The position numbers and the translations under genes are program-made. The notes beneath the pieces were generated by a model. It was not told the DNA's origin. It did no database searches and was given only the letters and a program-made list of their open reading frames with translations. Source: Thermobifida halotolerans (GTDB lineage: Bacteria > Actinomycetota > Actinomycetes > Streptosporangiales > Streptosporangiaceae). Taken from it: 64,000 bases of DNA. This document shows, piece by piece, positions 1-64,000 of this stretch (positions are counted from its first letter, which is position 1; the number at the start of each line of letters is the position of its first letter). The stretch lies in the NCBI RefSeq assembly GCF_003574835.2, contig NZ_CP063196.1, forward strand, positions 1,736,001 through 1,800,000, read 5' to 3'.

Positions 1-207
1 GATCGAGGTGTCCGCAGTCGTCACGCTGTGGATCTCGTCGAAAGACTCGTCCTCGAAGTACAGCTCCAGCGCGTGTCCCAGCGCGGCGATCGCCTCCTCG
101 CGGCTCTCTCCCTGAGAGGCCGCCTCGACATCCAGCGCACGCGCCACGTGCCCGCCCAACTCCGGGTCAGGGGTCACAGCAACAGCCAGATACGCGAAGC
201 GCCCCAT
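1..207 (-). CDS. HicB-like antitoxin/UPF0150-type protein (3' end outside window)
   Basis: The minus-strand frame opens with ATG at 207 and runs off the window edge with 69 codons and no stop. The protein begins MGRFAYLAVAVTPDP and continues with a segment around EAASQGESREEAIAALGHAL. This is the layout of HicB/UPF0150 proteins: a short beta strand, a 'G...A.S.G.s.eeA...l' stretch and an amphipathic helix. HicB proteins usually neutralise a HicA RNase in type II toxin-antitoxin modules, but many actinobacterial copies are solitary. The partner gene, if any, would lie beyond position 1. The family call rests on this pattern alone. Confidence 0.55.
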   Translation of the reverse strand, partial: MGRFAYLAVAVTPDPELGGHVARALDVEAASQGESREEAIAALGHALELYFEDESFDEIHSVTTADTSI

Positions 208-296
208 GTTCTCCAGAGTACTTCCGCACGGTCCGCGCAACCTGCGCGAGACCCACACGAGGAACGGGGTGGCTCCCTCGGGAGGTCAAAACACCG

Positions 297-330
297 CAGC
301 CGCCCCCGGCTGCCAGGCCGGGGACGGCTG
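297..330. terminator. Stem-loop terminator downstream of vanZ-like gene
   Basis: Bases 297-310 (CAGCCGCCCCCGGC) pair with 317-330 with one mismatch around a 6-nt loop. The hairpin lies between the stop of the VanZ-like gene and the start of the HicB-like gene, both on the minus strand. It probably ends the vanZ transcript. There is no U-tract, which is common for actinobacterial terminators. Confidence 0.55.
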
Positions 331-382
331 TGTGGGATCAGGGTCGGAATGCGACCGCCTGGGGGCGGTGTTCCGCGGTCTT

Positions 383-1231
383 CTACCGTGCCGGGTGGCG
401 GACCTCTGGCTCTTCGGTGGCGGGGCCGCGATGTCGTGTGCCGTTCGTGCGGAAAAGGCCGAGGCACAGGGCGGCGACGGCGACCATGCCCACCCCTGTC
501 GCGGAGCCCGCCGTGTTGACCAGCAGGTCACCGACGTCGGCGCTGCGCCCGGCGGCCAGCGCCCACTGGACCGTCTCGATCGCCAGCGACAGCGCCGGCC
601 CCGCGGCCAAGCGGGCCCACCAGGCGGGGAAGGCGGCGAAGGCCAGGATGCCGATCGGGACGAACAGCAGGGCGTTGACCGTCTTCTCCTCCACGATCAG
701 GGCCGCCGACTCCTCGGCCTGGAGGAGAGGAGGCGGCAGGGCCTCCAGTTCCGCGCGCGTGTCCAGGTCCACGTCGTGTCCGTGGGCGTCGAACCACACC
801 ACGCCGCTGTCGGTGGTGGGATAGCGGTAGAAGGCCGCATCAGCCGGGTCGGCCTCCCGGCGGGCCTGCTCCACCTCCTCCGGTGACAGCTCCCGTGCCC
901 CGTAGTAGAGGGTCTCCTCCGGTCCCGGCCCCAGCACCAGGTAGGCGCCCTCCGGTTCGACGGCCGCCTGGCGCAGCTCCTCGTAGGCCGACAGCGGATT
1001 CCACGTCACGTCCCAACCGGTGGTGCCGACCTTGTCCCACCCCAGCATGGGCCCGGCCAGGACGAGCAGGTACACCGCGGCGGCCGCGCCCAGCAGCCAC
1101 CGGGCCTCCCGCGCGAACGCCCGCGGTGAGCGGCGGCGCCATCGAGCCACCACCACGGCGGCCGCGCCCAGCACCACCAGGGCGATGCCCACCGTCAACG
1201 GCGTCACGTAGAACAGCACCTGCCACATCAC
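383..1231 (-). CDS. VanZ-like family membrane protein
   Basis: 282 residues with hydrophobic segments near residues 5-30, 43-63, 178-195 and 250-270. The C-terminal half carries the VanZ signature: NALLFVPIGIL, then ETVQWAL, then GRSADVGDLLVNTAGS. VanZ proteins are integral membrane proteins. The founding member gives low-level teicoplanin resistance, but most actinobacterial members are of unknown function. An extracytoplasmic-looking region of about 110 residues separates the N-terminal helices from the VanZ core. The start is GTG at 1231 or ATG three bases later, behind GGAGGAGAG. Translation from either start gives essentially the same protein. Confidence 0.85.
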   Translation of the reverse strand: MMWQVLFYVTPLTVGIALVVLGAAAVVVARWRRRSPRAFAREARWLLGAAAAVYLLVLAGPMLGWDKVGTTGWDVTWNPLSAYEELRQAAVEPEGAYLVLGPGPEETLYYGARELSPEEVEQARREADPADAAFYRYPTTDSGVVWFDAHGHDVDLDTRAELEALPPPLLQAEESAALIVEEKTVNALLFVPIGILAFAAFPAWWARLAAGPALSLAIETVQWALAAGRSADVGDLLVNTAGSATGVGMVAVAALCLGLFRTNGTRHRGPATEEPEVRHPAR

Positions 1232-1249
1232 GAGTCTCTTTCTCTCCTC

Positions 1250-1285
1250 CTGGTTCCGGCCGGGCGGACGTCCGGCCGGAACCAG
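1250..1285. terminator. 14-bp perfect hairpin upstream of vanZ-like gene
   Basis: CTGGTTCCGGCCGG (1250-1263) pairs perfectly with 1272-1285 around an 8-nt loop. It sits just upstream of the vanZ-like ribosome binding site and downstream of a small remnant ORF on the same strand. It could end that older transcript or act in the vanZ 5' leader. Confidence 0.5.
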
Positions 1286-1439
1286 GGAAGGTGTAGGAAG
1301 CCGCTTCTGCTACGGCCTCATGCGGTCACAGGCACGAGACCGTTTCGGTCTCGTACATGGTGCTCGATCCCGCAACCTGCATGAGTCCCGTAACCGGAGG
1401 ACCACCATAGGTGAAGTAGGACCTGATGCGGAACGTGGC

Positions 1440-1598
1440 TTAGGAACTCCACTGGTCGGAGTAACCGGACTGGCGGACCCCGAACTTCGCACTGATTGTG
1501 CTGCCGTAGTCCTTGAAGTAGTCCACTGAGGCATTGCTGCAGTTGAAGGCATCAATACGCAAGGTGCCGTTGCTCAGGATGCCGTAGCCGATCGCCAT
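1440..1598 (-). pseudogene. C-terminal remnant of an unidentified protein
   Basis: A 52-codon frame ends with TAA at 1440. Its product, starting MAIGYGILSNGTLRIDAFNC and ending GYSDQWSS, looks like real protein rather than a G/C-rich shadow frame. It contains Asn, Lys, Phe, Tyr and Ile and uses AT-ending codons unlike its neighbours. No ribosome binding site precedes the ATG at 1598, and the upstream sequence switches straight into the decayed transposase. It is most likely the 3' end of a gene cut by that transposon. The family is not recognised. Confidence 0.4.
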
Positions 1599-1599
1599 C

Positions 1600-2545
1600 G
1601 GCCAGGGAGGCGTCCACCATGCGCCGCAGGATGCCCTTCTTGCCCGGCACCGCGGTCAGCTCCCCGATCAGCTCCTTCTCCACCCGCTTCTCCGCACGGG
1701 CGTTGATCCGGTGGATGAGACGGATCAACAGCTCCACCAGGCCGTCGATCAGCTCGGCCTGCCGGGTCCAACACAGGGCGGCCAGCAGGGTGTAGCGCAC
1801 CGGCTCGGCGAAGTCGGAGGGGTACATCCGGGCCGCGCGCGAGCGCCAGGCGGCCACGATCTTCTCCGACACGCTCCCGAACGGCTCGTCCGGCAGCCCC
1901 AGGGCCTGGACGGTCTTGAGCTTGTCGATCTCGGTGAGCCGGGTCCCAGCCCCAACGGCCCGGGGTCGGACTTCACGGTCCCCAACACGCCCTCGGTGCC
2001 CAGCACCCGGCTCTGGATCCGGTCGCAGACCCCTGAGCCCAGGCGGGTCATCACGCTGGTGGTGAAGCCTCCTCAAACCGGCGCACCCCCGAGGCGACGA
2101 CCCGCTCGGTCTGCCCGGGTGGGGGAGGTTCGATCTTCAGAGTGCGGCACCGGCGCCGAACGGCCTGGGCGAGCTCGTCGCGGTCGACCTCCACCGGGCA
2201 CACCTGGTCGGCCAGTCAGTCGGCGAGCTGGTCCTCTTCATCCTCGGTGGCCGGATGTGTGCCGTACTTGTCGCGGATCTGATAACGGTGGTACTCGATC
2301 GTCCGACCGATCCAGGCATACTTGGCGAACAGGGCCGCCTCGACGTCACCTGGTCGGCGACGAACTCCACCGCGGCCGCCGGGATCTCCTCCGCGTAGGT
2401 GGGGATGCAACCCTCGATCTGGAAGAACTTCAGCAGCAGCGCGAAGCCGAGCCGTGTCGCCCCGCTCTTGTTGCCGACCAGTTCTCGGTCGCCTTGCTCC
2501 AGTGTCCACTCGTCGACGAGTTCTTCGGGGGTCCAGCCCTGGCGC
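1600..2545 (-). pseudogene. Tn3-family transposase (DUF4158 region), frameshifted remnant
   Basis: Pieces of one protein appear in successive frames along the minus strand. The N-terminal part reads GWTPEELVDEWTLEQGDREL and continues with a conserved GFALLLKFFQ segment near 2435. After a frame change come YAWIGRTIEYHR and TEDEEDQLAD (about 2345-2220). The next frame carries VMTRLGSGVCDRIQ near 2050. The last piece, LTEIDKLKTVQALG through YPSDFAEPVRYTLLAALCW to GKKGILRRMVDASL, runs to about 1600. This is the N-terminal DUF4158 and linker of Tn3-type DDE transposases. The catalytic DDE domain is absent, so the element is dead. At least two frameshifts and a 3' truncation are visible. Confidence 0.75.
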
Positions 2546-2643
2546 ACACCCACTCCGGGTGGTCGGCTGCTCCGACACCGCGGTTTCCGGCGGCACCGTT
2601 TCGAGCCGGGCCCACGCTCCACCGGCCCCGCCGCCCCCTGCTC

Positions 2644-3240
2644 TCAGCCGAGCAGCAGGCGCAGCGCGAGGGCGACCATCACGACCCCGACGGCCAGGTC
2701 GAGCAGCCGCCAGGTGGCGGGGCGGCCCAGCACGTGCGAGGCCGCACGCGCCCCGAACCCCAGGCAGGCGAACCAGGCGAGACTGCCCGCGGCGGCCCCT
2801 GCGGCGAACCACCACCGGTCCGCGCCGTGCTGGTTGGCCAGTGAGCCGAGCATGAGCACCGTGTCGAGGTAGACGTGCGGGTTGAGGTAGGTGAGCGCGA
2901 GCGTGGTGGCGACCACCGCCCACCGGCCGCCCTCCCGCTCGGGTGCGGCGTGCAGCGCCTGGGGCCGGCGCGCGCTCCACAGCGACCGCGCCCCGTAGGC
3001 GGCGAGGTAGGCCGCACCGCTCCACCGCAGCACCGCCAGCACCGTCGGATGCTGCTGCACGAGCGCGCCCACACCGCCCACCCCCACGGCGATGAGCAGC
3101 GCGTCGGAGGCGGCGCACAGGGCGACGACCAGGCCGACGTGGGCGCGTCGCAGTCCCTGGCGCAGGACGAAGGCGTTCTGCGCGCCGATGGCCATGATCA
3201 ACGACAGTCCGGTCAGCAGACCGGCGACAGCAGCGGACAC
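2644..3240 (-). CDS. LysE/ArgO family amino-acid exporter
   Basis: A 198-residue inner-membrane protein with about six predicted helices. It begins with the LysE-family pattern GLSLIMAIGAQNAFVLRQGL and has the conserved TYLNPHVYLDTVLMLG segment near residue 115. Length and pattern match LysE/ArgO exporters of L-lysine, L-arginine and canavanine, which discharge excess basic amino acids. The gene is divergent from a LysG/ArgP-type LysR regulator 69 bp away. That is the standard arrangement in actinobacteria, where the regulator switches the exporter on when intracellular Lys or Arg is high. Substrate specificity is inferred from this pairing. Confidence 0.9.
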   Translation of the reverse strand: MSAAVAGLLTGLSLIMAIGAQNAFVLRQGLRRAHVGLVVALCAASDALLIAVGVGGVGALVQQHPTVLAVLRWSGAAYLAAYGARSLWSARRPQALHAAPEREGGRWAVVATTLALTYLNPHVYLDTVLMLGSLANQHGADRWWFAAGAAAGSLAWFACLGFGARAASHVLGRPATWRLLDLAVGVVMVALALRLLLG

Positions 3241-3309
3241 GCTCTGACCCTAGGGACCGCCCCCTGTGAAGTAAAACGAAAGATTCTGCGGATCCGTTAG
3301 GTTTGCTTC

Positions 3310-4185
3310 ATGCGCGTCAGTCCCGAGCAGCTCGCCGCCCTGGTCGCGGTCGTCGACCACGGCACGTTCGACGCCGCCGCACGGCACCTGTCGGTCTCCC
3401 CCTCGGCGGTCAGCCAGCGCATCCGCGCTCTGGAGTCCCGGCTGGGCCGGGTGGTGGTGGCGCGGAGTGCGCCGTGTCGGCCGACCGAGGCGGGCCGGGT
3501 GCTGCTGCGCCTGGCCCGCCAGCAGCAGCTGCTGGAACGCGAGGCGCTGGCCGAACTGCACGCCGGGGAGCACACGGCCGTGGAGGTGGCGGTCGCGGTC
3601 AACGCGGACTCGCTGGCGACCTGGTTCGCCCGGGTGCTCGACGCGTGCGCCTCGTGGCCGGACGTGACCGTGCGGCTGCACGTGGAGGACCAGGACCACT
3701 CGGCCGCGCTCCTGCGCTCCGGGGCGGTTCTCGCGGCCGTCACCTCCGATCCCGTCGCGGTGCAGGGCTGTGCGGTGGAGCGTCTCGGCACGATGCGCTA
3801 CCTGCCGGTCGCCGCCCCCGCTCTGGCCCGCGTCCACGGAGGCGAGCGGGGGACCGACTGGGCGGCGATGCCCGTGGTGCGGTTCAACGCCAAGGACGAC
3901 CTGCAGCACCGGCTGCTGGCCTCCCGTGGCGTCACCGTGTCCCCGCCCACGCACGTCGTGCCCTCCTCGGAGGGGTTCGTGGCCGCGGTGCGGGCGGGGC
4001 TCGGCTGGGGCATGGTGCCACGGGAGCAGTTGGGCGACGACCTGGCAACCGGGCGGCTGGTGCGGTTGGGTGACGCTGAGGCGGTCGACGTCCCGTTGCA
4101 CTGGCAGTGCTGGCGGCTGCGTTCTGAGCGCCTCGGCCGCGTCAGCGCGGCCGTGCGCGCCGCCGCGGCCGCCCTGCACCGCTGA
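3310..4185 (+). CDS. LysR-family regulator, LysG/ArgP type
   Basis: 291 residues. An N-terminal winged helix-turn-helix (DAAARHLSVSPSAVSQRIRAL, residues about 20-40) is followed by a LysR effector domain. The short N-terminal wing and the divergent lysE-like gene place it with LysG/ArgP regulators, which bind basic amino acids and activate the exporter gene. The ATG at 3310 is the first start and gives the expected N-terminus (VSPEQLAALVAVVDHG). The 69-bp intergenic stretch is the only AT-richer sequence nearby and should hold both promoters and the operator. Confidence 0.9.
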   Translation: MRVSPEQLAALVAVVDHGTFDAAARHLSVSPSAVSQRIRALESRLGRVVVARSAPCRPTEAGRVLLRLARQQQLLEREALAELHAGEHTAVEVAVAVNADSLATWFARVLDACASWPDVTVRLHVEDQDHSAALLRSGAVLAAVTSDPVAVQGCAVERLGTMRYLPVAAPALARVHGGERGTDWAAMPVVRFNAKDDLQHRLLASRGVTVSPPTHVVPSSEGFVAAVRAGLGWGMVPREQLGDDLATGRLVRLGDAEAVDVPLHWQCWRLRSERLGRVSAAVRAAAAALHR

Positions 4186-4356
4186 TCCGGCCGCCGCGTC
4201 CCCGAGAGGGCGCGCCCGGTCCGGCCTCGGGCGCGCTGCTGCTCTTGGCTGCGGCCGTGGAGCGACTGCTTATGGGGGCGCGCACGGACAGGACCACGCC
4301 CCGCGCGGGGCGGACCTCGTCACCGCCTCGGTGGCCGATCCCTGAGACGCCCCGCG

Positions 4357-4794
4357 TCACTCCGGGTGGCCGGACGGGAAGCGGGCCTCCCGCTGTCCGA
4401 GGTCTGCGCCGCGGGGCTTCTCGTGGTCGGTGCGCCACACCACCTCGGCGGCCACGCGGCGCAGGCGCCAGCCGCGCGGGGTGCGCGCCGCCTCCATGCG
4501 GTACTCCTCGCCGACGGTGGAGGCCGCGCGGCCGGGGGTGGGGCAGAAGACCGCGATCTGCTGGGCGGTGAGCGTGGCGCGGTCGCCGTCGAGGGTGATG
4601 AGCGGGTTGGTGGTCAGGTGGTGGGTGCCGGCGTGGCCGCCGTGGCTGCGACGTGCCAGGGCCGCGATCCGGTCGACGCCGCTGACCTCGCCGGAGGCCA
4701 CGACGACCGTGGCGTCCTCGGTGAAGACCGAGCGCGCCTCGTCGAAGCGCCCCTCGTCGAGCCAGCGGCCGTGGCGGGCGAGCAGGTCGGTCAA
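4357..4794 (-). CDS. SnoaL-like/NTF2-fold protein with apparent 5' frameshift
   Basis: The readable frame gives about 145 residues of an NTF2/SnoaL-like fold: an N-terminal helix with ARHGRWLDEGRFDEA, the strand TEDATVVVASGEVSG, then HHLTTNPLI and a C-terminal EEYRMEAARTPRGW sheet. Such proteins are small cone-shaped enzymes or binding proteins. The marked start is a weak TTG without a Shine-Dalgarno. The natural start appears to be ATG at 4867, preceded by GGAG, encoding MTT. That frame loses the family sequence within a few codons at a C-rich run (CCCCTCCCC). In the family frame a TGA lies at the same spot. A one-base indel there would join the two and give about 169 residues. The gene is divergent from a MarR regulator that probably controls it. 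Confidence 0.7.
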   Translation of the reverse strand: MTDLLARHGRWLDEGRFDEARSVFTEDATVVVASGEVSGVDRIAALARRSHGGHAGTHHLTTNPLITLDGDRATLTAQQIAVFCPTPGRAASTVGEEYRMEAARTPRGWRLRRVAAEVVWRTDHEKPRGADLGQREARFPSGHPE

Positions 4795-4915
4795 CTCGGC
4801 GCGGTCGGTGAGGGTCTGCAGGTGCTGCCGAAGCGTCCTCGGGTCGGTGTCGGGGAGGGGTGGTCATGGGCTGCTCCGTGACAGAAGGGTTCTGGGTGAA
4901 CGGACCACACCAGTA

Positions 4916-4971
4916 TTGGTTACACCAACATTGGTGTTGATTGACCATAGCTGAAAGTTGGTGACGCCAAC
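4916..4971. promoter_or_regulatory. MarR-type operator sites between divergent genes
   Basis: Three copies of the half-site ACCAA/TTGGT lie here. TTGGT (4916-4920), TAC and ACCAA (4924-4928) form one inverted repeat, and CA then TTGGT (4931-4935) gives a second overlapping one. A third palindrome, GTTGG-TGACG-CCAAC, occupies 4957-4971. They lie between the SnoaL-like gene and the marR gene and overlap the only AT-rich promoter stretch. They are probably bound by the adjacent MarR protein for autorepression and control of the divergent gene. Confidence 0.6.
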
Positions 4972-4989
4972 AAGCACTAGAATCGAGTT

Positions 4990-5439
4990 ATGACCGCCGA
5001 TCCCACCGAGACGCCTCCCCGCCGACTGAGTGGCCTGCCCAGCCGTCTGCTGACCCAGACGGCCGCACACGTCCACCGCCTGGTCACGCACGGCCTGGGA
5101 GACTTCCGCACCCACCACTACGCCCTGATGGCCGCCCTGGCCGAAGCGGGACCGTCCAGCCAGGCCGTGCTGGGCCGCCGCTGCGGGATGGACCGCAGCG
5201 ACGTCACCGCCGCGGTCACCGAACTGGCCTCCCGGGGACTCCTCCGACGCACCGTGGACCCCGCCCACCGCCGCCGCAACATCGTCGCCCTGACCGCCGA
5301 GGGCGAGAACGCGCTACGCGAGTTGGACCAGCGGGTGCAGCGCCTCCAGGACGAGGCGTTTGCGCCCCTGACCCCGACAGAGCGCGCCCACCTGGCCGAA
5401 CTCCTCACCCGTCTCCTGGACCACCACACCCGTCCCTGA
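4990..5439 (+). CDS. MarR-family transcriptional regulator
   Basis: 149 residues with the MarR winged-helix layout: a dimerisation helix, HHYALMAALAEAGPSSQAVLGRRCGMDRSDVTAAVTELASRG as the HTH, and a wing with DPAHRRRNIVALTAEG. MarR proteins are dimeric, ligand-released repressors. The ATG at 4990 is close behind palindromic half-sites that probably serve as its own operator. The divergent SnoaL-like gene is the likely regulated partner. The ligand cannot be read from sequence. Confidence 0.9.
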   Translation: MTADPTETPPRRLSGLPSRLLTQTAAHVHRLVTHGLGDFRTHHYALMAALAEAGPSSQAVLGRRCGMDRSDVTAAVTELASRGLLRRTVDPAHRRRNIVALTAEGENALRELDQRVQRLQDEAFAPLTPTERAHLAELLTRLLDHHTRP

Positions 5440-5461
5440 CCCCGACCGGCGTCCCTCCCCT

Positions 5462-5850
5462 CAGGCGCCCAGGCCGCGCAGCAGCACGGCCAGACCTTCG
5501 AGGAACTCCCGGTCGGCGTCGACACCGCGGGCCTGCCGCGCGATCTCCGGCCAGGTACGGAAAACTCGGTCGGCGGCAATGTGGAGAGGGCGACCGCGCC
5601 CTCACCGGACAGGGCCCCAGGTGCTCGACCCGGATCGCCCCGATGACGCAGGCGAGCAGGCTGCGCAGCGCGACAACCCGCCATCCGCCCTCGATGCCCG
5701 CCTCGGTGAGAACGGCGAGTACCGTCTCCGACCGGCGCAGCACGCTGGGGGACCGGTGCCGGTGGGTGAGCGCCAGCAAGATGACCGACGGATGGGCGCA
5801 CACGGCGTCGCACCAGGACCTCGATCCGCTCCCGCCACGGGCGCGCCCGG
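5462..5850 (-). pseudogene. TetR-family regulator, decayed C-terminal fragment
   Basis: Three minus-strand frames each hold part of one TetR ligand-binding domain. Near 5830 is RARPWRERIEVLV. In the next frame is HPSVILLALTHRHRSP, followed by VLRRSETVLAVLTEAG and WRVVALRSLLACVIGAI down to about 5600. A third frame ends with DREFLEGLAVLLRGLGA and a TGA near 5462. The DNA-binding HTH is missing at the 5' side. Two frameshifts plus the lost N-terminus make it non-functional. Confidence 0.6.
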
Positions 5851-5864
5851 ATCCGACGGCGCCG

Positions 5865-6245
5865 CCGTACGCCCCCGCGCCCTCGTCCCCGTCTTCGGAC
5901 CACCGGCCCCGTCCCCGACCGCAACCGACCGGTCCACCGGAATCCGCGAGGCCGTGGTCTTCTCCCCGCCGAGGAACTGCCGGACCACACCGCCGACCTC
6001 CCGTCCGCGGTTGTCGTCGACCCCGACCAGCGGCTGTACACCGAATTCGGCGTCGAGGCCGCGCCGCGCGCTGCTCGACCCGTGCGCCTGGGGACCGACG
6101 GCACGACCGCACGGGGGGCCGCCCCGGCCTGCCCGCCGACTTCCCCGTCACCAGCCACGGCCGCGTCGCCGCCGCCAGGTACGGCGAGCACGTCTACGAC
6201 CAGTGGTCGGTCGACGAACCGCTGGAACTGGCGGCCCGCGCAACG
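5865..6245 (+). pseudogene. Peroxiredoxin-like (AhpC/TSA-fold) protein remnant
   Basis: Plus-strand fragments in shifting frames resemble the C-terminal half of a thioredoxin-fold peroxiredoxin-like protein. VVVDPDQRLYTEFGVEAAP (near 6010) matches the 'vvsDP...ly..fGv' segment, and GRVAAARYGEHVYDQWSVDE (near 6170) matches the C-terminal 'G.v....yG.h..D..s.de' stretch. At least one frameshift separates them and no intact start or N-terminal redox motif is present. It stands head-to-head with the decayed tetR and may have been its target. Confidence 0.5.
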
Positions 6246-6479
6246 CGACCGACTCCCCCAGCCCGGTGCGGAAGGCCGCGGTGGCCCCGGTGGTGTCCGC
6301 ATGTCCCACGCGCGACGCCACGGACCGGCGCGGGCGGGAGGAGCACCGGCCACACCACCGCCGCCGTCCCGGCACCGCGAATGCCCCGCCCCGCTGCCAC
6401 ACCCCCGATTTCGGTATCGTCATCCGATATCGGACGAAGCCAGTGGAACGGGCCACTCACCCGCGAAGGAGACCGGACC

Positions 6480-6566
6480 GTGAGCGAACCACCGGTGCCC
6501 CCGGCCGCCCTGCGGCCGCCGTCGGCACACCCCCGGCCAGGAACCCCGCGCGCGGTGCGCGGATGA
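6480..6566 (+). CDS. 28-residue ORF overlapping chrA start
   Basis: A GTG start behind AAGGAGA opens a 28-codon frame. Its TGA overlaps the chrA ATG (ATGA). The product is Pro/Arg-rich (VSEPPVPPAALRPP...) and has no recognisable domain. It is either a translational coupling leader for chrA, or the true N-terminus of ChrA separated by a one-base frameshift: ChrA homologues often start with a short Pro-rich tail. A weak inverted repeat TATCG-N5-CGATA (6415-6429) lies 50 bp upstream and may be an operator. Confidence 0.35.
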   Translation: MSEPPVPPAALRPPSAHPRPGTPRAVRG

Positions 6567-7777
6567 GCGGGCGGACCACGGCGCCGGCTCCCGGACGCGG
6601 GACGGTCGGCGAGGTGTTCGGCGCCTTCCTGCTGCTGGGACTGACCTCCTTCGGCGGACCGGTGGCGCACCTGGGCTACTTCCGGGAGGCGTTCGTGGTG
6701 CGGCGCCGCTGGCTCACCGAGACCGCCTACGCCGACCTGGTGGCGCTGTGCCAGTTCCTGCCCGGCCCGGCCTCCAGCCAGGTCGGCATGGCCATCGGCC
6801 TGCGCCGCGCCGGATACGCGGGTATGGCCGCGGCGTGGGTGGCCTTCACCCTGCCCTCGGCGGCGCTGCTGGCGGCCTTCGCCCTGGGGGTCCAGGCCGT
6901 GGGAGCCCAGCCCGGAGCCGGGTGGCTGCTCGGACTCAAGGCCGCGGCGGTGGCCGTGGTCGCCCACGCCGTGGTGGGCATGGCCACCAGCCTGGCCTCG
7001 GGCAGACGCCAGGCCACGATCGCGGTGGCCTCTCTGGTCCTGGTCCTGCTGCTGCCCTCGACCCTGAGCCAGGTCGCGGCCATCGCCCTGGGCGCTGCGC
7101 TGGGCGCGGTGTGGCTCACCACGGCGCCGCCCGCCGACGGCGACGCGGCCGCCCCCGGCGTTCCCGTGCGCCGCACGACCGCCCTGGCCTGCCTGGCCGT
7201 GTTCGCCGCCCTGCTGGCGGGGCTGCCCCTCCTGGCCGCGCTGACCGGCAACACGGCCCTGGCCACGGCGGACGGCTTCTACCGCGCCGGATCGCTGGTC
7301 TTCGGCGGCGGACACGTGGTGCTGCCGCTGCTGGAGGCCGAGGTCGTGGGCACCGGAGCGGTGGACCACGAGTCCTTCCTGGCCGGCTACGGCGCGGCGC
7401 AGGCCGTGCCCGGACCGCTGTTCACCTTCGCCGCCTACCTGGGGGCGCTGCTGCCCGTGGCCGCAAACCCGCTGCTGGGGGCGGCGCTGGCCCTGGCGGC
7501 GATCTTCCTGCCCTCGGCGCTGCTGGTCGTGGGCACCCTGCCGTTCTGGGAACAGCTGCGCACCGCCGCGCACGCCCGGCGCGCGGTGGCCGGGGCCGGT
7601 GCGGCGGTGGTGGGGATCCTCGCCGCGGCCCTGTACGACCCGGTCTTCGTCCAGGGGGTGGTCTCGCCCGCGACGATGGCCGTGGCCGCGGTCGCGTTCG
7701 TGGCCCTGGCGGTGTGGCGCGCCCCCGCCTGGGCGGTGGTCCTGGCGGCCAGCGCGGTCGGGGCGCTGGCCCTGTGA
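6563..7777 (+). CDS. chrA: Chromate transporter, CHR family (ChrA)
   Basis: 404 residues and about 10-12 hydrophobic segments, the usual size of a long-chain CHR protein with two homologous CHR halves. The first half holds TSFGGPVAHLGYFR and the second holds FGGGHVVLPLLEAEVV near residue 250. Both are characteristic CHR motifs, as is the LCQFLPGPASSQ segment. ChrA proteins export chromate (or sulfate analogues) across the membrane. The start ATG overlaps the stop of a tiny upstream ORF. A strong bidirectional terminator follows immediately. A metal efflux operon lies convergently next to it, so this is a small metal-resistance block. Confidence 0.9.
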   Translation: MSGRTTAPAPGRGTVGEVFGAFLLLGLTSFGGPVAHLGYFREAFVVRRRWLTETAYADLVALCQFLPGPASSQVGMAIGLRRAGYAGMAAAWVAFTLPSAALLAAFALGVQAVGAQPGAGWLLGLKAAAVAVVAHAVVGMATSLASGRRQATIAVASLVLVLLLPSTLSQVAAIALGAALGAVWLTTAPPADGDAAAPGVPVRRTTALACLAVFAALLAGLPLLAALTGNTALATADGFYRAGSLVFGGGHVVLPLLEAEVVGTGAVDHESFLAGYGAAQAVPGPLFTFAAYLGALLPVAANPLLGAALALAAIFLPSALLVVGTLPFWEQLRTAAHARRAVAGAGAAVVGILAAALYDPVFVQGVVSPATMAVAAVAFVALAVWRAPAWAVVLAASAVGALAL

Positions 7778-7812
7778 GCGGTGGGGCGACGCTGAGGGCG
7801 TCGCCCCACCGC
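7778..7812. terminator. Bidirectional terminator, 15-bp perfect stem
   Basis: 7778-7792 (GCGGTGGGGCGACGC) pairs perfectly with 7798-7812 around TGAGG. It begins at the last bases of chrA and sits between chrA and the convergent P-type ATPase gene, so it can serve both. Confidence 0.8.
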
Positions 7813-7850
7813 CCGGGAAGGGACCGGCTCCACCCTCCCCGGGCGGCCCG

Positions 7851-9824
7851 TCAGCGGACCGCCGCCTCGCTCGCCCCTGCGGGGGCGGGGGTGTCCAGCC
7901 GCAACCGGGTGGTGCGGCCCGCGCGCACGCCGTTGAGGATGATGACGAACTCCGCGACCTCGTGGACCAGCACCACCGCGGCCAGGCCCAGCACCCCGGC
8001 CAGCGCCAACGGGATCAGCACCGCGATCAGCGCGAGGGAGACCACGACGTTTTGCAGGATGATCCGCCGGGAGCGGCGGGCGTGCGCCAACGCCCCGGGC
8101 AGCAGCCGCAGGTCGTCGCCCATGAGGGCCACATCGGCGGTCTCCACGGCCACGTCCGCGCCCATCGCGCCCATGGCCACGCCCACATCCGCGGTGGCCA
8201 GGGCCGGGGCGTCGTTGACGCCGTCGCCGACCATCGCGGTGACGCGACCCGAGCCGCGCAGCCGGCCCACGATGCGGGACTTGTCCTCCGGGCGCAGATC
8301 GGCGTGGACCTCACCGATTCCGGCGCGTTCGGCCAGGGCGTGGGCGGTGGCGGCGTTGTCGCCGGTGAGCATCACCACGTCGTGGCCGCCGGCGCGCAGA
8401 CGGGCGACGGCCTCGGCGGCCTCCGGCCGCAGGTCGTCGCGGACCGCGACCGCGCCGACGACCGCGCCGTCGACCTCCACCAGCACGGTCGTGGCGCCCT
8501 CCCGCTGCATGCGGGCGACGTCGTCGGCGAGCACGCCCGGCTCGATCCAGCCCGCACGCCCCAGACGCAGTCGACGGCCGTCGCAGACGCCGAACAGCCC
8601 CGCGCCGGGCACCGCCTCCACCTCCGTGGCTCTCGGGACGGCGGGGGCCGCGCGCAGGACCGCGCGGGCCAACGGGTGCTCGCTGCGCGCCTCCAGGGCG
8701 GCGGCCAGCCTCAGCACCGTGTCGCGGTCGTGGCCGGGGGCGGCGGCCACCGCGACGACGGCCGGTTCGTTGCGGGTCAGGGTGCCGGTCTTGTCGAGGG
8801 CGACGGTGCGGACCCTGCCGAGGGCCTCCAGGGCCGCGCCGCCCTTGATGAGGACGCCGCGTCTGCTGGCGGCGCCGACGGAGGCGACGACCGTGACGGG
8901 CACCGAGATCGCCAGCGCGCACGGGGACGCGGCGACCACGACGACCAGGGCACGCTCCACCCACAGCAGCGCCTCGCCGAGGAGGGCCCCCGCGGCGGCG
9001 ATGAGGGCGGCGACGACGAGGATGCCCGGCACCAGCGGGCGGGCGATCCGGTCGGTCAGGCGCTGGGTGACGCCCTTGCGGGACTGCTCCGACTCCACGA
9101 TGTGGACGATGCGGGCCAGGGAGTTGTCGTCGGCCGTGGCGGTCACCTCGACCTCCAGGGCCGCGCTGCCGTTGACGGACCCGGCGAAGACCTCGTCTCC
9201 GGGACCGGCCTCGACCGGCACCGACTCGCCGGTGAGGGCCGAGACGTCCAGGCTGGCGCGCCCCTCGCGGACGATCCCGTCGGTGGCCAGGCGCTCGCCC
9301 GGCCGGACGAGCAGGACGTCGCCGACGGCGAGGTCGTCCGGGTCGACCTCGCGCTCCTGTCCGTCGCGCCGGACGGTGGCGGTGCGGGGGACCAGGTCGA
9401 GCAGGGCGCGCAGCCCTCTGCGGGTGCGGACCACGGAGTACTCCTCCAGGCCCTCGCTGAGCGAGTAGAGGAAGGCCAGCGCGGCGGCCTCCTCGACCTG
9501 GCCGAGCGCGGTGGCGCCCACCGCGCCGATCGTCATGAGGGTGTCGACGCCGATCCTGCCGCGGAGCAGTTTGGCCAGGGTCTCGGGCACGAACGTGGCC
9601 CCGCCCGCCACGAGGGCGGCGGTGTAGGGCAGCAGCGCCCAGACCCGCTGGTCGGCCAACTCCAGCAGGAACCCGCACAGCAGCAGCAGCCCGGACAGCG
9701 CGCCCAGGCGGATCTCGCCGACCTGCCAGACGTGGTCGACGTCCTCGCCGTCCTCGTCGTGGCCGCAGCACCGGTCGTCGTCGGGGGCGGCGGTGGGCGC
9801 GTCGTGGGGGTCGTGTCGGGTCAT
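7851..9824 (-). CDS. P1B-type heavy-metal-translocating ATPase (Zn/Cd/Pb type)
   Basis: 657 residues with the full P-type ATPase set: TGES at 198-201 (actuator domain), the membrane metal motif SPC at 300-302 (ASPCALAISVPV), the phosphorylated DKTGT at 344-348, and GDGVND in the C-terminal part of the P-domain. The SPC motif followed by a late helix containing a VHEVAEFVIILN-type Asp/Glu-poor segment points to Zn2+/Cd2+/Pb2+ export (CadA/ZntA class). There is no N-terminal CxxC domain. Instead, the first 30 residues are rich in His, Asp and Cys (DDDRCCGHDEDGED) and may bind metal. The gene overlaps the upstream arsR by ATGA, so the two form one operon. Exact metal specificity is inferred. Confidence 0.93.
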   Translation of the reverse strand: MTRHDPHDAPTAAPDDDRCCGHDEDGEDVDHVWQVGEIRLGALSGLLLLCGFLLELADQRVWALLPYTAALVAGGATFVPETLAKLLRGRIGVDTLMTIGAVGATALGQVEEAAALAFLYSLSEGLEEYSVVRTRRGLRALLDLVPRTATVRRDGQEREVDPDDLAVGDVLLVRPGERLATDGIVREGRASLDVSALTGESVPVEAGPGDEVFAGSVNGSAALEVEVTATADDNSLARIVHIVESEQSRKGVTQRLTDRIARPLVPGILVVAALIAAAGALLGEALLWVERALVVVVAASPCALAISVPVTVVASVGAASRRGVLIKGGAALEALGRVRTVALDKTGTLTRNEPAVVAVAAAPGHDRDTVLRLAAALEARSEHPLARAVLRAAPAVPRATEVEAVPGAGLFGVCDGRRLRLGRAGWIEPGVLADDVARMQREGATTVLVEVDGAVVGAVAVRDDLRPEAAEAVARLRAGGHDVVMLTGDNAATAHALAERAGIGEVHADLRPEDKSRIVGRLRGSGRVTAMVGDGVNDAPALATADVGVAMGAMGADVAVETADVALMGDDLRLLPGALAHARRSRRIILQNVVVSLALIAVLIPLALAGVLGLAAVVLVHEVAEFVIILNGVRAGRTTRLRLDTPAPAGASEAAVR

Positions 9825-10246
9825 GTCGGCCGCTCCGTGTCAGGGGAGGTCGGGGGTGCGGGGCGGGTCGGGGCGTCGACGCCGTAGTTCGGGCACAGCG
9901 CGGGGGCGTCCCCGGTGGAGTGCAGCAGCCGCTTCGCCGCGGTGAGCACGTCCAGCAGTTCGGGGGCGCTGGTCAGGGAGAACAGCGAGGCCCGGCCCCG
10001 GGGGCGGGAGGTGACCAGGCCGCAGTCGCGCAGGCAGGACAGGTGGGCGCTGATCGTCGACTGCGCCAGTCCCAGGTGGTCGGTCAGGTCCCGTACCCGG
10101 TGCTCGCCGAAGGTGAGGTGGTGCAGGATCGCCAGCCGGGTCGGGTCCGACAGGCCGCGGAACAGCGCGGCCGTCGGGGCCAGCGCGTCGGGGGCGAGGA
10201 CGGTCCCTTCGCCCGTCTCACCATTTTCTTCCGGTGTCATCGTCAT
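9821..10246 (-). CDS. ArsR/SmtB-family metal-responsive repressor
   Basis: 141 residues with the ArsR winged helix: FRGLSDPTRLAILHHLTFGE, then LGLAQSTISAHLSCLRDCGLV and the wing RGRASLFSL. A C-terminal ALCPNYG element is typical of actinobacterial ArsR proteins next to Cd/Zn ATPases and may supply a sensing cysteine, together with the Cys in the recognition helix (LRDCG). It is translationally coupled to the P1B ATPase and should repress the operon until Cd, Zn or Pb binds. Confidence 0.9.
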   Translation of the reverse strand: MTMTPEENGETGEGTVLAPDALAPTAALFRGLSDPTRLAILHHLTFGEHRVRDLTDHLGLAQSTISAHLSCLRDCGLVTSRPRGRASLFSLTSAPELLDVLTAAKRLLHSTGDAPALCPNYGVDAPTRPAPPTSPDTERPT

Positions 10247-10574
10247 GCGACGATGCTATCGGTGGTGGGCTGTGACACGGATCGGCGCCTACCTGTGCGG
10301 CACACCACAGCAAGGCGGGTGGCGCACCGCCCCCGGCCCCTTCCCCGTCCTCGCCGACGGACCCGCGCACGCACCGCACGCTCCACGACCTCCTGCGCAT
10401 GCCGCCACGGCGTCCCGGCCAAAGCAGCGACGCGAAGTCGTTGGGGGAAGGCGGGGCCGTTCCGAGGTGCCGCGCCGCTGCTCGGCCTCGGTGTCCCCGG
10501 AGCCGGATCCAGGGACCGGTGCCAGGCGGAGCGCCCCCCGCCGCGGCCGACCGAAGCCGCCGGCACAGCGGACC
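10247..10574. other. No recognisable gene
   Basis: A GC-rich interval between the arsR start and the 3' end of the reductase-like gene. The first 30 bases should hold the arsR promoter and operator. The rest shows no frame with a family I can identify, no ribosome binding site with a supported start and no strong repeat. Confidence 0.5.
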
Positions 10575-11168
10575 TCACGCCGACGCGGCCCCGCCCGGTG
10601 CGCGCGTGTAGGTGAGGACGACCACCCCGCTGTCGAAGACGCGACTGCCCGCCAGCGCGAAGTGCCGGGGGGAGAAGTCGGCGGTGAACAGCGGAACGCC
10701 CGATCCGGCGACGACCGGGTAGAGCTTGACGACCAACTCGTCGATCTCCGGCAGCAGCGCGCCCGCCAGCGCGGCCCCGCCCGCCAGGTAGACGCCCAAC
10801 CCGTCCTCCGCCTTGAGCGCGCGGACCGCCTCCAGCGCATCGCCGGAGACGATCCGCACCGCCGGATCGGGACTGCGGGTCATCGAGCGGGAGACCACGT
10901 ACTGGCGCAGGTGGGCGTACGGGCTGGTGATCCCGGCCGCCAGCGCGGGCTCGTAGGTGCGCCGCCCCTGGATGACGGTGTCGAAACGGGTGTTGGCGAC
11001 ATCGGCCACCCCCAGCCGGGCACGCACGTGCGTGGGCAGCACGTCGGGGATGTCGGAGACGAACCAGTCGACGAGGTCCCCGCCGACGGGGTAGAAGTCG
11101 ACCTCGTCGCCGGGACCGGCGATGAAGCCGTCGATGGTCGTGCCGACGTAGTAGGTCAGTGTGCGCAC
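10575..11168 (-). CDS. Dihydrofolate reductase-fold (RibD C-terminal-like) protein
   Basis: 197 residues from a GTG at 11168. It starts with VRTLTYYVGTTIDGFIAG, the typical first strand of 'dihydrofolate reductase family' proteins, followed by DTVIQGRRTYE, VYLAGGAALAGALL and a C-terminal LTYTR strand. These proteins have the RibD-C/DHFR fold and bind NADPH, but most are not true DHFRs. The substrate is unknown. The start was chosen because it begins exactly at the conserved first strand. It is divergent from a TetR regulator whose putative operator lies between them. Confidence 0.85.
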   Translation of the reverse strand: MRTLTYYVGTTIDGFIAGPGDEVDFYPVGGDLVDWFVSDIPDVLPTHVRARLGVADVANTRFDTVIQGRRTYEPALAAGITSPYAHLRQYVVSRSMTRSPDPAVRIVSGDALEAVRALKAEDGLGVYLAGGAALAGALLPEIDELVVKLYPVVAGSGVPLFTADFSPRHFALAGSRVFDSGVVVLTYTRAPGGAASA

Positions 11169-11233
11169 GGAAAAGACCCCCTGGCGGTGGCGCGGACAAC
11201 GGGAGCGGGCACGACTGGGCCGACCCGACAACA

Positions 11234-11261
11234 ACTTCACGTATAGTACTTCACATGTAGT
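11234..11261. promoter_or_regulatory. Tandem 14-bp direct repeat, likely TetR operator
   Basis: ACTTCACGTATAGT (11234-11247) is followed immediately by ACTTCACATGTAGT (11248-11261). They match at 11 of 14 positions, and each is flanked by ACT...AGT in inverted orientation. They form the only AT-rich stretch between the divergent reductase-like gene and the tetR gene and cover the likely promoter region of both. Confidence 0.55.
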
Positions 11262-11295
11262 GGTTGTGGGTGTTGATCTTTCTGGAGGACCCCCT

Positions 11296-11871
11296 TTGGT
11301 ACGCAACCCGCAGCGACGCGCGGCCCTGACCGACGCGGCCATCGAGGTACTGGCCCACCAGGGCGCACGCGGCCTCACCTTCCGCGCCGTCGACGCCCGG
11401 GCCGCCCTGCCCACAGGCACCGCCTCGAACTACTTCACCAACCGCGACGACCTGCTCGCCCACGTCGCCGACCGGATCTTCCAACGGCTCGCCCCCGACC
11501 CGGCCGTCACCGAACCCCTCATGCGCTCCCCCCGCGACCGCGTGCTGGTGGCCGCACTGATGCGCGACATCGCCGACCGCGTCACCCGCGACCGCACCGG
11601 CTACCTCGCCCTGCTCGAACTGCGCCTGGAAGCCACCCGCCGCCCCCGACTACGCGCGTCCCTGACCCGGACCGTCCGCACCGACCTCGACGCCAACATC
11701 GCCTTCCACCTGGACGCCGACCTGCCCGGCGACCGCGCCACGGTCACCACCCTCTACTTCGCGATGCTCGGCCTCATCGTGGAACACCTCACCCTGCCCG
11801 ACCTGCTCGCCGACACCTCCCTGCACGAGACGATCGACCGCATCGTCACCACGATCGTCCCCGAACACTGA
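11296..11871 (+). CDS. TetR-family transcriptional regulator
   Basis: 191 residues with an N-terminal HTH (ALTDAAIEVLAHQGARGLTFRAVDARAAL..., then GTASNYFTNRDDLLAHVADRI) and a helical C-terminal ligand domain. The chosen start is TTG at 11296, with GGAGGA seven bases upstream. It gives VRNPQRRAALTD, the usual short N-terminal arm. Upstream in-frame codons run through the operator and are less likely to be translated. It probably represses the divergent reductase-fold gene and itself through the tandem 14-bp repeat. Confidence 0.88.
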   Translation: MVRNPQRRAALTDAAIEVLAHQGARGLTFRAVDARAALPTGTASNYFTNRDDLLAHVADRIFQRLAPDPAVTEPLMRSPRDRVLVAALMRDIADRVTRDRTGYLALLELRLEATRRPRLRASLTRTVRTDLDANIAFHLDADLPGDRATVTTLYFAMLGLIVEHLTLPDLLADTSLHETIDRIVTTIVPEH

Positions 11872-11883
11872 CCTTCCACCCGC

Positions 11884-12270
11884 TCAGGCGCGCAACCGCT
11901 CCAACAGCCACTCCCGCAACACCACGGCGTTGTTGCGCTCGGTGTCGGCCGCCGAGTACAACAGGGTCACCGGCCCGTGCCGCGCGGCGTCCACCAGCAC
12001 GGCCGACCGTTCGGGAGCACCGTCCAACTCGGCCCGGTAACGGTCACGGAACCCGGCCCAGCGCCCGGGATCGTGCCCGAACCAGCGACGCAACCCGGCA
12101 CTGGGCGCGACCTGCCGCACCCAGCCGTCCATGGGCACATCCGCCTTACGGACCCCGCGCGGCCAGACACGGTCGACAAGAAACACCCGCCGCCCGCGCG
12201 TGGCGGAGCCGTCACGCACCCCGGCGTCGTAGACCCTGCGCACCTCGATGTCGGTCGATGCGGTGTTCAT
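11884..12270 (-). CDS. DUF488 family protein
   Basis: 128 residues matching the DUF488 pattern: RRVYDAG near the N-terminus, then VFLVDRVWPRGVRKADVPMDGWVRQVAPS, RWFGHDPGRWAGFRDRYRAEL and LLYSAADTERNNAVVLREWL at the end. This family is widespread and its biochemical role is unknown. The gene runs convergently with the upstream tetR (12-bp gap) and stands alone. Confidence 0.88.
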   Translation of the reverse strand: MNTASTDIEVRRVYDAGVRDGSATRGRRVFLVDRVWPRGVRKADVPMDGWVRQVAPSAGLRRWFGHDPGRWAGFRDRYRAELDGAPERSAVLVDAARHGPVTLLYSAADTERNNAVVLREWLLERLRA

Positions 12271-12300
12271 GGCCGTCTGCTGCCCACAGCAGACAGAGTC

Positions 12301-12921
12301 TCACTCCCACCCGTCGGACGGCTCGGGAGGCGGGGCGGACAGCAGCGGCAACACCACCTCGTCGACGATCTCCACGACCACCGCCTCGGGGATGGGCGTG
12401 CCGTGGAAGAGAAAGTGGTGGCGCAGCAGCGCCTGACCGGCCTCCAGACGGCGCGGGGTCACACACGCCGGATCGAGTTCACCGCGCTCCACGGCACCGC
12501 GGACGATCTCGGCCATGACCGCACGTCCCACCCCCTGGGAGTGATCGCGAAACCGCCGTGCCAACTCCGGATCGCCGAGCAGGCCGCGCATCGCCTCCCC
12601 CGCCGGTCCGGCCAGCAGCGCCGCACCCCGCCGCAGCAGGGTCAGCAGGTCACCGCGCAGACTCCCCGTGTCAGGAGGATCGGACGGGTCGACAAGCATG
12701 CGGGCAACGGTGTCCATCACCAACTCGACACGGCTGGGCCAGCGCCGGTACAGCGACGCCTTGCTCGCCCGGGCACGCTCGGCCACGCTCTCCATGCTCA
12801 GCTTCGCGTACCCGTTCTCGGCGAGTTCGACCACCACCGCCCAGAAGATCGCGTCGTCGAGGGTCTTTCCGCGACGGCGGGGCCGACGGCGGTGGTCGAC
12901 GGCAGACAGATCGGAGTGCAT
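12301..12921 (-). CDS. TetR-family transcriptional regulator
   Basis: 206 residues from ATG at 12921, preceded by AGGAT. The N-terminus is basic (DHRRRPRRRGKTLDDAI). The HTH is AKLSMESVAERARASKASLYRRWPSRVELV, and a C-terminal domain follows with the 'GLLGDPELARRFRDH' type of TetR_C_11-like regulators. An upstream in-frame extension to 13065 exists but has unusual composition and no ribosome binding site, so the shorter start is preferred. Neighbouring DUF1772 and AraC genes suggest a local regulatory cluster. Confidence 0.88.
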   Translation of the reverse strand: MHSDLSAVDHRRRPRRRGKTLDDAIFWAVVVELAENGYAKLSMESVAERARASKASLYRRWPSRVELVMDTVARMLVDPSDPPDTGSLRGDLLTLLRRGAALLAGPAGEAMRGLLGDPELARRFRDHSQGVGRAVMAEIVRGAVERGELDPACVTPRRLEAGQALLRHHFLFHGTPIPEAVVVEIVDEVVLPLLSAPPPEPSDGWE

Positions 12922-13101
12922 GGCGGGAATCCTACGAACCCTCGGCGACGCCGGGGGTGAAGATGACGATTCCGATACCGCAGCCCGGATAATCCGCCAC
13001 TTCCCAACGGAAACGGCGGGCGGAACCACGGATTCCTCCGCCCCGCCCCGAAGCGCAGGACCCACGCGACCGCACCGGACAACGGAGGCGACCCGCCCGG
13101 C

Positions 13102-13587
13102 TCACCCCACCGCCACCGCACCCACCAGGCACCCGAACGCCAGCACCGACGCCACCGTGCGCACGACGTTCCAGCGCACCCACCGCGCCTCGAAACGGCG
13201 ACGCACCCCCACCGGATCCGCCATCCGCTCCACCGGCCCCGCCTGCGCCAACGCGTCGTTGAGCGGAACACTGCCCCGCACGGTGACCGCCAGCGACACC
13301 ACACCCCCCACCAGCGCCGCCACCAGCCATCCCAACACCGCTCCGGACGAGCCCACGTGCACCACGACCGCCACCAGCGACAGCACCGGGGAACCGAGGA
13401 AGACCACCAGGAACCACCCGTTGAGGATCGCCTCGTTGATCCGCTGCATCACCTCCACCACCCCGCGGTCGCCCACCCTGGCCAGCCCCGGCATCACCGC
13501 CACCGAGAACGCGAAGAACACCCCCGCCAACAGCCCCGTTGTCACCGTGGCCGCCACCACCGCGGCCCACCGCACCACCTCGAACAC
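13102..13587 (-). CDS. DUF1772 (anthrone oxygenase-like) membrane protein
   Basis: 161 residues with four hydrophobic segments and the DUF1772 features: LLAGVFFAFSVAVMPGL near the N-terminus, QRINEAILNGWF, then SLAVTVRGSVPLNDAL and a C-terminal WNVVRTVASVLAF. Members include fungal anthrone oxygenases, but most bacterial ones are uncharacterised membrane proteins. The GTG start at 13587 has GGAGG eight bases upstream and removes a spurious N-terminal extension. It is divergent from an AraC regulator, a common pairing that implies regulation by it. Confidence 0.85.
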   Translation of the reverse strand: MFEVVRWAAVVAATVTTGLLAGVFFAFSVAVMPGLARVGDRGVVEVMQRINEAILNGWFLVVFLGSPVLSLVAVVVHVGSSGAVLGWLVAALVGGVVSLAVTVRGSVPLNDALAQAGPVERMADPVGVRRRFEARWVRWNVVRTVASVLAFGCLVGAVAVG

Positions 13588-13732
13588 CCCACACCTCCCC
13601 GCACGAGGGCCACACGGGTTCACCACCCCCGCACGGCGCGATCCACGATCCACGACCAGCCAAACACCACCCCGCCGGGCAGGGCCATACGCGCACGACT
13701 CACCCTGCTGCGCGAGCGTCTACACTCCAGGC

Positions 13733-14695
13733 GTGGACGCGCTCCTTCCCCTCCTCCACAGCCCCCGCGCCCGCGACGCGTTCCTGCTGCGCGCCCTCCT
13801 CGACCCGCCCTGGTCACTGCTGGTCCGCGACCGCGCCCCGCTGACCCTCATCGCCGCCGCCCGCGGCGAGGCCTGGCTGCGCCCCGGCACCGCGGCCCCC
13901 CACCGCCTGCGCGCCGGAGATGTCGCCGTCGTCCGCGGCCCCGACCCCTACACCGTCTCCGACACCCCCGCCCGGCCGCCCCGCGTCGCCATCGGCCCCG
14001 ACCAGCACTGCACCACCCTGCGCGGAGCGCCCCTCGCCGAGACCATGGCGCGGGGCGTGCGCACCTGGGGAACCGGCGACACCGGGACGACCGTGCTGCT
14101 CGTGGGCACCTACCCCACCCCCACCACGGTGGGACGCCGCCTCCTGGCCGCCCTGCCCCCGCTCATCGTCCTGCCCGGCCACACCGCCACCTCCCCCCTC
14201 GCCACCCTCCTCGCCGCAGAGATCACCCGCGACCTGCCCGGACAGCAGGCCGTCCTCGACCGCCTGCTGGACCTGGCACTGATCGCGGCGCTGCGCACCT
14301 GGCTCACCGACCCCGCCGCGCACGTGTCCGCCTGGTACCGGGCCGCCGCCGACCCGGTGGCGGGCCGCGCCCTGGCCCTGCTGCACCAGCACCCGGCCCA
14401 CCCCTGGACGGTCGCCTCCCTGGCCGCGGCCGCCAAGGTGTCCCGCGCCACCCTGGCCCGCCGCTTCCGCGCCCTGGTCGGCCAACCCCCCATGTCCTAC
14501 CTGGCCGCATGGCGCCTGGAGTTGGCCGCCGACCTGCTCGCCGACCCCGACGTCACCGTCGAGTCCGTCGCCCGCGCCGTCGGCTACACCAGCGCCTTCG
14601 CCTTCAGCGCGGCCTTCAGACGCCACCACGGCACCAGCCCCCGCCACCACCGCGCCGGACACGCGACGCACACCGCCGAGGAGCCGACCCCGTAA
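13733..14695 (+). CDS. AraC-family regulator with cupin sensor domain
   Basis: 320 residues from GTG at 13733. An N-terminal cupin-type sensor (PPWSLLVRDRAPLTLIAAARG, APHRLRAGDVAVVRGPDPYT) of about 200 residues is followed by two HTH motifs (VASLAAAAKVSRATLARRFRALV and VESVARAVGYTSAFAFSAAFRR). This 'cupin_6 plus AraC' layout is typical of regulators paired with DUF1772 or short oxidoreductase genes. It is divergent from the DUF1772 gene and is followed by a hairpin terminator. A close paralogue lies at 39389-40357. Confidence 0.9.
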   Translation: MDALLPLLHSPRARDAFLLRALLDPPWSLLVRDRAPLTLIAAARGEAWLRPGTAAPHRLRAGDVAVVRGPDPYTVSDTPARPPRVAIGPDQHCTTLRGAPLAETMARGVRTWGTGDTGTTVLLVGTYPTPTTVGRRLLAALPPLIVLPGHTATSPLATLLAAEITRDLPGQQAVLDRLLDLALIAALRTWLTDPAAHVSAWYRAAADPVAGRALALLHQHPAHPWTVASLAAAAKVSRATLARRFRALVGQPPMSYLAAWRLELAADLLADPDVTVESVARAVGYTSAFAFSAAFRRHHGTSPRHHRAGHATHTAEEPTP

Positions 14696-14696
14696 G

Positions 14697-14731
14697 GGCC
14701 CGGCTCTCCCGAAGCTGCGGCGAGCCGGGCC
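14697..14731. terminator. Stem-loop terminator after araC
   Basis: GGCCCGGCTC (14697-14706) pairs with GAGCCGGGCC (14722-14731) around a 15-nt loop, starting two bases after the araC stop. Confidence 0.65.
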
Positions 14732-14831
14732 GGATGAATCACTGCTGGCCGGTCCGGTCTTCCCCGCGGGCCTACTCGTCTCCGGCCGGGACGTCTTACG
14801 TGGCACTCGCCGCGATCCGGCTGGTTCGTGG

Positions 14832-15149
14832 TCAGGTCTTGTTGAAGGTGTTCTTGGCCCAGAGGTGGTAGGCGGCGATGGCGGCGCTGCTGCCGATCGG
14901 GGTGCCGAGGAGGAGGCCGCGGACGGTTTCCATGATCGGGGTGAAGGGCTGGTAGTCGGCGAACCAGCGGAGGGCGGTGGGCATGGAGCCGGTGGGAACG
15001 AAGCCGCTGCCGAGGAAGAGCAGCAGGACCAGGGGCGTCGGGGTGTTGCTGGCGGCCTCGGGGCAGGATCCCCCCGCACAGAGCCCTCCCGCGGCCGTCA
15101 CGCCCGCGCCAACGGTGCCGACGAGCGGAACGGAGAGCCATGCCCACAA
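14832..15149 (-). pseudogene. ABC-2 type permease, C-terminal fragment
   Basis: The frame contains SNTPTPLVLLLFLGSGFVP, then PTALRWFADYQPFTPIMET and VRGLLLGTPIGSSAAIAA. This is the conserved end of DrrB-like ABC-2 drug-exporter permeases. The preceding five or so transmembrane segments are missing. The first 40 residues of the frame are of unrelated composition, and the tail (WAKNTFNKT) departs from the family. No cognate ATPase gene is nearby. It is a leftover of a lost ABC exporter. Confidence 0.65.
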
Positions 15150-15179
15150 CGGTGCCGCGCACCCGATCCGCCCTCCCGG

Positions 15180-16496
15180 TCACGGTGCCGCGGACACGCC
15201 GGGCCAGCCAGCCCGACCGCACCGGCGCGAGGGGGTGAGCCCCGTCCCGCCCGGCCGCACCCCCCGCACCTCGTACTCGTACAGCGCCTTGTTGCTGTTG
15301 CGTTTGCGGACCGTGGCGACCTCCACGTCGGCGAACCCCAGCGCGCGCAGCATCACCGCGTACCACTCCTGCGCGGGCACCAGGTGCCCGTAGAAGACGG
15401 AGTTGCCGACGATGTAGCACACCGATCCGCCCGGCCGCACGTGGGCGGCCGCGGCCCGCAGGTGCAGCCACATGTCATGGAAGTACCTGCGGACATAGGT
15501 CGCCAGCAGCGGCCCGTTCCTGCCGCCGTCGGCGGCGATCGCCGCACACACCGGCTCCACCAGCGCGTCCACCGGCGTGTCGGTCTCCGGCTCCCAGGAG
15601 GTCAGCCTGGAGGTGGCCGTCCCCCAGGAGCCGCCGACGGCCCGCCAGTCCAACTCCCCCGCGTCGGCCGCCCGGTCCAGGTAGCGCAGCCAGTACATGT
15701 AGGGCCGCAACTCCCGGATGTAGGACATCCGGTTCACGTACGGCGGAGAGGTGAGCAGCAGGTCGCACGGCCGCAGGCCCTCCAGTGCCCGTCGCGCGTC
15801 ACCGTGGACGATCCTGGCCCCTCCGGGGAGCCCGTCCCCGGCGCCGCCGACAACGGTGCGCCCCTCGGCTTCGAACGCCGCCAGCGTTTCGGCGGCCTCG
15901 CGATCCGGGTCGGACGGAGTCGGGGCATCCGTCCGGTTGCCCAAGGACATGCTCTGGTGGTTGAACGCCGCGTTGCTGCGCGCGATCAACGCACGGCACA
16001 GGGCGACCTCCAGAAGGTCGCCGCTCCCGCCCAGGCCGCCGCTGTCGTCAAGGGCGGCGCGCAGCGCTCTCAGGGCCCCAAGACTCCCAGGACCCCACCA
16101 CCTCTCGATCCTGAAGAGGCCGGGCTGCCACAGGTCGTCCCGGCCCAGCAGCCGCCTCGCCGCGGCCACGACCGCGGAGACCGCGTCGTCGGCGGCGGCC
16201 AGCTCCGCCCCGGAGTAGTGCGCGGTCTTGACCCGCCCCAGCCACACCAGGAACGGGTTGACGTCGACCCCCTGCCCGATGTGGCCCGACTCCACCGCGG
16301 CCAACGGCGTGGTGCCGCTGCCGCAGAACGGGTCGGTGACCACCGACCCCTCGGGCAGGTGCGCGATGCGCTCCCGGACCAGACGGACCCCGTAGGCGGG
16401 AGTGAGCCGCAGCCAGCCGTGCCGGCCGACTCCCGCGTTGGCCCGAAACGTCAGGTGCCGGTTGCGCCCGTGCGGCCCGCGTTCGGCAACGGTCAT
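15180..16496 (-). CDS. DNA (N4/N6) adenine- or cytosine-methyltransferase-like protein
   Basis: 438 residues. Motif I TDPFCGSGTTPLAAVE (about 54-69) binds S-adenosylmethionine. The catalytic motif IV TSPPYVNRMSYIREL lies near 249-263. A region of about 180 residues separates the two, so the order is I then IV, as in alpha/gamma-type amino-methyltransferases. The C-terminal part has GGSVCYIVGNSVFYG and a VRKRNSNKALYEYEV strand. No restriction endonuclease gene is near, so it may be an orphan methyltransferase or act on another nucleic acid. The ATG overlaps the stop of the CtaG-like gene by four bases, which indicates co-transcription with unrelated respiratory-type membrane genes. The last 20 residues run into GC-rich sequence and may be a neo-terminus. 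Confidence 0.8.
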   Translation of the reverse strand: MTVAERGPHGRNRHLTFRANAGVGRHGWLRLTPAYGVRLVRERIAHLPEGSVVTDPFCGSGTTPLAAVESGHIGQGVDVNPFLVWLGRVKTAHYSGAELAAADDAVSAVVAAARRLLGRDDLWQPGLFRIERWWGPGSLGALRALRAALDDSGGLGGSGDLLEVALCRALIARSNAAFNHQSMSLGNRTDAPTPSDPDREAAETLAAFEAEGRTVVGGAGDGLPGGARIVHGDARRALEGLRPCDLLLTSPPYVNRMSYIRELRPYMYWLRYLDRAADAGELDWRAVGGSWGTATSRLTSWEPETDTPVDALVEPVCAAIAADGGRNGPLLATYVRRYFHDMWLHLRAAAAHVRPGGSVCYIVGNSVFYGHLVPAQEWYAVMLRALGFADVEVATVRKRNSNKALYEYEVRGVRPGGTGLTPSRRCGRAGWPGVSAAP

Positions 16497-17332
16497 CGCG
16501 CCCGCACAACCCCTCGGCCCCGGCCGGACCGGGTCGCCTCCTGCGCCCCCCGGCAGCGCAGGCGCGCCGGGGTCCGCCCGGCACGCGGCCCCAACCAGTC
16601 CCGGCACAGCAGCGCCGCCAGCGCGATCTCCACCGGCATACCGCCGTAGTACATCACCTGCGCGCCCACCTGTGCCTGCTCCACCGGCACCCCGGCGGGC
16701 GGAGCCGCGTACAGGGTCTTGGCGAGAACGTTGTGCGCGGCCACCGCCCCCACCAGTACCCCCGCCCGCCAGAGGGGCCGCATCCGGTGCGGCGCCGGGT
16801 CCGGCCCGCCCAGCACCGCGAAGGTGAACACCCACCCGGCAACCAGCACATGCACGTGCACCAGAGCGTGCGCCCCGGCGTGGTCCAGCATCACCGCATA
16901 CAGCCCACCGTGGTACAGCACCCACAGCCCACCGACGTTGAGCACGGCCGCCACCACGGGGTGGGTCGCCACCGCGACCGGCGGCGAACGCAGCAGCCGC
17001 ACCAGACGGCGCCCGTGAGGCGTCGGCAGCACCCGCAGCGCCAGCGTCACCGGAGCCGCCACCGCCAGCAGCAGCGGCGCCAGCATCCCCAACAGCACAT
17101 GCCCCGCCATGTGCCAGACGAAGTCGTGGTGGGCCAGCCGGGCCATCGGCCCCGCCACCGCGCCGACCGCACACGCCCACCCCGCCGTCCACGCCGCGAC
17201 ACGCCGCGCCGACCAGGCCGTCCCGCGCCGACGCACCGCGGCCGCCGCGGCCAGGTAGCCGCCCACCGCCGCAGCCGCGACCGCGGCGGCCACCCACCCG
17301 GCCACCGCCGGGTCAGGACCGTGCGGATGCAC
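16493..17332 (-). CDS. Cytochrome c oxidase assembly protein, CtaG-like
   Basis: 279 residues with about seven transmembrane helices. Conserved His-rich membrane motifs include LAHHDFVWHMAGHVLLGMLAP, YHGGLYAVMLDHAGAHAL and QVMYYGGMPVEIALAALL, which match the caa3_CtaG family. Members assist CuA/CuB insertion into heme-copper oxidases in Gram-positive bacteria, though many copies outside oxidase operons are of unproven role. The start is GTG at 17332, overlapping the DUF2243 gene by 20 bp. The two families are frequent neighbours. A Pro/Arg-rich tail of about 30 residues is unlike the rest. Confidence 0.85.
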   Translation of the reverse strand: MHPHGPDPAVAGWVAAAVAAAAVGGYLAAAAAVRRRGTAWSARRVAAWTAGWACAVGAVAGPMARLAHHDFVWHMAGHVLLGMLAPLLLAVAAPVTLALRVLPTPHGRRLVRLLRSPPVAVATHPVVAAVLNVGGLWVLYHGGLYAVMLDHAGAHALVHVHVLVAGWVFTFAVLGGPDPAPHRMRPLWRAGVLVGAVAAHNVLAKTLYAAPPAGVPVEQAQVGAQVMYYGGMPVEIALAALLCRDWLGPRAGRTPARLRCRGAQEATRSGRGRGVVRAR

Positions 17333-17795
17333 CGGAAGCCGCCTCGGCCGCGCGGACTCGCCGCCACGTCACCACCCACCACACCAACCCCGCGACCAGC
17401 AGCACCGCGGCGGCGACGTTCCACGTCACGTCGTAGGGCAGCAGGTCCACCCCGTAGCGGATCTGGTGGATCCCCATGATCTTGTGCTGCACGACACCGT
17501 CGTACAACTGGAAGGACCCCGCCCCCACCAGCCAACCGGCGGCGAACGGAGCCCACCGAAACACCCGCTCCCGTTGCAGGGACGCCACCATGAACAGGCC
17601 CGCCACCGTCGCGAACCAGCTGAAGGCGTGGAACAGCCCGTCGGAGACCAGCCCCACCTCACTGGTCGACAGGTCGTAGAAGTGGTGCCAGTGCAGCAAC
17701 TGGTGGAACACCGCCTCGTCAACGAACGCGACCGTGCCCAGCCCCAGCAGAATCCCCGCCGTCAGGGTGCGGCGCGCCGCACTCACCCGCGCCAT
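17313..17795 (-). CDS. DUF2243 membrane protein
   Basis: 160 residues from ATG at 17795 with GGGGAG upstream. It has four hydrophobic helices and His-rich membrane motifs: FVDEAVFHQLLHWHHFYDLS, DGLFHAFSWF, then LYDGVVQHKIMGIHQIRYGVDLLPYDVTWN. These define DUF2243. The His clusters suggest metal or heme binding. It precedes and overlaps a CtaG-like gene, the usual context of this family, which hints at a shared role in metal handling at the membrane. Confidence 0.88.
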   Translation of the reverse strand: MARVSAARRTLTAGILLGLGTVAFVDEAVFHQLLHWHHFYDLSTSEVGLVSDGLFHAFSWFATVAGLFMVASLQRERVFRWAPFAAGWLVGAGSFQLYDGVVQHKIMGIHQIRYGVDLLPYDVTWNVAAAVLLVAGLVWWVVTWRRVRAAEAASGASARS

Positions 17796-17875
17796 CGCGC
17801 TCCCCTCTACCGCCTTTCGCGCCTGTGGACGCCGCACCGCCTACCCGGGGCGCGAAACGGCAAAACCAGCGCGGC

Positions 17876-18499
17876 TCACCAGTCCAGCCGGGCGCCGGAC
17901 AGCCGTTCGGCCAGCGCGTCGGGTCCGATCAGCCGCACCTCGCGGGCGACCCGCTGCCTGCCGGAGACGAACAGCGCCAGTTCCGAGGGGGCGCCGACCA
18001 CACGCAGGCCCGGCCCGCCCCGCCCCGAGCGCAACCGACCGTGCTCCGGCGCCTCCACCAGCACGGTGGCCGGAAAACGCCGCAGGCCCAGCTTCGCCAT
18101 CGGTTTCAGCCCGCGCCACAGCGCCGCCTGCTGCGGCCGCGACAGCGTCCGCGGCCGCCACTGCGGCTGCGCGCGACGCACGTCCTCGTGGTGGATGAAC
18201 AGCTCCAGGGTGTTGACGATCCGGTCCACCACCGAAAACCCGCCCAGCGACCAGCGCGGCGGCTGCCGCAGCGCCGCCACCAGCTCCGCGAACGGCAGCC
18301 GCTCCACCCGGGCGCGGGCCCCGCCTCCGCCGGCCACCGCCGACCACGGACGGCGTTCCCGCACCACCAGGTGCACGGCCAGATCACGGGTCGTCCACCC
18401 CTCGCACAGCGTCGGCGCCTGCTCACCGAGCTCGGTGAGCAGATCACACAGCGCCGACCGTTCCGATCGGGCCAGATACCCCGCAGACCTCGCAGCCAC
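17876..18499 (-). CDS. TIGR03085-family metal-binding protein (maleylpyruvate isomerase-like fold)
   Basis: 207 residues. The N-terminal helix SERSALCDLLTELGEQAPTLCEGWTTRDLAVHLVVRERRPW matches the DinB/MDMPI domain, with conserved 'GWTtrDLa.Hl' and the later FIHHEDVRRAQPQW motif contributing His ligands. The C-terminal half (ELALFVSGRQ...) matches TIGR03085. Related proteins are mycothiol-dependent enzymes, and the reaction of this family is unknown. It is monocistronic. Confidence 0.85.
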   Translation of the reverse strand: MAARSAGYLARSERSALCDLLTELGEQAPTLCEGWTTRDLAVHLVVRERRPWSAVAGGGGARARVERLPFAELVAALRQPPRWSLGGFSVVDRIVNTLELFIHHEDVRRAQPQWRPRTLSRPQQAALWRGLKPMAKLGLRRFPATVLVEAPEHGRLRSGRGGPGLRVVGAPSELALFVSGRQRVAREVRLIGPDALAERLSGARLDW

Positions 18500-18619
18500 G
18501 TCTCTCCCTCCGCCCCGGTCGGAAGCGTCCGGGTTCCTTGCCGATGTTCCTCGCGTCCGAGCCTGCCCTATACTCCCGTGGCGCCCGACGCCTATCCCCT
18601 AGCCAACCGAAAGTCTTCC

Positions 18620-19276
18620 ATGCGACTGATCCCCTCCACCCGCACCGGATGCATCGCCGCGACCGCCGGGGTCGTCGTGGTGGGCGGACTGGTGTTCCTC
18701 GGCTACCGCCACCTCCTCGGCGACGACGAGTTCACCCTGCCGGTCACCGCGCTGACCTCGCCCGCCCCCACGCCCACCCCGGCCGACGTCACCTTCACCC
18801 TTCCCGACACCTGCGCCGAGGCGGGAGCGACCGAACTGGTCGGCGACCTCGCCCCGCAGGGCACCGCCCTGGTCGAGGACAGCGAGGAGAGCGACGACGC
18901 CGACGCCCGCCAGCTGTCGTGCGTGTGGACCGACGGCACCGACGCCGACAGCGAGGCCCTCATGCTCGTCTTCGCCGTCAACATCGACCCCAGCGACCGG
19001 GTCGCGGTGGTCCGGCTCCCCGACGAACAGCGGGAGCAGCAGGACATGGGCTGGGAGGTCGACGTCGACGTGAACGTCGACACCTACCGGACCACCGCGA
19101 CCGACCCCCTCGGCGGCGAGCTCAAGTACGTCACCACCGTCGACGGCTCCAGCCGACAACTGTCCCTGGAACTGCCCGGCGAGGTCCACATCGCAGCCGT
19201 CGCCCTGTTCTCCGACATCCCCCGAGAAGACATGGAACAACTCCTCGTCACCGCCGCCGGGCAGCTCCAGCAGTAG
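18620..19276 (+). CDS. Membrane-anchored extracytoplasmic protein of unknown function
   Basis: 218 residues. A short basic N-terminus and one hydrophobic helix (GCIAATAGVVVVGGLVFLG, residues about 10-28) form a membrane anchor or uncleaved signal. A Thr/Pro-rich linker (SPAPTPTPAD) follows, then an acidic domain with two cysteines (DTCAEAG and QLSCVWTD) that could form a disulfide. The pattern is of DUF3558-like actinobacterial surface proteins, but no firm family assignment is possible. It is followed by a strong hairpin shared with the convergent OmpA-domain gene. Confidence 0.75.
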   Translation: MRLIPSTRTGCIAATAGVVVVGGLVFLGYRHLLGDDEFTLPVTALTSPAPTPTPADVTFTLPDTCAEAGATELVGDLAPQGTALVEDSEESDDADARQLSCVWTDGTDADSEALMLVFAVNIDPSDRVAVVRLPDEQREQQDMGWEVDVDVNVDTYRTTATDPLGGELKYVTTVDGSSRQLSLELPGEVHIAAVALFSDIPREDMEQLLVTAAGQLQQ

Positions 19277-19291
19277 CCCCCGCACACCAAC

Positions 19292-19320
19292 GGGGCCGCC
19301 CCCGCGACGGGGGCGGCCCC
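19292..19320. terminator. Bidirectional terminator
   Basis: GGGGCCGCCCCC (19292-19303) pairs perfectly with GGGGGCGGCCCC (19309-19320) around a 5-nt loop between two convergent genes. Confidence 0.8.
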
Positions 19321-19342
19321 GCAAACGTCACCCGCACGGCGA

Positions 19343-20917
19343 CTACTCGACGGGAACCTCCGGAATCTCACCGAACACCCCGGCCCGCAGCGTCAACTGC
19401 TCCACCTCCGACCCCGGAGCGGGAAACACCGCCACCAGCTCGTAGGTGCGCCCCGGCTGCAACTGGTGCACCTCCTCGGCGAAACCGCTGTAGACGCCGT
19501 CACCGAAGTTCATCTGCGCCACATAGCGCACCAGACCGCTCTGCGGCTCCACCAACTGGAAACCACCCAGCGTGCCCTTGCTGAACTGCTCGGGACCGCC
19601 CGCCACCACAGCCGCGTCCAGGTCCGGGTCCAGCGGCTCACCGGTGGTGTTGGTCAACGTCACCGTCCCCACCACGTAGGCGCCGTCACGGCGCAGCGGG
19701 TGGACGTCCAGCCGGACGCCGTCACGCTCCACACTCGCCACCACGTCACCGGGGTCGTCGGTGAACGGCGCGGGCCAGCCCACGCTCTGCCCGGCCACCC
19801 CGAGGCCGTCGTCGGTCTCCTCCTCACCCCCGCCCGGCATTCGGATGGTGTAGGAGAACTCCACCCGCCGGTTGCGGGCCCGCGCCTGCTCGTCGTCGGG
19901 ACCGCCCTCGCGCGCGATCGGCTCGCGGCTGCCGCGGCCCTCCACCACGTACACGTAGTCGGTGCCCATCTCCTCGACCAGGAGGTTGCGCACCGTCTCG
20001 GCCCGCCGCACCGACAGGTCGTCGTTGTAGGCGTCGCTGCCCCTGCCGTCGGTGTGGCCGATGACGACGATCTCCGGGTTCTCCGGGTCCACGTTGCGCT
20101 CCAGCGTCTCGGCGGCCCGCCGCACCACCGCCTCGGCCTCCGGGGTCAGATCCGACCGGTCGAACTCGAACATCACATCGGAGTGCAAGGAGATCGTCTC
20201 GGTGTCGCCGTCGCGGGTCACCGACGCGATCTCGGAGTCCACGAAGCTCTCCACCCAGCCCTCCACGGCGACCGCCTCGTCGTCGGGGCGCCGGTTGGCG
20301 AACGTCAACGTCTCCCCGGCCGGCGGCGGATCGTCCACCGACAGGTGCTCTCCGCCGTTGGGCTCCACCGGGTCGGGCCGCTCCTCCTCGACGTCCTGCA
20401 CCGGGATGCCGGTCATCGCGCCCAATCCGCTACCGACGAAGGTCACCTGACGCACCTGCTTCGGCAGCGGCGGAAAGTAGCGGCGGTACTCGTTGGTGAC
20501 CCCCGGAAACACCGGATACAGGCCGTTGCCGGTGGGACTGACCGAACCGTACTTCAGTCCCTGCCCGTCCACGTAGGGACGGTAGACCCGCCCGGTGACC
20601 GGGTCGACCAGCGTATGGGTCATGCTCAGGTTGCGGTTGGCGCCCTCGAAGTCGTCGGGATAGGTGATCTCGTAGTGCAGCACCGTGTACTCGTCGGTGC
20701 GCTCCAGGCCCGTGACGGCGAACCGCATCGTCGTGTCCTGGCCGGTGTCCTGGAAGATCGTTCCCTCCTTCACGTAGGGGAACTCCTCCCGCACCGTCGG
20801 CCGGTCCTCACCCGACACCCACGACACGACGACACTGCACCCGCTCACCAGCAGGCCGCCCACCACCAGCAGCGCGATCATCGAGAAGACGCGTCTGTTC
20901 CGCGCCATGCGGGACAT
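19343..20917 (-). CDS. OmpA-domain lipoprotein
   Basis: 524 residues. A type II signal peptide ends in the lipobox LVSGC (about residue 27), so the protein is anchored to the outer face of the membrane. A central peptidoglycan-associating OmpA domain runs from about 235 to 355, with VMFEFDRSDLTPEAEAVVRR, VVIGHTDGRGSDAYNDDLS and RARNRRVEFSY, including the Asp and Arg residues that bind diaminopimelate. Flanking beta-rich domains (NLSMTHTLVDPVTGRVYRPY; YVVGTVTLTNTTGEPLD) are of unknown role. OmpA-like proteins in actinobacteria link the membrane to peptidoglycan. Two possible ATGs nine bases apart begin the same protein. Confidence 0.88.
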   Translation of the reverse strand: MSRMARNRRVFSMIALLVVGGLLVSGCSVVVSWVSGEDRPTVREEFPYVKEGTIFQDTGQDTTMRFAVTGLERTDEYTVLHYEITYPDDFEGANRNLSMTHTLVDPVTGRVYRPYVDGQGLKYGSVSPTGNGLYPVFPGVTNEYRRYFPPLPKQVRQVTFVGSGLGAMTGIPVQDVEEERPDPVEPNGGEHLSVDDPPPAGETLTFANRRPDDEAVAVEGWVESFVDSEIASVTRDGDTETISLHSDVMFEFDRSDLTPEAEAVVRRAAETLERNVDPENPEIVVIGHTDGRGSDAYNDDLSVRRAETVRNLLVEEMGTDYVYVVEGRGSREPIAREGGPDDEQARARNRRVEFSYTIRMPGGGEEETDDGLGVAGQSVGWPAPFTDDPGDVVASVERDGVRLDVHPLRRDGAYVVGTVTLTNTTGEPLDPDLDAAVVAGGPEQFSKGTLGGFQLVEPQSGLVRYVAQMNFGDGVYSGFAEEVHQLQPGRTYELVAVFPAPGSEVEQLTLRAGVFGEIPEVPVE

Positions 20918-21036
20918 CTCCGATCATTGGGGGACTCGTTCGCAGACATCCTCCAGGAATCACCGCCCAAGCGCGAAACGCACGTCCGCCGCTTTCCCGC
21001 CGCCACGCCCTGCCCCCACTCCAGGATGTGGCCCAA

Positions 21037-21081
21037 GGCGCACCGCCGGAAAGACCCCTTCGGTCTTCCCGGCGGTGCGCC
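21037..21081. repeat. Large imperfect palindrome (13 + 6 bp stem) between divergent genes
   Basis: GGCGCACCGCCGG (21037-21049) pairs with 21069-21081. Inside it AAGACC (21051-21056) pairs with GGTCTT (21062-21067) around CCTTC. It lies in the 351-bp interval between the divergently transcribed OmpA lipoprotein and NUDIX-like genes, where a terminator is not expected. The rest of the interval has no recognisable gene. Confidence 0.6.
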
Positions 21082-21268
21082 CCGGCCGCGACCGGGCACG
21101 GCGCCATCGAACCCGGACCGCCCCGAACTCCGGGGCGCGAAAAACGACACCGCAGGGCCGCCCACACCCTCGAAACCACACGAGCCCCGCCCACCGACCC
21201 ACACCGAACCCGCCGGTAGCACATCCGCCACGCGGATACCACCCGCCCGGATGCGGTAGGAACGAGGC

Positions 21269-21805
21269 ATGACCGATACCACGGACACCACACCGGTCTG
21301 GTTCTCCCCCGAGGAACTGGAGTCGGTACGCGACCGCATGCCGATCCTCTACATCAACGCGGTCCCGGTACGGACCGACGACCGGGGCGAGGTGACCAGC
21401 GTCGGCCTGCTGCTGCGCGTCGGCCCCGACGGCACCATCAACCGGGCCCTGGTCTCCGGACGCGTCCTCTACCACGAACGCATCCGCGACGCCCTGCTGC
21501 GCCACCTGGAAAAGGACCTCGGCCCCGTGGCACTGCCGCGCGTCCCCACCTCACCGCAGCCGTTCACCGTCGCCGAGTACTTCCCCACCCCCGGCGTCAC
21601 CCCCTACCACGACCCCCGCCAGCACGCCGTCTCACTGGCCTACGTCGTCCCGGTCACCGGCGACTGCCAACCCCGCCAGGACGCCCTCGACCTGGTGTGG
21701 TTCACCCCAGAGGAGGCCGCAGGCCCCGAAGTCCTGCAGGAGATGAGCGGCGGCCAGGACGTGCTGCTGCGCCAGGCCCTCGCCCACGTGGGCCGCCTGT
21801 CCTGA
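21269..21805 (+). CDS. NUDIX-related protein (DUF4916 type)
   Basis: 178 residues. WFSPEELESVRDRMPILYINAVPVR at the N-terminus, then GLLLRVGPDGTINRALVSGRVLYHERIRDALLRHLEKDLGP, and YHDPRQHAVSLAYVVPVTG with a final LDLVWFTPEEA match DUF4916/NUDIX-fold proteins of actinobacteria. The exact Nudix box (GX5EX7REUXEEXGU) is not conserved, so hydrolase activity is uncertain. The adjacent flavin monooxygenase gene starts 50 bp downstream on the same strand and may be co-transcribed. Confidence 0.8.
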   Translation: MTDTTDTTPVWFSPEELESVRDRMPILYINAVPVRTDDRGEVTSVGLLLRVGPDGTINRALVSGRVLYHERIRDALLRHLEKDLGPVALPRVPTSPQPFTVAEYFPTPGVTPYHDPRQHAVSLAYVVPVTGDCQPRQDALDLVWFTPEEAAGPEVLQEMSGGQDVLLRQALAHVGRLS

Positions 21806-21854
21806 CCCCGGGCGCCGGGCGGGAAAACACCCTGCCCGGCCCGGCGTTGCCACC

Positions 21855-22958
21855 GTGACACCCATCCGAGGCAAAGAGGCGACCCCGCAGCCGCGCGAGG
21901 TCGACGTCGCCGTCATCGGCGGCGGGCAGGCGGGCCTGGCCTCCGGCTACTTCCTGAGCAGACGCGGCCACACACCCGAACGCGACTTCGTCATCCTCGA
22001 CCGCTCCCCCGCCCCGGGCGGGGCCTGGCAGCACGTGTGGCGCTCGGTGCGACTCCTCTCACCGCCCCACCACACCCACCTGCCCGGACTCCCCTGGGAC
22101 CGCCCCTCCTCCGCCCCGCCCAGCGGACCGGAGGTCGCCGCCTACTTCGCCCGCTACGAGGAGCACTTCCGGTTTCCGGTGCACCGACCCGTCACGGTAC
22201 GCCGGGTCGCCAACGACGGCCCCGACGTCACCGTCACCCGCGACACCCCACTCCTCATCCACACCGACGCGGGCCGGTGGCGGGCCAGAGCCGTCATCAA
22301 CGCCACCGGCACCTGGGACCGCCCCTTCGTCCCCACCGTCCCCGGAGCCTCCGACTTCCGCGGCCGCCAACTGCACGCCGCCCACTACCACGCCCCCGAG
22401 GAGTTCACCGGGCAGCGCGTGGCCGTGGTCGGCGGCGGCCACTCCGCACTGCAGATCCTCGCCGAGATCTCCACCGTCGCCGACACCCTCTGGATCACCC
22501 GCCGCCCACCCGAGTTCCGCACGGCCCCGCTCACCGAGGCCGACCTGGTCGCCGTCACCGACGCAGTCGCCGCCCACGCCGCCACCGGCCGTCCGCTGCG
22601 CAGCGTCGTCAGCTACACCGGACTCGTGGAGACCCCCGAGGTGGCGCGGGCGCGCGAACGCGGCGTCCTGAAAGCGCGCCCGATGGTCGACTCCCTCACC
22701 CCCGACGGCGTGGCCTGGACCGACGGCACGACCGAACCCGTCGACACCATCGTGTGGGCCACCGGCTTCCGCCCCGTCCTCACCCATCTGGCGCCGCTGC
22801 GGCTGCGCTCCGAACTCGGCGGCATCAAGCTGGCCGACACCCGCGCCGCCGTCGACCCCCGCGTCCACCTGGTCGGCTACGGCCCCTCGGCCAGCATGAT
22901 CAGCGCCCACCGCGCCGCGGCCACCGCCGCCCGCGTCCTCGCCGCAGGACGGCCCTGA
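21855..22958 (+). CDS. Flavin-containing NAD(P)H-dependent monooxygenase-like protein
   Basis: 367 residues with an N-terminal FAD-binding Rossmann motif (VAVIGGGQAGLASGYFL, from residue 19), ATGTWDRPFVP in the middle, a second dinucleotide-binding motif (VAVVGGGHSALQ) for NADPH and a C-terminal IVWATGFRP. This matches class B flavoprotein monooxygenases of the short CzcO/ArsO type. The substrate is unknown. The start is GTG at 21855. It follows the NUDIX-like gene closely and precedes a convergent TetR gene. Confidence 0.88.
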   Translation: MTPIRGKEATPQPREVDVAVIGGGQAGLASGYFLSRRGHTPERDFVILDRSPAPGGAWQHVWRSVRLLSPPHHTHLPGLPWDRPSSAPPSGPEVAAYFARYEEHFRFPVHRPVTVRRVANDGPDVTVTRDTPLLIHTDAGRWRARAVINATGTWDRPFVPTVPGASDFRGRQLHAAHYHAPEEFTGQRVAVVGGGHSALQILAEISTVADTLWITRRPPEFRTAPLTEADLVAVTDAVAAHAATGRPLRSVVSYTGLVETPEVARARERGVLKARPMVDSLTPDGVAWTDGTTEPVDTIVWATGFRPVLTHLAPLRLRSELGGIKLADTRAAVDPRVHLVGYGPSASMISAHRAAATAARVLAAGRP

Positions 22959-22985
22959 ACCGTCGGCCCCGCGCGGGGAGACCGC

Positions 22986-23648
22986 TCAGTCCGCGCCGCG
23001 CGGCGGACGGAGGAGAGCGTCCAACTCCTCCGGGGTGAGCGGATCCGGCAGTGGGCTGGGATCGGGCGTGCGCAACCCGTCCAGGATGATGAGCAGGTAC
23101 CGCTTCCACACCTCGGGACGGACGGTCCGCACGTACTCGCTGACCGAACCGAGCATCATCCCGATGATCGGCATGTCCCGGTCGGTGATGTCGGACCGCA
23201 ACCGGCCGCTGCGCTGGACGCGTTCGACGACGGCCCGGATGGCGGGCACCAGCCGGTCCCTGGCCCGGGCCACGCGGTCACGGCCGTAGGTACCCAGCAG
23301 CGTGGCCTCGCGCAGACCCCGGTCACGGACGAACAGCTCGTTGGCGCGCACGGTGAAGCGCACGAACCCCTCCCAGGGGTCGTCGACGGCCAGCGCCTCC
23401 TCCGCCAGGGCCACCATGGCGTCGATCTGCTCCTCGAAGAGCGCCTCGACCAGTGCCTCCTTGCCGGAGAAACGGCGGTAGACCGTGCCCACGCCCACCC
23501 CGGCGCGAAGGGCGATGTCGTCCAGGGCGGCCTCCAGACCGCGTTCGGCGAACACCTCGCGTGCGGCGCGCAGGATGCGCCGCCGGTTCTCCTCGGCGTC
23601 CTTGCGCAGGGGGCGGGAGGACGGGGAGCGCGACGGTGGGGAACTCAT
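22986..23648 (-). CDS. TetR-family repressor of the adjacent MFS exporter
   Basis: 220 residues from ATG at 23648. The HTH is RILRAAREVFAERGLEAALDDIALRAGVGVGTVYRRFSGKEALVEALF, and a ligand domain follows. An upstream in-frame extension runs through the operator and was excluded. The gene is divergent from a DHA2 drug exporter, with a perfect 8-bp inverted repeat 18 bp from its start. It should repress the exporter and itself and release DNA on binding the exporter's substrate. Confidence 0.9.
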   Translation of the reverse strand: MSSPPSRSPSSRPLRKDAEENRRRILRAAREVFAERGLEAALDDIALRAGVGVGTVYRRFSGKEALVEALFEEQIDAMVALAEEALAVDDPWEGFVRFTVRANELFVRDRGLREATLLGTYGRDRVARARDRLVPAIRAVVERVQRSGRLRSDITDRDMPIIGMMLGSVSEYVRTVRPEVWKRYLLIILDGLRTPDPSPLPDPLTPEELDALLRPPRGAD

Positions 23649-23665
23649 GCGGCCAGCATAACCAA

Positions 23666-23688
23666 AAGCGGAGAGGTCACCTCCGCTT
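23666..23688. promoter_or_regulatory. TetR operator, perfect 8-bp inverted repeat
   Basis: AAGCGGAG (23666-23673) and CTCCGCTT (23681-23688) flank a 7-nt spacer. The site lies between the divergent tetR and MFS exporter genes and resembles the known AAGCGGAG-type operators of TetR proteins that control efflux genes. Confidence 0.75.
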
Positions 23689-23869
23689 GTGTTATCGTCA
23701 GTCAGCCGGAGGGGGAATCTCCACCTGGCGCACAACGGCCCACCGGCCCCACCACCGCCGATTCCGGCCCCGGCCGATCACCCACCACACACGGACCGGG
23801 ACCCGCCCTCCCCGCATCCCCTCCAGTCGAACCACGGGCCACCAGCCCCGGTCCCTTCGAGAAGGACAC

Positions 23870-25417
23870 GTGAGCACCCCAACACCAGCACGAGAGGGCA
23901 CACCGCACGGACCCGCCGAAAAGACGGTCGACCGGCGGACGATCCACGCCGTGTTCGCCGGGCTCCTCGTCACCATGTTCCTGAGCTCACTGGACCAGAC
24001 CGTCTTCGGCACGGCCCTGCCCACCATCGTCGGCGAACTCGGCGGCGTCAGCCGGATGCTGTGGGTGACCACCGCCTACATCCTCGCCGCCACCGTCACG
24101 ATGCCGGTCTACGGCAAACTCGGCGACCTCATCGGACGCAGGAACCTGTTCCTCGGCGCGCTCGTGCTGTTCCTCGCCGGATCGGTCATCGGCGGCCTCT
24201 CCCAGGACATGCGCTGGCTGATCGTCGGCCGCGGAGTACAGGGCCTGGGCGGCGGTGGACTGATGATCCTGTCCCAGGCGATCATCGCCGACATCGTCCC
24301 CGCCCGCCAACGCGGCCGCTACATGGGTGTGATCGGCGGAGTGTTCGCCCTGTCCTCCGTGCTCGGCCCGATCCTCGGCGGCTGGTTCACCCAGGGCATC
24401 GGCTGGCGCTGGGCATTCTGGATCAACATCCCCCTGGGACTGCTCGCCCTGCTGACCGCCGCGGTCTTCCTGCGCCCGCCCCAGCACGCCGTGCGGCGCC
24501 CCCGTATCGACGTCGCGGGCATCACGACCATGTCGGTGGCGGTCACCTCGATCGTGCTGTTCAGCTCACTGCTCGGCGACCACGCGTGGAACTCCCCCGC
24601 CCTCCTCTCGCTCGCCGCGGTCGCCGTCGCCGCGGCCACGGTCTTCATCCTCGTGGAGCGCCGCGCCGCCGAACCGGTCATCCCGCCGCACCTGTTCGCC
24701 GACCGCAACTTCAACCTGGCCACCCTCGCGGGGCTGTGCACCGCGCTGGCCATGTTCGGCGCCGTCGCCTACCTGCCCACCTACCTGCAGATGGTCTCCG
24801 GACTCAGCGCCACCAGGGCAGGGTTCCTGATGCTGTCCATGATCGGCGGGGTGATGGTCACCTCCGTGGTCACCGGCGGCCTGGCCAGCAGAACCGGACG
24901 CTACAAGTGGATGCCGATCGCTAGCTCCCTCGTCGTGACCGGCGGCCTGGTGCTGCTGTCCACGATGACCGTGGACACCCCGCTGGCAGCCGTCTGCTGC
25001 TACATGGCCATCGTCGGAGCGGGCATCGGGCTGGGCATGCAGATCCTGGTGCTGATCGTGCAGAACTCCTTCCCCAACTCCGAGGTCGGCACCGCCACCG
25101 CCGCCAACAACTTCTTCCGCGAGATCGGCGCCTCCCTCGGCTCCGCAGCCGTCGGTGCGCTCTTCACCCACAGGCTCACCACGCTCCTGGGCGAGAGGGC
25201 ATCCGTCGCGCCAGGCGGCGGCCACGGTGGGATCGACCAGGACTCCCTCACCCCGTCAGCCGTCAACGCGATGCCCGAACCGGTGCGCGACGCCATCATC
25301 ACCGCCTACAACGAGGCACTGACCCCGGTGTTCCTCTACATCACCCCGCTGTTGCTGGTCAGCACGGTCATCCTGTTTTTCGTCAAGGAGAAGCCGCTGG
25401 CTACCACCGTGCGGTGA
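23870..25417 (+). CDS. MFS multidrug exporter, DHA2 (EmrB/QacA) family
   Basis: 515 residues and about 14 transmembrane segments. Motifs are LDQTVFGTALPTIVGELGG in helix 1, GKLGDLIGRRN (motif A) and RGVQGLGGGGLMILSQAIIADIVP, all diagnostic of DHA2 drug:H+ antiporters. The start is GTG at 23870 with GAGAAGGA upstream, after a 200-bp leader from the operator. The divergent TetR gene and operator indicate ligand-inducible efflux. Substrates are not predictable. Confidence 0.92.
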   Translation: MSTPTPAREGTPHGPAEKTVDRRTIHAVFAGLLVTMFLSSLDQTVFGTALPTIVGELGGVSRMLWVTTAYILAATVTMPVYGKLGDLIGRRNLFLGALVLFLAGSVIGGLSQDMRWLIVGRGVQGLGGGGLMILSQAIIADIVPARQRGRYMGVIGGVFALSSVLGPILGGWFTQGIGWRWAFWINIPLGLLALLTAAVFLRPPQHAVRRPRIDVAGITTMSVAVTSIVLFSSLLGDHAWNSPALLSLAAVAVAAATVFILVERRAAEPVIPPHLFADRNFNLATLAGLCTALAMFGAVAYLPTYLQMVSGLSATRAGFLMLSMIGGVMVTSVVTGGLASRTGRYKWMPIASSLVVTGGLVLLSTMTVDTPLAAVCCYMAIVGAGIGLGMQILVLIVQNSFPNSEVGTATAANNFFREIGASLGSAAVGALFTHRLTTLLGERASVAPGGGHGGIDQDSLTPSAVNAMPEPVRDAIITAYNEALTPVFLYITPLLLVSTVILFFVKEKPLATTVR

Positions 25418-25723
25418 TCTCTTTCTGCCGTTTCTTCTTCAACTAAAACTCTTGATATATTAGTTCAGCGACCTTTACGATGTAGATTAATAAGGCCCGC
25501 GACGTGGCGAACCGAAGCGGCAGGTGTGCCGCAGCCCGGCACGGGTAACCGCATCCACCTCGGAGGAACCGACCCCCCGGGAGTGCGCGCGCCTCGGGGG
25601 TGTCCGGCCCCGCCCCTGCGGGGCGACCGTGAACCGGGGGGCGACAGGACCGGCGTCACCCGGCTCGGGTCCTTCCGGATCGGGGGCCGTTTCCCCTCCC
25701 ACGCCGAGGAGGTCCCGGCGGCC

Positions 25724-25755
25724 GTGGTGCCCGCCCGGCGCCGGGCGGGCACCAC
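25724..25755. terminator. 32-bp perfect palindrome between convergent genes
   Basis: Bases 25724-25739 (GTGGTGCCCGCCCGGC) are the exact reverse complement of 25740-25755, with no loop bases. It sits 17 bp beyond the helR stop and about 300 bp beyond the MFS stop. The interval before it (25430-25500) is unusually AT-rich (ACTCTTGATATATTAG) with no gene. It probably acts as the terminator for helR. Confidence 0.7.
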
Positions 25756-25771
25756 GTTGTCCCGGCCGACA

Positions 25772-27922
25772 TCAGGAGCTCGTGAGGATGACGAGTCGCT
25801 GTGTCGCCCGGGTCATCGCGACATAGCGGTCGACCGCTCCTTCGATCCCCCCGCCGAACGCCTCCGGGTCGACGAGGACGACCAGGTCGAACTCGAGCCC
25901 CTTGGCCAACTCCGGGGGCAGCGACCGGACGCGGGACGTCCCCCGGAACGCGGGATCGCCGATGACGCAGGCGATCCCGTCGGCATTCTCGGTGAGCCAG
26001 GTGTCGAGGATCGACCCCAGATCCGAGACGGATCCGTGGACGACGGGGACGCCGCCGCTGCGGACGGAGGTCGGCACGTTGGCGTCCGGGAGCACGGCCC
26101 GGATGACCGGCTCTGCTTCGGCCATGACCTCTTCCGGAGTCCGGTAGTTGATGCTCAGGGAGGCCAGGTCGATCCGGTCGAACCCGACCCGTTCGAGCCG
26201 TTGCCGCCACGACTCCGTGAACCCGTGCCTGGCCTGGGCGCGGTCCCCGACAATGGTGAAACTCCGGGACGGGCAGCGCAGCAGCAGTATCTGCCACTCC
26301 GCGTCGGTGAGTTCCTGCGCCTCGTCCACGACGATGTGCGCGAACGGGCCGGCGAGCAGGTCCGGGTCGGTGCCGGGCAGCGCGGTCTCGTCGATCAGGC
26401 TGTCCTGCAGGTCCTGTCCGCGCAGCATGGTCACCACACCTTCACCGTCGTCATCGGCCTGGAGCAGGCTGTCGATGACGTGGGACATGCGCTCGCGTTC
26501 GGCGGCGGCGGAGGCGTTGTACCGACGCCTGCGCCGTGACGCCTCCGGGTCGCCGAGCCGCTGGCGTGCCGCGTCCAGGAGCGGCAGGTCGGACACCGTC
26601 CATGCCTGGGCGTCCTCGCGCTGCAGCTTCCGAACGTCGTCGGGACTGAGCCAGGGGGCGCACCTGCGCAGGTAGGCGGGCACCGACCACAGGTCTGCGA
26701 CGAGGTCGGTCGCTTCGATCAGCGGCCACGCGCGGTTGAGGGCCCTGATCAGCTCCGTGTTCCGCAGCAGCGACATCCGGAGCAGGTCGGGCGGGACGTC
26801 GTCATCGTCGTGCTTGTCCATCAGGATCGCGAGCAGTTCCTCCAGGATCTGTTCGCGCGCTTCGTTGTGCGGAGTACCTGGTTCCGGTGCTTCGAACGCC
26901 TCGGCCCAATCGTCGGCGCTCAACCAGATGTCGGACCAGTCCGTCGCGACCGTCATCCCCTCGGTGGGCGGCTGTTCGTAGAACCTGACGGCCGGCTCGA
27001 TCGCCTTCACCAGGTTCGCGGAGGACTTCAGGAGGGCCACGTCCGGGTCGGTCTCGACCGTCGCCGAGGCTCCCTCGGGGACGAGGTCCCGCAGGGTGCA
27101 GGTCTGCACGCCCTCCTCTCCGAGGCTGGGGAGGACGTCGGCGACATAGGCCAGGTAGGGCTGGTGCGGACCGACGAACAGCACGCCGCCCCGACGGCGG
27201 CCGAGGCGGGGGTCGGAGTAGAGGAGGTGGGCGGTGCGGTGCAGGGCGACGACGGTCTTTCCCGTGCCCGGACCGCCGTCGACGACGAGAGCGCCACGGG
27301 ATCCCGCGCGGATGACGGCGTCCTGGTCGGCCTGGATGGTGCCGAGCACGTCTCGCATCCGGGCCGACCGGTTGCCGCCCAGGCTGGCGATGAAGGCGGA
27401 CTGGTCGTCGAGTGCGGCGTGCCCCTCGAATCCGTCCGCGGTGAACACCTCGTCCCAGTAGTCGCTGATCCGGCCGCGGGTCCAGCGGTACCTGCGGCGG
27501 CTTGTCAGTCCCATCGGGTTGGCGTGGGTCGCCGCGAAGAACGGCTCGGCCGCGGGGGAACGCCAGTCGAGCAGCAACCGACGTCCTTCGCGGTCGGTCA
27601 GACCGAGCCGTCCGATGTACACGGGCTCGGGGTCGTCCGCTGTGACGATGCGTCCGAGGCACAGGTCCAGGCCGAAGCGGCGCAGGGCGCGCAGGCGGGC
27701 GGTCAGCCGGTGGATCTCCATGTCCCGGTCCATGACCTCCCGGCCTGTGCCGCCGGACGTCCTGCGTCTGGCATCGAGGCGGTCGGACAGGTCGGCGATC
27801 GTCTGTTCGAGGCTCTCCGCGATGGCCGCGAAGTGCTGCTCGTCTCCGGCGATCAGTGTCGGGTCGGCTTTGGCGGCGAGGTGGCCGGGGAGGTCGAACG
27901 CGCTGGTGGTCAGTGGCTTCAC
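25772..27922 (-). CDS. helR: HelR/HelD-like RNA polymerase-recycling motor ATPase
   Basis: 716 residues from GTG at 27922 (GGGAGA upstream). The order of parts is typical of HelD-class SF1 proteins: an N-terminal antiparallel coiled coil (about 25-85) that enters the RNA polymerase secondary channel, domain 1A with Walker A GGPGTGKT at 216-223, a long insertion, then domain 2A with VVDEAQELTDAEWQ, VGDRAQARHG, NYRTPEEV and a final YVAMTRATQRLVIL. HelR dislodges stalled or rifamycin-bound RNA polymerase and thereby gives rifamycin tolerance. Assignment to HelR rather than generic HelD rests on the rifamycin-associated element in its promoter and on overall resemblance. Confidence 0.88.
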   Translation of the reverse strand: MKPLTTSAFDLPGHLAAKADPTLIAGDEQHFAAIAESLEQTIADLSDRLDARRRTSGGTGREVMDRDMEIHRLTARLRALRRFGLDLCLGRIVTADDPEPVYIGRLGLTDREGRRLLLDWRSPAAEPFFAATHANPMGLTSRRRYRWTRGRISDYWDEVFTADGFEGHAALDDQSAFIASLGGNRSARMRDVLGTIQADQDAVIRAGSRGALVVDGGPGTGKTVVALHRTAHLLYSDPRLGRRRGGVLFVGPHQPYLAYVADVLPSLGEEGVQTCTLRDLVPEGASATVETDPDVALLKSSANLVKAIEPAVRFYEQPPTEGMTVATDWSDIWLSADDWAEAFEAPEPGTPHNEAREQILEELLAILMDKHDDDDVPPDLLRMSLLRNTELIRALNRAWPLIEATDLVADLWSVPAYLRRCAPWLSPDDVRKLQREDAQAWTVSDLPLLDAARQRLGDPEASRRRRRYNASAAAERERMSHVIDSLLQADDDGEGVVTMLRGQDLQDSLIDETALPGTDPDLLAGPFAHIVVDEAQELTDAEWQILLLRCPSRSFTIVGDRAQARHGFTESWRQRLERVGFDRIDLASLSINYRTPEEVMAEAEPVIRAVLPDANVPTSVRSGGVPVVHGSVSDLGSILDTWLTENADGIACVIGDPAFRGTSRVRSLPPELAKGLEFDLVVLVDPEAFGGGIEGAVDRYVAMTRATQRLVILTSS

Positions 27923-27977
27923 GCCGTCTCCCGTGCCGTGGGTTCTGGTCACGGTCGACGATTCTGCGGCAAGACCC

Positions 27978-27996
27978 GGGGCTTGCCGCAAGCCCC
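27978..27996 (-). promoter_or_regulatory. Rifamycin-associated element (RAE) upstream of helR
   Basis: The helR strand reads GGGGCTTGCGGCAAGCCCC, a 19-bp palindrome matching the published RAE type found before rifamycin-inactivating genes and helR in actinomycetes. It lies 56 bp upstream of the GTG start. A candidate promoter (TTGACG, 18 nt, GCTATA) lies immediately upstream on the same strand, so the element falls near the transcription start. An overlapping 9-bp inverted repeat (TGCGGCAAG/CTTGCCGCA, 27965-27990) extends it on the helR side. Confidence 0.82.
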
Positions 27997-28050
27997 CGGG
28001 TGGGCTATAGCTTGAGAGTGGAGGGGAGTCGTCAAGACCCTCTCCCCTGA

Positions 28051-28077
28051 CCGTCCGCCGTTGACGGACGGCCTTTT
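28051..28077 (+). terminator. Intrinsic terminator with U-tract facing away from helR
   Basis: CCGTCCG (28051-28057) pairs with CGGACGG (28065-28071), followed by CCTTTT. The T-run shows it works on the plus strand, yet no plus-strand gene lies upstream within 2.5 kb. It sits just upstream of the helR promoter. The remaining stretch to 28439 holds no recognisable gene, but becomes AT-rich from about 28235 and should contain the promoter of the downstream RiPP genes. Confidence 0.6.
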
Positions 28078-28439
28078 CACGCAGCGGCGTCGCGCCGCGT
28101 CCCCCTCTTCCCACGCTGAAAGCGTTCCCGGCCGCCCCGCGCACCGTCGCCGGGGTCGTGTCCCGGCTCACCGTGCCAGCACCGGACCGCGGCGGCTCCG
28201 TCGCCGTCCGGGATTTCCCATCCACCCCGAATGCGGGCAAACATAAGAACGGTACGCATTTATTCTCCGAAAACGGAGTCCGCGTTTCCTCTCTCCGGAA
28301 ATGGAAGCCCATCCCCCTCTCCCGCCCCTGTCGCACCGGCGCCGATACGGGCGTTTTTTCGCGGCCGCCGAGCTTTTATCCTTCCCAACCCGGGGAATAG
28401 GATGGAAGAAAGAAATCACCCCGTCCCGGAAGTCGAGCG

Positions 28440-28694
28440 ATGGATTTCTCCCCCCTTGTCCTGACCGAAGACCGCTTCCCCACCGGACTGCCCGGGCGGC
28501 GCGTTCCCGTCCGCGTCGAACAACCGAGCGCGCACCGTCCGTGGGGCATGGACCAGGCCCGCCCGCCGCTTCCCGTCTCCTTCTCAGGCAAGCACGAGAA
28601 GCCCACCACCACCCGCCAGGAGACCGTGCCCACCCAGTACAGCGAGGACAGCGAGGTACGGCCCGACGACTACACCCAGACCGTGACCGACTGA
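28440..28694 (+). CDS. Graspetide (omega-ester peptide) precursor, fuscimiditide-like
   Basis: An 84-residue peptide directly before an ATP-grasp ligase and a PIMT-like methyltransferase. The N-terminal two thirds form the leader and contain HRPWGMDQARPPLPV (residues 32-46), the PWGL/M motif seen in ATP-grasp-target RiPP precursors (TIGR04186 type). The C-terminal core from about residue 54 is Thr-rich then acid-rich: PTTTRQETVPTQ (55-66), YSEDSEV (67-73), RPDDYTQTVTD (74-84). In graspetides an ATP-grasp enzyme joins Thr/Ser hydroxyls to Asp/Glu side chains. The Thr cluster at 56-58, 62 and 65 and the acids at 69, 70, 72, 76, 77 and 84 are the likely donors and acceptors. The stop overlaps the ligase ATG by one base. 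Confidence 0.8.
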   Translation: MDFSPLVLTEDRFPTGLPGRRVPVRVEQPSAHRPWGMDQARPPLPVSFSGKHEKPTTTRQETVPTQYSEDSEVRPDDYTQTVTD

Positions 28695-29668
28695 TGCGCG
28701 ACGGCGGGAAGGTGCTGATGCTGGCCGCAGGCGACGACGGTGAGGCCGACCGGGTGGCCGCGCGGCTCACCGAGCGCGGCGCCGCCTTCTTCCGCCTGGA
28801 CACCGCCGCCTTCCCCGCCGTCTGCACGGTCACCGCCGAACTGGGTCCCTCCGGCTGGCACGGCACCATCACCACACCCGAAGGAGTCCTCGACCTGACC
28901 GAGGTCGACGCGGTGCTGTACCGCCAGCCCCGCCCGTTCGACCTGCCCGCCGACCTGAACACCTCGGAGCGCCGCTTCGCGCAGGTCGAGGCCCGCTTCG
29001 GCCTCGGCGGCCTGCTCTCCTCCCTGCCCGCACGCTGGGTGCCCGGCACTCCCGGCCGGGTCGCCGACGCCGAGTACAAACCGGTGCAACTGGCCGCGGC
29101 CGCCCGCTGCGGCCTACGCCCGCCTCCCACCCTGGCCACCAACAGCCCCGACGCCGCCCGCTCCTTTGCCGCCAGCCACGACGGCGGAGCCGTGTACAAG
29201 GCGTTCATGCACAAGGTCGTCGCCGACGACGGCCGACTCCGCCTCATCTACACCAGTCGGGTCGACCCCGCGGCGGTGGACGGACGGGTCGCCGTCACCA
29301 TGCACCAGTTCCAGGCCAACCTGGCCGCCCGCAAGCGTTTCGACGTCCGCGTCGTCGCCACCCGCCACCGACACGCCGCCGTCGCGATCGCCTCCGACAG
29401 CCCACAGGCCCGCCAGGACTTCCGCAGTCACTACGACACCCTCACCTACCGGCCGGTCGCACTGCCGCCGGAGGTGGCCGAGGGCTGCCGCCGGTATCTG
29501 CGTCTCCTAAAGCTGCGGCTGGGCGTTTTCGACTTCTGCGTCACCGACGACGACCAATGGCATTTCCTGGAATGCGGTCCCGGGGCGCAGTGGGCCTGGC
29601 TGGAGGAGGCCACCGGAATTGTGATGGGCGACCTGGTCGCCGACGCGCTGCTCAAGGACTCGCCATGA
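28694..29668 (+). CDS. ATP-grasp graspetide ligase (ThfB-like RiPP maturase)
   Basis: 324 residues with the MvdD/RimK-like ATP-grasp layout. The N-terminal domain (VLMLAAGDDGEADRVAARL, FFRLDTAAFP, DAVLYRQPRPFDLP) is followed by the core with PGRVADAEYKPVQL, GGAVYKAF, FQANLAARKRFDVRVVATR, LRLGVFDFCVTDDDQWHFLECGP and GAQWAWLEEATG. The D-F-C/E-C-G-P segment supplies Mg-ATP ligands. This matches ATP-grasp ribosomal peptide maturases (TIGR04187 type), which form ester or amide crosslinks in the upstream precursor. It overlaps the precursor by one base and the methyltransferase by four (ATGA), so expression is coupled. Confidence 0.88.
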   Translation: MRDGGKVLMLAAGDDGEADRVAARLTERGAAFFRLDTAAFPAVCTVTAELGPSGWHGTITTPEGVLDLTEVDAVLYRQPRPFDLPADLNTSERRFAQVEARFGLGGLLSSLPARWVPGTPGRVADAEYKPVQLAAAARCGLRPPPTLATNSPDAARSFAASHDGGAVYKAFMHKVVADDGRLRLIYTSRVDPAAVDGRVAVTMHQFQANLAARKRFDVRVVATRHRHAAVAIASDSPQARQDFRSHYDTLTYRPVALPPEVAEGCRRYLRLLKLRLGVFDFCVTDDDQWHFLECGPGAQWAWLEEATGIVMGDLVADALLKDSP

Positions 29669-30762
29669 CCCTTTTGTCCGCCCCGGAATGGCGGTCGCTG
29701 CTGCTCGCCCTCGCCGACACGCTCCCCGAGGACGTGGTGGCCGACCCCGCCTGGCGCCGCGCCTTTCTGTCGGTCCCCCGGCACGTGTTCGTGCCCGGCT
29801 TCTACGGCGACCAGCGGCCCCGGCCACGCTGGATCGGCCCCGACGACCCGTCCTGGCTGCCGCGTGTCTACTCCGACGTCTCGCTGGTCACCCAGATCCG
29901 CCAACACCCCGACGACCCGCGCAACTGGTGGCCCACCTCCTCCAGCAGCCGCCCCTCCCTCATGCTGGCCATGCTCCACGCCCTCGACGTCGCCGACGGC
30001 ATGCGGGTGCTGGAACTGGGCACCGGTACCGGCTACAACGCCGCACTGCTCACCGCCCGCCTCGGCGAGGCGGGCGTGGTCTCCGTCGACATCGACCCCG
30101 CCCTGGTGGAGGAGGCCCGCGACCGCCTGGCCCGCCTCGGCCTGCACCCGACGCTCGCCGTGGCCGACAGCACCGCAGGCCATCGTGCCGCCGCCCCCTA
30201 CGACCGGGTGATCGCCACCCACTCGGTGGAGCGGGTGCCCTACGCCTGGGTGGAGCAGACCCGCCCTGGCGGCGTCATCCTCGTCGACATCCGGTCGGTC
30301 GGCAACGCCCGCGTGGGCCACATCGCCCGCCTGACCGTGCACGCCGACGGCACCGCCACCGGCGACTTCCGCGCGGTCGCCTCGGGGTCGTTCATGCCCG
30401 CCCGCCGCGAGGTCGCCGTCCCCGACCAGCGCCTGCTGCCCGCCCGCGACCTGCGCGACGCCACCACACGCGCCAGCGACCTCGGCGGCGGCGTCCTGGC
30501 CGACCCGGACCTGGCGTTCGCGCTGTGGGTGACCGTACCCGACCTCAGTATCGTCCCCACCGGCCCCCGGACACTCGTGTTCACCCCTGACGGCTCGTGG
30601 GCAAGCGCTCCCGCGGACCCCGGCAGGGTGCAGGTCGCCGGAGAGCGCGACCTGTGGCACGCGGTCGAGGAGGTCCACGCCGCCTGGCAGGCGGCGGGAC
30701 GTCCCCGGGTGGAGGAGTACACCGTCACCGTGACCGAGCACGGGCAGCGCATCGAGGCGTGA
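29665..30762 (+). CDS. PIMT-like O-methyltransferase of the graspetide cluster (ThfM-like)
   Basis: 365 residues. The N-terminal about 230 residues are a protein-L-isoaspartate O-methyltransferase fold: RHVFVPGFYG, the SAM motif VLELGTGTGYNAALL, VSVDIDPALVEEARDRLA and YDRVIATHSVERVPYAW. A C-terminal extension of about 130 residues, absent in housekeeping PIMT, is typical of the TIGR04188 'ATP-grasp peptide maturase system methyltransferase'. In fuscimiditide biosynthesis (described in Thermobifida fusca) such an enzyme methylates an Asp of the ester-crosslinked peptide, which then cyclises to aspartimide. Candidate Asps here are in RPDDY (residues 74-78 of the precursor) and SEDSE. The ATG overlaps the ligase stop. 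Confidence 0.88.
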   Translation: MTLLSAPEWRSLLLALADTLPEDVVADPAWRRAFLSVPRHVFVPGFYGDQRPRPRWIGPDDPSWLPRVYSDVSLVTQIRQHPDDPRNWWPTSSSSRPSLMLAMLHALDVADGMRVLELGTGTGYNAALLTARLGEAGVVSVDIDPALVEEARDRLARLGLHPTLAVADSTAGHRAAAPYDRVIATHSVERVPYAWVEQTRPGGVILVDIRSVGNARVGHIARLTVHADGTATGDFRAVASGSFMPARREVAVPDQRLLPARDLRDATTRASDLGGGVLADPDLAFALWVTVPDLSIVPTGPRTLVFTPDGSWASAPADPGRVQVAGERDLWHAVEEVHAAWQAAGRPRVEEYTVTVTEHGQRIEA

Positions 30763-30764
30763 GG

Positions 30765-31289
30765 TCAGGCCCCGGCCCGGATGCGGGTGTCGTAGTCGGA
30801 ATGCGGTTCCAACCCGACGGCCGCGCGGCGCTCGTCCAGCCCCTCGGGGTCCTCCACCTCGTACAGTCGCACCTCGCCGTCGGGCAGACGCAGGTACTGG
30901 GTGCCGTAGCGCTGCGGCATCCCCTCGTGGCAGCGGACGCGGTCCTCCAGGTAGGCGAGTTCGGTGGCTTCGGCCTCCCCCGCGGCGACCGCCTCGCGCA
31001 GCAGGGGCAGGCAGCGCTGCTGCAGGTCGTGTGGGGCGTGCTGGACCAGCAGCCACGCGGCGTGCGCGCCGTCCTCACCCACCAGGCTGCGTCCCGGCCA
31101 GCCGTGCTCGCCGATGACATCGCGCAGCCACGCCGTGTTGTCCCTGTCGACCGGGGCGACGGCCCGCCGCCACTCCTCGGGGTCACGGCCGACCGGAACG
31201 GCCGTGCGCGCCTCGGTGTCCCGCCGCGCCCGCGCCAGCAGTTCCTCCCGCAGCCGTGCCCTCGGCTCAGTGGTGTGGTCGTGCATCAT
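30765..31289 (-). CDS. DUF6624 family protein
   Basis: 174 residues. NTAWLRDVIGEHGWPGRSLVGEDGAHAAWLLVQHAPHD, LEDRVRCHEGMPQRYGTQY and LDERRAAVGLEPHSDY match DUF6624, a helical protein family of unknown function in actinobacteria. Two consecutive ATGs follow AGGAGGGACAC. It converges on the graspetide methyltransferase with two bases between the stops, so it is unlikely to belong to that cluster. Confidence 0.82.
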   Translation of the reverse strand: MMHDHTTEPRARLREELLARARRDTEARTAVPVGRDPEEWRRAVAPVDRDNTAWLRDVIGEHGWPGRSLVGEDGAHAAWLLVQHAPHDLQQRCLPLLREAVAAGEAEATELAYLEDRVRCHEGMPQRYGTQYLRLPDGEVRLYEVEDPEGLDERRAAVGLEPHSDYDTRIRAGA

Positions 31290-31512
31290 GTGTCCCTCCT
31301 GGAAAAGGCCCTGGGAGTGGTCACCTTGCCACGGAACCCGGCCTCACCCCTGCCGTTCCCGACGCCGCGAGTCGTGTTCCCGGGAGACGGCCCTGACGTC
31401 CGAGTGAAGTTCCGGGAAAGTCGGCGGTTCCGCGCGGTCCCCGCTCGGTGGCGTCGGTGGCACCGGCCGCTGCCGACGGCTGGACGCAAACACCGGGCCG
31501 GTCGCGGACCGG

Positions 31513-31791
31513 TCAGACGCCGAACCCACCCAGCCTGAGCGCGAACCAGCCCAGGGCCGCCAGGGGGACGGCGAGGAGCAGTGACAAAACCCTGCCGTAC
31601 AGACCGCGACCGGCGAGAGCGGCGACCACCACGGCCAGGCAGATCTCGACGGGGGCCGTCTCCGGTAGCGGGTTGACGTCGCGAGTGACCCGTGTCGCGG
31701 CCTCACTCAGCAGCACGGCCACCGGAAACGCGGCGCGCCGCGCGCAGGTGACCGGCGAACCGAACACGCATCCGGCGAGCACGCCACCCAC
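31513..31791 (-). CDS. Small hypothetical membrane protein, possibly truncated
   Basis: 92 residues from a GTG at 31791, with about three hydrophobic segments (GGVLAGCVFGSPVTC; PVEICLAVVVAALAG; GRVLSLLLAVPLAALGWFAL). The frame stays open further upstream without a supported start or ribosome binding site. It may be the C-terminal part of a larger membrane protein. No family recognised. The interval from here to 32081 shows no other gene. Confidence 0.4.
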   Translation of the reverse strand: MGGVLAGCVFGSPVTCARRAAFPVAVLLSEAATRVTRDVNPLPETAPVEICLAVVVAALAGRGLYGRVLSLLLAVPLAALGWFALRLGGFGV

Positions 31792-32081
31792 CAGCCAACC
31801 GCAGCCGCTGCCACAATCCCGTACGCTCCCCCTCCGGCGCCCGGATGCCGTCAGAGGAGGGCCGCGGGTGTCCCGCCCGGTACCGGAACTGCGCGGTTCC
31901 TCCCGCTCCTGCTGTCGGTCATGTGGACTTCGGACACGGTGGATTCCCGCGTCCGGCGGCACCCGGCGGGCGTGGACGGAACGGCTCGGCGCGTTCTTCG
32001 TGCCGCAGGCGATGATCCTGGGACCTGCGGGACCAGAACGCAGTTCACGGTCTGCTCCCGTCGAGACCATCGCGGGTGCGG

Positions 32082-33497
32082 TCAGATGCGGGAAGTGTCC
32101 AGTTGCTCCAGATAACGCTGGAACTTGACATTGTAGATTTCTGATCGGTCGGTGGGGCGCACCACCGGGTCCCGGTGCGGTCGGGGCCGGGCCATCTCCA
32201 GGGCGGCGGCGCGTGCCGCCAACTGGGCCGCGCCCAGGGCGGAGGCGCTGCGCAACCGCACCGGGTGCAGTTCCACGCCGAGCACGTCGGCGAGCAGGGC
32301 GCGCAGGCGCGGGTCGCGCGCTCCTCCCCCGGTCAGGCGGACGGTGGGCGGCAGGCCGTCGGGCAGCAGGGTGGCGGCGTGGCGCAGGGTGAAGGCCACG
32401 CCCTCCACGGCGGCGCGCAGGATCTCGGTGCGGCCGGTGGCCAGGCGCAACCCCGACAGCGCCCCGGACACCCCCAGGGCGGGGGTGCGCTCCCCCGTCA
32501 GGTGGGGCAGGAACACCACTCCCCCGCTGTCCGGCGCGCCTTCCACGGCGGCGTACAGCTCCTCCCAGGTGGCGCCCAGCAGGGCGCGCACCCAGTCCAG
32601 GGCCAGTCCGGCGTTCTGCACGGCGGCCATGCGGTACCAGCCCGCCTTCTCGGCGGTGCGGTAGACGTGTACGCCGGGAACCGGGGCGGGTTCGGCCGCG
32701 CCCGTGACGATCTGGGCGCCGCTGCCCACGGTGATCTGGACCTGTCCGGGGGCCAGACCGGCGGCCAGCAGCGCGGCGGGGGTGTCGCCCGCTCCCGCGG
32801 CCACCGGGATTCCGGAGGGCAGTCCCAGTTCGGCGGCCGCGTCCTCGCGCAGGCGGCCGGCCGCCTCGTCGGAGGCGACCACCGGCGGCAGCAGCCCCTC
32901 CGGGACGTCGGCGGCGCGCAGGGCCGCCCCGGACCAGGCATCGGCGGGCACGTCCCACAGCAGGGTCGCCGAGGCGTCGGAGGGGTCGGTGGCCGCGGCG
33001 CCGGTCAGACGCAGCCGCAGCCAGTCCTTGGGCAGCAGCGCCCAGCGCGCCCGGGCCAGGGCGGCGGGTTCGTGGCGGGCCGTCCAGGCCAGCAGCGGTC
33101 CCGTCATGCCGGGGACCAGCGGGTTGGCCAGGCGCTCCCGGTCGGTCTTTGCGAGCTCTTGCCAGCGGTCGAGTTCGGCCCCGGCCCGCTGGTCGGCCCA
33201 CAGCAGTGCCGGCCGCACGGGCTCGGCGTCGTCACGGGCGAGCACGAGGCCGTGCATCTGCCCGTCGACGCCCACGGCGGTGATCGTGGGGTGGTCGGCG
33301 CGGCACAGCGCGGCGCGGACCGCGGCCACGGTCGCCGCCCACCAGGCGTCCGGGTCGGTCTCGGTCCGCCCCGGACGCGGGGAGCGGACCGGGCAGGCGG
33401 CGTCGGCCTCGCCCAGCACGGTCGCGTCCGCGCCCACCACCACGGCCTTGACGCCGCTGGTGCCCAGGTCCACGCCCAGCAGCGCGTCCCGTCCCAT
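32082..33497 (-). CDS. FGGY-family carbohydrate kinase (xylulokinase-like)
   Basis: 471 residues with the two-domain FGGY fold: DALLGVDLGTSGVKAVV (phosphate 1 motif), ITAVGVDGQMHGLVL (substrate-binding region with the MHG typical of xylulokinases), PKDWLRLRLTG, then VAAGAGDTPAALLAAGL and RLTGGGARDPRLRALLADVLG (adenosine motif). It phosphorylates a pentulose or related sugar, possibly D-xylulose. A second, clearer xylB is located beside xylA. This one lies 24 bp downstream of a lysylphosphatidylglycerol-synthase-like membrane gene and is probably co-transcribed with it, so a different substrate is likely. Confidence 0.85.
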   Translation of the reverse strand: MGRDALLGVDLGTSGVKAVVVGADATVLGEADAACPVRSPRPGRTETDPDAWWAATVAAVRAALCRADHPTITAVGVDGQMHGLVLARDDAEPVRPALLWADQRAGAELDRWQELAKTDRERLANPLVPGMTGPLLAWTARHEPAALARARWALLPKDWLRLRLTGAAATDPSDASATLLWDVPADAWSGAALRAADVPEGLLPPVVASDEAAGRLREDAAAELGLPSGIPVAAGAGDTPAALLAAGLAPGQVQITVGSGAQIVTGAAEPAPVPGVHVYRTAEKAGWYRMAAVQNAGLALDWVRALLGATWEELYAAVEGAPDSGGVVFLPHLTGERTPALGVSGALSGLRLATGRTEILRAAVEGVAFTLRHAATLLPDGLPPTVRLTGGGARDPRLRALLADVLGVELHPVRLRSASALGAAQLAARAAALEMARPRPHRDPVVRPTDRSEIYNVKFQRYLEQLDTSRI

Positions 33498-33521
33498 CTG
33501 TTCCTCCTCGTCGCGCGCGGG

Positions 33522-35912
33522 TCAGATCGCTCTGCGGTGCTGCAACCGGGTGAAGGCCAGCCATCCGGGCAGCACCGGAAGCCAGAAGGTCAGCAGCCGG
33601 AACAGCAGGACTCCCGACAGCGCGCCCGCGGCGGGCACCCCCGCCACGGCGGTCAGTCCGCCGATGAGGGCGGCCTCGACCGCGCCGAGGCCGCCCGGTG
33701 AGGGCGCGGCCGAGCCGATGGCGTTGCCCGCCAGGTAGACGACGCCGACGGCGGCCAGTGACGGGGCCACACCGAACGCCCTGAGGCTGGCGTACAGGCA
33801 CAGCACCAGGCAGACGGTGAGCAGCAGCGTACCGCCGAGTCCCAGGAGCAGGCGGCGCGGCTGCTGGATGAGGTCCAGCAGTTGCGGCAGCACCCCGTGG
33901 AGGTGGGGGCGCAGCCGCCCGACGGCGGCCCGGCGCAGCCGCGGGATCGCCAGCACGGCCGCGACCAGCACCGACAGCACCCCCACCACGACCAGCAGGG
34001 TGAACGACGGGGAGAAGTCGCCGGGGTAGTCGGTGTTGGACAGGTAGGCGCTCAGCACCAGCAGGGGGACGAGGGTGACCACCCCGGCGAGTTGGGAGAC
34101 GCCCACGGCGGAGACCGCCTGGGCGGTGGTGGCGCCCTCGCGGACGAGGTAGCGGGTGTTGATCGCGAGTGAGCCCACGCCCGCGGGGGTGGCGATGCGC
34201 ACGAAGGAGGAGGCGTACTGGACCAGTACGGTGCGCCACAGCCGCAGCCGCACCGGGGAGAAGCCGAGCAGCGCGATGGCGGGGGCCAGCACGCACAGCA
34301 GCGACAGGGCGACGGCGGTGCCGGTCCAGGCGGGGTCGGGGTCGCTGATGGTGGTCCAGTCGACCCCGGCGAGCTGGTAGGCCAGGGCCAGGCCGACGAC
34401 GGTGACCACGGCGACGGTGACCACGGTGCGCGGCGGCATCCGCTCCAGTTGCACCGGTTGGGCGGGCGCGTGGGGGGCGATGCGGGAGATCTCCTCGCGC
34501 ACCTGTCCCAGCAGGCCGCGGTGGGCGCGTACGGCACGGCGCAGCGCCGGGGGCAGTCCGGCGCTCTGCAGGAACGGCAGGATGGCGGCGACGGTGTCGG
34601 TGTCGGTGTTGCGCACCGCCGAGGCCACGGCGCGGCGCGGCCCCACCCGCAGGGCCAGCGTGACCAGCAGGGCGGCGTTGTCGAGGGAGACGGCCCAGGT
34701 CCCGGCGGCGATGCTGCCGGTGGACAGCCCGACGAAGGCGGCGCGTCCGTCGGCGCGGCGGGTGACGACGTCGGGGCTGATCGCGCGGTGGGCGATGCGG
34801 TGGCGGTGCAGCAGGCGCAGTTGTGCCCAGACCTCGTCGAGGAACGCGTCGGTCAGTTCGGTGTCGGCCAGGTCGGTGAGCGGGCGGAGGCTGACGTGCT
34901 CGCGGACCAGGACGGCGGCCGCGGCTTCGAGATCACCGACGGCCAGCAGGCGGGGGGTGGCCGTGCCCGCGGCGGCGGCCGCGTACTCCAGCAGGGCGGT
35001 GTGCTCGATCCGGTCGCGCAGCCCCAGCAGCAGCGGCGGGGCCGCCGCGTTGCGCAGCACGATCTTCGACAGCAGCCGCTTCCACACCCCGCCCACCGGG
35101 TCGGAGTTGACCACCGTCACGTCCAGGCGCCGGCTGACGGTCTCGGCGACGAACCGCTGGTTGCCGTCGGAGTCCTCGCCGACGGGGTCCAGGCACAGCG
35201 GTTCCAGGCCCAGCCGGGTCAGTTCGCGGACGAGGCGCCCGGCGGCGGGGGGCGGAGTGCTCATCCCCACGACGTAGCTGACCAGGGAGGCGCAGACCGC
35301 GCCGACGAGCAGGGTCAGCACCAGGGAGAGCGCGGTGGTGTATCCGGACAGCAGCACCGAGGTGGCGGTGACCGCGACTCCCACCGCCATGGCGCCCATG
35401 ACGCGGGGCAGGTGCACGGAACGGCTGGCGTGCAGGTAGGCGACGACGGCGGCGAGGTAGGCGTGCAGCGGGTTGCTGGCGACGCCACCGGTGGTGGAGA
35501 CGCTCAGGATGTCGGGCATCGCGGGCCCGGTGAGGGCGACCAGGGCCGTGTTGAGGGCGACGGTGGCGCCGTAGCCGAGTCCGGCCGCGGCGAGTGAGCG
35601 CACCACGTGGCGGAGGTCGCGGCTGGCGAGGCGTTCGGCCACCGTGACGCCGCCCAGCAGCAGCACGGTGAGGTTGGCCAGGCCCGCGGCCAGGCCGAGC
35701 AGCGGCGGCGGCAGCAGGGAGCGCAGTTCGGGGGGATCGGCGCCGCCCGGCAGCTCGGTGACCGGAGACGGTTCGGCGGAGGCCGCGACGACCAGGAGCG
35801 CGAGGGCCAGCAGCACGGCGCCCGCGAAGGTGAACAGCAGGTCGAACGGCCGTCGCGCGATTCCTCCGGCCGGGCCCGCCGCGGCTTTGGGTGTGGACTG
35901 CCCTGTTCTCAC
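33522..35912 (-). CDS. YbhN/LPG-synthase-type membrane protein with pseudokinase segment
   Basis: 796 residues from GTG at 35912. An N-terminal membrane region of five to six helices (LLFTFAGAVLLALALLVVAA onward) covers 1-210. A soluble segment of about 210-500 resembles an ABC1/AarF-like or aminoglycoside-kinase fold, with RFVAETVSRRLDVTVVN, LVREHVSLRPL and HRIAHRAISPDVV. The catalytic loop has HRAIS in place of an HxD sequence, and the DFG site is replaced by VGLSTG, so it should be inactive. A C-terminal lysylphosphatidylglycerol synthase TM (UPF0104/YbhN) domain of about eight helices follows (INTRYLVREGATTAQAVSAV; GSAAPSPGGLGAVEAALIGGL). It belongs to a widespread actinobacterial family, possibly lipid flippases. 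It shares an operon with an FGGY kinase. Confidence 0.85.
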   Translation of the reverse strand: MRTGQSTPKAAAGPAGGIARRPFDLLFTFAGAVLLALALLVVAASAEPSPVTELPGGADPPELRSLLPPPLLGLAAGLANLTVLLLGGVTVAERLASRDLRHVVRSLAAAGLGYGATVALNTALVALTGPAMPDILSVSTTGGVASNPLHAYLAAVVAYLHASRSVHLPRVMGAMAVGVAVTATSVLLSGYTTALSLVLTLLVGAVCASLVSYVVGMSTPPPAAGRLVRELTRLGLEPLCLDPVGEDSDGNQRFVAETVSRRLDVTVVNSDPVGGVWKRLLSKIVLRNAAAPPLLLGLRDRIEHTALLEYAAAAAGTATPRLLAVGDLEAAAAVLVREHVSLRPLTDLADTELTDAFLDEVWAQLRLLHRHRIAHRAISPDVVTRRADGRAAFVGLSTGSIAAGTWAVSLDNAALLVTLALRVGPRRAVASAVRNTDTDTVAAILPFLQSAGLPPALRRAVRAHRGLLGQVREEISRIAPHAPAQPVQLERMPPRTVVTVAVVTVVGLALAYQLAGVDWTTISDPDPAWTGTAVALSLLCVLAPAIALLGFSPVRLRLWRTVLVQYASSFVRIATPAGVGSLAINTRYLVREGATTAQAVSAVGVSQLAGVVTLVPLLVLSAYLSNTDYPGDFSPSFTLLVVVGVLSVLVAAVLAIPRLRRAAVGRLRPHLHGVLPQLLDLIQQPRRLLLGLGGTLLLTVCLVLCLYASLRAFGVAPSLAAVGVVYLAGNAIGSAAPSPGGLGAVEAALIGGLTAVAGVPAAGALSGVLLFRLLTFWLPVLPGWLAFTRLQHRRAI

Positions 35913-36145
35913 GTCCCCTACCCTGCCCCGACCGGCCGCGGATTGTCGCGCTGGGCGGCCTGATGCTCCAACATCCACGTCAGGTGCTGCTCCTTCGGTT
36001 CGGAAATCACCACGGTCGCGTCTTCTCCGGGGAGAGGTTCGCACGGTTTCCGCCGTGGGGTGGGACGGCGGAATCGTCCCATGCAACAGGACGGTAATCT
36101 CACCGGAAGCGCTGTTTGTGCCGCTGTTGCCGTCAAAGGAGAGAC

Positions 36146-37447
36146 ATGGTCACGTATGAGCAGGCGGTCGCGATCGCGGACGCGTGGCTCAACGGCTCCG
36201 CCTCGCCGGAGCGGCGTCGGGAGGTGCGGACCCACGAGTTCGACCTGGGCTGGGTCGTCTGGGCCGTTCCCGCCGGCGCCGCCGAACGCGATCGGGTGGC
36301 GCAACGGCGGCGTTCTCCCTCCGACACCGGGGACGCGTGCGGGGTGGTCGACCGGCGCACCGGAGAGTTGAGTACCTGGCCGTCGGTTCCGGTGGAGGAG
36401 GTCGTGCGGATGTACCGGGACAAGCACGCCTCCGACCTCTTCCCCTACGACCCGTCGCTGCCGCCGGTCGTCGGCCCCGGCAACTCGGTGGTGTTCACCT
36501 ACCGCGACTCCGGGGGCGAGGAGTCCGCCATCACCCGTCTCTCCGGCCCCGGCATGCCGCCCCCGGAGATCCAGATCTGGACCGAGCTGCGGTGGATGGG
36601 GGTGCGGCCCGAGGCCGTCGTGGGCGTCCACTCCGACCTGTACCCCGCGGACCTGCCCGGCGGCTACCACGGTCGTTTCCTGCGCGACACCCTCGGCGGC
36701 GTCGAGGTGTCCTGCTCCCACGACTACGGGCCCACGCGCGCCGCCCGCGCCCGCGGCATGGCCGCGCTCGTCGACCGGACCGAGACGGTGCAGCGACTGA
36801 CCGGGGCCGCACCGCGGCCGCGCCCCAACCGGGTGCCGTTTCCCCCAGGGGGGCCGGGGCGTCCGGTGACCGACGGAATGCTGCAGCGGACACTGTCGGA
36901 GGCGTTCTTGCAGGTGCGGCGCTACGGTGCCGACCTGCTGGCCGACAGCGGACTTCCGGAGACCGTCCGCACCACTCTGGGACGGGCCGGGCTGCCCGGG
37001 CTGGTCCCCTACTTCTTCGCCGCCGACTCCCCGAACCACCCGCCCGCCGGCGGGCTGTTCTGCGACGCCGCCACCCACCTGCGGGCGCGGGGAGTCGAGG
37101 TGCCCGGACCGGCGGCCGAGACCCTGGCCGAGTACGTGCGTATCGGCAGTGACGGGGGAGGCGCGGTCGCGGTGCGCCGCGGCGCGCCCGACACCGGGTC
37201 GGTGTGGGTGATCGACGTGCGCACCGGGGCGTCCCGCTACGTCAACCGGTCGGTGGCGGAGTTCTGCCGCTGTCTGGTGCTGCTGTCGCGGACGCTGCCG
37301 ACCCTGCGCGGCCGGGACCCGTACGCGGCGGGCAGGGGCGTCGCCGAGTTCCAGGAGGCGCTCGCCGACATCGACGGCTCGGTGTTCGGCGACCCCGAGC
37401 ACTGGTGGGCGGTGATCGTCGAGCAGATGTGGGACGGGCTGCTGTGA
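36146..37447 (+). CDS. YrhB/SUKH-4-type immunity-like protein
   Basis: 433 residues from ATG at 36146 with AAAGGAGAG upstream. Three parts are visible. First, an N-terminal YrhB/Imm35-like domain (MVTYEQAVAIADAWLNG, EVRTHEFDLGWVVWA, GVVDRRTGELSTWPSV). Second, a middle domain typical of bacterial deaminase-like proteins of actinobacterial polymorphic toxin loci (PPPEIQIWTELRWMGVRPEAVV, YPADLPGGYHGRFL). Third, a C-terminal SUKH-4-like domain (GLVPYFFAADSP, LAEYVRIGSDGGGAVAVRR, YVNRSVAEFCRCLVLLSRTLP). No toxin gene is adjacent. The family is common in Streptomyces-like genomes. A real immunity function is inferred only from domain resemblance. Confidence 0.65.
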   Translation: MVTYEQAVAIADAWLNGSASPERRREVRTHEFDLGWVVWAVPAGAAERDRVAQRRRSPSDTGDACGVVDRRTGELSTWPSVPVEEVVRMYRDKHASDLFPYDPSLPPVVGPGNSVVFTYRDSGGEESAITRLSGPGMPPPEIQIWTELRWMGVRPEAVVGVHSDLYPADLPGGYHGRFLRDTLGGVEVSCSHDYGPTRAARARGMAALVDRTETVQRLTGAAPRPRPNRVPFPPGGPGRPVTDGMLQRTLSEAFLQVRRYGADLLADSGLPETVRTTLGRAGLPGLVPYFFAADSPNHPPAGGLFCDAATHLRARGVEVPGPAAETLAEYVRIGSDGGGAVAVRRGAPDTGSVWVIDVRTGASRYVNRSVAEFCRCLVLLSRTLPTLRGRDPYAAGRGVAEFQEALADIDGSVFGDPEHWWAVIVEQMWDGLL

Positions 37448-37454
37448 ACCCCGG

Positions 37455-37901
37455 TCACCGGTCGGGGGGCGCGGCCTCGTGCCCGGGGGCGCCGCCTGAG
37501 CGGCGGCGCTCCTTCATCGCGGCCTCGTGGACGTGCCGGACCCCGCCGAGCAGGCGCTGGCGCACCGCGCGCTCCACCTGCCGGAAGTCGGCGTAGTAGC
37601 CGTCGTCGTACTCCTCCACCAACTGGTAGGTCCAGCGGCCGTCGATGACGTTGCGTCCGATGAGGCGGTGGGTGATCTCGTCGGCGGCGCCGTGGTGCCC
37701 GGCCTCGCGCAGCAGCCGCACCGCCTCGTCGAGGACGCCGTCGGCGTGGCCGGTCAACTGGTGCATCGAGTACAGGTGGCCGCGGGCGCGTTCGACCGTC
37801 TCCAGGGCCTCGGTGAGTTTGCCGACGCCCGCGGCGGTGGCGTCGTCGGCGTCCGGGGGACACCGGTCCGCGCCGCGGTGGGCCGGGGTGTGGTGGTCCA
37901 T
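37455..37901 (-). CDS. Conserved actinobacterial hypothetical protein
   Basis: 148 residues, mostly helical. The recognisable block is VGKLTEALETVERARGHLYSMHQLTGHAD, then DEITHRLIGRNVIDGRWTYQLVEEYDDGYYADFRQVERAVR. The pattern recurs in actinobacterial genomes as a hypothetical protein, but I know no assigned function. It ends seven bases from the convergent SUKH-4-type gene. Confidence 0.65.
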   Translation of the reverse strand: MDHHTPAHRGADRCPPDADDATAAGVGKLTEALETVERARGHLYSMHQLTGHADGVLDEAVRLLREAGHHGAADEITHRLIGRNVIDGRWTYQLVEEYDDGYYADFRQVERAVRQRLLGGVRHVHEAAMKERRRSGGAPGHEAAPPDR

Positions 37902-38050
37902 GACGGAGGCGCTTCCCTCCGCGCGGTGGGGTCATGCGTCGTCACCCGGTGCCGCCTCGCGGTCCGCACCGCGGGACCGGGTGATGTGGTGGACGGCCGC
38001 GGCGCGGGTAGCGGTGGGGGCGGTGTCGTCGACAACCGAGGAGCGGACCC

Positions 38051-38362
38051 ATGCGGGTGCTGAGCGAGGAGGAGATCTCCACCGCGCTGGCGAGTCTGGC
38101 GCACTGGGAGCACCAGGCCGACGCGCTGGCCCGGTTGGCTCCCACCGACGATCCGGCCGGGATGCGTGCGGCGGTCGACAGCGTCTCGGGGGCCGAACGC
38201 GACCACGTGGCCACCCGGGCCGCCCCCAACGGGCTGGTGGTGCGGGTGGCCACCCCGGGAGCGGGGGTCACCGACACGGACGTGGAACTGGCCGCGCGCA
38301 TCGAGCAGACCATCGAGATGGGCGGCTCCGACGCGCGGCCTCAACCCCCGGGCGGGCGCTGA
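38051..38362 (+). CDS. Pterin-4a-carbinolamine dehydratase-like protein lacking catalytic motif
   Basis: 103 residues. The order LSEEEISTALASLAHWEHQADALARL, ERDHVATRAAPNGLVVRVATPGAGVTDTDVELAARIE follows the fold of 4a-hydroxytetrahydrobiopterin dehydratase (PhhB/DCoH). The signature 'E.xxHHP' is not present. DHVAT replaces it and the second active-site His is missing. The protein is probably a non-catalytic homologue or has another role. It stands alone, 38 bp before an AraC-type gene on the same strand. Confidence 0.6.
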   Translation: MRVLSEEEISTALASLAHWEHQADALARLAPTDDPAGMRAAVDSVSGAERDHVATRAAPNGLVVRVATPGAGVTDTDVELAARIEQTIEMGGSDARPQPPGGR

Positions 38363-38399
38363 GGCCGCCGCTGTCACCGGCCGCCGCTATGGTGGCGCC

Positions 38400-39131
38400 G
38401 TGGTCTTCTACACACCGTTTCCCGCGCCCGCCGACCTGTCCGGTGACGTGGTGCTGGGCTGGACCACGCGGCTCGGCGGCGGCACGCACCGGCTGGTGCC
38501 GGACGGGTGCGTGGACGTGCTGTGGCTCGACAACGGGTCGGTGCTGGTGTGCGGGCCGGAGACGACGGCGTGGACGTTCGCGCTGCCGTCGGGTACCGAG
38601 GCGGTGGGGGTGCGGTTCCGTCCGGGGCGGGCCGCCACCGCGCTGGGCCTGGACGTCCCGGAGGCGCGCGACCGCCGCGTCCTCCTGGAGGACGTGCTCG
38701 GTTCGCGGGTGCAGCGGCACGTGGCCGAGCAGGTCGGCGCGGTCGCCGACGCGCGATCGCGGCTGCGTGTCCTGTACGGCCACGTGCGCGGCTGGCTGGA
38801 GGACGCCGCCGAGGCGGACCGGGTGGGCGAGACCGTGGCGGGCCTGCTGGGACACGACCTCGCCACGCCGGTGGCGGAGCTGGCGCGGGAGGCGGGGCTG
38901 AGCGAGCGGCAACTGCACCGCCGCTGCACCGCCGTGTTCGGCTACGGCCCGGCCACGCTGCGCCGCATCCTGCGCCTGCAGCGGTTCCTGCGCCTGGCCC
39001 GCCGCCCGGGTGCGCCCGCCGACCTGGCGTACCTGGCGTGTGCGGCGGGCTATGTGGACCAGCCGCACCTGTCGCGCGACTGCCGCGCCATAGCCGGGGT
39101 GAGCCCGCGCCAACTGCTGGTCGGCCGCTGA
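38400..39131 (+). CDS. AraC-family regulator with DUF6597-like N-terminal domain
   Basis: 243 residues from GTG at 38400. The N-terminal about 130 residues (FPAPADLSGDVVLGWTTRL, HRLVPDGCVDVLWLDNG, VGVRFRPGRAATALG) match the DUF6597 sensor found in small AraC regulators. The C-terminal AraC domain has VAELAREAGLSERQLHRRCTAVFGYGPATLRRILRLQRF and a second HTH AYLACAAGYVDQPHLSRDCRAIAGVSPRQL. The targets are unknown. Many such regulators control neighbouring glyoxalase-like or DinB genes, but none is adjacent here. Confidence 0.85.
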   Translation: MVFYTPFPAPADLSGDVVLGWTTRLGGGTHRLVPDGCVDVLWLDNGSVLVCGPETTAWTFALPSGTEAVGVRFRPGRAATALGLDVPEARDRRVLLEDVLGSRVQRHVAEQVGAVADARSRLRVLYGHVRGWLEDAAEADRVGETVAGLLGHDLATPVAELAREAGLSERQLHRRCTAVFGYGPATLRRILRLQRFLRLARRPGAPADLAYLACAAGYVDQPHLSRDCRAIAGVSPRQLLVGR

Positions 39132-39388
39132 TCGGCGGCCCCGTTCACGGCTGTCTGCCGCCGCCTCCCACCGCCTGCGCTTTCCGGACCGGCCCGTACC
39201 GGGGGTGTCGGGTTGCGGTGTCCGGTGGTCTGTCCGCGAGGTCGCGCCGCGCGCGGAGAAGAAGCGGCCGCCGGGTGCGGCCGTGGTGGGCGCGGCCTCG
39301 CTGGCGAGGACCACGTCGGCCCGCGTAGCACGTGCTGCCGGTCGCTCCCCTCCACCGTTCGCTCTGACGGCCTCGGGAGGCATCCTGG

Positions 39389-40357
39389 TCACTCGACCTG
39401 ACCTGAGGTCAGGGGGCGAAGCGGCGGGACCTCCCCGCTCCGTTCCCCAGCGTCCCGGCTCCGGCTCCTGGCCCCGGTCGGACTGATCCCGCGGACCCGC
39501 TTGAAGGCCGTGCTGAAGGCGAACGCGTCGGCGTACCCCACCCGACGCGCCACCGCGCCGACGGTCAGCTCGGTCTCGGCCAGCAGGTCGGCGGCGAGCG
39601 CCATCCGCCACCGGGTCAGGTAGGTCAGCGGCGGCTCGCCGACCAGTTCGGTGAACCGCCTGGCCAGTGTGGTGCGGGAGACGCCCGCCTGCGCGGCCAG
39701 GGACGCGATCGTCCACGGCCGCTCCGGCGTCGTGTGGACGGCCCGCAGCGCCGGACCGACCACCGCGTCGCCGAGGGCACGGTACCAGGTGGGCGGGGCC
39801 GCCCCCGGGCCGTCGAACCAGTGCCGCAGCGTGCACACCAGCAGCCAGTCCAGCAGGCGGTCGAGCACGGGCTGGCCGCCGGACCGCCCCTCGCCGACCT
39901 GCGTCTCGATGCTGCTCCGCAGTGCCGCGCAGTCCGGGCCGTCCGGAACGACCAGCACCGGCGGCAGCGCCCGCAGCAGCAGCCGCGGCACCTGCTCCTG
40001 GGTCCGGAATGCGGCGGCCAGCAGCACCGTGTGCTCCGCGGAACCGGCGACCGTCGAACCGTCCGTCGCGCCCCCGCCGTCGCAGCGGACCTCTCTCGGC
40101 GGCTCCGGCGGGGTCGCGGCGGGGTCGTCGGTGAACACGAAGGGCTCCGGACCGCGCACGACCGCCGTCTCCCCCACCCCGATGAGCCGCGGTTTCCCGC
40201 TCCCCCGCACGATCCACCCCTGTCCGCGCAGCGGCACGCACAGCGTCAGGGAGGCGCCGTCGACGAAGCGGACGGCCCACGGAGGGGAGAGAACCGAGCG
40301 GTCGAACACGGCGCCGCGGCCCCGTATCCCTCCCAACAGATCGTCGAATACGTCCAT
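39389..40357 (-). CDS. AraC-family regulator with cupin sensor domain (paralogue)
   Basis: 322 residues with the same layout as the AraC gene at 13733-14695: a cupin sensor (SPPWAVRFVDGASLTLCVPLRG, GVGETAVVRGPEPFVF) followed by IASLAAQAGVSRTTLARRFTELVGEPPLTYLTRWRMALAADLLAE and VGAVARRVGYADAFAFSTAFKR. Regulators of this type normally sit divergent from their target oxidoreductase or DUF1772 gene. Here the divergent side (40358-40767) holds no intact gene. The target may therefore have been lost, or lies elsewhere. Confidence 0.88.
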   Translation of the reverse strand: MDVFDDLLGGIRGRGAVFDRSVLSPPWAVRFVDGASLTLCVPLRGQGWIVRGSGKPRLIGVGETAVVRGPEPFVFTDDPAATPPEPPREVRCDGGGATDGSTVAGSAEHTVLLAAAFRTQEQVPRLLLRALPPVLVVPDGPDCAALRSSIETQVGEGRSGGQPVLDRLLDWLLVCTLRHWFDGPGAAPPTWYRALGDAVVGPALRAVHTTPERPWTIASLAAQAGVSRTTLARRFTELVGEPPLTYLTRWRMALAADLLAETELTVGAVARRVGYADAFAFSTAFKRVRGISPTGARSRSRDAGERSGEVPPLRPLTSGQVE

Positions 40358-40767
40358 GCCGTCACCCTAGGTCCGGACCCGGCCGCCTCCCGCCGTGAGG
40401 GAACCACCGGGCGACCGCGCAGGCGCCCGGGACGCGCGGCCGCGGTCCCCGCCGCCTGGTGCCGCTGTCCGGACGCGGCGCCGACCGCTTCGGTGGGGGC
40501 GGCCAGAGCATGCTCGCCGGGGAGCACGCCCTGCGGGACTCCGGCGGCGCGGAGCGGACGGCCCCCAGGGCGAACAACTTCGACCAGAACTTCGACGAGG
40601 ACCCGTGGGAGCCGGGCGGCTGGCGCTGCCGATCGGCGCGGTTCCGGAGCCGTTACGCGGCGGGCCTGGCCGATTCCGGTGGCCGGGCAGGGGTGCTGCG
40701 GGCCGGACTCGGTCCCATGTCCGATCCGTACACGACAGCGCGCCCCCGTCCCGGCAGGATCGGGGCC
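40358..40767. other. No recognisable gene
   Basis: This 410-bp interval between the divergent araC and the TIGR03086-type gene is GC-rich. A plus-strand stretch around 40570 encodes NNFDQNFDEDPWEPGG, which could be a remnant of a lost reading frame but matches no family I can name. Promoters for both flanking genes should lie at its ends. Confidence 0.45.
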
Positions 40768-41316
40768 ATGACGCAGATCCTCAAACGCTACGACTTCCTC
40801 GCCGCCGAGTTCACCCGCCGGGTCGGCGGCGTCGCGGCCGAGAAGTGGGACGCCCCCTCGCCGTGCGCCGGCTGGAGCGCCCGCGACGTGCTGCGGCACG
40901 TGATCGAGACGCATGTGGCCATGCCCGGGTACGTGGGGCTGAGGGTGGAACTGACCGGGTCGGTCGACGATGACCCGGCCGCCGCGTGGGCCGAGGCGCG
41001 CGACGCGCTGCGGGAGATCCTCGCCGACCCCGACCGCGCCGGCCTGGAGTACGACGGGTGGTTCGGCCGCACCCGGCTGGAGGCGACCGTGGACCGCTTC
41101 CTCGGCTTCGACCTGCTCGTGCACGCCTGGGACATCGCGCGCGCCACCGGGCAGGACGAGACGCTGCCCGGCGAAGAGGTCGCCCGCGTGCACGCCGACG
41201 CCCTGGAACTGGGCGACAGCCTGCGTTCGGCGGGTGTCTGCGGCCCCGAGGTCGAGGTGGGCGCCGCGGCCTCGGCCCAGGACCGGCTGCTGGCGTTCCT
41301 GGGCCGAACTCCCTGA
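40768..41316 (+). CDS. TIGR03086-family metal-binding protein (maleylpyruvate isomerase-like fold)
   Basis: 182 residues from ATG at 40768. LAAEFTRRVGGVAAEKWDAPSPCAGWSARDVLRHVIETH supplies the N-terminal His-containing helix bundle, and FLGFDLLVHAWDIARATGQDETLP the second metal-ligand region. This is the TIGR03086/MDMPI layout, related to mycothiol-dependent maleylpyruvate isomerase and DinB proteins. The enzymatic role is unknown. It ends two bases before the convergent rhaB stop. A distant relative (TIGR03085 type) is at 17876-18499. Confidence 0.85.
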   Translation: MTQILKRYDFLAAEFTRRVGGVAAEKWDAPSPCAGWSARDVLRHVIETHVAMPGYVGLRVELTGSVDDDPAAAWAEARDALREILADPDRAGLEYDGWFGRTRLEATVDRFLGFDLLVHAWDIARATGQDETLPGEEVARVHADALELGDSLRSAGVCGPEVEVGAAASAQDRLLAFLGRTP

Positions 41317-41318
41317 CG

Positions 41319-42776
41319 TCAGTCCCGCCAGCCCAGCCGCGCGGCCGCCGCCGCCCAGGCCGCCTCGTCGCCGGAGGGCTCGTGGCGGCGCACCTGCTGG
41401 GTGGCGGCGGTCAGGGCGCGCATCCGCTCCAGGTCGCCGACGAGTCCGGCGGCGCGGGCCTGGACCAGCAGGTTGCCGATGGCGGTGGCCTCCACCGGCC
41501 CGGCCAGCACCGGCAGGCCCACCGCGTCGGCGGTGAGCTGGCACAGCAGTTCGTTGCGCGCTCCCCCGCCCACGACGTGCACCACGGACACGTCGCGGCC
41601 GGTCAGTCGGGCCGCGGTGCGGATGACGCGGCGGTGCGCCAGCGCCAGGCTCTCCAGGACGCAGCGCAGCACCGCCGCGTGCCCCTGCGGGGGCCGCTGG
41701 CCGGTTGCGCGGCAGTACTCGGCGATGCGGGCGGGCATGTCACCGGGCGGCAGGAAGCGCGGGTCGTCGGGGTCGACGAGCGCGGCGAACGCGGGCTCCT
41801 CGGCGGCCCGGGCGAGCAGGTCGGGCAACTGGTCGGCGGTCATGCCCCAGGTGCGCAGGCTCTCGTTGACCAGCCACAGCCCCATGACGTTGCGCAGGAA
41901 CCGGACGGTGCCGTCCACGCCGAGTTCGTTGGTGAAGTTCGCGGCGCGCGCGGCCTCGGTGCGCAGCGGCGCGTCCAGTTCCAGTCCGGCCAGCGACCAG
42001 GTGCCGCAGGAGATGTAGGCGAAGTCGGGGACGGTGGCGGGCACGCCGACGACGGCGGAGGCGGTGTCGTGGGAGGCGACCGCGACCACGGGCACGCCGT
42101 CCAGGCCGGTGGCCTCGGCGACCTCCGGCAGCAGCGGCCCCAGCGGGCTGCCGGGTTCGCGCAGCGGCGGCAGGATCGCGGGGTCGGCGCCGACCTCGGC
42201 GGCCAGGGCGGTGTCCCAGGAGCGCGTGGCCACGTCGAGCAGGCCGGTGGTGGAGGCGTTGGTGACCTCCGCGCCGATACTGCCGGTCAGCCAGTAGCCG
42301 ATGAGGTCGGGGACGAGCAGCAGGGTGCGGGCGGCGGCCAGGGCGGCGGTGCCGCGCGCGGCGGCGAGCTGGAAGACCGTGTTGAACGGCAGGAACTGCA
42401 GTCCGTTGACCGCGTAGAGCCGGTCGGCGCCGAGGCGTTCGGCCGTGCTCGCGGCCACGCCGTCGGTGCGCGCGTCGCGGTAGTGGTGGGGTAGGCCCAG
42501 CAGGGCGCCGTCGCCGTCGAGCAGGCCGTAGTCCACCGCCCAGGAGTCCACCCCGATCGAGGCGGGGGCGTGCTCGGCGGCCCGGCGCAGGCCGTGCCGG
42601 ATCTCGCGGTAGAGGCCGACGACGTCCCAGTGCAGGCCGTCGGGCAGGGGGACGCCCCCGTTGGGGAACCGGTGGACCTCGGTGAGGGCGAGTTCGCGGG
42701 CGCCGATCCGGCCGGCGACGACGCGTCCGCTGGACGCGCCCAGGTCCACGGCGGCGAAGGAGCGGGAGGCGGTCAT
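41319..42776 (-). CDS. rhaB: Rhamnulokinase RhaB
   Basis: 485 residues, FGGY family. It has AAVDLGASSGRVV (phosphate 1; 'GASSGR' is typical of rhamnulokinases), ASIGVDSWAVDYGLLD, AVNGLQFLPFNTVFQL, VPDFAYISCGTWSLAGLEL and VHVVGGGARNELLCQLTADA. The enzyme phosphorylates L-rhamnulose to L-rhamnulose-1-phosphate with ATP. It is the last gene of the operon, 100 bp after rhaD, and converges with the TIGR03086-type gene. Confidence 0.93.
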   Translation of the reverse strand: MTASRSFAAVDLGASSGRVVAGRIGARELALTEVHRFPNGGVPLPDGLHWDVVGLYREIRHGLRRAAEHAPASIGVDSWAVDYGLLDGDGALLGLPHHYRDARTDGVAASTAERLGADRLYAVNGLQFLPFNTVFQLAAARGTAALAAARTLLLVPDLIGYWLTGSIGAEVTNASTTGLLDVATRSWDTALAAEVGADPAILPPLREPGSPLGPLLPEVAEATGLDGVPVVAVASHDTASAVVGVPATVPDFAYISCGTWSLAGLELDAPLRTEAARAANFTNELGVDGTVRFLRNVMGLWLVNESLRTWGMTADQLPDLLARAAEEPAFAALVDPDDPRFLPPGDMPARIAEYCRATGQRPPQGHAAVLRCVLESLALAHRRVIRTAARLTGRDVSVVHVVGGGARNELLCQLTADAVGLPVLAGPVEATAIGNLLVQARAAGLVGDLERMRALTAATQQVRRHEPSGDEAAWAAAAARLGWRD

Positions 42777-42876
42777 GGGGGCCTTTCCACTGGGTTCGAC
42801 TCGGGAAGCTGCGGGAACGGGGGTGTCCCGCCGCCGGGGGAGGTCGGCCCGGCGGCGGGACGTCCGCGGACGGGCC

Positions 42877-44928
42877 TCAGCGTAGGAACGCCGCCGCCAC
42901 GCCCGCGTCCACGGGGACGTGCAGGCCGGTGGTGTGGCTCAGCTCGCCCGCGGTCAGCGCGAAGACCGCGTTGGCCACGTGTTCGGGCAGCACCTCGCGC
43001 TTGAGCAGGGTGCGCTTGGCGTAGAAGGCGCCGAGTTCCTCCTCGGGCACGCCGTAGACGGCGGCGCGCTGGGCGCCCCAGCCGCCGGCGAAGATGCCGG
43101 AGCCGCGCACCACGCCGTCGGGGTTGACGCCGTTGACGCGGATGCCGTGCTCGCCGAGTTCGGCGGCCAGCAGCCGCACCTGGTGGGCCTGGTCGGCTTT
43201 GGCCGCGCCGTAGGCGATGTTGTTGGGCCCGGCGAACACGCCGTTCTTGCTGCAGATGTAGACGATGTCGCCGCCCATGCCCTGCTCGGTCATGACGCGC
43301 GCGGCCTCGCGGGAGACCAGGAAGGAGCCGCGGGCCATCACCGAGTGCTGGACGTCCCAGTCGGCGGTGGTGGTCTCCAGCAGCGGCTTGGAGATGGACA
43401 GTCCCGCGTTGTTGACGACCAGGTCCACGCCGCCGTAGGCGAGCACGGTCTCGCGCAGCGCGGCGGCGATCTGGGCCTCGTCGGTGACGTCCACGGCAAC
43501 CGGGATGGCGACGTCGCGCGGCCCGATCTCGGCGGCGACCTTCGCGGCGGCGTCGGCGTCGCGGTCGGCGACGGCCACGCACGCGCCCTCGGCGGCCAGC
43601 CGCAGCGCGATGGCGCGGCCGATGCCCGAGCCCGCGCCGGTCACGAACGCCACGCGGGTGGCCAGCGGCTTGGGCTTGGGCATGCGCTGGAGCTTGGCCT
43701 CCTCCAGCGCCCAGTACTCGATGCGGAACTTCTCCGACTCGTCGATGGGCGCGTAGGTGGAGACGGTCTCCGCGCCGCGCATGACGTTGATGGCGTTGAC
43801 GTAGAACTCGCCCGCGACCCGGGCGGTCTGGGCGTCCTTGCCGAAGGAGAACATGCCCACCCCGGGCACCAGCACGATCGCCGGGTCGGCGCCGCGCATG
43901 GCCGGGGAGTCGGGGGCGGCGTGCCGCTCGTAGTAGGCGCGGTAGTCCTCGCGGTAGGCGGCGTGCAGTTCCTTCAGCCGCTCGACGGTCTGCTCCAGCG
44001 GCGCCGACGGAGGCAGGTCCAGCACCATGGGGCGGACCTTGGTGCGCAGGAAGTGGTCGGGGCAGGAGGTGCCCAGCGCGGCCAGGCGGGGGTGCTCGGC
44101 GCGGGCGACGAAGTCGAGCACGACGTCGGAGTCGGTGTAGTGGCCCACCTGCGGCCGGTCGGTGGAGGCCAGGCCGCGCAGCACGGGGAACAGTGCGGCG
44201 GCGCGGGCGCGGCGTTCGGCCTCGGGCAGGGGCGCGTAGCCGTCGACGACCTCGCCGAAGGGGTGGGCGTCGGTGGCGCGTGCGGCGATGAACTCCTCGG
44301 CGGTGCGGATGATCTCCAGGGAGTGGGCCTCGCACTCCTCGGAGGTCTCACCCCAGGCGGTGATGCCGTGTCCGCCGAGGATGACGCCGATGGCCTGCGG
44401 GTTGGCGGCCTTGATGGCGGCGATGTCCAGGCCGAGTTGGAAGCCGGGGCGCCGCCACGGCACCCACACCACGCGGTCGCCGAAGCACTCGGCGGTGAGC
44501 GCCTCGCCGTCGGCGGCGCAGGCCAGTGCGATCCCGGAGTCGGGGTGCAGGTGGTCCACGTGCGCGGCGTCGACGAGGCCGTGCATGGCGGTGTCGATGG
44601 AGGGCGCGGCCCCGCCCTTGCCGTGGGCGCAGTAGTCGAACGCGGCGACCATCTCGTCCTCGCGCTCCTCACCCGGGTAGACGCCGGTGAGTGCGCGCAG
44701 CCGGTCCAGGCGCAGCACGGCCAGTCCGCGTTCGGTGAGCGTGCCCAGGTCGCCGCCGGAGCCCTTGACCCACATCAGTTCCACCGGGTCGCCGGTGACG
44801 GGGTCGGTGTCGGTTCCCTTGGCGGAGGTGTTTCCGCCCGCGTAGTTGGTGTTGCGCGGATCCGCGCCGAGTCGGTTGGAGCGTTCGATGAGCGCTTCGA
44901 CCTGCGGATGCGAGGAGAGGGAGGACAT
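42877..44928 (-). CDS. rhaD: Bifunctional rhamnulose-1-phosphate aldolase/short-chain dehydrogenase
   Basis: 683 residues. The N-terminal about 410 residues are a class II aldolase/adducin domain (NYAGGNTSAKGTD, MWVKGSGGDLGTL, DAAHVDHLHPDSGIALAC with the Zn-binding His pair). It cleaves L-rhamnulose-1-phosphate to dihydroxyacetone phosphate and L-lactaldehyde. The C-terminal about 260 residues are a short-chain dehydrogenase (FVTGAGSGIGRAIALRLA, NNAGLSISKPL, catalytic YGAAKADQ), expected to oxidise or reduce lactaldehyde. This fusion (YuxG/RhaD type) is standard in actinobacterial and Bacillus rhamnose loci. It lies between the isomerase and kinase genes. Confidence 0.93.
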   Translation of the reverse strand: MSSLSSHPQVEALIERSNRLGADPRNTNYAGGNTSAKGTDTDPVTGDPVELMWVKGSGGDLGTLTERGLAVLRLDRLRALTGVYPGEEREDEMVAAFDYCAHGKGGAAPSIDTAMHGLVDAAHVDHLHPDSGIALACAADGEALTAECFGDRVVWVPWRRPGFQLGLDIAAIKAANPQAIGVILGGHGITAWGETSEECEAHSLEIIRTAEEFIAARATDAHPFGEVVDGYAPLPEAERRARAAALFPVLRGLASTDRPQVGHYTDSDVVLDFVARAEHPRLAALGTSCPDHFLRTKVRPMVLDLPPSAPLEQTVERLKELHAAYREDYRAYYERHAAPDSPAMRGADPAIVLVPGVGMFSFGKDAQTARVAGEFYVNAINVMRGAETVSTYAPIDESEKFRIEYWALEEAKLQRMPKPKPLATRVAFVTGAGSGIGRAIALRLAAEGACVAVADRDADAAAKVAAEIGPRDVAIPVAVDVTDEAQIAAALRETVLAYGGVDLVVNNAGLSISKPLLETTTADWDVQHSVMARGSFLVSREAARVMTEQGMGGDIVYICSKNGVFAGPNNIAYGAAKADQAHQVRLLAAELGEHGIRVNGVNPDGVVRGSGIFAGGWGAQRAAVYGVPEEELGAFYAKRTLLKREVLPEHVANAVFALTAGELSHTTGLHVPVDAGVAAAFLR

Positions 44929-44989
44929 CCCCGGTTCCCTTCCGGTGTGGTTGTCGGATGGTGGTTCGGACGGTGGTCTCGGATGGCGG

Positions 44990-46156
44990 TCAGGCTCCCC
45001 AGCCCGCCTGCTGGCCGCCGACGCGTTCGGCGGCGACCCGCTCGGCGTAGCCGGAGCGGGCGAAGGCGGCCATGGGGTCGGGGTCCAGGCCCTGCTCGGT
45101 GCGCAGTTCGGTGAGCAGGGGGCGCACGTCGGTGTTGTAGGCGTCCATCAGGACCGCGTTGGCGGCGAGTACGTCGCCCGCCTCCTGGGCCGCGGCGAGC
45201 GCGTCGGCGTCGACCAGGAGGGCCTTGGCGGTGGCCTCCTGGACGTTGAGCACGGAGCGGATCTGGCCGGGGATCTTGGGTTCGATGTTGTGGCACTGGT
45301 CGAGCATGAACGCCACGCCTGCGGCCGGGTCGTAGCCGCCGCCCCGGATGACCTCGTGCATGATGCGGAAGAGCTGGAAGGGGTCGGCGGAGCCGACCAT
45401 GAGGTCGTCGTCGGCGTAGAAGCGGGAGTTGAAGTCGAATCCGCCGAGCTTGTTCTCGCGCAGCAGGAAGGCGACGATGAACTCGATGTTGGTGCCGGGC
45501 GCGTGGTGGCCGGTGTCGACCACCACCTGGGCCTTGGGGCCCAGGCGCAGGCAGTGGGCGTAGGCGGTGCCCCAGTCGGGTACGTCGGTGGTGTAGAAGG
45601 CGGGTTCGAACAGCTTGTACTCCAGCAGGAGGCGCTGGCCGTCGCCGAGGCGGGCGTAGACCGCCTCCAGGGCCTCGGCGAGCCGGTCCTGGCGGGCGCG
45701 GATGCTGTCCTGGCCGGGGTAGTTGGTGCCGTCGGCGAACCACAGTTTGAGGTCGCGCGATCCGGTGGCGTCCATGATGTCGACGCATTCGAGCAGGTGG
45801 TCCAGGGCCTTGCGGCGTACCCGGGGGTCGGGGTTGCAGACGCTGCCGAGCCGGTAGTCGTCGTCCTGGAAGACGTTGGCGTTGATCGCGCCGATGCGCA
45901 CGCCCAGGTCGGCGGCGTGGGCGGCCAGGGCCGCGTAGTCGTCGACGCGGTCCCAGGGGATGTGCAGGGCCACGGTGGGCGCGATCCCGGTGTGGTGGTG
46001 CACCTGGGCTGCGTCGGCGATCTTCTCCTCGGGGGTGCGGGGCACTCCGGGTTGGGGGAACACCTTGAAGCGGGTGCCGCTGTTGCCGAACGCCCACGAG
46101 GGCAGTTCGATGGCCTGGTGGGCCAGCGACTCCTTGACTGCGCTGAGGTCGGGCAC
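44990..46156 (-). CDS. rhaI: L-rhamnose isomerase (RhaI type)
   Basis: 388 residues from GTG at 46156, with AGGAG eight bases upstream. A TIM-barrel isomerase: LPSWAFGNSGTRFKVFPQPG, DLGVRIGAINANVFQDDDYRLGS, LKLWFADGTNYPGQDSI, LLLEYKLFEPAFYTTDVPDWGTAY, VVDTGHHAPGTNIEFIVAFLL and GGFDFNSRFYADDDL. The Glu, Asp and His residues in these stretches match the Mn/Co ligands of Pseudomonas-type RhaI. It converts L-rhamnose to L-rhamnulose. A LacI-type operator lies between it and rhaM. Confidence 0.93.
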   Translation of the reverse strand: MPDLSAVKESLAHQAIELPSWAFGNSGTRFKVFPQPGVPRTPEEKIADAAQVHHHTGIAPTVALHIPWDRVDDYAALAAHAADLGVRIGAINANVFQDDDYRLGSVCNPDPRVRRKALDHLLECVDIMDATGSRDLKLWFADGTNYPGQDSIRARQDRLAEALEAVYARLGDGQRLLLEYKLFEPAFYTTDVPDWGTAYAHCLRLGPKAQVVVDTGHHAPGTNIEFIVAFLLRENKLGGFDFNSRFYADDDLMVGSADPFQLFRIMHEVIRGGGYDPAAGVAFMLDQCHNIEPKIPGQIRSVLNVQEATAKALLVDADALAAAQEAGDVLAANAVLMDAYNTDVRPLLTELRTEQGLDPDPMAAFARSGYAERVAAERVGGQQAGWGA

Positions 46157-46172
46157 GGATGGGACTCCTGAG

Positions 46173-46184
46173 TGAATCGTTTCA
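46173..46184. promoter_or_regulatory. LacI-type operator upstream of rhaI
   Basis: TGAATCGTTTCA is a near-palindrome with a central CG, the hallmark of LacI/GalR-family operators (TGAAnCGnTTCA). It sits 17 bp upstream of the rhaI start inside the operon, so it may drive or repress an internal promoter. It is probably bound by the LacI protein encoded divergently from the ABC genes. Confidence 0.6.
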
Positions 46185-46221
46185 AAACGGGGTGCGGTGG
46201 TCTTCGGGGACCGCCGCGGCC

Positions 46222-46539
46222 TCAGTCGAGGTGGAAGACCTCGGTGAGGGGGACCATGGCGGCGTCGGGGCGGCCGTCGAGGCCCTCGAAGAAGGGCGCC
46301 ATCTCGCGCTGCCAGCGCTCGTTGACGTCGGTGCGCTCCATGGCGGCCCGCGCCGCGGCGAAGTCCTCGGTCTCCAGGTAGCCGACGAGCAGGCCGTCGT
46401 CGCGGCAGAACAGCGAGTAGTTGCGCCAGCCCGCCGCACGCAGGGCGTCCAGCATCTCGGGCCACACCGCGGCGTGGCGTTCGCGGTACTCGGCGAGCCG
46501 GTCGGGTCTGACCTTGAGCAGGAAGCAGACGCGCTGCAC
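46222..46539 (-). CDS. rhaM: L-rhamnose mutarotase RhaM
   Basis: 105 residues from GTG at 46539 with AGGAG upstream. QRVCFLLKVRPDRLAEYRERHAAVWPEMLDALRAAGWRNYSLF, then VGYLETEDFAAARAAM and a final FHLD are the RhaM ferredoxin-like fold, with catalytic His in ERHAAVWPEM. The enzyme interconverts alpha- and beta-L-rhamnose to feed the isomerase. Confidence 0.92.
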   Translation of the reverse strand: MQRVCFLLKVRPDRLAEYRERHAAVWPEMLDALRAAGWRNYSLFCRDDGLLVGYLETEDFAAARAAMERTDVNERWQREMAPFFEGLDGRPDAAMVPLTEVFHLD

Positions 46540-46614
46540 GGGGCTCCTCTCTCCGGTCGGGTGGGGTACGCGGGGGTGGCCCCGGCAGGGTGCTGCCGGG
46601 GCCACCGGGGGTGA

Positions 46615-47691
46615 CTAGAAGTCGTAGTCGTCGATGTTGTCGGCGTTGAAGCGGGTGGGCTCGCCGAGGACGATCTCGCCGTTCTCGCCGATCTCGTACT
46701 CGCCCAGGCGTCCGGCGGTGAAGGTCTGGCCCGACTCACCGGTGATCTGTCCGGCGGCCAGTGCCGCGCCCGTGTATCCGGCCAGGTAGGCCATGTCCTT
46801 GGGGTTCCACAGCGCGAACTCCTCGACGGTGCCGTTCTCGACGTACTCGCGCATCTGGTTGGGCGTGCCCAGGCCGGTGAGGGCGACCTCGCCCTTGTAC
46901 TCGGAGTCGCTGAGGTAGCGCGCCGCCGCGGCCAGGCCGACGGTGGTGGGCGAGACCACGCCCGCCAGGTCGGGGTGGCTCTGCAGCAGGCCCTGCATCT
47001 CCTGGAAGGACTTCTGGTCGTCGTCGTTGCCGTAGACGGTGTCCACCACCTCGATGTCGGCGTAGTCGGGGTTGGTGGACAGCTCCTCCTCCATCAGCTC
47101 CAGCCAGAGGTTCTGGTTGGTGGCGTTGGGGGTGGCCGACAGGAAGGCGATCTCGCCCTCGCCGCCGATCTGCTCGGCGATCATCTCGACCTGGACCTTG
47201 GCCAGTCCCTCGGCCGAGGCCTGGTTGACGAAGGCGTCACGGCACTCGGGCGCGGTGTCGGAGTCGTAGGTGACGACCTTGGCCCCGGCCTGGCGCGCGG
47301 AGTTGAGCGCCGAGCACACCGCGTTGGGGTCGTTGGCCGCGATGACGATGACGTCGGAGCCCTGCTGGCTGAGGGTGTTGATGTAGCTGACCTGGGAGGA
47401 GGCGTTGGCGTCGGAGGGGCCGACCTCCTTGAACTCCGCGCCCAGCTCCTCGGCCACCTCGGCGCCGCCGGTGTTGGCGAAGGTGAAGTAGGGGTTGTTG
47501 AGCTGCTTGGGCAGGTAGCTGATGGTCAGGCCCTCGGGGATCTCGGCGTTGGGGTCGGCCTCGCCGCCCGCGCCGACCGCCGTCGTCTCCTCTTCCTCGC
47601 CGCGGGTGGTGCCGCCGCAGGCGGAGACGGCCAGCAGCAGACCCGCTGCCGCTCCGGCGGCGATACCGCGGGTCAGTCGGTTGCGAAACAT
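46615..47691 (-). CDS. rhaS: Rhamnose ABC importer, substrate-binding lipoprotein (RhaS)
   Basis: 358 residues with a lipoprotein signal peptide ending in AVSACGG (lipobox about residue 25). A periplasmic-binding-protein type 1 domain follows: ISYLPKQLNNPYFTFANTGGAEVAEELG, GSDVIVIAANDPNAVCSALNSARQ, EIAFLSATPNATNQNLWL, GVVSPTTVGLAAAARYL and ALTGLGTPNQMREYV. This matches the rhamnose-specific subgroup of family-2 sugar-binding proteins. It is the fourth gene of the operon. Its ATG overlaps the permease stop by one base. Confidence 0.9.
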   Translation of the reverse strand: MFRNRLTRGIAAGAAAGLLLAVSACGGTTRGEEEETTAVGAGGEADPNAEIPEGLTISYLPKQLNNPYFTFANTGGAEVAEELGAEFKEVGPSDANASSQVSYINTLSQQGSDVIVIAANDPNAVCSALNSARQAGAKVVTYDSDTAPECRDAFVNQASAEGLAKVQVEMIAEQIGGEGEIAFLSATPNATNQNLWLELMEEELSTNPDYADIEVVDTVYGNDDDQKSFQEMQGLLQSHPDLAGVVSPTTVGLAAAARYLSDSEYKGEVALTGLGTPNQMREYVENGTVEEFALWNPKDMAYLAGYTGAALAAGQITGESGQTFTAGRLGEYEIGENGEIVLGEPTRFNADNIDDYDF

Positions 47692-48734
47692 CAGATCACC
47701 TCTTGCTTGGTGCGGGTGTTGGGGGATGGGGTGACGGCCCGGCCGGGTGGCGGGGCCGTGGTCCGACGGCGCTGCCTGAGGCGGGCCGCGACGTTGGGGA
47801 CGACCACCGAGACGACCAGCAGCAGGCCGGTCACGATGGAGAGGGTGTCGGAGGAGACGTCGGCGAGCTGCAGGGCGTTGCGGATGGTGCCCAGCAGCAG
47901 GACGCCGCCCACCACTCCGGCCAGCGCGCCGCTGCCGCCGAAGATCGAGACGCCGCCGAGCAGCACCGCCGCGACCACCGACAGCTCCAGTCCGGCCGCG
48001 TTGTCGGCGCGGGCGCTGGCGTACTGGAGGGTCCAGAACACCCCGGCGGCGGCGGAGACCGCGCCGGAGGTGACGAACAGTCCCAGCTTGGTCCGCTGCA
48101 CCGAGATGCCGGAGAAGCGGGCGGCCTCGTCGTTGTTGCCGATGGCGTACAGGGCGCGGCCGACGGGGGTGGCGTGCAGCACCACGCCGAAGGCGAGGGC
48201 GAGCACGATGATCAGCAGCGCGATCCAGGGGATCTGGGTCTCGCCCAGGCGCGCGGTGGCTCCTCCGGTCCAGGAGAACGGGAAGTCGGCGACGGCCCGG
48301 TCGCCCAGCACCACGTAGGCCAGGCCCCGGTACAGCGCCATGGTGCCGATGGTGACCGCCAGTGAGGGCAGTCCCGCCACGGTCACCAGCAGGCCGTTGA
48401 CCGCGCCCAGGACCACGCCCAGGACCACGCACAGCGGGACGATGGTCTCCAGCGGCAGTCCCATGACCCACAGCTGTCCCATGACGGCGCTGGTCAGGCC
48501 CAGAATGCTGGCCACCGACAGGTCGATCTCGCCGGTGATGATGATGAGCGTCATGGGCAGCGCGATGATCGCGATCGCCGCGATGTCCAGGACGAGGAAT
48601 CCGGTGTTGCGGCCGCTGGCGAAGCCGTCCACCCAGAAGGACGCGGCGATCACGGTCACCGCCAGCGCTCCCAGGACGGACGCCTCCCTGGTGGCCAGTA
48701 GGCGGCGCAGGGCCGTGGTGGACTCAGGCGCCAC
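47691..48734 (-). CDS. Rhamnose ABC importer, permease (RhaQ/RhaP type)
   Basis: 347 residues, 8-10 membrane segments, BPD_transp_2 family. LPMTLIIITGEIDLSVASILGLTS, VNGLLVTVAGLPSLAVTIGTMALYRGLAYV, YAIGNNDEAARFSGISV and LLGGVSIFGGSGALAGVVGGVLLL are the family motifs. A GTG at 48734 was chosen because GGAGG lies eight bases upstream. Another in-frame GTG at 48743 overlaps that ribosome binding site. It overlaps the end of the preceding permease by 11 bp. Confidence 0.9.
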   Translation of the reverse strand: MAPESTTALRRLLATREASVLGALAVTVIAASFWVDGFASGRNTGFLVLDIAAIAIIALPMTLIIITGEIDLSVASILGLTSAVMGQLWVMGLPLETIVPLCVVLGVVLGAVNGLLVTVAGLPSLAVTIGTMALYRGLAYVVLGDRAVADFPFSWTGGATARLGETQIPWIALLIIVLALAFGVVLHATPVGRALYAIGNNDEAARFSGISVQRTKLGLFVTSGAVSAAAGVFWTLQYASARADNAAGLELSVVAAVLLGGVSIFGGSGALAGVVGGVLLLGTIRNALQLADVSSDTLSIVTGLLLVVSVVVPNVAARLRQRRRTTAPPPGRAVTPSPNTRTKQEVI

Positions 48735-49770
48735 GGGACTCACCTCCACGAAGTCGGCGTTCGGCGCGGACGGACAGCAGCCGGTCCATGCCGATCGCGA
48801 TGAGAATGAGCAGGCCGACCACCGCCTCCTGCCAGAATCCGTTGACCCGCAGGACCGGCAGCGCCGCTCCGATGGTGGTGAGCAGGACCGCGCCCAGCGC
48901 CGCGCCGAGCACGGTGCCGCTGCCGCCGAAGATCGCGACGCCGCCGACCACGGCCGCGGCGACGACTTCAAGTTCCAGACCTGTGCCGACGGTGGCGTCC
49001 AGGGTGCCGAAGCGGGCGGCGTAGCACACTCCCGCCAGGCCCGCCAGGGCCCCGTTGACGACGAAGGCGGAAAAGACCCTGCGGTCCACCGGGATTCCGG
49101 ACAGGCGCGCCGCGTCGGGTTCGGAGCCGATGGCGTAGAGTTCGCGTCCGCTGCGGTAGGAGGCCAGGTACCAGCCGACCACCGCGGCGACCAGGACCGC
49201 CGCCAGGGCGAGCACCGGAACACCCAGGACCGTCTGGCGGCCCAGCGCCAGGAAGGCGGAGGGCATGTCGGCGGCGTTGATCTGCCGGCCCGCGGCCCAC
49301 CAGTGGTCGACGCCGCGGAAGATGTAGAGCGTGCCCAGGGTGACGACGAGGGCGGGGACGCGGGCCGCGGCCACGAGCACTCCGTTGACGGCGCCGCACA
49401 GGGCGCCCACCAGGACGCCCGCCACGACGGCCACACCGACGGGCAGGTCGGGGAAGGCGACGAAGAGGCTGCCCACCGCGAACGCGGACAGGCCCAGGAT
49501 GGAGCCCACCGACAGGTCCACGCTGCGGGTGATGATGACCAGGGTCTGGCCCACAGCCAGAATGGTCAGCAGGGTCGCGCCCAGCAGCAGGTCGCGCACG
49601 CTCTGGGCGGACAGGAAGTTGGGGTTGACGACCGTGGTGACCCCGATCAGCAGCACCAGGGCCAGCAGGATGCCGGCCTCGCGCACCTGCCGGATGCGGC
49701 GTCCGGCCCCGGCGTCGCCGCCGCCGTGCTCCTTCAGGCGGGGTTCGGGCGTGGTGGTCGAGGCGCTCAC
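48724..49770 (-). CDS. Rhamnose ABC importer, permease (RhaP/RhaQ type)
   Basis: 348 residues, BPD_transp_2 family, about ten membrane helices: [80 protein letters not shown] and [24 protein letters not shown]. The first about 25 residues are hydrophilic. GTG start at 49770, overlapping the ATPase stop by four bases. Its paralogue follows directly, so the importer has a heterodimeric membrane channel. Confidence 0.9.
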
Positions 49771-51284
49771 GCGGCCTCACCCCGCTGCCCCGTGGCCGCG
49801 TACATGACGGACTCCTCTGTGGCTTCGTCTCGGGAGAGTTCGGCGCTGATCCGCCCCTCGTGCATGACCAGCACCCGGTCGGCCATGCCGAGGACCTCGG
49901 GCAGCTCGCTGGAGACCATGACAACCGCCAGTCCCTGCCCCGCCAGTTGCGACAGCAGGCGGTGCACCTCGGACTTGGTGCCCACGTCGATGCCGCGGGT
50001 GGGCTCGTCGACGATGAGGACCTTCGGTTCGGTGGACAGCCACTTGGCCAGGACGACCTTCTGCTGGTTGCCTCCGGAGAGGGTGGACACGGCGTCGGTG
50101 AGTCGTCCGGCCTTGACCTGGAGGCGCTGGGCCCACTCCCGGGCGGCGCGCTCCTCGCTGCGGCCGCGCAGCAGGCCGAACCGGCTGAGCGGCCAGCGCC
50201 GGGTGAGGGTGGCGTTGCGCTCCACCGACATCTCCATGACCAGTCCCTGCTGGCGGCGGTCCTCGGGGACCAGGGCCACCCCGGCGGCCATGGCCGCCGA
50301 CGGGGAGCCCTTGCGCAGGGGTCGGCCGTTGACGCGGACGGTTCCGGAGTCGTAGGAGTCGACGCCGAAGACCGCGCGCATGACCTCGCTGCGGCCCGCC
50401 CCCACCAGGCCGGCCAGCGCCACGATCTCTCCGGCGCGGACCTGGAAGCTCACGTCGGAGAAGACGCCGGCGCGGGTGAGGCCGTCCACCCGGAGGACCA
50501 CGTCGCCCGGTTCGGTGTCCTGTTTGGGGAAGAGGGCGGTGACGTCGCGTCCCACCATCTTGCGCACGATCGTGTCGACGGTGAGCTCGGCGATGGGGTC
50601 GGTGGAGATGTACTGGCCGTCGCGCATCACGGTGACGCGGTCGCACAGGGCGAAGACCTCGTCGAAGCGGTGGGAGATGAACAGGATCGCCGCCCCGGAG
50701 TCGCGCAGCGAGCGCGCCACGGCGAACAGCCGCTCCACCTCCACTCCGGACAGCGCGGCGGTGGGCTCGTCCATGATCAGGACCCTGGCCTTGCGCGAGA
50801 GCGCCTTGGCGATCTCGATGAGCTGCTGGTCGGCGATGGACAGGCCCTTGGCGGGACGGGCCGGGTCGATGCGCACGCCCAGCCGGGCGAACAGCGCGTC
50901 GCAGGCGGCGTGCATGGCGGCCCTGTCGATGCGCCGTCCCCGCTTCAGCGGCTGGCGGCCCATGAAGATGTTCTCCGCCACCGACAGGTCGGGGAAGAGG
51001 GTGGGTTCCTGGTAGATGACGGCCACGCCGGCCTGCTGGGCGTCTGCGGGGCCGGTGAAGACCACCGGCTCACCGTCGACCTCGATCCGACCCTCGTCGG
51101 GCTGGTGCACTCCGGCCATGGTTTTGACCAGGGTGGACTTGCCCGCCCCGTTCTCTCCGCACAGCGCGTGGATCTCCCCCGCCCGCAGTCGCAGCGACAC
51201 GCCGCGCAGTGCCTGGACGTTCCCGAAGGACTTGGCGACGTCGACGAGTGCGAGCGGGGGCGACGGCGGAGGCTGTTGGGCCAC
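49767..51284 (-). CDS. Rhamnose ABC importer, ATP-binding protein (RhaT type)
   Basis: 505 residues with two nucleotide-binding domains, as in RbsA/MglA. The first has [16 protein letters not shown] (Walker A), [35 protein letters not shown] and [10 protein letters not shown]. The second has the degenerate [31 protein letters not shown] and [14 protein letters not shown] start at 51284 with GGAGG six bases upstream. First gene of the operon, divergent from lacI, with CG-centred operator-like palindromes between them. Confidence 0.93.
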
Positions 51285-51323
51285 GACGCCCTCCTTTGGT
51301 CTTCCTGAGCCACTCTCGTGGCA

Positions 51324-51333
51324 AAAACGTTTT
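51324..51333. promoter_or_regulatory. LacI-type operator before the rha ABC genes
   Basis: AAAACGTTTT is a perfect 10-bp palindrome centred on CG, 40 bp upstream of the ABC ATPase start. It is the AT-rich LacI-operator form. A similar CACGTTAAATG lies 10 bp further upstream. Confidence 0.55.
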
Positions 51334-51484
51334 AATGAAGAGCACGTTAAATGTCTCACACAAGACGCGTCAAGAGGGCAGCGCCAACCGGCTCCGACCT
51401 CCGCAGACCCGTCCGAGGCGGTTGCGGGACCACCGGGTTTCCAAAGTTTTCCCAACCTGGCGCCGTAAGGTGACGCACCGCTAT

Positions 51485-51496
51485 TGACACGTTTCA
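51485..51496. promoter_or_regulatory. LacI-type operator at the lacI promoter
   Basis: TGACACGTTTCA, again CG-centred, overlaps a TTGACA that can serve as the -35 element of the lacI gene. This suggests autorepression by the rhamnose LacI protein. Confidence 0.55.
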
Positions 51497-51555
51497 ATCC
51501 AGTGGCGATCATGGAGAGTACCGTCTGCCCTCCACCACAGTCCGGAGCCCCTGCC

Positions 51556-52602
51556 TTGCCTGCCCCTGAGAACACCAGACGCCCTGTCGGGATCAACGAC
51601 GTCGCGGCCCGGGCGGGCGTGTCTCCGGGAACCGTGTCCAACGTGCTCAACCGCCCCGAACGGGTGGCCGAGGCCACCCGGCTCAGGGTCGAGCGGGCGA
51701 TCCGGGAACTGGACTACGTGCGCAACTCCTCGGGCCGCAGCCTGCGCGCGGGCCGCAGCGACTCCGTCGGCCTGCTCGTCCTGGACGTCACCAACCCCTT
51801 CTTCACGATGGTCGCCCGGGGTGTGGAGGACCAGGCCGCCGAGGACGGCCTCACGGTGATGCTGCTGAACTCGGCGGAGAACCCCGAGCGGCAGCGGCGC
51901 TCCCTGCGCGTCCTGGCCGAGCACCGCGCGGCGGGGGCCGTGGTGATGCCGGTCGACAACGACGTGGCCGACCTGCTGTGGCTGCGGGAGCGCGGCATCC
52001 CGTGGGTGCTGCTGGACCGCGGCGACGTCGCCGTCGACGTGGGCAGCAGCGTGTACGTGGACAACCACGCGGGCGGCCTGGCCGCGGGACGGCACCTGGT
52101 CAGCCTCGGACACGAGCGGATCACCTACCTGAGCGGCCCGCTGTCGCTGGAGCAGTGCCGCACCCGCCTGGCCGGGCTGCGCGCCGCCCTGGAGGAGAAC
52201 GGCGTCGAGGCCGGCGACGCGGTCCGGCTGATCGAGGCCCCCTCGCTGACCGCCGACTCCGGGGAGAAGGCCGTGGAGGAGGTGCTGGCGGGCGGCCCCC
52301 GGCGGCGCCCCCAGGCGGTGTTCTGCGCCAACGACCAGCTCGCGCTCGGCCTGCTCAAGGGGCTGGGGGCGCGCGGCCTCTCCGTTCCCGACGACCTGTC
52401 GGTGGTCGGCTACGACGACGTCGACGTCGCGGCCCTGGTCCACCCCGGCCTGACCACCGTCGCCCAGCCCAAGTACCAGATCGGCCGCGCGGCGATGCGC
52501 CTGCTCGCCGCCGAGATCCACGAACCCCGGGGCGCGCACGAGCGCCTGGTGTTCACCCCACGGCTGGTGGTGCGGGGCTCCACCGCCGCCCACCGCGGCT
52601 GA
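51556..52602 (+). CDS. LacI-family regulator of the rhamnose operon
   Basis: 348 residues. The N-terminal [30 protein letters not shown] and hinge helix ([18 protein letters not shown]) are followed by a periplasmic-binding-protein-like effector domain ([69 protein letters not shown]). The TTG at 51556 has GGAG eight bases upstream. An ATG at 51511 is in frame but lies within the predicted promoter and has no ribosome binding site, so it is the alternative start. Divergent from the rhamnose ABC genes, it probably binds rhamnose or a phosphorylated intermediate. Confidence 0.88.
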
Positions 52603-52631
52603 CCCCGGCGGCTCCCCGCGCGAACGACAGA

Positions 52632-52661
52632 AGGGGGCGGTCGCCGCGGCGACCGCCCCCT
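52632..52661. terminator. Bidirectional terminator, 30-bp perfect palindrome
   Basis: AGGGGGCGGTCGCCG (52632-52646) is the exact reverse complement of 52647-52661. It lies between lacI and the convergent xylA, insulating the rhamnose locus from the xylose locus. Confidence 0.8.
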
Positions 52662-52677
52662 GCCCCCTTCTCCAGGG

Positions 52678-53835
52678 TCAGCGCACGCCCATGAGGTACT
52701 CCAGGGCGATCTGGTCCAGCCGCTCGAAGTGGTAGCCGCGCCTGCCCACCTCGTCCAGGTCGATCGTCTCGGCGCGCAGGTCCGCCACGCTCTCTCCCGG
52801 CTCCAGGGTGGGCCGCTCCAGCTCGAAGACCCGCGCGGCCTCCATGGCCTCGCGCACCTCGGGGTCGGCGCGGAACGCCTCCGCCTTGGCCTTGAGGATG
52901 AGGTAGTTGCGCATGCAGTTGCGCGCCGCCTCCCACACCCCGCTCATGTCCTCGGTGCGGGGGGTCTTGAAGTCGAAGTGCCGCGGCCCGTCGTAGCCGT
53001 GGCTCTCCAACAGGTTGACCAGGAAGAACGCGTCCCTCAGGTCGCCCGCGCCGAACCGCAGGTCCTGGTCGTACTTGATGCCGCGCTGGCCGTTGAGGTC
53101 GATGTGGAACAGCTTGCCGTGCCACAGCGCCTGGGCCACGCCGTGGGTGAAGCTCAGCCCCGCCATCTGCTCGTGGCCGACCTCGGGGTTGAGCCCCACC
53201 ATCTCGGGGTGCTCCAGCTCGTTGATGAAGGCCAGCGCGTGCCCGATGGTGGGCAGCAGCACGTCGCCGCGCGGCTCGTTGGGCTTGGGCTCGATCGCGA
53301 ACCGCAGCCCGTAGCCCTGGGAGCGGACGTAGTCGCACAGGATGTCGAAGGCCTCGCGCAGCCGGTCCAGGGCGGCGGCGTCGTTCTTGCCCGCCTCGAA
53401 CTCGGCGCCGTCCATGCCGCCCCAGCACACGTAGGTGCGCGCGCCCAGCTCGGCGGCCAGGTCGATGTTGCGCATCACCTTGCGCAGGGCGTAGCGGCGC
53501 ACGTCGCGGCTGTTGGAGGTGAAGCCGCCGTCGCGGAACACCGGGTGGCTGAACAGGTTGGTGGTGACCATGGGCACGGCCAGGCCGGACTCGCCCAGCG
53601 CCTTGGTGAAGCGCTTGATGACGGCGTCGCGCTCGGTGTCGCCGCTGCCCGGCGGGATGAGGTCGTCGTCGTGGAAGGTGATGCCGTAGGCGCCCAGCTC
53701 GCTGAGCTTCCCCACCGCCTCGACGGGGTCGAGGGCGGGGCGCACGGCCTCCCCGAAGGTGTTGTGGCCGCGCCATCCCACGGTCCACAGTCCGAAGCTG
53801 AACCGGTCCTCGGGGGTGGGCTGGTAGTCGGTCAT
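52678..53835 (-). CDS. xylA: Xylose isomerase XylA
   Basis: 385 residues, the size of class I actinobacterial glucose/xylose isomerases. TIM-barrel motifs are [36 protein letters not shown] (catalytic His at about 55), [44 protein letters not shown] and [10 protein letters not shown]. These include the Glu, Asp and His ligands of the two divalent metals. It converts D-xylose to D-xylulose. It follows xylB in one operon, 34 bp downstream. The strand order is xylB then xylA. Confidence 0.95.
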
Positions 53836-53869
53836 GCTGGCCTCTTTCGTGGTCGACGGGACTTGCGGT

Positions 53870-55258
53870 TCAGAGTCGGTCGCGGGCGGCGGCGTAGCGC
53901 TCCCGCACCTGCGGGGTGGGGTCGGCCTCGCTCACGGCGGTCGAGGCGTTCTCCCACGCGGGCGGCTCGGCGGTGCCGGACAGCGCCCAGGCGGCCTGGC
54001 GGGCGGCGCCGTCGGCGACGTACTCGCCCTCGGCGGGCACGGTGACGGGGCGGCCCAGGACCCGCGGGGCGAGGGCGCGGACCGCGGCCGAGCGCGCGCC
54101 GCCCCCGACGAGCAGGACCCGGCGCACCGGCACCCCCTGGTCGACCAGGGCGTCCACGGCGTCGGCCAGACCGCACAGCATGCCCTCGACGAAGGCGCGC
54201 GCCACGTTCTCCGGGCGCAGGTTGGCGCGGGTGAGGCCGTCCAGGCGGCCGGTGGCCTCCGGCAGGTCGGGGGTGCGCTCGCCGTCCAGGTAGGGCAGCA
54301 GCACCAGGCCGTCCGCGCCCGGAGGGGCCGCCAGCGCCAACCGGTCGAACTCGGCCAGGTCCACGCCCAGCGCGGCGGCCCCGGCGCTCAGGACGCGGGC
54401 GGCGTTGAGGGTGCACACCAGCGGCAGGAAGCGGCCGGTGGCGTCGGCGAACCCGGCGACGGCGCCGGTGGGGTCGGCGGTGGGCTTCTCGGCGACGGCG
54501 AAGGCGGTGCCGGAGGTGCCGATGGAGACCACGACGTCGCCGGGGCGGGCGTCCAGGGCCAGCGCGGCGGCCATGTTGTCGCCGGTTCCGGCGGCCACCA
54601 CGCCGATGGACGGCAGTTCGGGGGCGCGGACCTCGCCGACCGCCTCGGCCGGGTCGGCGACGCGGGGGATGCGCAGCTCGCGGCCGAAGGCCAGGGTGAG
54701 CAGGTCGGTGCGGTAGGCGCCCGCGGCCGCGTCGTAGTAGCCGGTGCCGGAGGCGTCGCCGCGGTCGGTGACGGGTTCGGTGGCGCGGGTGAGGCGCTGG
54801 GTGATCCAGTCGTGGGGCAGCAGGACGCTCTCGGCGCGCGCGGCGTTGTCGGGTTCGTTGCGGGCCAGCCAGCGCAGCTTGGTCACGGTGAAGCTGGCCA
54901 CGGGCACCGAGCCGACCGCCCTGCTCCACTCCCCCGGTCCGCCCAGTTCGGCGACGAGGTCGGCGGCCGCGCCCGCGGAGCGGGTGTCGTTCCACAGCAG
55001 CGCGTCGCGCACGGGCTCGCCGTCGGCGTCGAGCGCGACCATGCCGTGCTGCTGGGCGGCGACGGCGATGGCGGCGACGTCGTCGAGCAGCCCGCCACCA
55101 GCGGCCTCGAGCAGGGCCTGCCACCACGCGTGCGGGCTGACCTCGGTCCCTTCGGGGTGAGGCGCGCGGCCGGAGCGGACGAGCGCTCCGGTGGCGGCGT
55201 CGCGGACGACGATCTTGGTGGCCTGGGTGGAGGAGTCGACTCCGGCGACGAGCGGCAT
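53870..55258 (-). CDS. xylB: Xylulokinase XylB
   Basis: 462 residues, FGGY family. [16 protein letters not shown] (phosphate 1), [18 protein letters not shown] (substrate; QHGMV motif of xylulokinases), [49 protein letters not shown] and [22 protein letters not shown] (adenosine motif). It phosphorylates D-xylulose to xylulose-5-phosphate. ATG at 55258, first gene of the xylBA operon and divergent from the ROK regulator. Confidence 0.94.
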
Positions 55259-55292
55259 GGGGCCTCTCTTTGGTGGGGCGGTACGACATCTA

Positions 55293-55320
55293 TTAGTTTT
55301 GTGTTTGAACGAATTGGTTG
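55293..55320. promoter_or_regulatory. Probable XylR (ROK) operator
   Basis: The divergent xylB/xylR interval holds one AT-rich stretch, TTAGTTTTGTGTTTGAAC followed by GAATTGGTTG. Its dyad (TTAGTTTxxxxTTTGAAC...) resembles the 'TTAGTTTGTTTxxACAAACTAA' class of operators bound by ROK-type XylR proteins. It should control both directions. Confidence 0.5.
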
Positions 55321-55411
55321 TCAATCCTCGACCGGGCAGAAACCAGCACACTGGAGGTCGAGGACGCGGAGGGGCACGCCGTGGGGGCGTGCACGGGAGG
55401 GGAGCCGCCGC

Positions 55412-56665
55412 ATGGTGGGCGCAAGCGAGGGACCGGCCGGATTCCAGGCCGTCAGGGAGACCAACCTGGGCATCGTGCTGCGCACGATCCGCACCAGCGC
55501 GCCGTGCTCGCGGGCGGTGGTCGCCGCGTCGACCGGCCTGACCAAGGCCACCGTCTCCAGCCTGGTGGCCGAGCTCATCGACCGGGGTCTGGTGTGCGAG
55601 ACCGGACTGGTCAACCAGCGCCGGGTGGGCCGCCCCGGCATGATGCTGACCGTCAACGGCTCCACCCTGGTCGCGATCGGGGTGGAGGTCAACGTCGACT
55701 ACATCGCCCTGGCAGCCGTCGACCTGCTGGAACGCGAGGTGCTCACCCGGCACGTGGCCTTCGACGCCCGCTCGGCCGGCCCCGAGGAGTGCGCGGCGCG
55801 GCTGCGCGACCTGCTGCTGGAGGTCACCGGCGACCCCCTGCTGCACGAGCGGCCGCTGCTGGGCGTGAGCGTGGCGGTGCCCGCGCTCATCGACGTCGCC
55901 GCCGGAACCGTCACCAACGCCCCCAACCTCGGCTGGCACCACTTCCCCATGCAGCGGCGGCTGACGGACCTGCTGGCCGACACCGCGCTGGCCGGGGCCC
56001 CGGTGCTGGTCGACAACGACGCCAACCTGGGCGCGGTCGCCGAGTACCGGGGCGGCCACCTGGCCCGCACCATGGACCTGGTGTACCTGACCGGTGAGGT
56101 CGGCATCGGCGCGGGCGTGCTGATGAACGGCGAGCCGCTGCGCGGCGCCAGCGGGTTCGCCGGGGAGATCGGGCACATCCCGCTGCTCAAGGACGGGCCG
56201 AGGTGCGCGTGCGGGCAGCGCGGCTGCCTGGAGGCGCTGGCGGGGGTGGAGGCGATCCTGCGCCGCGCCGTCCCCGACCTGGTGCCGGACGCTCCGGTGC
56301 GCGGCAGCGTCGTGGGGTCGCTGATCGAGGAGACCGCGCGCCGCGCCGAGGCCGACGACGCCACGGCGCTTCGGGCGCTGCACGACGCGGGAAGCTGGCT
56401 GGGCCGCGCCGCGGCGACCCTGGTCAACCTGCTCAACCCCAGCGCGATCATCCTGGGCGGCTACTTCGTGCCGCTCGCCCCGTGGCTGCTGCCGTCCTGC
56501 CGGGAGGCGATGGCCGCGCACTCCTTCGCCCCCGACAGCGGCAACTGCCGCGTCGAGCCCTCCGCCCTGGGCCTGAGCGCGGCGGCGCGGGGAGGGGCGA
56601 TGGCCCTGATCGACGCCCTGGACACCGGCTCCCTGCCGCTGCCCCCGGGCAGCTCGGCGGCCTGA
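55412..56665 (+). CDS. xylR: ROK-family xylose repressor (XylR type)
   Basis: 417 residues. An N-terminal winged helix ([46 protein letters not shown]) is followed by a ROK sugar-kinase-like domain: [69 protein letters not shown] and the zinc-binding [12 protein letters not shown]. XylR proteins of this type repress xylose genes and are relieved by D-xylose. ATG at 55412, divergent from xylBA. Confidence 0.9.
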
Positions 56666-56734
56666 GCGCGACGGCCCCGGGACCGCACCCGCGTGCCGAG
56701 CGCGGCCCCGGCGTCATACCCGGTGGGAGCTGCC

Positions 56735-57305
56735 GCCGGTCCTGCTTGAGACCGGCGGGGAAGACGGCCCACTCGGAGCGGGCGCGACCGAGACGGCCGA
56801 GGTCACGGTGCCGGGTGTCGCGGACCAGCACCGCCTCGGGGATCCCACCGGGGTTGGAGTGCCGAGTTCTGTGGTGGGCGCGGGCCGAAGAAGGCGGGGG
56901 CGGGGTATTCCATCTCAACCCCCGCGGTGGGTTCCCACGGGCTGGCCGCGCCTGGTCGAGGCGCCCCGGCGCCGAGTCCGGACGCGCCTCCACGGGCGGA
57001 CCGGGGCAAGGACACCGGCCGCCCCGGACCGGCCCCCCTACAAGGGGTGCGGGGTGGTCTTTCCCGTACCGGAAGGTGGGGCCGTGTCCGGACTCGGCGC
57101 CGGGGCGCCTCGACCGGCCACCGGCAGCCGGTGGGGTCCCATCGCGGGGGCGGGGCTGGAATACCTCCGGACCGGCCGCTCCGGCCCGGGACCGGCTCGC
57201 GGGCTCCCTACACCCCGATGCCTCACGAGAACCCTCCCATCAGAGTCCAGTCAGCGACCTCGACGCAGTCGGATTCTCCCGGCTGTGGCTGGACTTGTGC
57301 GTGGC
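56735..57305 (-). pseudogene. DUF397 gene split by an insertion
   Basis: Two separated minus-strand fragments match the intact DUF397 gene at 57331-57522. The N-terminal half (near 57300-57255) reads HKSSHSREN and, after a one-base shift, DCVEVAD, corresponding to WHKSSYSNESGGACVEVA. The C-terminal half (about 56860-56740) reads PEAVLVRDTRHRDLGRLG..., corresponding to PEAVLVRDTQHRDLGHLG. The 413 bp between them (56841-57253) has no counterpart in the intact gene. The copy is a duplicated, interrupted and frameshifted relic. Confidence 0.65.
56841..57253. mobile_element. Foldback/MITE-like insertion with long inverted repeats
   Basis: The insert inside the DUF397 relic has two arms of about 100 bp (roughly 56881-56983 and 57086-57190) that are reverse complements of each other. 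The arms include a perfect 30-bp stretch (56954-56983 versus 57086-57115, starting GGTCGAGGCGCCCCGG) and a matching GGTATTCC block further out. The loop between them is about 100 bp. It encodes no transposase. Terminal sequences are less alike, and no clear target-site duplication could be read. Confidence 0.55.
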
Positions 57306-57330
57306 GGCCGAACCGGTGAGGACCTGCTGA

Positions 57331-57522
57331 CTACAGACGCCCGGCCTTCAACACGGTGAGGAACTCCGCCCACGCCTTCGGTGCGAAGCCCAGATGACCG
57401 AGGTCGCGGTGTTGGGTGTCGCGGACCAGCACCGCCTCGGGGGTCTCGGCGACCTCGACGCAGGCTCCGCCGCTCTCGTTGCTGTAGCTGGACTTGTGCC
57501 AGTCAAGACTGTGGGGGGCCAT
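57331..57522 (-). CDS. DUF397 protein (Scr2-like)
   Basis: 63 residues. DWHKSSYSNESGGACVEVAETPEAVLVRDTQHRDLGHLGF and AWAEFLTVLKAG are the complete DUF397 domain. In Streptomyces such proteins pair with an upstream XRE/DUF5753 regulator (Scr1/Scr2-type modules that influence antibiotic production and behave like toxin-antitoxin pairs). Here the ATG overlaps the XRE stop by one base, so they are coupled. A decayed second copy lies just downstream. Confidence 0.9.
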   Translation of the reverse strand: MAPHSLDWHKSSYSNESGGACVEVAETPEAVLVRDTQHRDLGHLGFAPKAWAEFLTVLKAGRL

Positions 57523-58325
57523 CAGAACTCTCCTTGGATCTGTGCGATCAACTGTCGGGACGCTCCCAGAGGCAGGGCCGCTCCCCGCAGGTCAGAGAAC
57601 AGTTGGGAGTAGTCGTCCACTGCGTCCGAGTCGTCCGTGGGCGTTCCAGAGCGTCGTGTCTCCACATACAGGACAGGATTGCGTCTGGGAACCGTGAACA
57701 GCATAAAACTGTTGGTCAGTCCCGGATGGTGGTCACTGTCGTAGGGCACCACCTGGACGGAAACGTGTGGCTTCTCGCTCTCTTCCAGCAGATTACCGAG
57801 CTGCCGCTTCATCACCTCGCGCCCCCCGGTGGGACGGCGCAGCACCCCCTCGTCCACGACGACGACCAGACGGGGTGGACGCTCTCGGTCAAAGATCTTC
57901 TTGCGGTTCATCCGGCCGCGCACCAACTCCTCAATCTCAGCAGGAGTGTCCCGAGGACGACCGACACGGAAGATGTGCTCGGCGTACTCCTCGGTCTGCA
58001 ACAACCCCGGAATCAGAAGAGGGTGGTACTCCCAGATCTCAGAGGCGGCCCGTTCGATGTCGGCCACCTTCTCGTACCAGGTCGGCAGCCCCGTTCCGGT
58101 GGAACGGTCCCACAGTTCGGTGAGTGTGCCAGGCGTGCCGAGTGCGGCGTCAATTCGTTCTATATGGTCCCTTTTGATGCCGCGTGCACCGCGCTCCATC
58201 GCACTGAGCATGGTCGGCGAGACCATTACCAGCTTCGCCAACTCCTCCTGCGAAAGCCCAGATCGTTGCCGCTGCTCCCGGATCTTCCGGCCAATCCTGA
58301 TCCAGCGGCCCCTGTCTTTCTGCAC
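57522..58325 (-). CDS. XRE-family regulator with DUF5753 domain (Scr1-like)
   Basis: 267 residues from GTG at 58325. The N-terminal HTH_31-type domain is IGRKIREQRQRSGLSQEELAKLVMVSPTMLSAMERGARG. DUF5753 follows from about residue 85 (YEKVADIERAASEIWEYHPLLIPGLLQTEEYA; FDRERPPRLVVVVDEGVLRRPTGG; HVSVQVVPYDSDHHPGLTNSFMLF). It is coupled to the DUF397 gene by a TGATG overlap. Such pairs are abundant in actinobacteria and act in developmental or antibiotic control. It is divergent from the ATPase operon on the other side of a hairpin. Confidence 0.92.
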   Translation of the reverse strand: MQKDRGRWIRIGRKIREQRQRSGLSQEELAKLVMVSPTMLSAMERGARGIKRDHIERIDAALGTPGTLTELWDRSTGTGLPTWYEKVADIERAASEIWEYHPLLIPGLLQTEEYAEHIFRVGRPRDTPAEIEELVRGRMNRKKIFDRERPPRLVVVVDEGVLRRPTGGREVMKRQLGNLLEESEKPHVSVQVVPYDSDHHPGLTNSFMLFTVPRRNPVLYVETRRSGTPTDDSDAVDDYSQLFSDLRGAALPLGASRQLIAQIQGEF

Positions 58326-58493
58326 TACTTCCCTCCCTCCTGCACTAGCCCTGCACAGTCACTTACTGCGCATGACTCATTACTTGACTTTAGTCAAAGG
58401 GATGGAAACCGTCTAGCGATTCAGGAAGTGTGTGGACACCGAAGGACAGCGAAAGAACGCGATTTTCTTCCGCACCAGCCTTCACACACAAAC

Positions 58494-58529
58494 GGCCCTG
58501 ACCCGGTGTAGCAGCACCGGATCAGGGCC
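58494..58529. terminator. Strong stem-loop upstream of small ORF/ATPase genes
   Basis: GGCCCTGA (58494-58501) pairs with TCAGGGCC (58522-58529), and inside it CCGGTG (58503-58508) pairs with CACCGG (58515-58520). It lies in the interval between the divergent xre and ATPase genes. It may be a leader hairpin or attenuator of the plus-strand transcript. Confidence 0.6.
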
Positions 58530-58564
58530 TTAGCCCCCGACCTGACTCGACCAGGTGGTGACTC

Positions 58565-58660
58565 ATGCAAAAGCCTACTGCCCGCCCCGTGCCTGAAACG
58601 CGGCATCCGTCTCGTGTGCGCCTCTATGTTCTTTGTTCCGGAAAGGCGGTGGCGCGGTGA
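58565..58660 (+). CDS. 31-residue ORF coupled to the ATPase gene
   Basis: ATG at 58565 opens a 31-codon frame (MQKPTARPVPETRH..., ending LYVLCSGKAVAR) whose TGA overlaps the downstream GTG by two bases. A GGTGG lies six bases before the ATG. The small basic peptide has no known domain. The overlap implies translational coupling. Confidence 0.45.
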   Translation: MQKPTARPVPETRHPSRVRLYVLCSGKAVAR

Positions 58661-59067
58661 CCGTCGCGTTCACGTCCTTTCCCGGCGTGCCGGACAGCGT
58701 GGCCGCCGCGCGCCGGTTCGTGGTCGGCGCGGTCCGGTTGTGCCCGCGTTCCGCCGCTCCGGACGAGGTGGTGGAGCGGGCCGAACTGATCGTCTCGGAG
58801 TTGGCGACGAACGCGATCCTGCACACGCACTCGGGTGACCCCGGCGGGTTCTTCAAGGTGCGGGTACACGTGGACGGGCGCGGTGTACGGGCCGAGGTGC
58901 GCACCCTGCACCCGCGCCTGTGGCAGTCCGCGCCCCACGTGGTCAAGCCCGAAGACCCGTTCCGCGAGCACGGCCGGGGTCTGTTCCTGGTCGACCAGCT
59001 CGCCACCGAGTGGGGCACCCTCGCCCCCTGGGAGGAAGGCGTGTACTTCCTCCTCGCCTGGCCCTGA
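58657..59067 (+). CDS. HATPase_c_2 anti-sigma-factor-like ATP-binding protein
   Basis: 136 residues from GTG at 58657. FPGVPDSVAAARRFVVGAVRLC, the N-box ELIVSELATNAILHTHSGD, then VRAEVRTLHPRLWQ and a G-box EHGRGLFLVDQLATEWGT are the GHKL ATPase motifs of RsbW-like serine kinases. In actinobacteria such proteins often sit next to XRE/DUF397 genes, as here. A TTG at 58633 would add eight residues. The GTG fits the coupled upstream ORF better. Confidence 0.85.
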   Translation: MTVAFTSFPGVPDSVAAARRFVVGAVRLCPRSAAPDEVVERAELIVSELATNAILHTHSGDPGGFFKVRVHVDGRGVRAEVRTLHPRLWQSAPHVVKPEDPFREHGRGLFLVDQLATEWGTLAPWEEGVYFLLAWP

Positions 59068-59072
59068 CCTTG

Positions 59073-59130
59073 TTGATCTTGATACCGGGGGTCGTTCTCC
59101 GCGATCTTCGGCCCCCGGTGTCGATCTCAA
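59073..59130. terminator. Terminator after the ATPase gene
   Basis: TTGATCTTGATACCGGGGG (59073-59091) pairs imperfectly with the sequence 59112-59130 (CCCCCGGTGTCGATCTCAA) around a 20-nt loop, starting six bases after the stop. Confidence 0.65.
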
Positions 59131-59183
59131 CGCCCGTCTGTCCGCGCCTCCGGTCGGGGGTTTGGGTCTGCGGTCACCCAGCG

Positions 59184-59359
59184 GGATGTGTTTCGGCCGG
59201 GAGGCCCGGCAACCCCTGCCTGGGCTCCGGGTTTCGGAGGGATGGAAAGGCCCGTGTGTGCTCGGGGCTCTGCCACCCCTCGACTGCGGGCACCATCCCC
59301 ATCCCTCCCCCACCCCTGGAGAGGTGAAAGCTGCCGCGCCTCGCGGCAGAAACACACCC
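59184..59359. repeat. Foldback element with inverted ends (about 176 bp)
   Basis: The left end (GATGTGTTTCGGCCGGGAGG from 59185, continuing CCCGGCA) is mirrored by the right end, whose reverse complement reads GGTGTGTTTCTGCCGCGAGG, then CGCGGCA. Inner blocks GGAGGGATGG (near 59237) and its complement near 59300 are also inverted. No coding capacity. The element lies directly upstream of a truncated XRE gene. Confidence 0.5.
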
Positions 59360-59418
59360 CGCACCCGATCGCCAACCCCAACCACCCGACCACACCAATC
59401 CCGAAGAACCTCAGGACC

Positions 59419-59922
59419 ATGCCGCAGCCGCTGATCACCCGCGCCGCCCTCAAGGCCGCCATCACCGCCCGCGAACTCAACCCCAACCACCCCGTCTTCC
59501 CCACCGAGTTCTGGACCCATCCGGTCGTCGCCCGGGCCGTGGCCCGCCTCGACACCACCACCCTCATCCGCCAGGCCCGCACACTCACCCCCATCACCCA
59601 GGAACAACTCGCCCACCTCACCGGACTCACCCAGGCCACCATCTCCCGCATCGAACACGGCCGCACCCAACTCCGCGACCTCGACCGGATCCACGCCCTC
59701 CTCACCGGCCTCGGCGCACCCCACCCCCCGTCTCTCAAGGGCACTGACCCCCTGGACGGCTACACCGTCCGCGCCGTCATCGCCGACAACCCCGACGGCC
59801 ACACCGTGGTCCTCCACGCCCCCACCCAAACGGTCGCCCAAGCCCTCACCCACACCGGAAAACCCGTAGCCACACCACTCCCCCCACCCCCCACCCACCC
59901 CGAATGGCCCCCACCCCGATAG
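59419..59922 (+). CDS. XRE-type HTH protein, probably truncated
   Basis: 167 residues. The N-terminus FPTEFWTHPVVARAVARLDTTTLIRQARTL, then the HTH ITQEQLAHLTGLTQATISRIEHGRTQLRDLDRIHALLTGLG, matches the start of long actinobacterial XRE regulators that normally carry about 250 further residues of TPR-like helices. Here the protein ends soon after the HTH in a Pro/Thr-rich tail (VATPLPPPPTHPEWPPPR). It may be a short functional variant or a truncated gene. It ends 28 bp before the convergent cas3 stop. Confidence 0.65.
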   Translation: MPQPLITRAALKAAITARELNPNHPVFPTEFWTHPVVARAVARLDTTTLIRQARTLTPITQEQLAHLTGLTQATISRIEHGRTQLRDLDRIHALLTGLGAPHPPSLKGTDPLDGYTVRAVIADNPDGHTVVLHAPTQTVAQALTHTGKPVATPLPPPPTHPEWPPPR

Positions 59923-59950
59923 TGATGGCCGTGTCCCGGCGTTTCCCGCT

Positions 59951-62782
59951 CTAGAAAACCAGTCCCTTACGCGGATCGAGCAGCCACTCGCGTCCGCCCG
60001 CCTCGGTCGGAAGCACGGCTCCCTCCTCCGTCACCCTCTGGGGGACGAGCACCAGGTCGCGGAGGTGGAACGACTCCCGCCACGCCTCGGGCGGCCGGTT
60101 GTCCTCGGCGAGCCGGTCGAACCAGAGGCCCATGCGCACCGGAACCGTGCGGGCCACCAGGTCGCGGCAGTCAGCCACGGTGAAGCGGCCTCCCCTGCCC
60201 GTTCCCTTCTCGGGGAGCTCGACCGCGCAGTCGGGGTCGAGCCAGCGCCGCCCCGCCGGGTCGACGTAGTGGCACAGCACCCGCACCGAACCGGCACCGA
60301 ACCGAGTGGCGAGCAGGTGCTCGTCCACGTCGAAGTCGAACTCGCTGAGCCCGAGCAGGCTACTGCCCACCCCTCCCGGATCGGGGACCACCGCGTTACG
60401 GGCCAGGCCGCGCTTCGCCAACTCCTCACCCATGCGGTCGAGGTCGGCCTCCAGGTCCTCGGCGAGCGAGTCGTCGTCGTAGACGCCGTCGACCAGCCGT
60501 TGGACATCGTCGGGAATCCGCACCGGTGTCCCGTCGCGGCGGCGCAGCAGCGCGTGCGTGCGCTGGAACAGCGACAGCGGATACACCGCCTGCCAGGACC
60601 GGGGAAACCGCGGCGGCCCGTCGGTCTCGGCATCCTGCTCGGGGGTGAGCACCACCAGTTCCGGGCGGCGCGCCCAGGGCGGGCGTCGGATGATCCCCAG
60701 GTGCTCGTGCCGCCAGCAGCGGCCCGCGCGCTGCAACAGCAGCGACACCGGCGCGATGTCGGTGACCATCAGGTCCAGGTCCAGGTCGAGGGACTGCTCG
60801 ACGACCTGGGTGGCCACCAGGACGGCGGAGCGCGGACGCCGCCCCTCGCGGGCGCCGTCCTTGCCGAACCGGTCGACGATCGCCTCGGTGATCTCGGTGC
60901 GCTGCCGGTTGGGGAACCGCGAGTGCAGCAGGTGCAGCTCGGGGGCATTCGCACCCCACTCGGCGAACCAGTCGGCGAGCAGGTCGTAGACCTCCTGGGC
61001 CTCGGCGACCGTGGTGCAGATGACCGCGGCGCAGCCGCCCCGCTCCACCAGCGGAGCGAGTTCTGCCCGCAGCGCCTCCGTCCGGTCGGGCCTGCTGTCC
61101 CGGACCGGAATGTCGACGAGGCGCAGGTCCAACGGTTCGCGGGGGGTCGTGGCGATGGGCGCGGGATCGACGTCGGCGCTGCGGGTCACCGTCCCGGTCC
61201 GGGCGTCGGCGTGCAGCCACCCGGGGTAGGAGACCTCGGGGACCGGCTGCGGCTCAGACCTGCGCCAGCGGTACCCCCGCGCCCCCTCCAGATACGCCTT
61301 GACCAGCGAGTTCGCGATGCTGTGGTGCAGGGTCGCCGACAACAGCACGACAGGCACGTCGAGCGCGCCCAGCCAGCGCAGCAGTTGCTCCAACAGGACC
61401 TGCATGTAGGGGTCGACCGCGTGCGCCTCGTCGACCACGACCACCTTCCCCGCGAGCCCGAACAGGCGCAACGCGTTGTGCTTGGCACGCAGCACCGCCA
61501 TGAGCGCCTGGTCGATCGTGCCCACCGACCAGGAGGCGAGCAGCCCCCGTTTGCGGCCCATGAGCCATTCGGTCGCGGCGAACGGGTCGCGGCGGTCGGC
61601 GTCGGCCAGCACGGTCGACACGCCCGGCGCGTCGGCGGGAGCGTAGTCGGGATTCAGCCACGCCATCGAGTGCAGCAGGGCCAGCGTCGAGGGGCGCTCC
61701 GGATCGGCGTGCTCCGCGCGGTGCCGCGCATACGCCTTGAGCCGGGAGTGCATCTGGTCGGCGGTGGCCGTCGTGGGCAGCGCGAGGAACCGTCCCGGCC
61801 GCCCCGTCGCCGCGCCGAGCAGGTCCGCGACATGGTAGGCGGCCTCGGTCTTGCCCTCGCCCATGGGAGCGGTGACCAGCACCAGCCCCGGGCCGGTGCA
61901 CAGCGGCGGCAGGTGCTCGGCCAGCGAGGCTTGCAGGCCGTTGGGCGTGTCGATGTGCGGAAACGACTCGGTGAACGGGGCCGGGGAGACCGTGATCGGC
62001 CGCAGCCCGGCGGAGTCGAGCAGGTCGGGGACCTGCTGTTCGGACTCCCGGAAGTGGGCGCGCAACTCCGGCACGGAGCCGTCGGCGGGAAGGGCACCCA
62101 GGCGGCCCAGGAGGAAATCCTCCTGGCTGACCAGCCAGTCGGCGAGTATGACCAGCCCGCACACGACAGCGGCGGTCGGGCCGTCCAGCATGTGAGGCGG
62201 TTCGGGACGCCCCACCGCGCCGAAGACGGCATTCAGCAGGGCGCGGCGCTGCCCCTCCCACGAAGAGGAGGTGAACCCCAACCCCAGCAGCGGGTTGCGG
62301 CTGCCGGGATCGGGATGCCCGCCGAACCGACCGTGGTGGCCGCCGAGCAACTGGGCCACCAGCCACGTCACCGGTCCGCTGTCCGGATAGCCGACCGAGG
62401 GCAGCGCGAACGGCAGCCACTGCCCGGTGGCGGCGGCGTGGGAGCGCCGCTCGCCGCTGAGTTCCTCTCCGGGATAGGCGGACAGGTCCACATCGGTCTG
62501 CTCCTGGAACTCGCGGGTCAACTTCCCGACATCGTGCATCCCCGCCCAGAATGCGACACAGCGCCCTGCCTGCTCCTCGTCCACTTCCATGGCCGAGGCG
62601 ATCGTCTCCCGCAGACCGGGAGAAAGGTACTCACGCCACAGCACCAGAGCCGCCGCGGCGGCGTCGAGGGAATGGCACACGAGCGGGTAGACCTGCCCTC
62701 TGAGCCCGCGTTCTTTGGCCCAGAATCCGAGGTCGACGAGCGAAGTGTTCCTCTCCCCGCTTGCAGGGCCGTACTCAGGCAC
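59951..62782 (-). CDS. cas3: CRISPR-associated nuclease/helicase Cas3 (type I-E)
   Basis: 943 residues from GTG at 62782, preceded by GGGAGGAAAC. The longer frame to 62857 lacks a ribosome binding site. The N-terminal HD nuclease has CHSLDAAAAALVLW (His37), MHDVGKLT (His83-Asp84, Lys87) and GGHHGRFGG. The helicase has VTAPMGEGKTEAAYH (motif I, about 305), VVVDEAHAVDPYM (DEAH, about 450), VLLSATLHH, LLHSRFPNRQR, VATQVVEQSLDLDLDLMVTDIAP and LLQRAGRCWRH (motif VI, about 687). A C-terminal domain follows. It degrades DNA after recruitment by Cascade. The gene is transcribed away from the array, whose leader starts right behind it. Confidence 0.95.
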   Translation of the reverse strand: MPEYGPASGERNTSLVDLGFWAKERGLRGQVYPLVCHSLDAAAAALVLWREYLSPGLRETIASAMEVDEEQAGRCVAFWAGMHDVGKLTREFQEQTDVDLSAYPGEELSGERRSHAAATGQWLPFALPSVGYPDSGPVTWLVAQLLGGHHGRFGGHPDPGSRNPLLGLGFTSSSWEGQRRALLNAVFGAVGRPEPPHMLDGPTAAVVCGLVILADWLVSQEDFLLGRLGALPADGSVPELRAHFRESEQQVPDLLDSAGLRPITVSPAPFTESFPHIDTPNGLQASLAEHLPPLCTGPGLVLVTAPMGEGKTEAAYHVADLLGAATGRPGRFLALPTTATADQMHSRLKAYARHRAEHADPERPSTLALLHSMAWLNPDYAPADAPGVSTVLADADRRDPFAATEWLMGRKRGLLASWSVGTIDQALMAVLRAKHNALRLFGLAGKVVVVDEAHAVDPYMQVLLEQLLRWLGALDVPVVLLSATLHHSIANSLVKAYLEGARGYRWRRSEPQPVPEVSYPGWLHADARTGTVTRSADVDPAPIATTPREPLDLRLVDIPVRDSRPDRTEALRAELAPLVERGGCAAVICTTVAEAQEVYDLLADWFAEWGANAPELHLLHSRFPNRQRTEITEAIVDRFGKDGAREGRRPRSAVLVATQVVEQSLDLDLDLMVTDIAPVSLLLQRAGRCWRHEHLGIIRRPPWARRPELVVLTPEQDAETDGPPRFPRSWQAVYPLSLFQRTHALLRRRDGTPVRIPDDVQRLVDGVYDDDSLAEDLEADLDRMGEELAKRGLARNAVVPDPGGVGSSLLGLSEFDFDVDEHLLATRFGAGSVRVLCHYVDPAGRRWLDPDCAVELPEKGTGRGGRFTVADCRDLVARTVPVRMGLWFDRLAEDNRPPEAWRESFHLRDLVLVPQRVTEEGAVLPTEAGGREWLLDPRKGLVF

Positions 62783-62948
62783 GTTTCCTCCCACAGTCCG
62801 CCATCCCGGTATGCGCAGAACGTAGTGGGCGGCCGACCGCGAGCGGGACGCTTTCACGAAATTGGCCTAGAATCGCCCTACGGGAGGAGACCGCCCGCAA
62901 GCTTGATAACGCGGAGATAACGCTCCGCAAAACCGCAGGTCATCTTCT
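62783..62948 (+). promoter_or_regulatory. CRISPR leader (and cas3 upstream region)
   Basis: The 166 bp between the cas3 start and the first repeat are AT-richer than the surroundings (for example GAAATTGGCCTAGAATCG near 62858 and ATAACGCGGAGATAACG near 62906). Repeat orientation (3' handle ATGGACCG on the plus strand) puts the leader on this side. It should hold the array promoter and integration signals, and the cas3 promoter on the other strand. Confidence 0.65.
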
Positions 62949-64000
62949 CCGAGCCCCACGCACGTGGGGATGGACCGGCCTCGGGCACGTAGATCAGCCG
63001 CCCCTCCAGCCGAGCCCCACGCACGTGGGGATGGACCGGCTGGTGTGCAGATCTCCCACGGGATCGCCGACCGAGCCCCACGCACGTGGGGATGGACCGA
63101 CCCTCCAGGCATGAGAAAGGCCCGCACGCTGCCGAGCCCCACGCACGTGGGGATGGACCGGTGGGCGATCTGCTGGGCGTGGTCGTCCGTTCCCGAGCCC
63201 CACGCACGTGGGGATGGACCGCCGCGATCGCGGAGGTCGAGTCCAGGTACAAGCCGAGCCCCACGCACGTGGGGATGGACCGAGGAGCCGGAGGAGTCCG
63301 AGGCGGACCTGGTCCCGAGCCCCACGCACGTGGGGATGGACCGGCGTTGAGTCTGGGGGACGCCTACCTGTTCGTCCGAGCCCCACGCACGTGGGGATGG
63401 ACCGATCCTGGTCGTGCGGAACGGGTCCGCGTCGTCCCGAGCCCCACGCACGTGGGGATGGACCGCTGGTCGACGACTCGGTGGAGGAGATCCGCCGCCG
63501 AGCCCCACGCACGTGGGGATGGACCGCAGTTGGGCGCCGTATCGGAACCCGTCGCCGCCCGAGCCCCACGCACGTGGGGATGGACCGCGTCAGGGTTCGC
63601 CCTCAGGCTGTTGGGGGTGCCGAGCCCCACGCACGTGGGGATGGACCGCGTCGATGATCTTCTGCTGTTCGTCGGTGGGCCCGAGCCCCACGCACGTGGG
63701 GATGGACCGGCAACGACTCCACGGCCGAACCAGTCGTACCCCCGAGCCCCACGCACGTGGGGATGGACCGGTGATGTCCCCGGTTGGGGATTTGAGGAGG
63801 TGCCGAGCCCCACGCACGTGGGGATGGACCGTGGAAGCGAACCGTGCCCAGTACGAGCAGTGGCCGAGCCCCACGCACGTGGGGATGGACCGTACGAGGA
63901 GGTGCCGGTTCCCGAGTGGGGTGGCCCGAGCCCCACGCACGTGGGGATGGACCGACCTGCCGTTCCGGATCGCGCAGGAGGCATACCCGAGCCCCACGCA
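62949..64000 (+). CRISPR. Type I-E CRISPR array, 17 full repeats plus a partial one
   Basis: A 29-nt repeat (62949-62977) begins CCGAGCCCCACG, has the stem CCCCACG-CA-CGTGGGG and ends GGATGGACCG. The last eight bases ATGGACCG form the crRNA 5' handle, equivalent to ATAAACCG in E. coli. All 17 complete copies appear identical and recur every 61 bp (32-nt spacers). The exception is the 16th spacer of 33 nt, so repeat 17 starts at 63926. An 18th copy starts at 63987 and is cut by the window end, so the array continues. Transcription is predicted on the plus strand from the leader next to cas3. Confidence 0.98.

Follow-up and report, generated by a model that had tools for sequence, protein, structure and literature searches.

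The window analysed here, a stretch of 64,000 nucleotides from the 5.5-Mb genome of Thermobifida halotolerans, carries a compact three-gene cassette whose assignment to the aspartimide-type graspetides (graspimiditides, group 13) is well supported by sequence homology. Conservation and structural modelling suggest that the cassette probably makes a graspimiditide with two nested omega-esters and an aspartimide at D70, and that its ligase would be active with a changed metal site. The class is known; judged from its sequence, the cassette is a new variant with its own core and leader type, an Asp-Ser site and an altered ligase metal site.

The cassette and its class

The cassette comprises genes for a precursor peptide (A), an ATP-grasp ligase (B) and a PIMT-like methyltransferase (M), with the following features.

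28440..28694, + strand: precursor peptide A, 84 aa (15 relatives, purifying selection)
28536..28550, + strand: leader motif RPWGM, residues 33-37 (conservation in 16 precursors)
28590..28691, + strand: core region, residues 51-84, KHEKPTTTRQETVPTQYSEDSEVRPDDYTQTVTD (beginning deduced from the conserved KHxKPT)
28647..28652, + strand: D70-S71, proposed aspartimide site (conservation, predicted hairpin turn)
28694..29668, + strand: ATP-grasp ligase B, 324 aa (TIGR04187, AlphaFold2, solved-fold matches)
29570..29578, + strand: E293-C294-G295, ExN metal-ligand motif with Gly for Asn (ligase alignment survey)
29665..30762, + strand: PIMT-like O-methyltransferase M, 365 aa (TIGR04188, PF01135)
30010..30039, + strand: SAM-binding motif LELGTGTGYN, residues 116-125 (sequence motif)
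30685..30705, + strand: WQAAGRP, residues 341-347, matching WXXXGXP as found in PIMT homologues associated with RiPPs (motif definition from PMC13001092)

Re-reading of the sequence confirmed the three genes, their coordinates and overlaps and the residue numbers given in a first-pass annotation of this DNA. Genes A and B overlap by 1 base (TGATG) and genes B and M by 4 bases (ATGA). The ATG at 28440 is the earliest ATG, GTG or TTG past the upstream stop of the precursor frame.

Ligase B matches TIGR04187 (E 1.7e-97) with 326.4 bits, under the curated cut-off of 350, which the ligases of relatives L035, L039 and L041 also miss. Methyltransferase M matches TIGR04188 (E 1.2e-104) with 350.6 bits, under the curated cut-off of 380, and PF01135 with an E value of 3.2e-27. 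M (METHYLTRANSFERASE) retains a PIMT core along with the SAM motif and, at its C-terminal end, WXXXGXP (W341-P347). Precursor A has no Pfam or NCBIfam match, TIGR04186 included, up to E 1, and its best phmmer hit in the PDB has an E value of 0.41. A whole-genome scan of the window genome with TIGR04186 gave no matches, though the controls of that scan gave no signal either. The fuscimiditide-type genes of genome G040 pass all three cut-offs (precursor 57.9 bits on TIGR04186 against a cut-off of 25, ligase 465.8, methyltransferase 438). The TIGR04186 cut-off alone says little, since the fuscimiditide-type precursor of G086, a genome of the window's genus, also falls below it (19.5 bits against 25).

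The features that mark graspimiditides are seen together in the window. An ATP-grasp peptide ligase of clear homology adjoins the precursor, the PIMT homologue has a C-terminal extension with WXXXGXP, and the core has an N-side Thr, a 10-12-residue loop holding an Asp and a C-side Asp. Imiditides and type I pamtides also use a PIMT homologue with the WXXXGXP motif, but there it is the sole modifying enzyme, whereas the window has a ligase with most catalytic positions conserved. The graspetide-plus-aspartimide class proposed in the first-pass annotation is thus supported by gene set, motifs and core architecture.

Both genes flanking the cassette, encoding a UvrD-like helicase and a DUF6624 protein, agree with the earlier remark that no transporter or protease is adjacent. 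Seven neighbours (selected ORFs, 19343-36086) were checked against Pfam; the only transporter among them is encoded by an MFS gene some 3 kb upstream of the cassette. In 15 loci read with a rough gene caller, some of them ending at contig ends, M-, B- and A-type genes were found in 13, 12 and 10, respectively, and no other gene family was present in more than five. These loci thus lend no support to a dedicated transporter, protease or regulator. Homologues of the DUF6624 gene lie 3' of the cassette in four of the 15 loci. According to PMC12291112, a native protease is known for no graspimiditide, so that the absence of protease and transporter genes is no argument against this class. XRE regulator-like genes lie near L035, L041 and L048 and DUF397-like genes near L035 and L048 (both named by eye); XRE/DUF397-type pairs are described as possible in group 13 clusters (PMC13097080). 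A scan for sigma-70-type promoters found none, and the one terminator-like site, on the minus strand, compares with 0.5 expected.

The precursor core and its predicted links

A ligase match at 1e-20 was retrieved from 155 of 297 genomes of the same GTDB family, with one match in the window genome. The window precursor type was present in 12 (window included) of the best 30 ligase loci of a longer list. A scan of named genomes added precursors in Actinomadura syzygii, A. rubrisoli and Murinocardiopsis flavida, and also placed the window type in T. cellulosilytica, Nocardiopsis suaedae, three Actinomadura, Marinactinospora thermotolerans, Sinosporangium siamense and Streptosporangium violaceochromogenes. 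When 394 genomes of the class were searched with a profile, nine gave a match: four strongly (own genome included), G582 and G421 more weakly, and three marginally. The precursor set consists of the window and 15 relatives, that is, 15 close precursors and the distant L059, from a genome (G582) of another family of the class. The L059 core, KPTRKTVTKATHETVTRDGAGEGYEPDSYTEVVYD, has the same 10-residue loop with Asp-Gly at loop position 2, and Val and Tyr in place of two of the C-terminal Thr.

Several relatives show further variation at their loci. L052 (Murinocardiopsis flavida; 6001-7944) is a decayed cassette: its precursor is intact, its ligase ends after about half the length beside a purD-like gene (named by eye), and no methyltransferase match was found within 12 kb around the locus. 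Directly upstream of the L041 cassette (G128; 6428-7860), a gene for a short peptide rich in Gly, Asp and Lys overlaps that of a second PIMT homologue with 40% identity to the window M, which by eye looks like a type I pamtide/imiditide pair. Just downstream of the L040 cassette (Streptosporangium violaceochromogenes, G101; 10642-11936), an ORF of 41 aa, rich in Pro, Lys and Asp, overlaps the gene of a second PIMT homologue and seems to form an imiditide-like pair with it.

The leader motif read as PWGM in the first-pass annotation is present as RPWGM. R33, P34, G36 and M37 occur in all 16 precursors and W35 in 15, with Phe in L059; the corresponding motif in the ThfA-type precursor of G040 is RPFGM. 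All 16 precursors have a Thr 11 positions before the inner Asp, leaving a 10-residue loop, and all end in Asp, 8 positions past the inner Asp (10 in L040). In the 15 close precursors T56, T65, D76 and D84 are invariant, whereas T57, T58, T62 and D77 vary: position 57 is Thr in 4, Ser in 7, Lys in 2 and Glu in 2; position 58 is Thr in 12, Ser in 1 and Asn in 2; and position 62 is Thr in 8, Lys in 5 and Pro in 2. Position 77 is Asp in 9 of the 16. The loop Asp lies 5 residues past T65 in 14 of 16 precursors and is followed there by Ser (10), Gly (3) or Asn (1). The exceptions are L059, with Asp-Gly at +2, and L041, which has Asn-Asn-Gly-Gly instead of a loop Asp and keeps its methyltransferase.

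Among three same-genus copies, whole-precursor pN/pS is 0.26-0.29 in frame and above 1 in both other forward frames; the short core gives 0.17-0.48. A chance ORF is ruled out by the 15 relatives and by this in-frame purifying selection.

AlphaFold2, run on the 16-row alignment with no esters in the model, predicts one beta-hairpin with strands 58-69 and 72-83 and a weak leader. The mean pLDDT is 66.8; by ten-residue blocks it is 53-59 up to residue 50 and then 75, 89, 88 and 83. With the register read from the strand ends, facing residues sum to 141, which pairs 65 with 76 and 57 with 84 and places 70/71 at the turn. In fuscimiditide the loop between Thr7 and Asp18 also has 10 residues, and the pairs Thr7-Asp18 and Thr3-Asp22 share one sum (PMC12291112). 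From the conservation, the strand register and this shared sum, we propose esters T65-D76 and T56/T57-D84 and an aspartimide at D70-S71.

On this evidence the aspartimide probably lies at D70, and the esters probably use D76 and D84 as acceptors. For the partner of D84, both T56, which is invariant, and T57, which faces D84 in the predicted register, are put forward. Two aspartimide candidates had been named earlier. D70-S71 is favoured by its conservation and its place at the predicted turn; D76-D77 in RPDDY is disfavoured, given that residue 77 is Asp in little more than half of the precursors and that D76 fits better as an acceptor for an ester. Of the acceptors listed earlier, D76 and D84 are conserved and D77 is not.

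We propose that B would bind the leader through the RPWGM region and phosphorylate core Asp side chains with ATP, upon which Thr hydroxyls would attack. Probably two nested omega-esters would result, T65-D76 closing the 10-residue loop and T56 or T57 joining D84 outside it. M would then methylate the loop Asp D70, and attack by the amide of S71 would expel methanol and give an aspartimide at D70, which could open to isoAsp. Enzymes encoded elsewhere would remove the leader and export the product. Against this scheme count the L041 locus, which has M but lacks a loop Asp, the displaced loop Asp of L059, and the scores of A, B and M on the TIGR models.

The number of links may be larger than two. 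For example, D77 or the C-terminal carboxylate could take a further link from T58, T62 or K62, as many cores have such extra nucleophiles together with D77, and a side-chain-to-C-terminus link has been suggested for SsfA (PMC10787088). The irregular occurrence of Asp at position 77 and the mixture of Thr, Lys and Pro at position 62 speak against it, and we regard more than two links as a possible but rather doubtful outcome.

The ligase and its altered ExN motif

The AlphaFold2 model of B has a pLDDT of 96.1, and its best solved folds are PruB, MdnC, AMdnB, CdnC and MdnB, with PsnB lower in the ranking. PruB (9bou), MdnC (5ig9), MdnB (5ig8), AMdnB (7m4s) and CdnC (7mgv) match B over the whole length in both sequence and fold; all five have ExN, whereas the window ligase has ECG. 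This Asn-to-Gly change lay outside the claims of the first-pass annotation. Misalignment is ruled out, as the sequences keep their length here and Asn stands at this position in all five solved structures. Compared with the canonical metal site of an acidic ligand plus ExN, B keeps D280 and E293 and has Gly295 for Asn; no source found states the ExN Asn as part of the graspetide definition.

The ExN position was surveyed in 140 rows, most of them from a single GTDB family; L152 duplicates the window, so that 139 loci are distinct. L049, L052 and L168 have no residue there. The 136 readable loci have 125 Asn, 10 Gly and 1 Asp, and L049 gives an eleventh Gly when its 3' ligase piece is read in a shifted frame. 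Every Gly-type ligase accompanies the window precursor type; L039, L040 and L041, with the same precursor type, keep Asn. Of the 37 ligases placed in a tree, 13 accompany the window precursor type (10 Gly, 3 Asn); these cluster together with support 100/100 and are separate from the fuscimiditide pair. The topology is compatible with Gly having arisen either once or twice. One ligase alignment (A3) was built from 91 of the 135 sequences available.

Of the positions with at least 98% conservation across the 126 non-Gly ligases, only two differ in every member of the Gly set, N295 (to Gly) and G298 (to Ala/Ser). K169, Q207, R219, D242 and E293 are kept in all 10 Gly-type ligases. At less conserved positions, W243 is replaced by Phe in 10 of 10 and K129 by Arg in 5 of 10. 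D280 is lost only in L034 (Nocardiopsis suaedae, G008), where this upstream metal-site Asp is missing (FDF to FGF) along with the ExN Asn, while the precursor and methyltransferase look intact. The AMdnC mutants K165A and D280A are inactive (PMC5934393), and through the 5ig9 alignment, allowing for MdnC and AMdnC numberings that differ by one, we infer that these residues correspond to window K169 and D280. The L034 ligase may therefore be impaired, its D280 being lost where the AMdnC counterpart is essential.

In the ATP-grasp kinase Asp1, the motif Asn ligates metal M2 and is not essential, whereas two Asp ligands are (PMC9765450). Since most of the active site is kept in B and the Asp1 motif Asn is dispensable, the simplest reading is that B remains active as a ligase although its metal site is altered, in that Gly would occupy the place of the second-metal-ligating Asn. 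General decay of the ligase is disfavoured by the kept active-site positions and by selection on B similar to that on M: among the three same-genus copies pN/pS is 0.36-0.54 for B and 0.44-0.53 for M. A fuscimiditide-type ligase pair, however, has a pN/pS of 0.30, lower than B.

Loss of the ExN Asn may nevertheless mean lost ligase activity, as all 126 non-Gly ligases have Asn at this position except one with Asp; the changes at G298, at W243 and, in half of the Gly set, at K129 count on the same side. More broadly, the lineage ligase without the second-metal Asn could be a one-metal ligase or a non-catalytic scaffold that gives M an unstapled beta-hairpin, a graspetide becoming an imiditide, which we consider unlikely. 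In a specific form of this idea, the Gly-clade B performs no ligation and only holds the precursor, M modifies the uncross-linked hairpin, and the product is nearer to an imiditide than to a graspetide. The spread of Gly through the clade, the additional loss of D280 in L034 and the hairpin predicted for the bare core are consistent with it. Furthermore, imiditide and cysimiditide PIMT homologues act on linear or zinc-folded peptides (PMC13001092), and truncated, catalytically inactive ATP-grasp proteins are described from other graspetide loci (branch 8; PMC8939145). However, the other invariant active-site positions and the core Thr/Asp pairs are conserved in the clade, and B is not clearly more relaxed than M. 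The methyltransferases of characterized graspimiditides, for which the leader is dispensable, leave linear precursors unmodified (PMC13001092). We therefore give this form little credence and prefer the reading that B is active with a changed metal site. No literature on metal residues of graspetide ligases, and nothing related on ATP-grasp peptide pseudoenzymes, was found in open-licence papers.

Relation to fuscimiditide and other graspimiditides

ThfA, ThfB and ThfM of Thermobifida fusca were compared through the matching genes of G040, which is equated with T. fusca on the strength of the TMRVT and DVEKD stem (PMC12291112) found in its precursor. Fuscimiditide shares with the window the three gene families, the 10-residue loop between inner Thr and Asp and a loop Asp for M. 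Its gene order is B-A-M, whereas that of the window is A-B-M, and its ligase keeps ExN, belongs to another clade and has 42% identity to B. Its core, AGTMRVTYPDGQKPGQSDVEKD, has an Asp-Gly site where the window has Asp-Ser. A core comparison with fuscimiditide had been advised earlier, and the window core proved to be a different one. The window precursor gives a weak match to the fuscimiditide-type precursor of G086 (E 6.5e-5, 29%) and none to the TIGR04186 model. Despite the common genus, gene families and loop length and this weak match, a simple orthologue of the fuscimiditide cluster can be practically dismissed: the ligases fall into separate clades, each with support 100/100, gene order and core differ, and G086 has both a window-type and a fuscimiditide-type (B-A-M) cassette at separate places (L031, L043).

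Amycolimiditide, albusimiditide and SsfA(BM) are, like the predicted window product, graspimiditides with a PIMT homologue and a stem-loop (PMC13001092). Set beside the window by their description, the four characterized graspimiditides have two to five esters, and in all of them the modified Asp precedes a Gly; Ser counts among the residues that sequence leads one to expect in that following position, and going by the same source no Asp-Ser case has yet been tested in graspimiditides (PMC13001092). Three published lists hold 962, 1,326 and 1,432 graspimiditide-type clusters (PMC13001092) and may well include the T. cellulosilytica copy of this cassette. A putative Thermobifida alba precursor is mentioned in PMC12291112. 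No description of the core type or of the Gly change was found in the main text of the open-licence literature searched.

With this cassette, the genus that yielded fuscimiditide has a second type of graspetide, whose core is conserved and distinctive and whose Asp-Ser site takes the place of the Asp-Gly seen in all four characterized members. The clade with Gly for Asn, its active site mostly kept, is a natural experiment on the metal ions needed by an ATP-grasp ligase, and L041, with no loop Asp and its methyltransferase kept, is a second.
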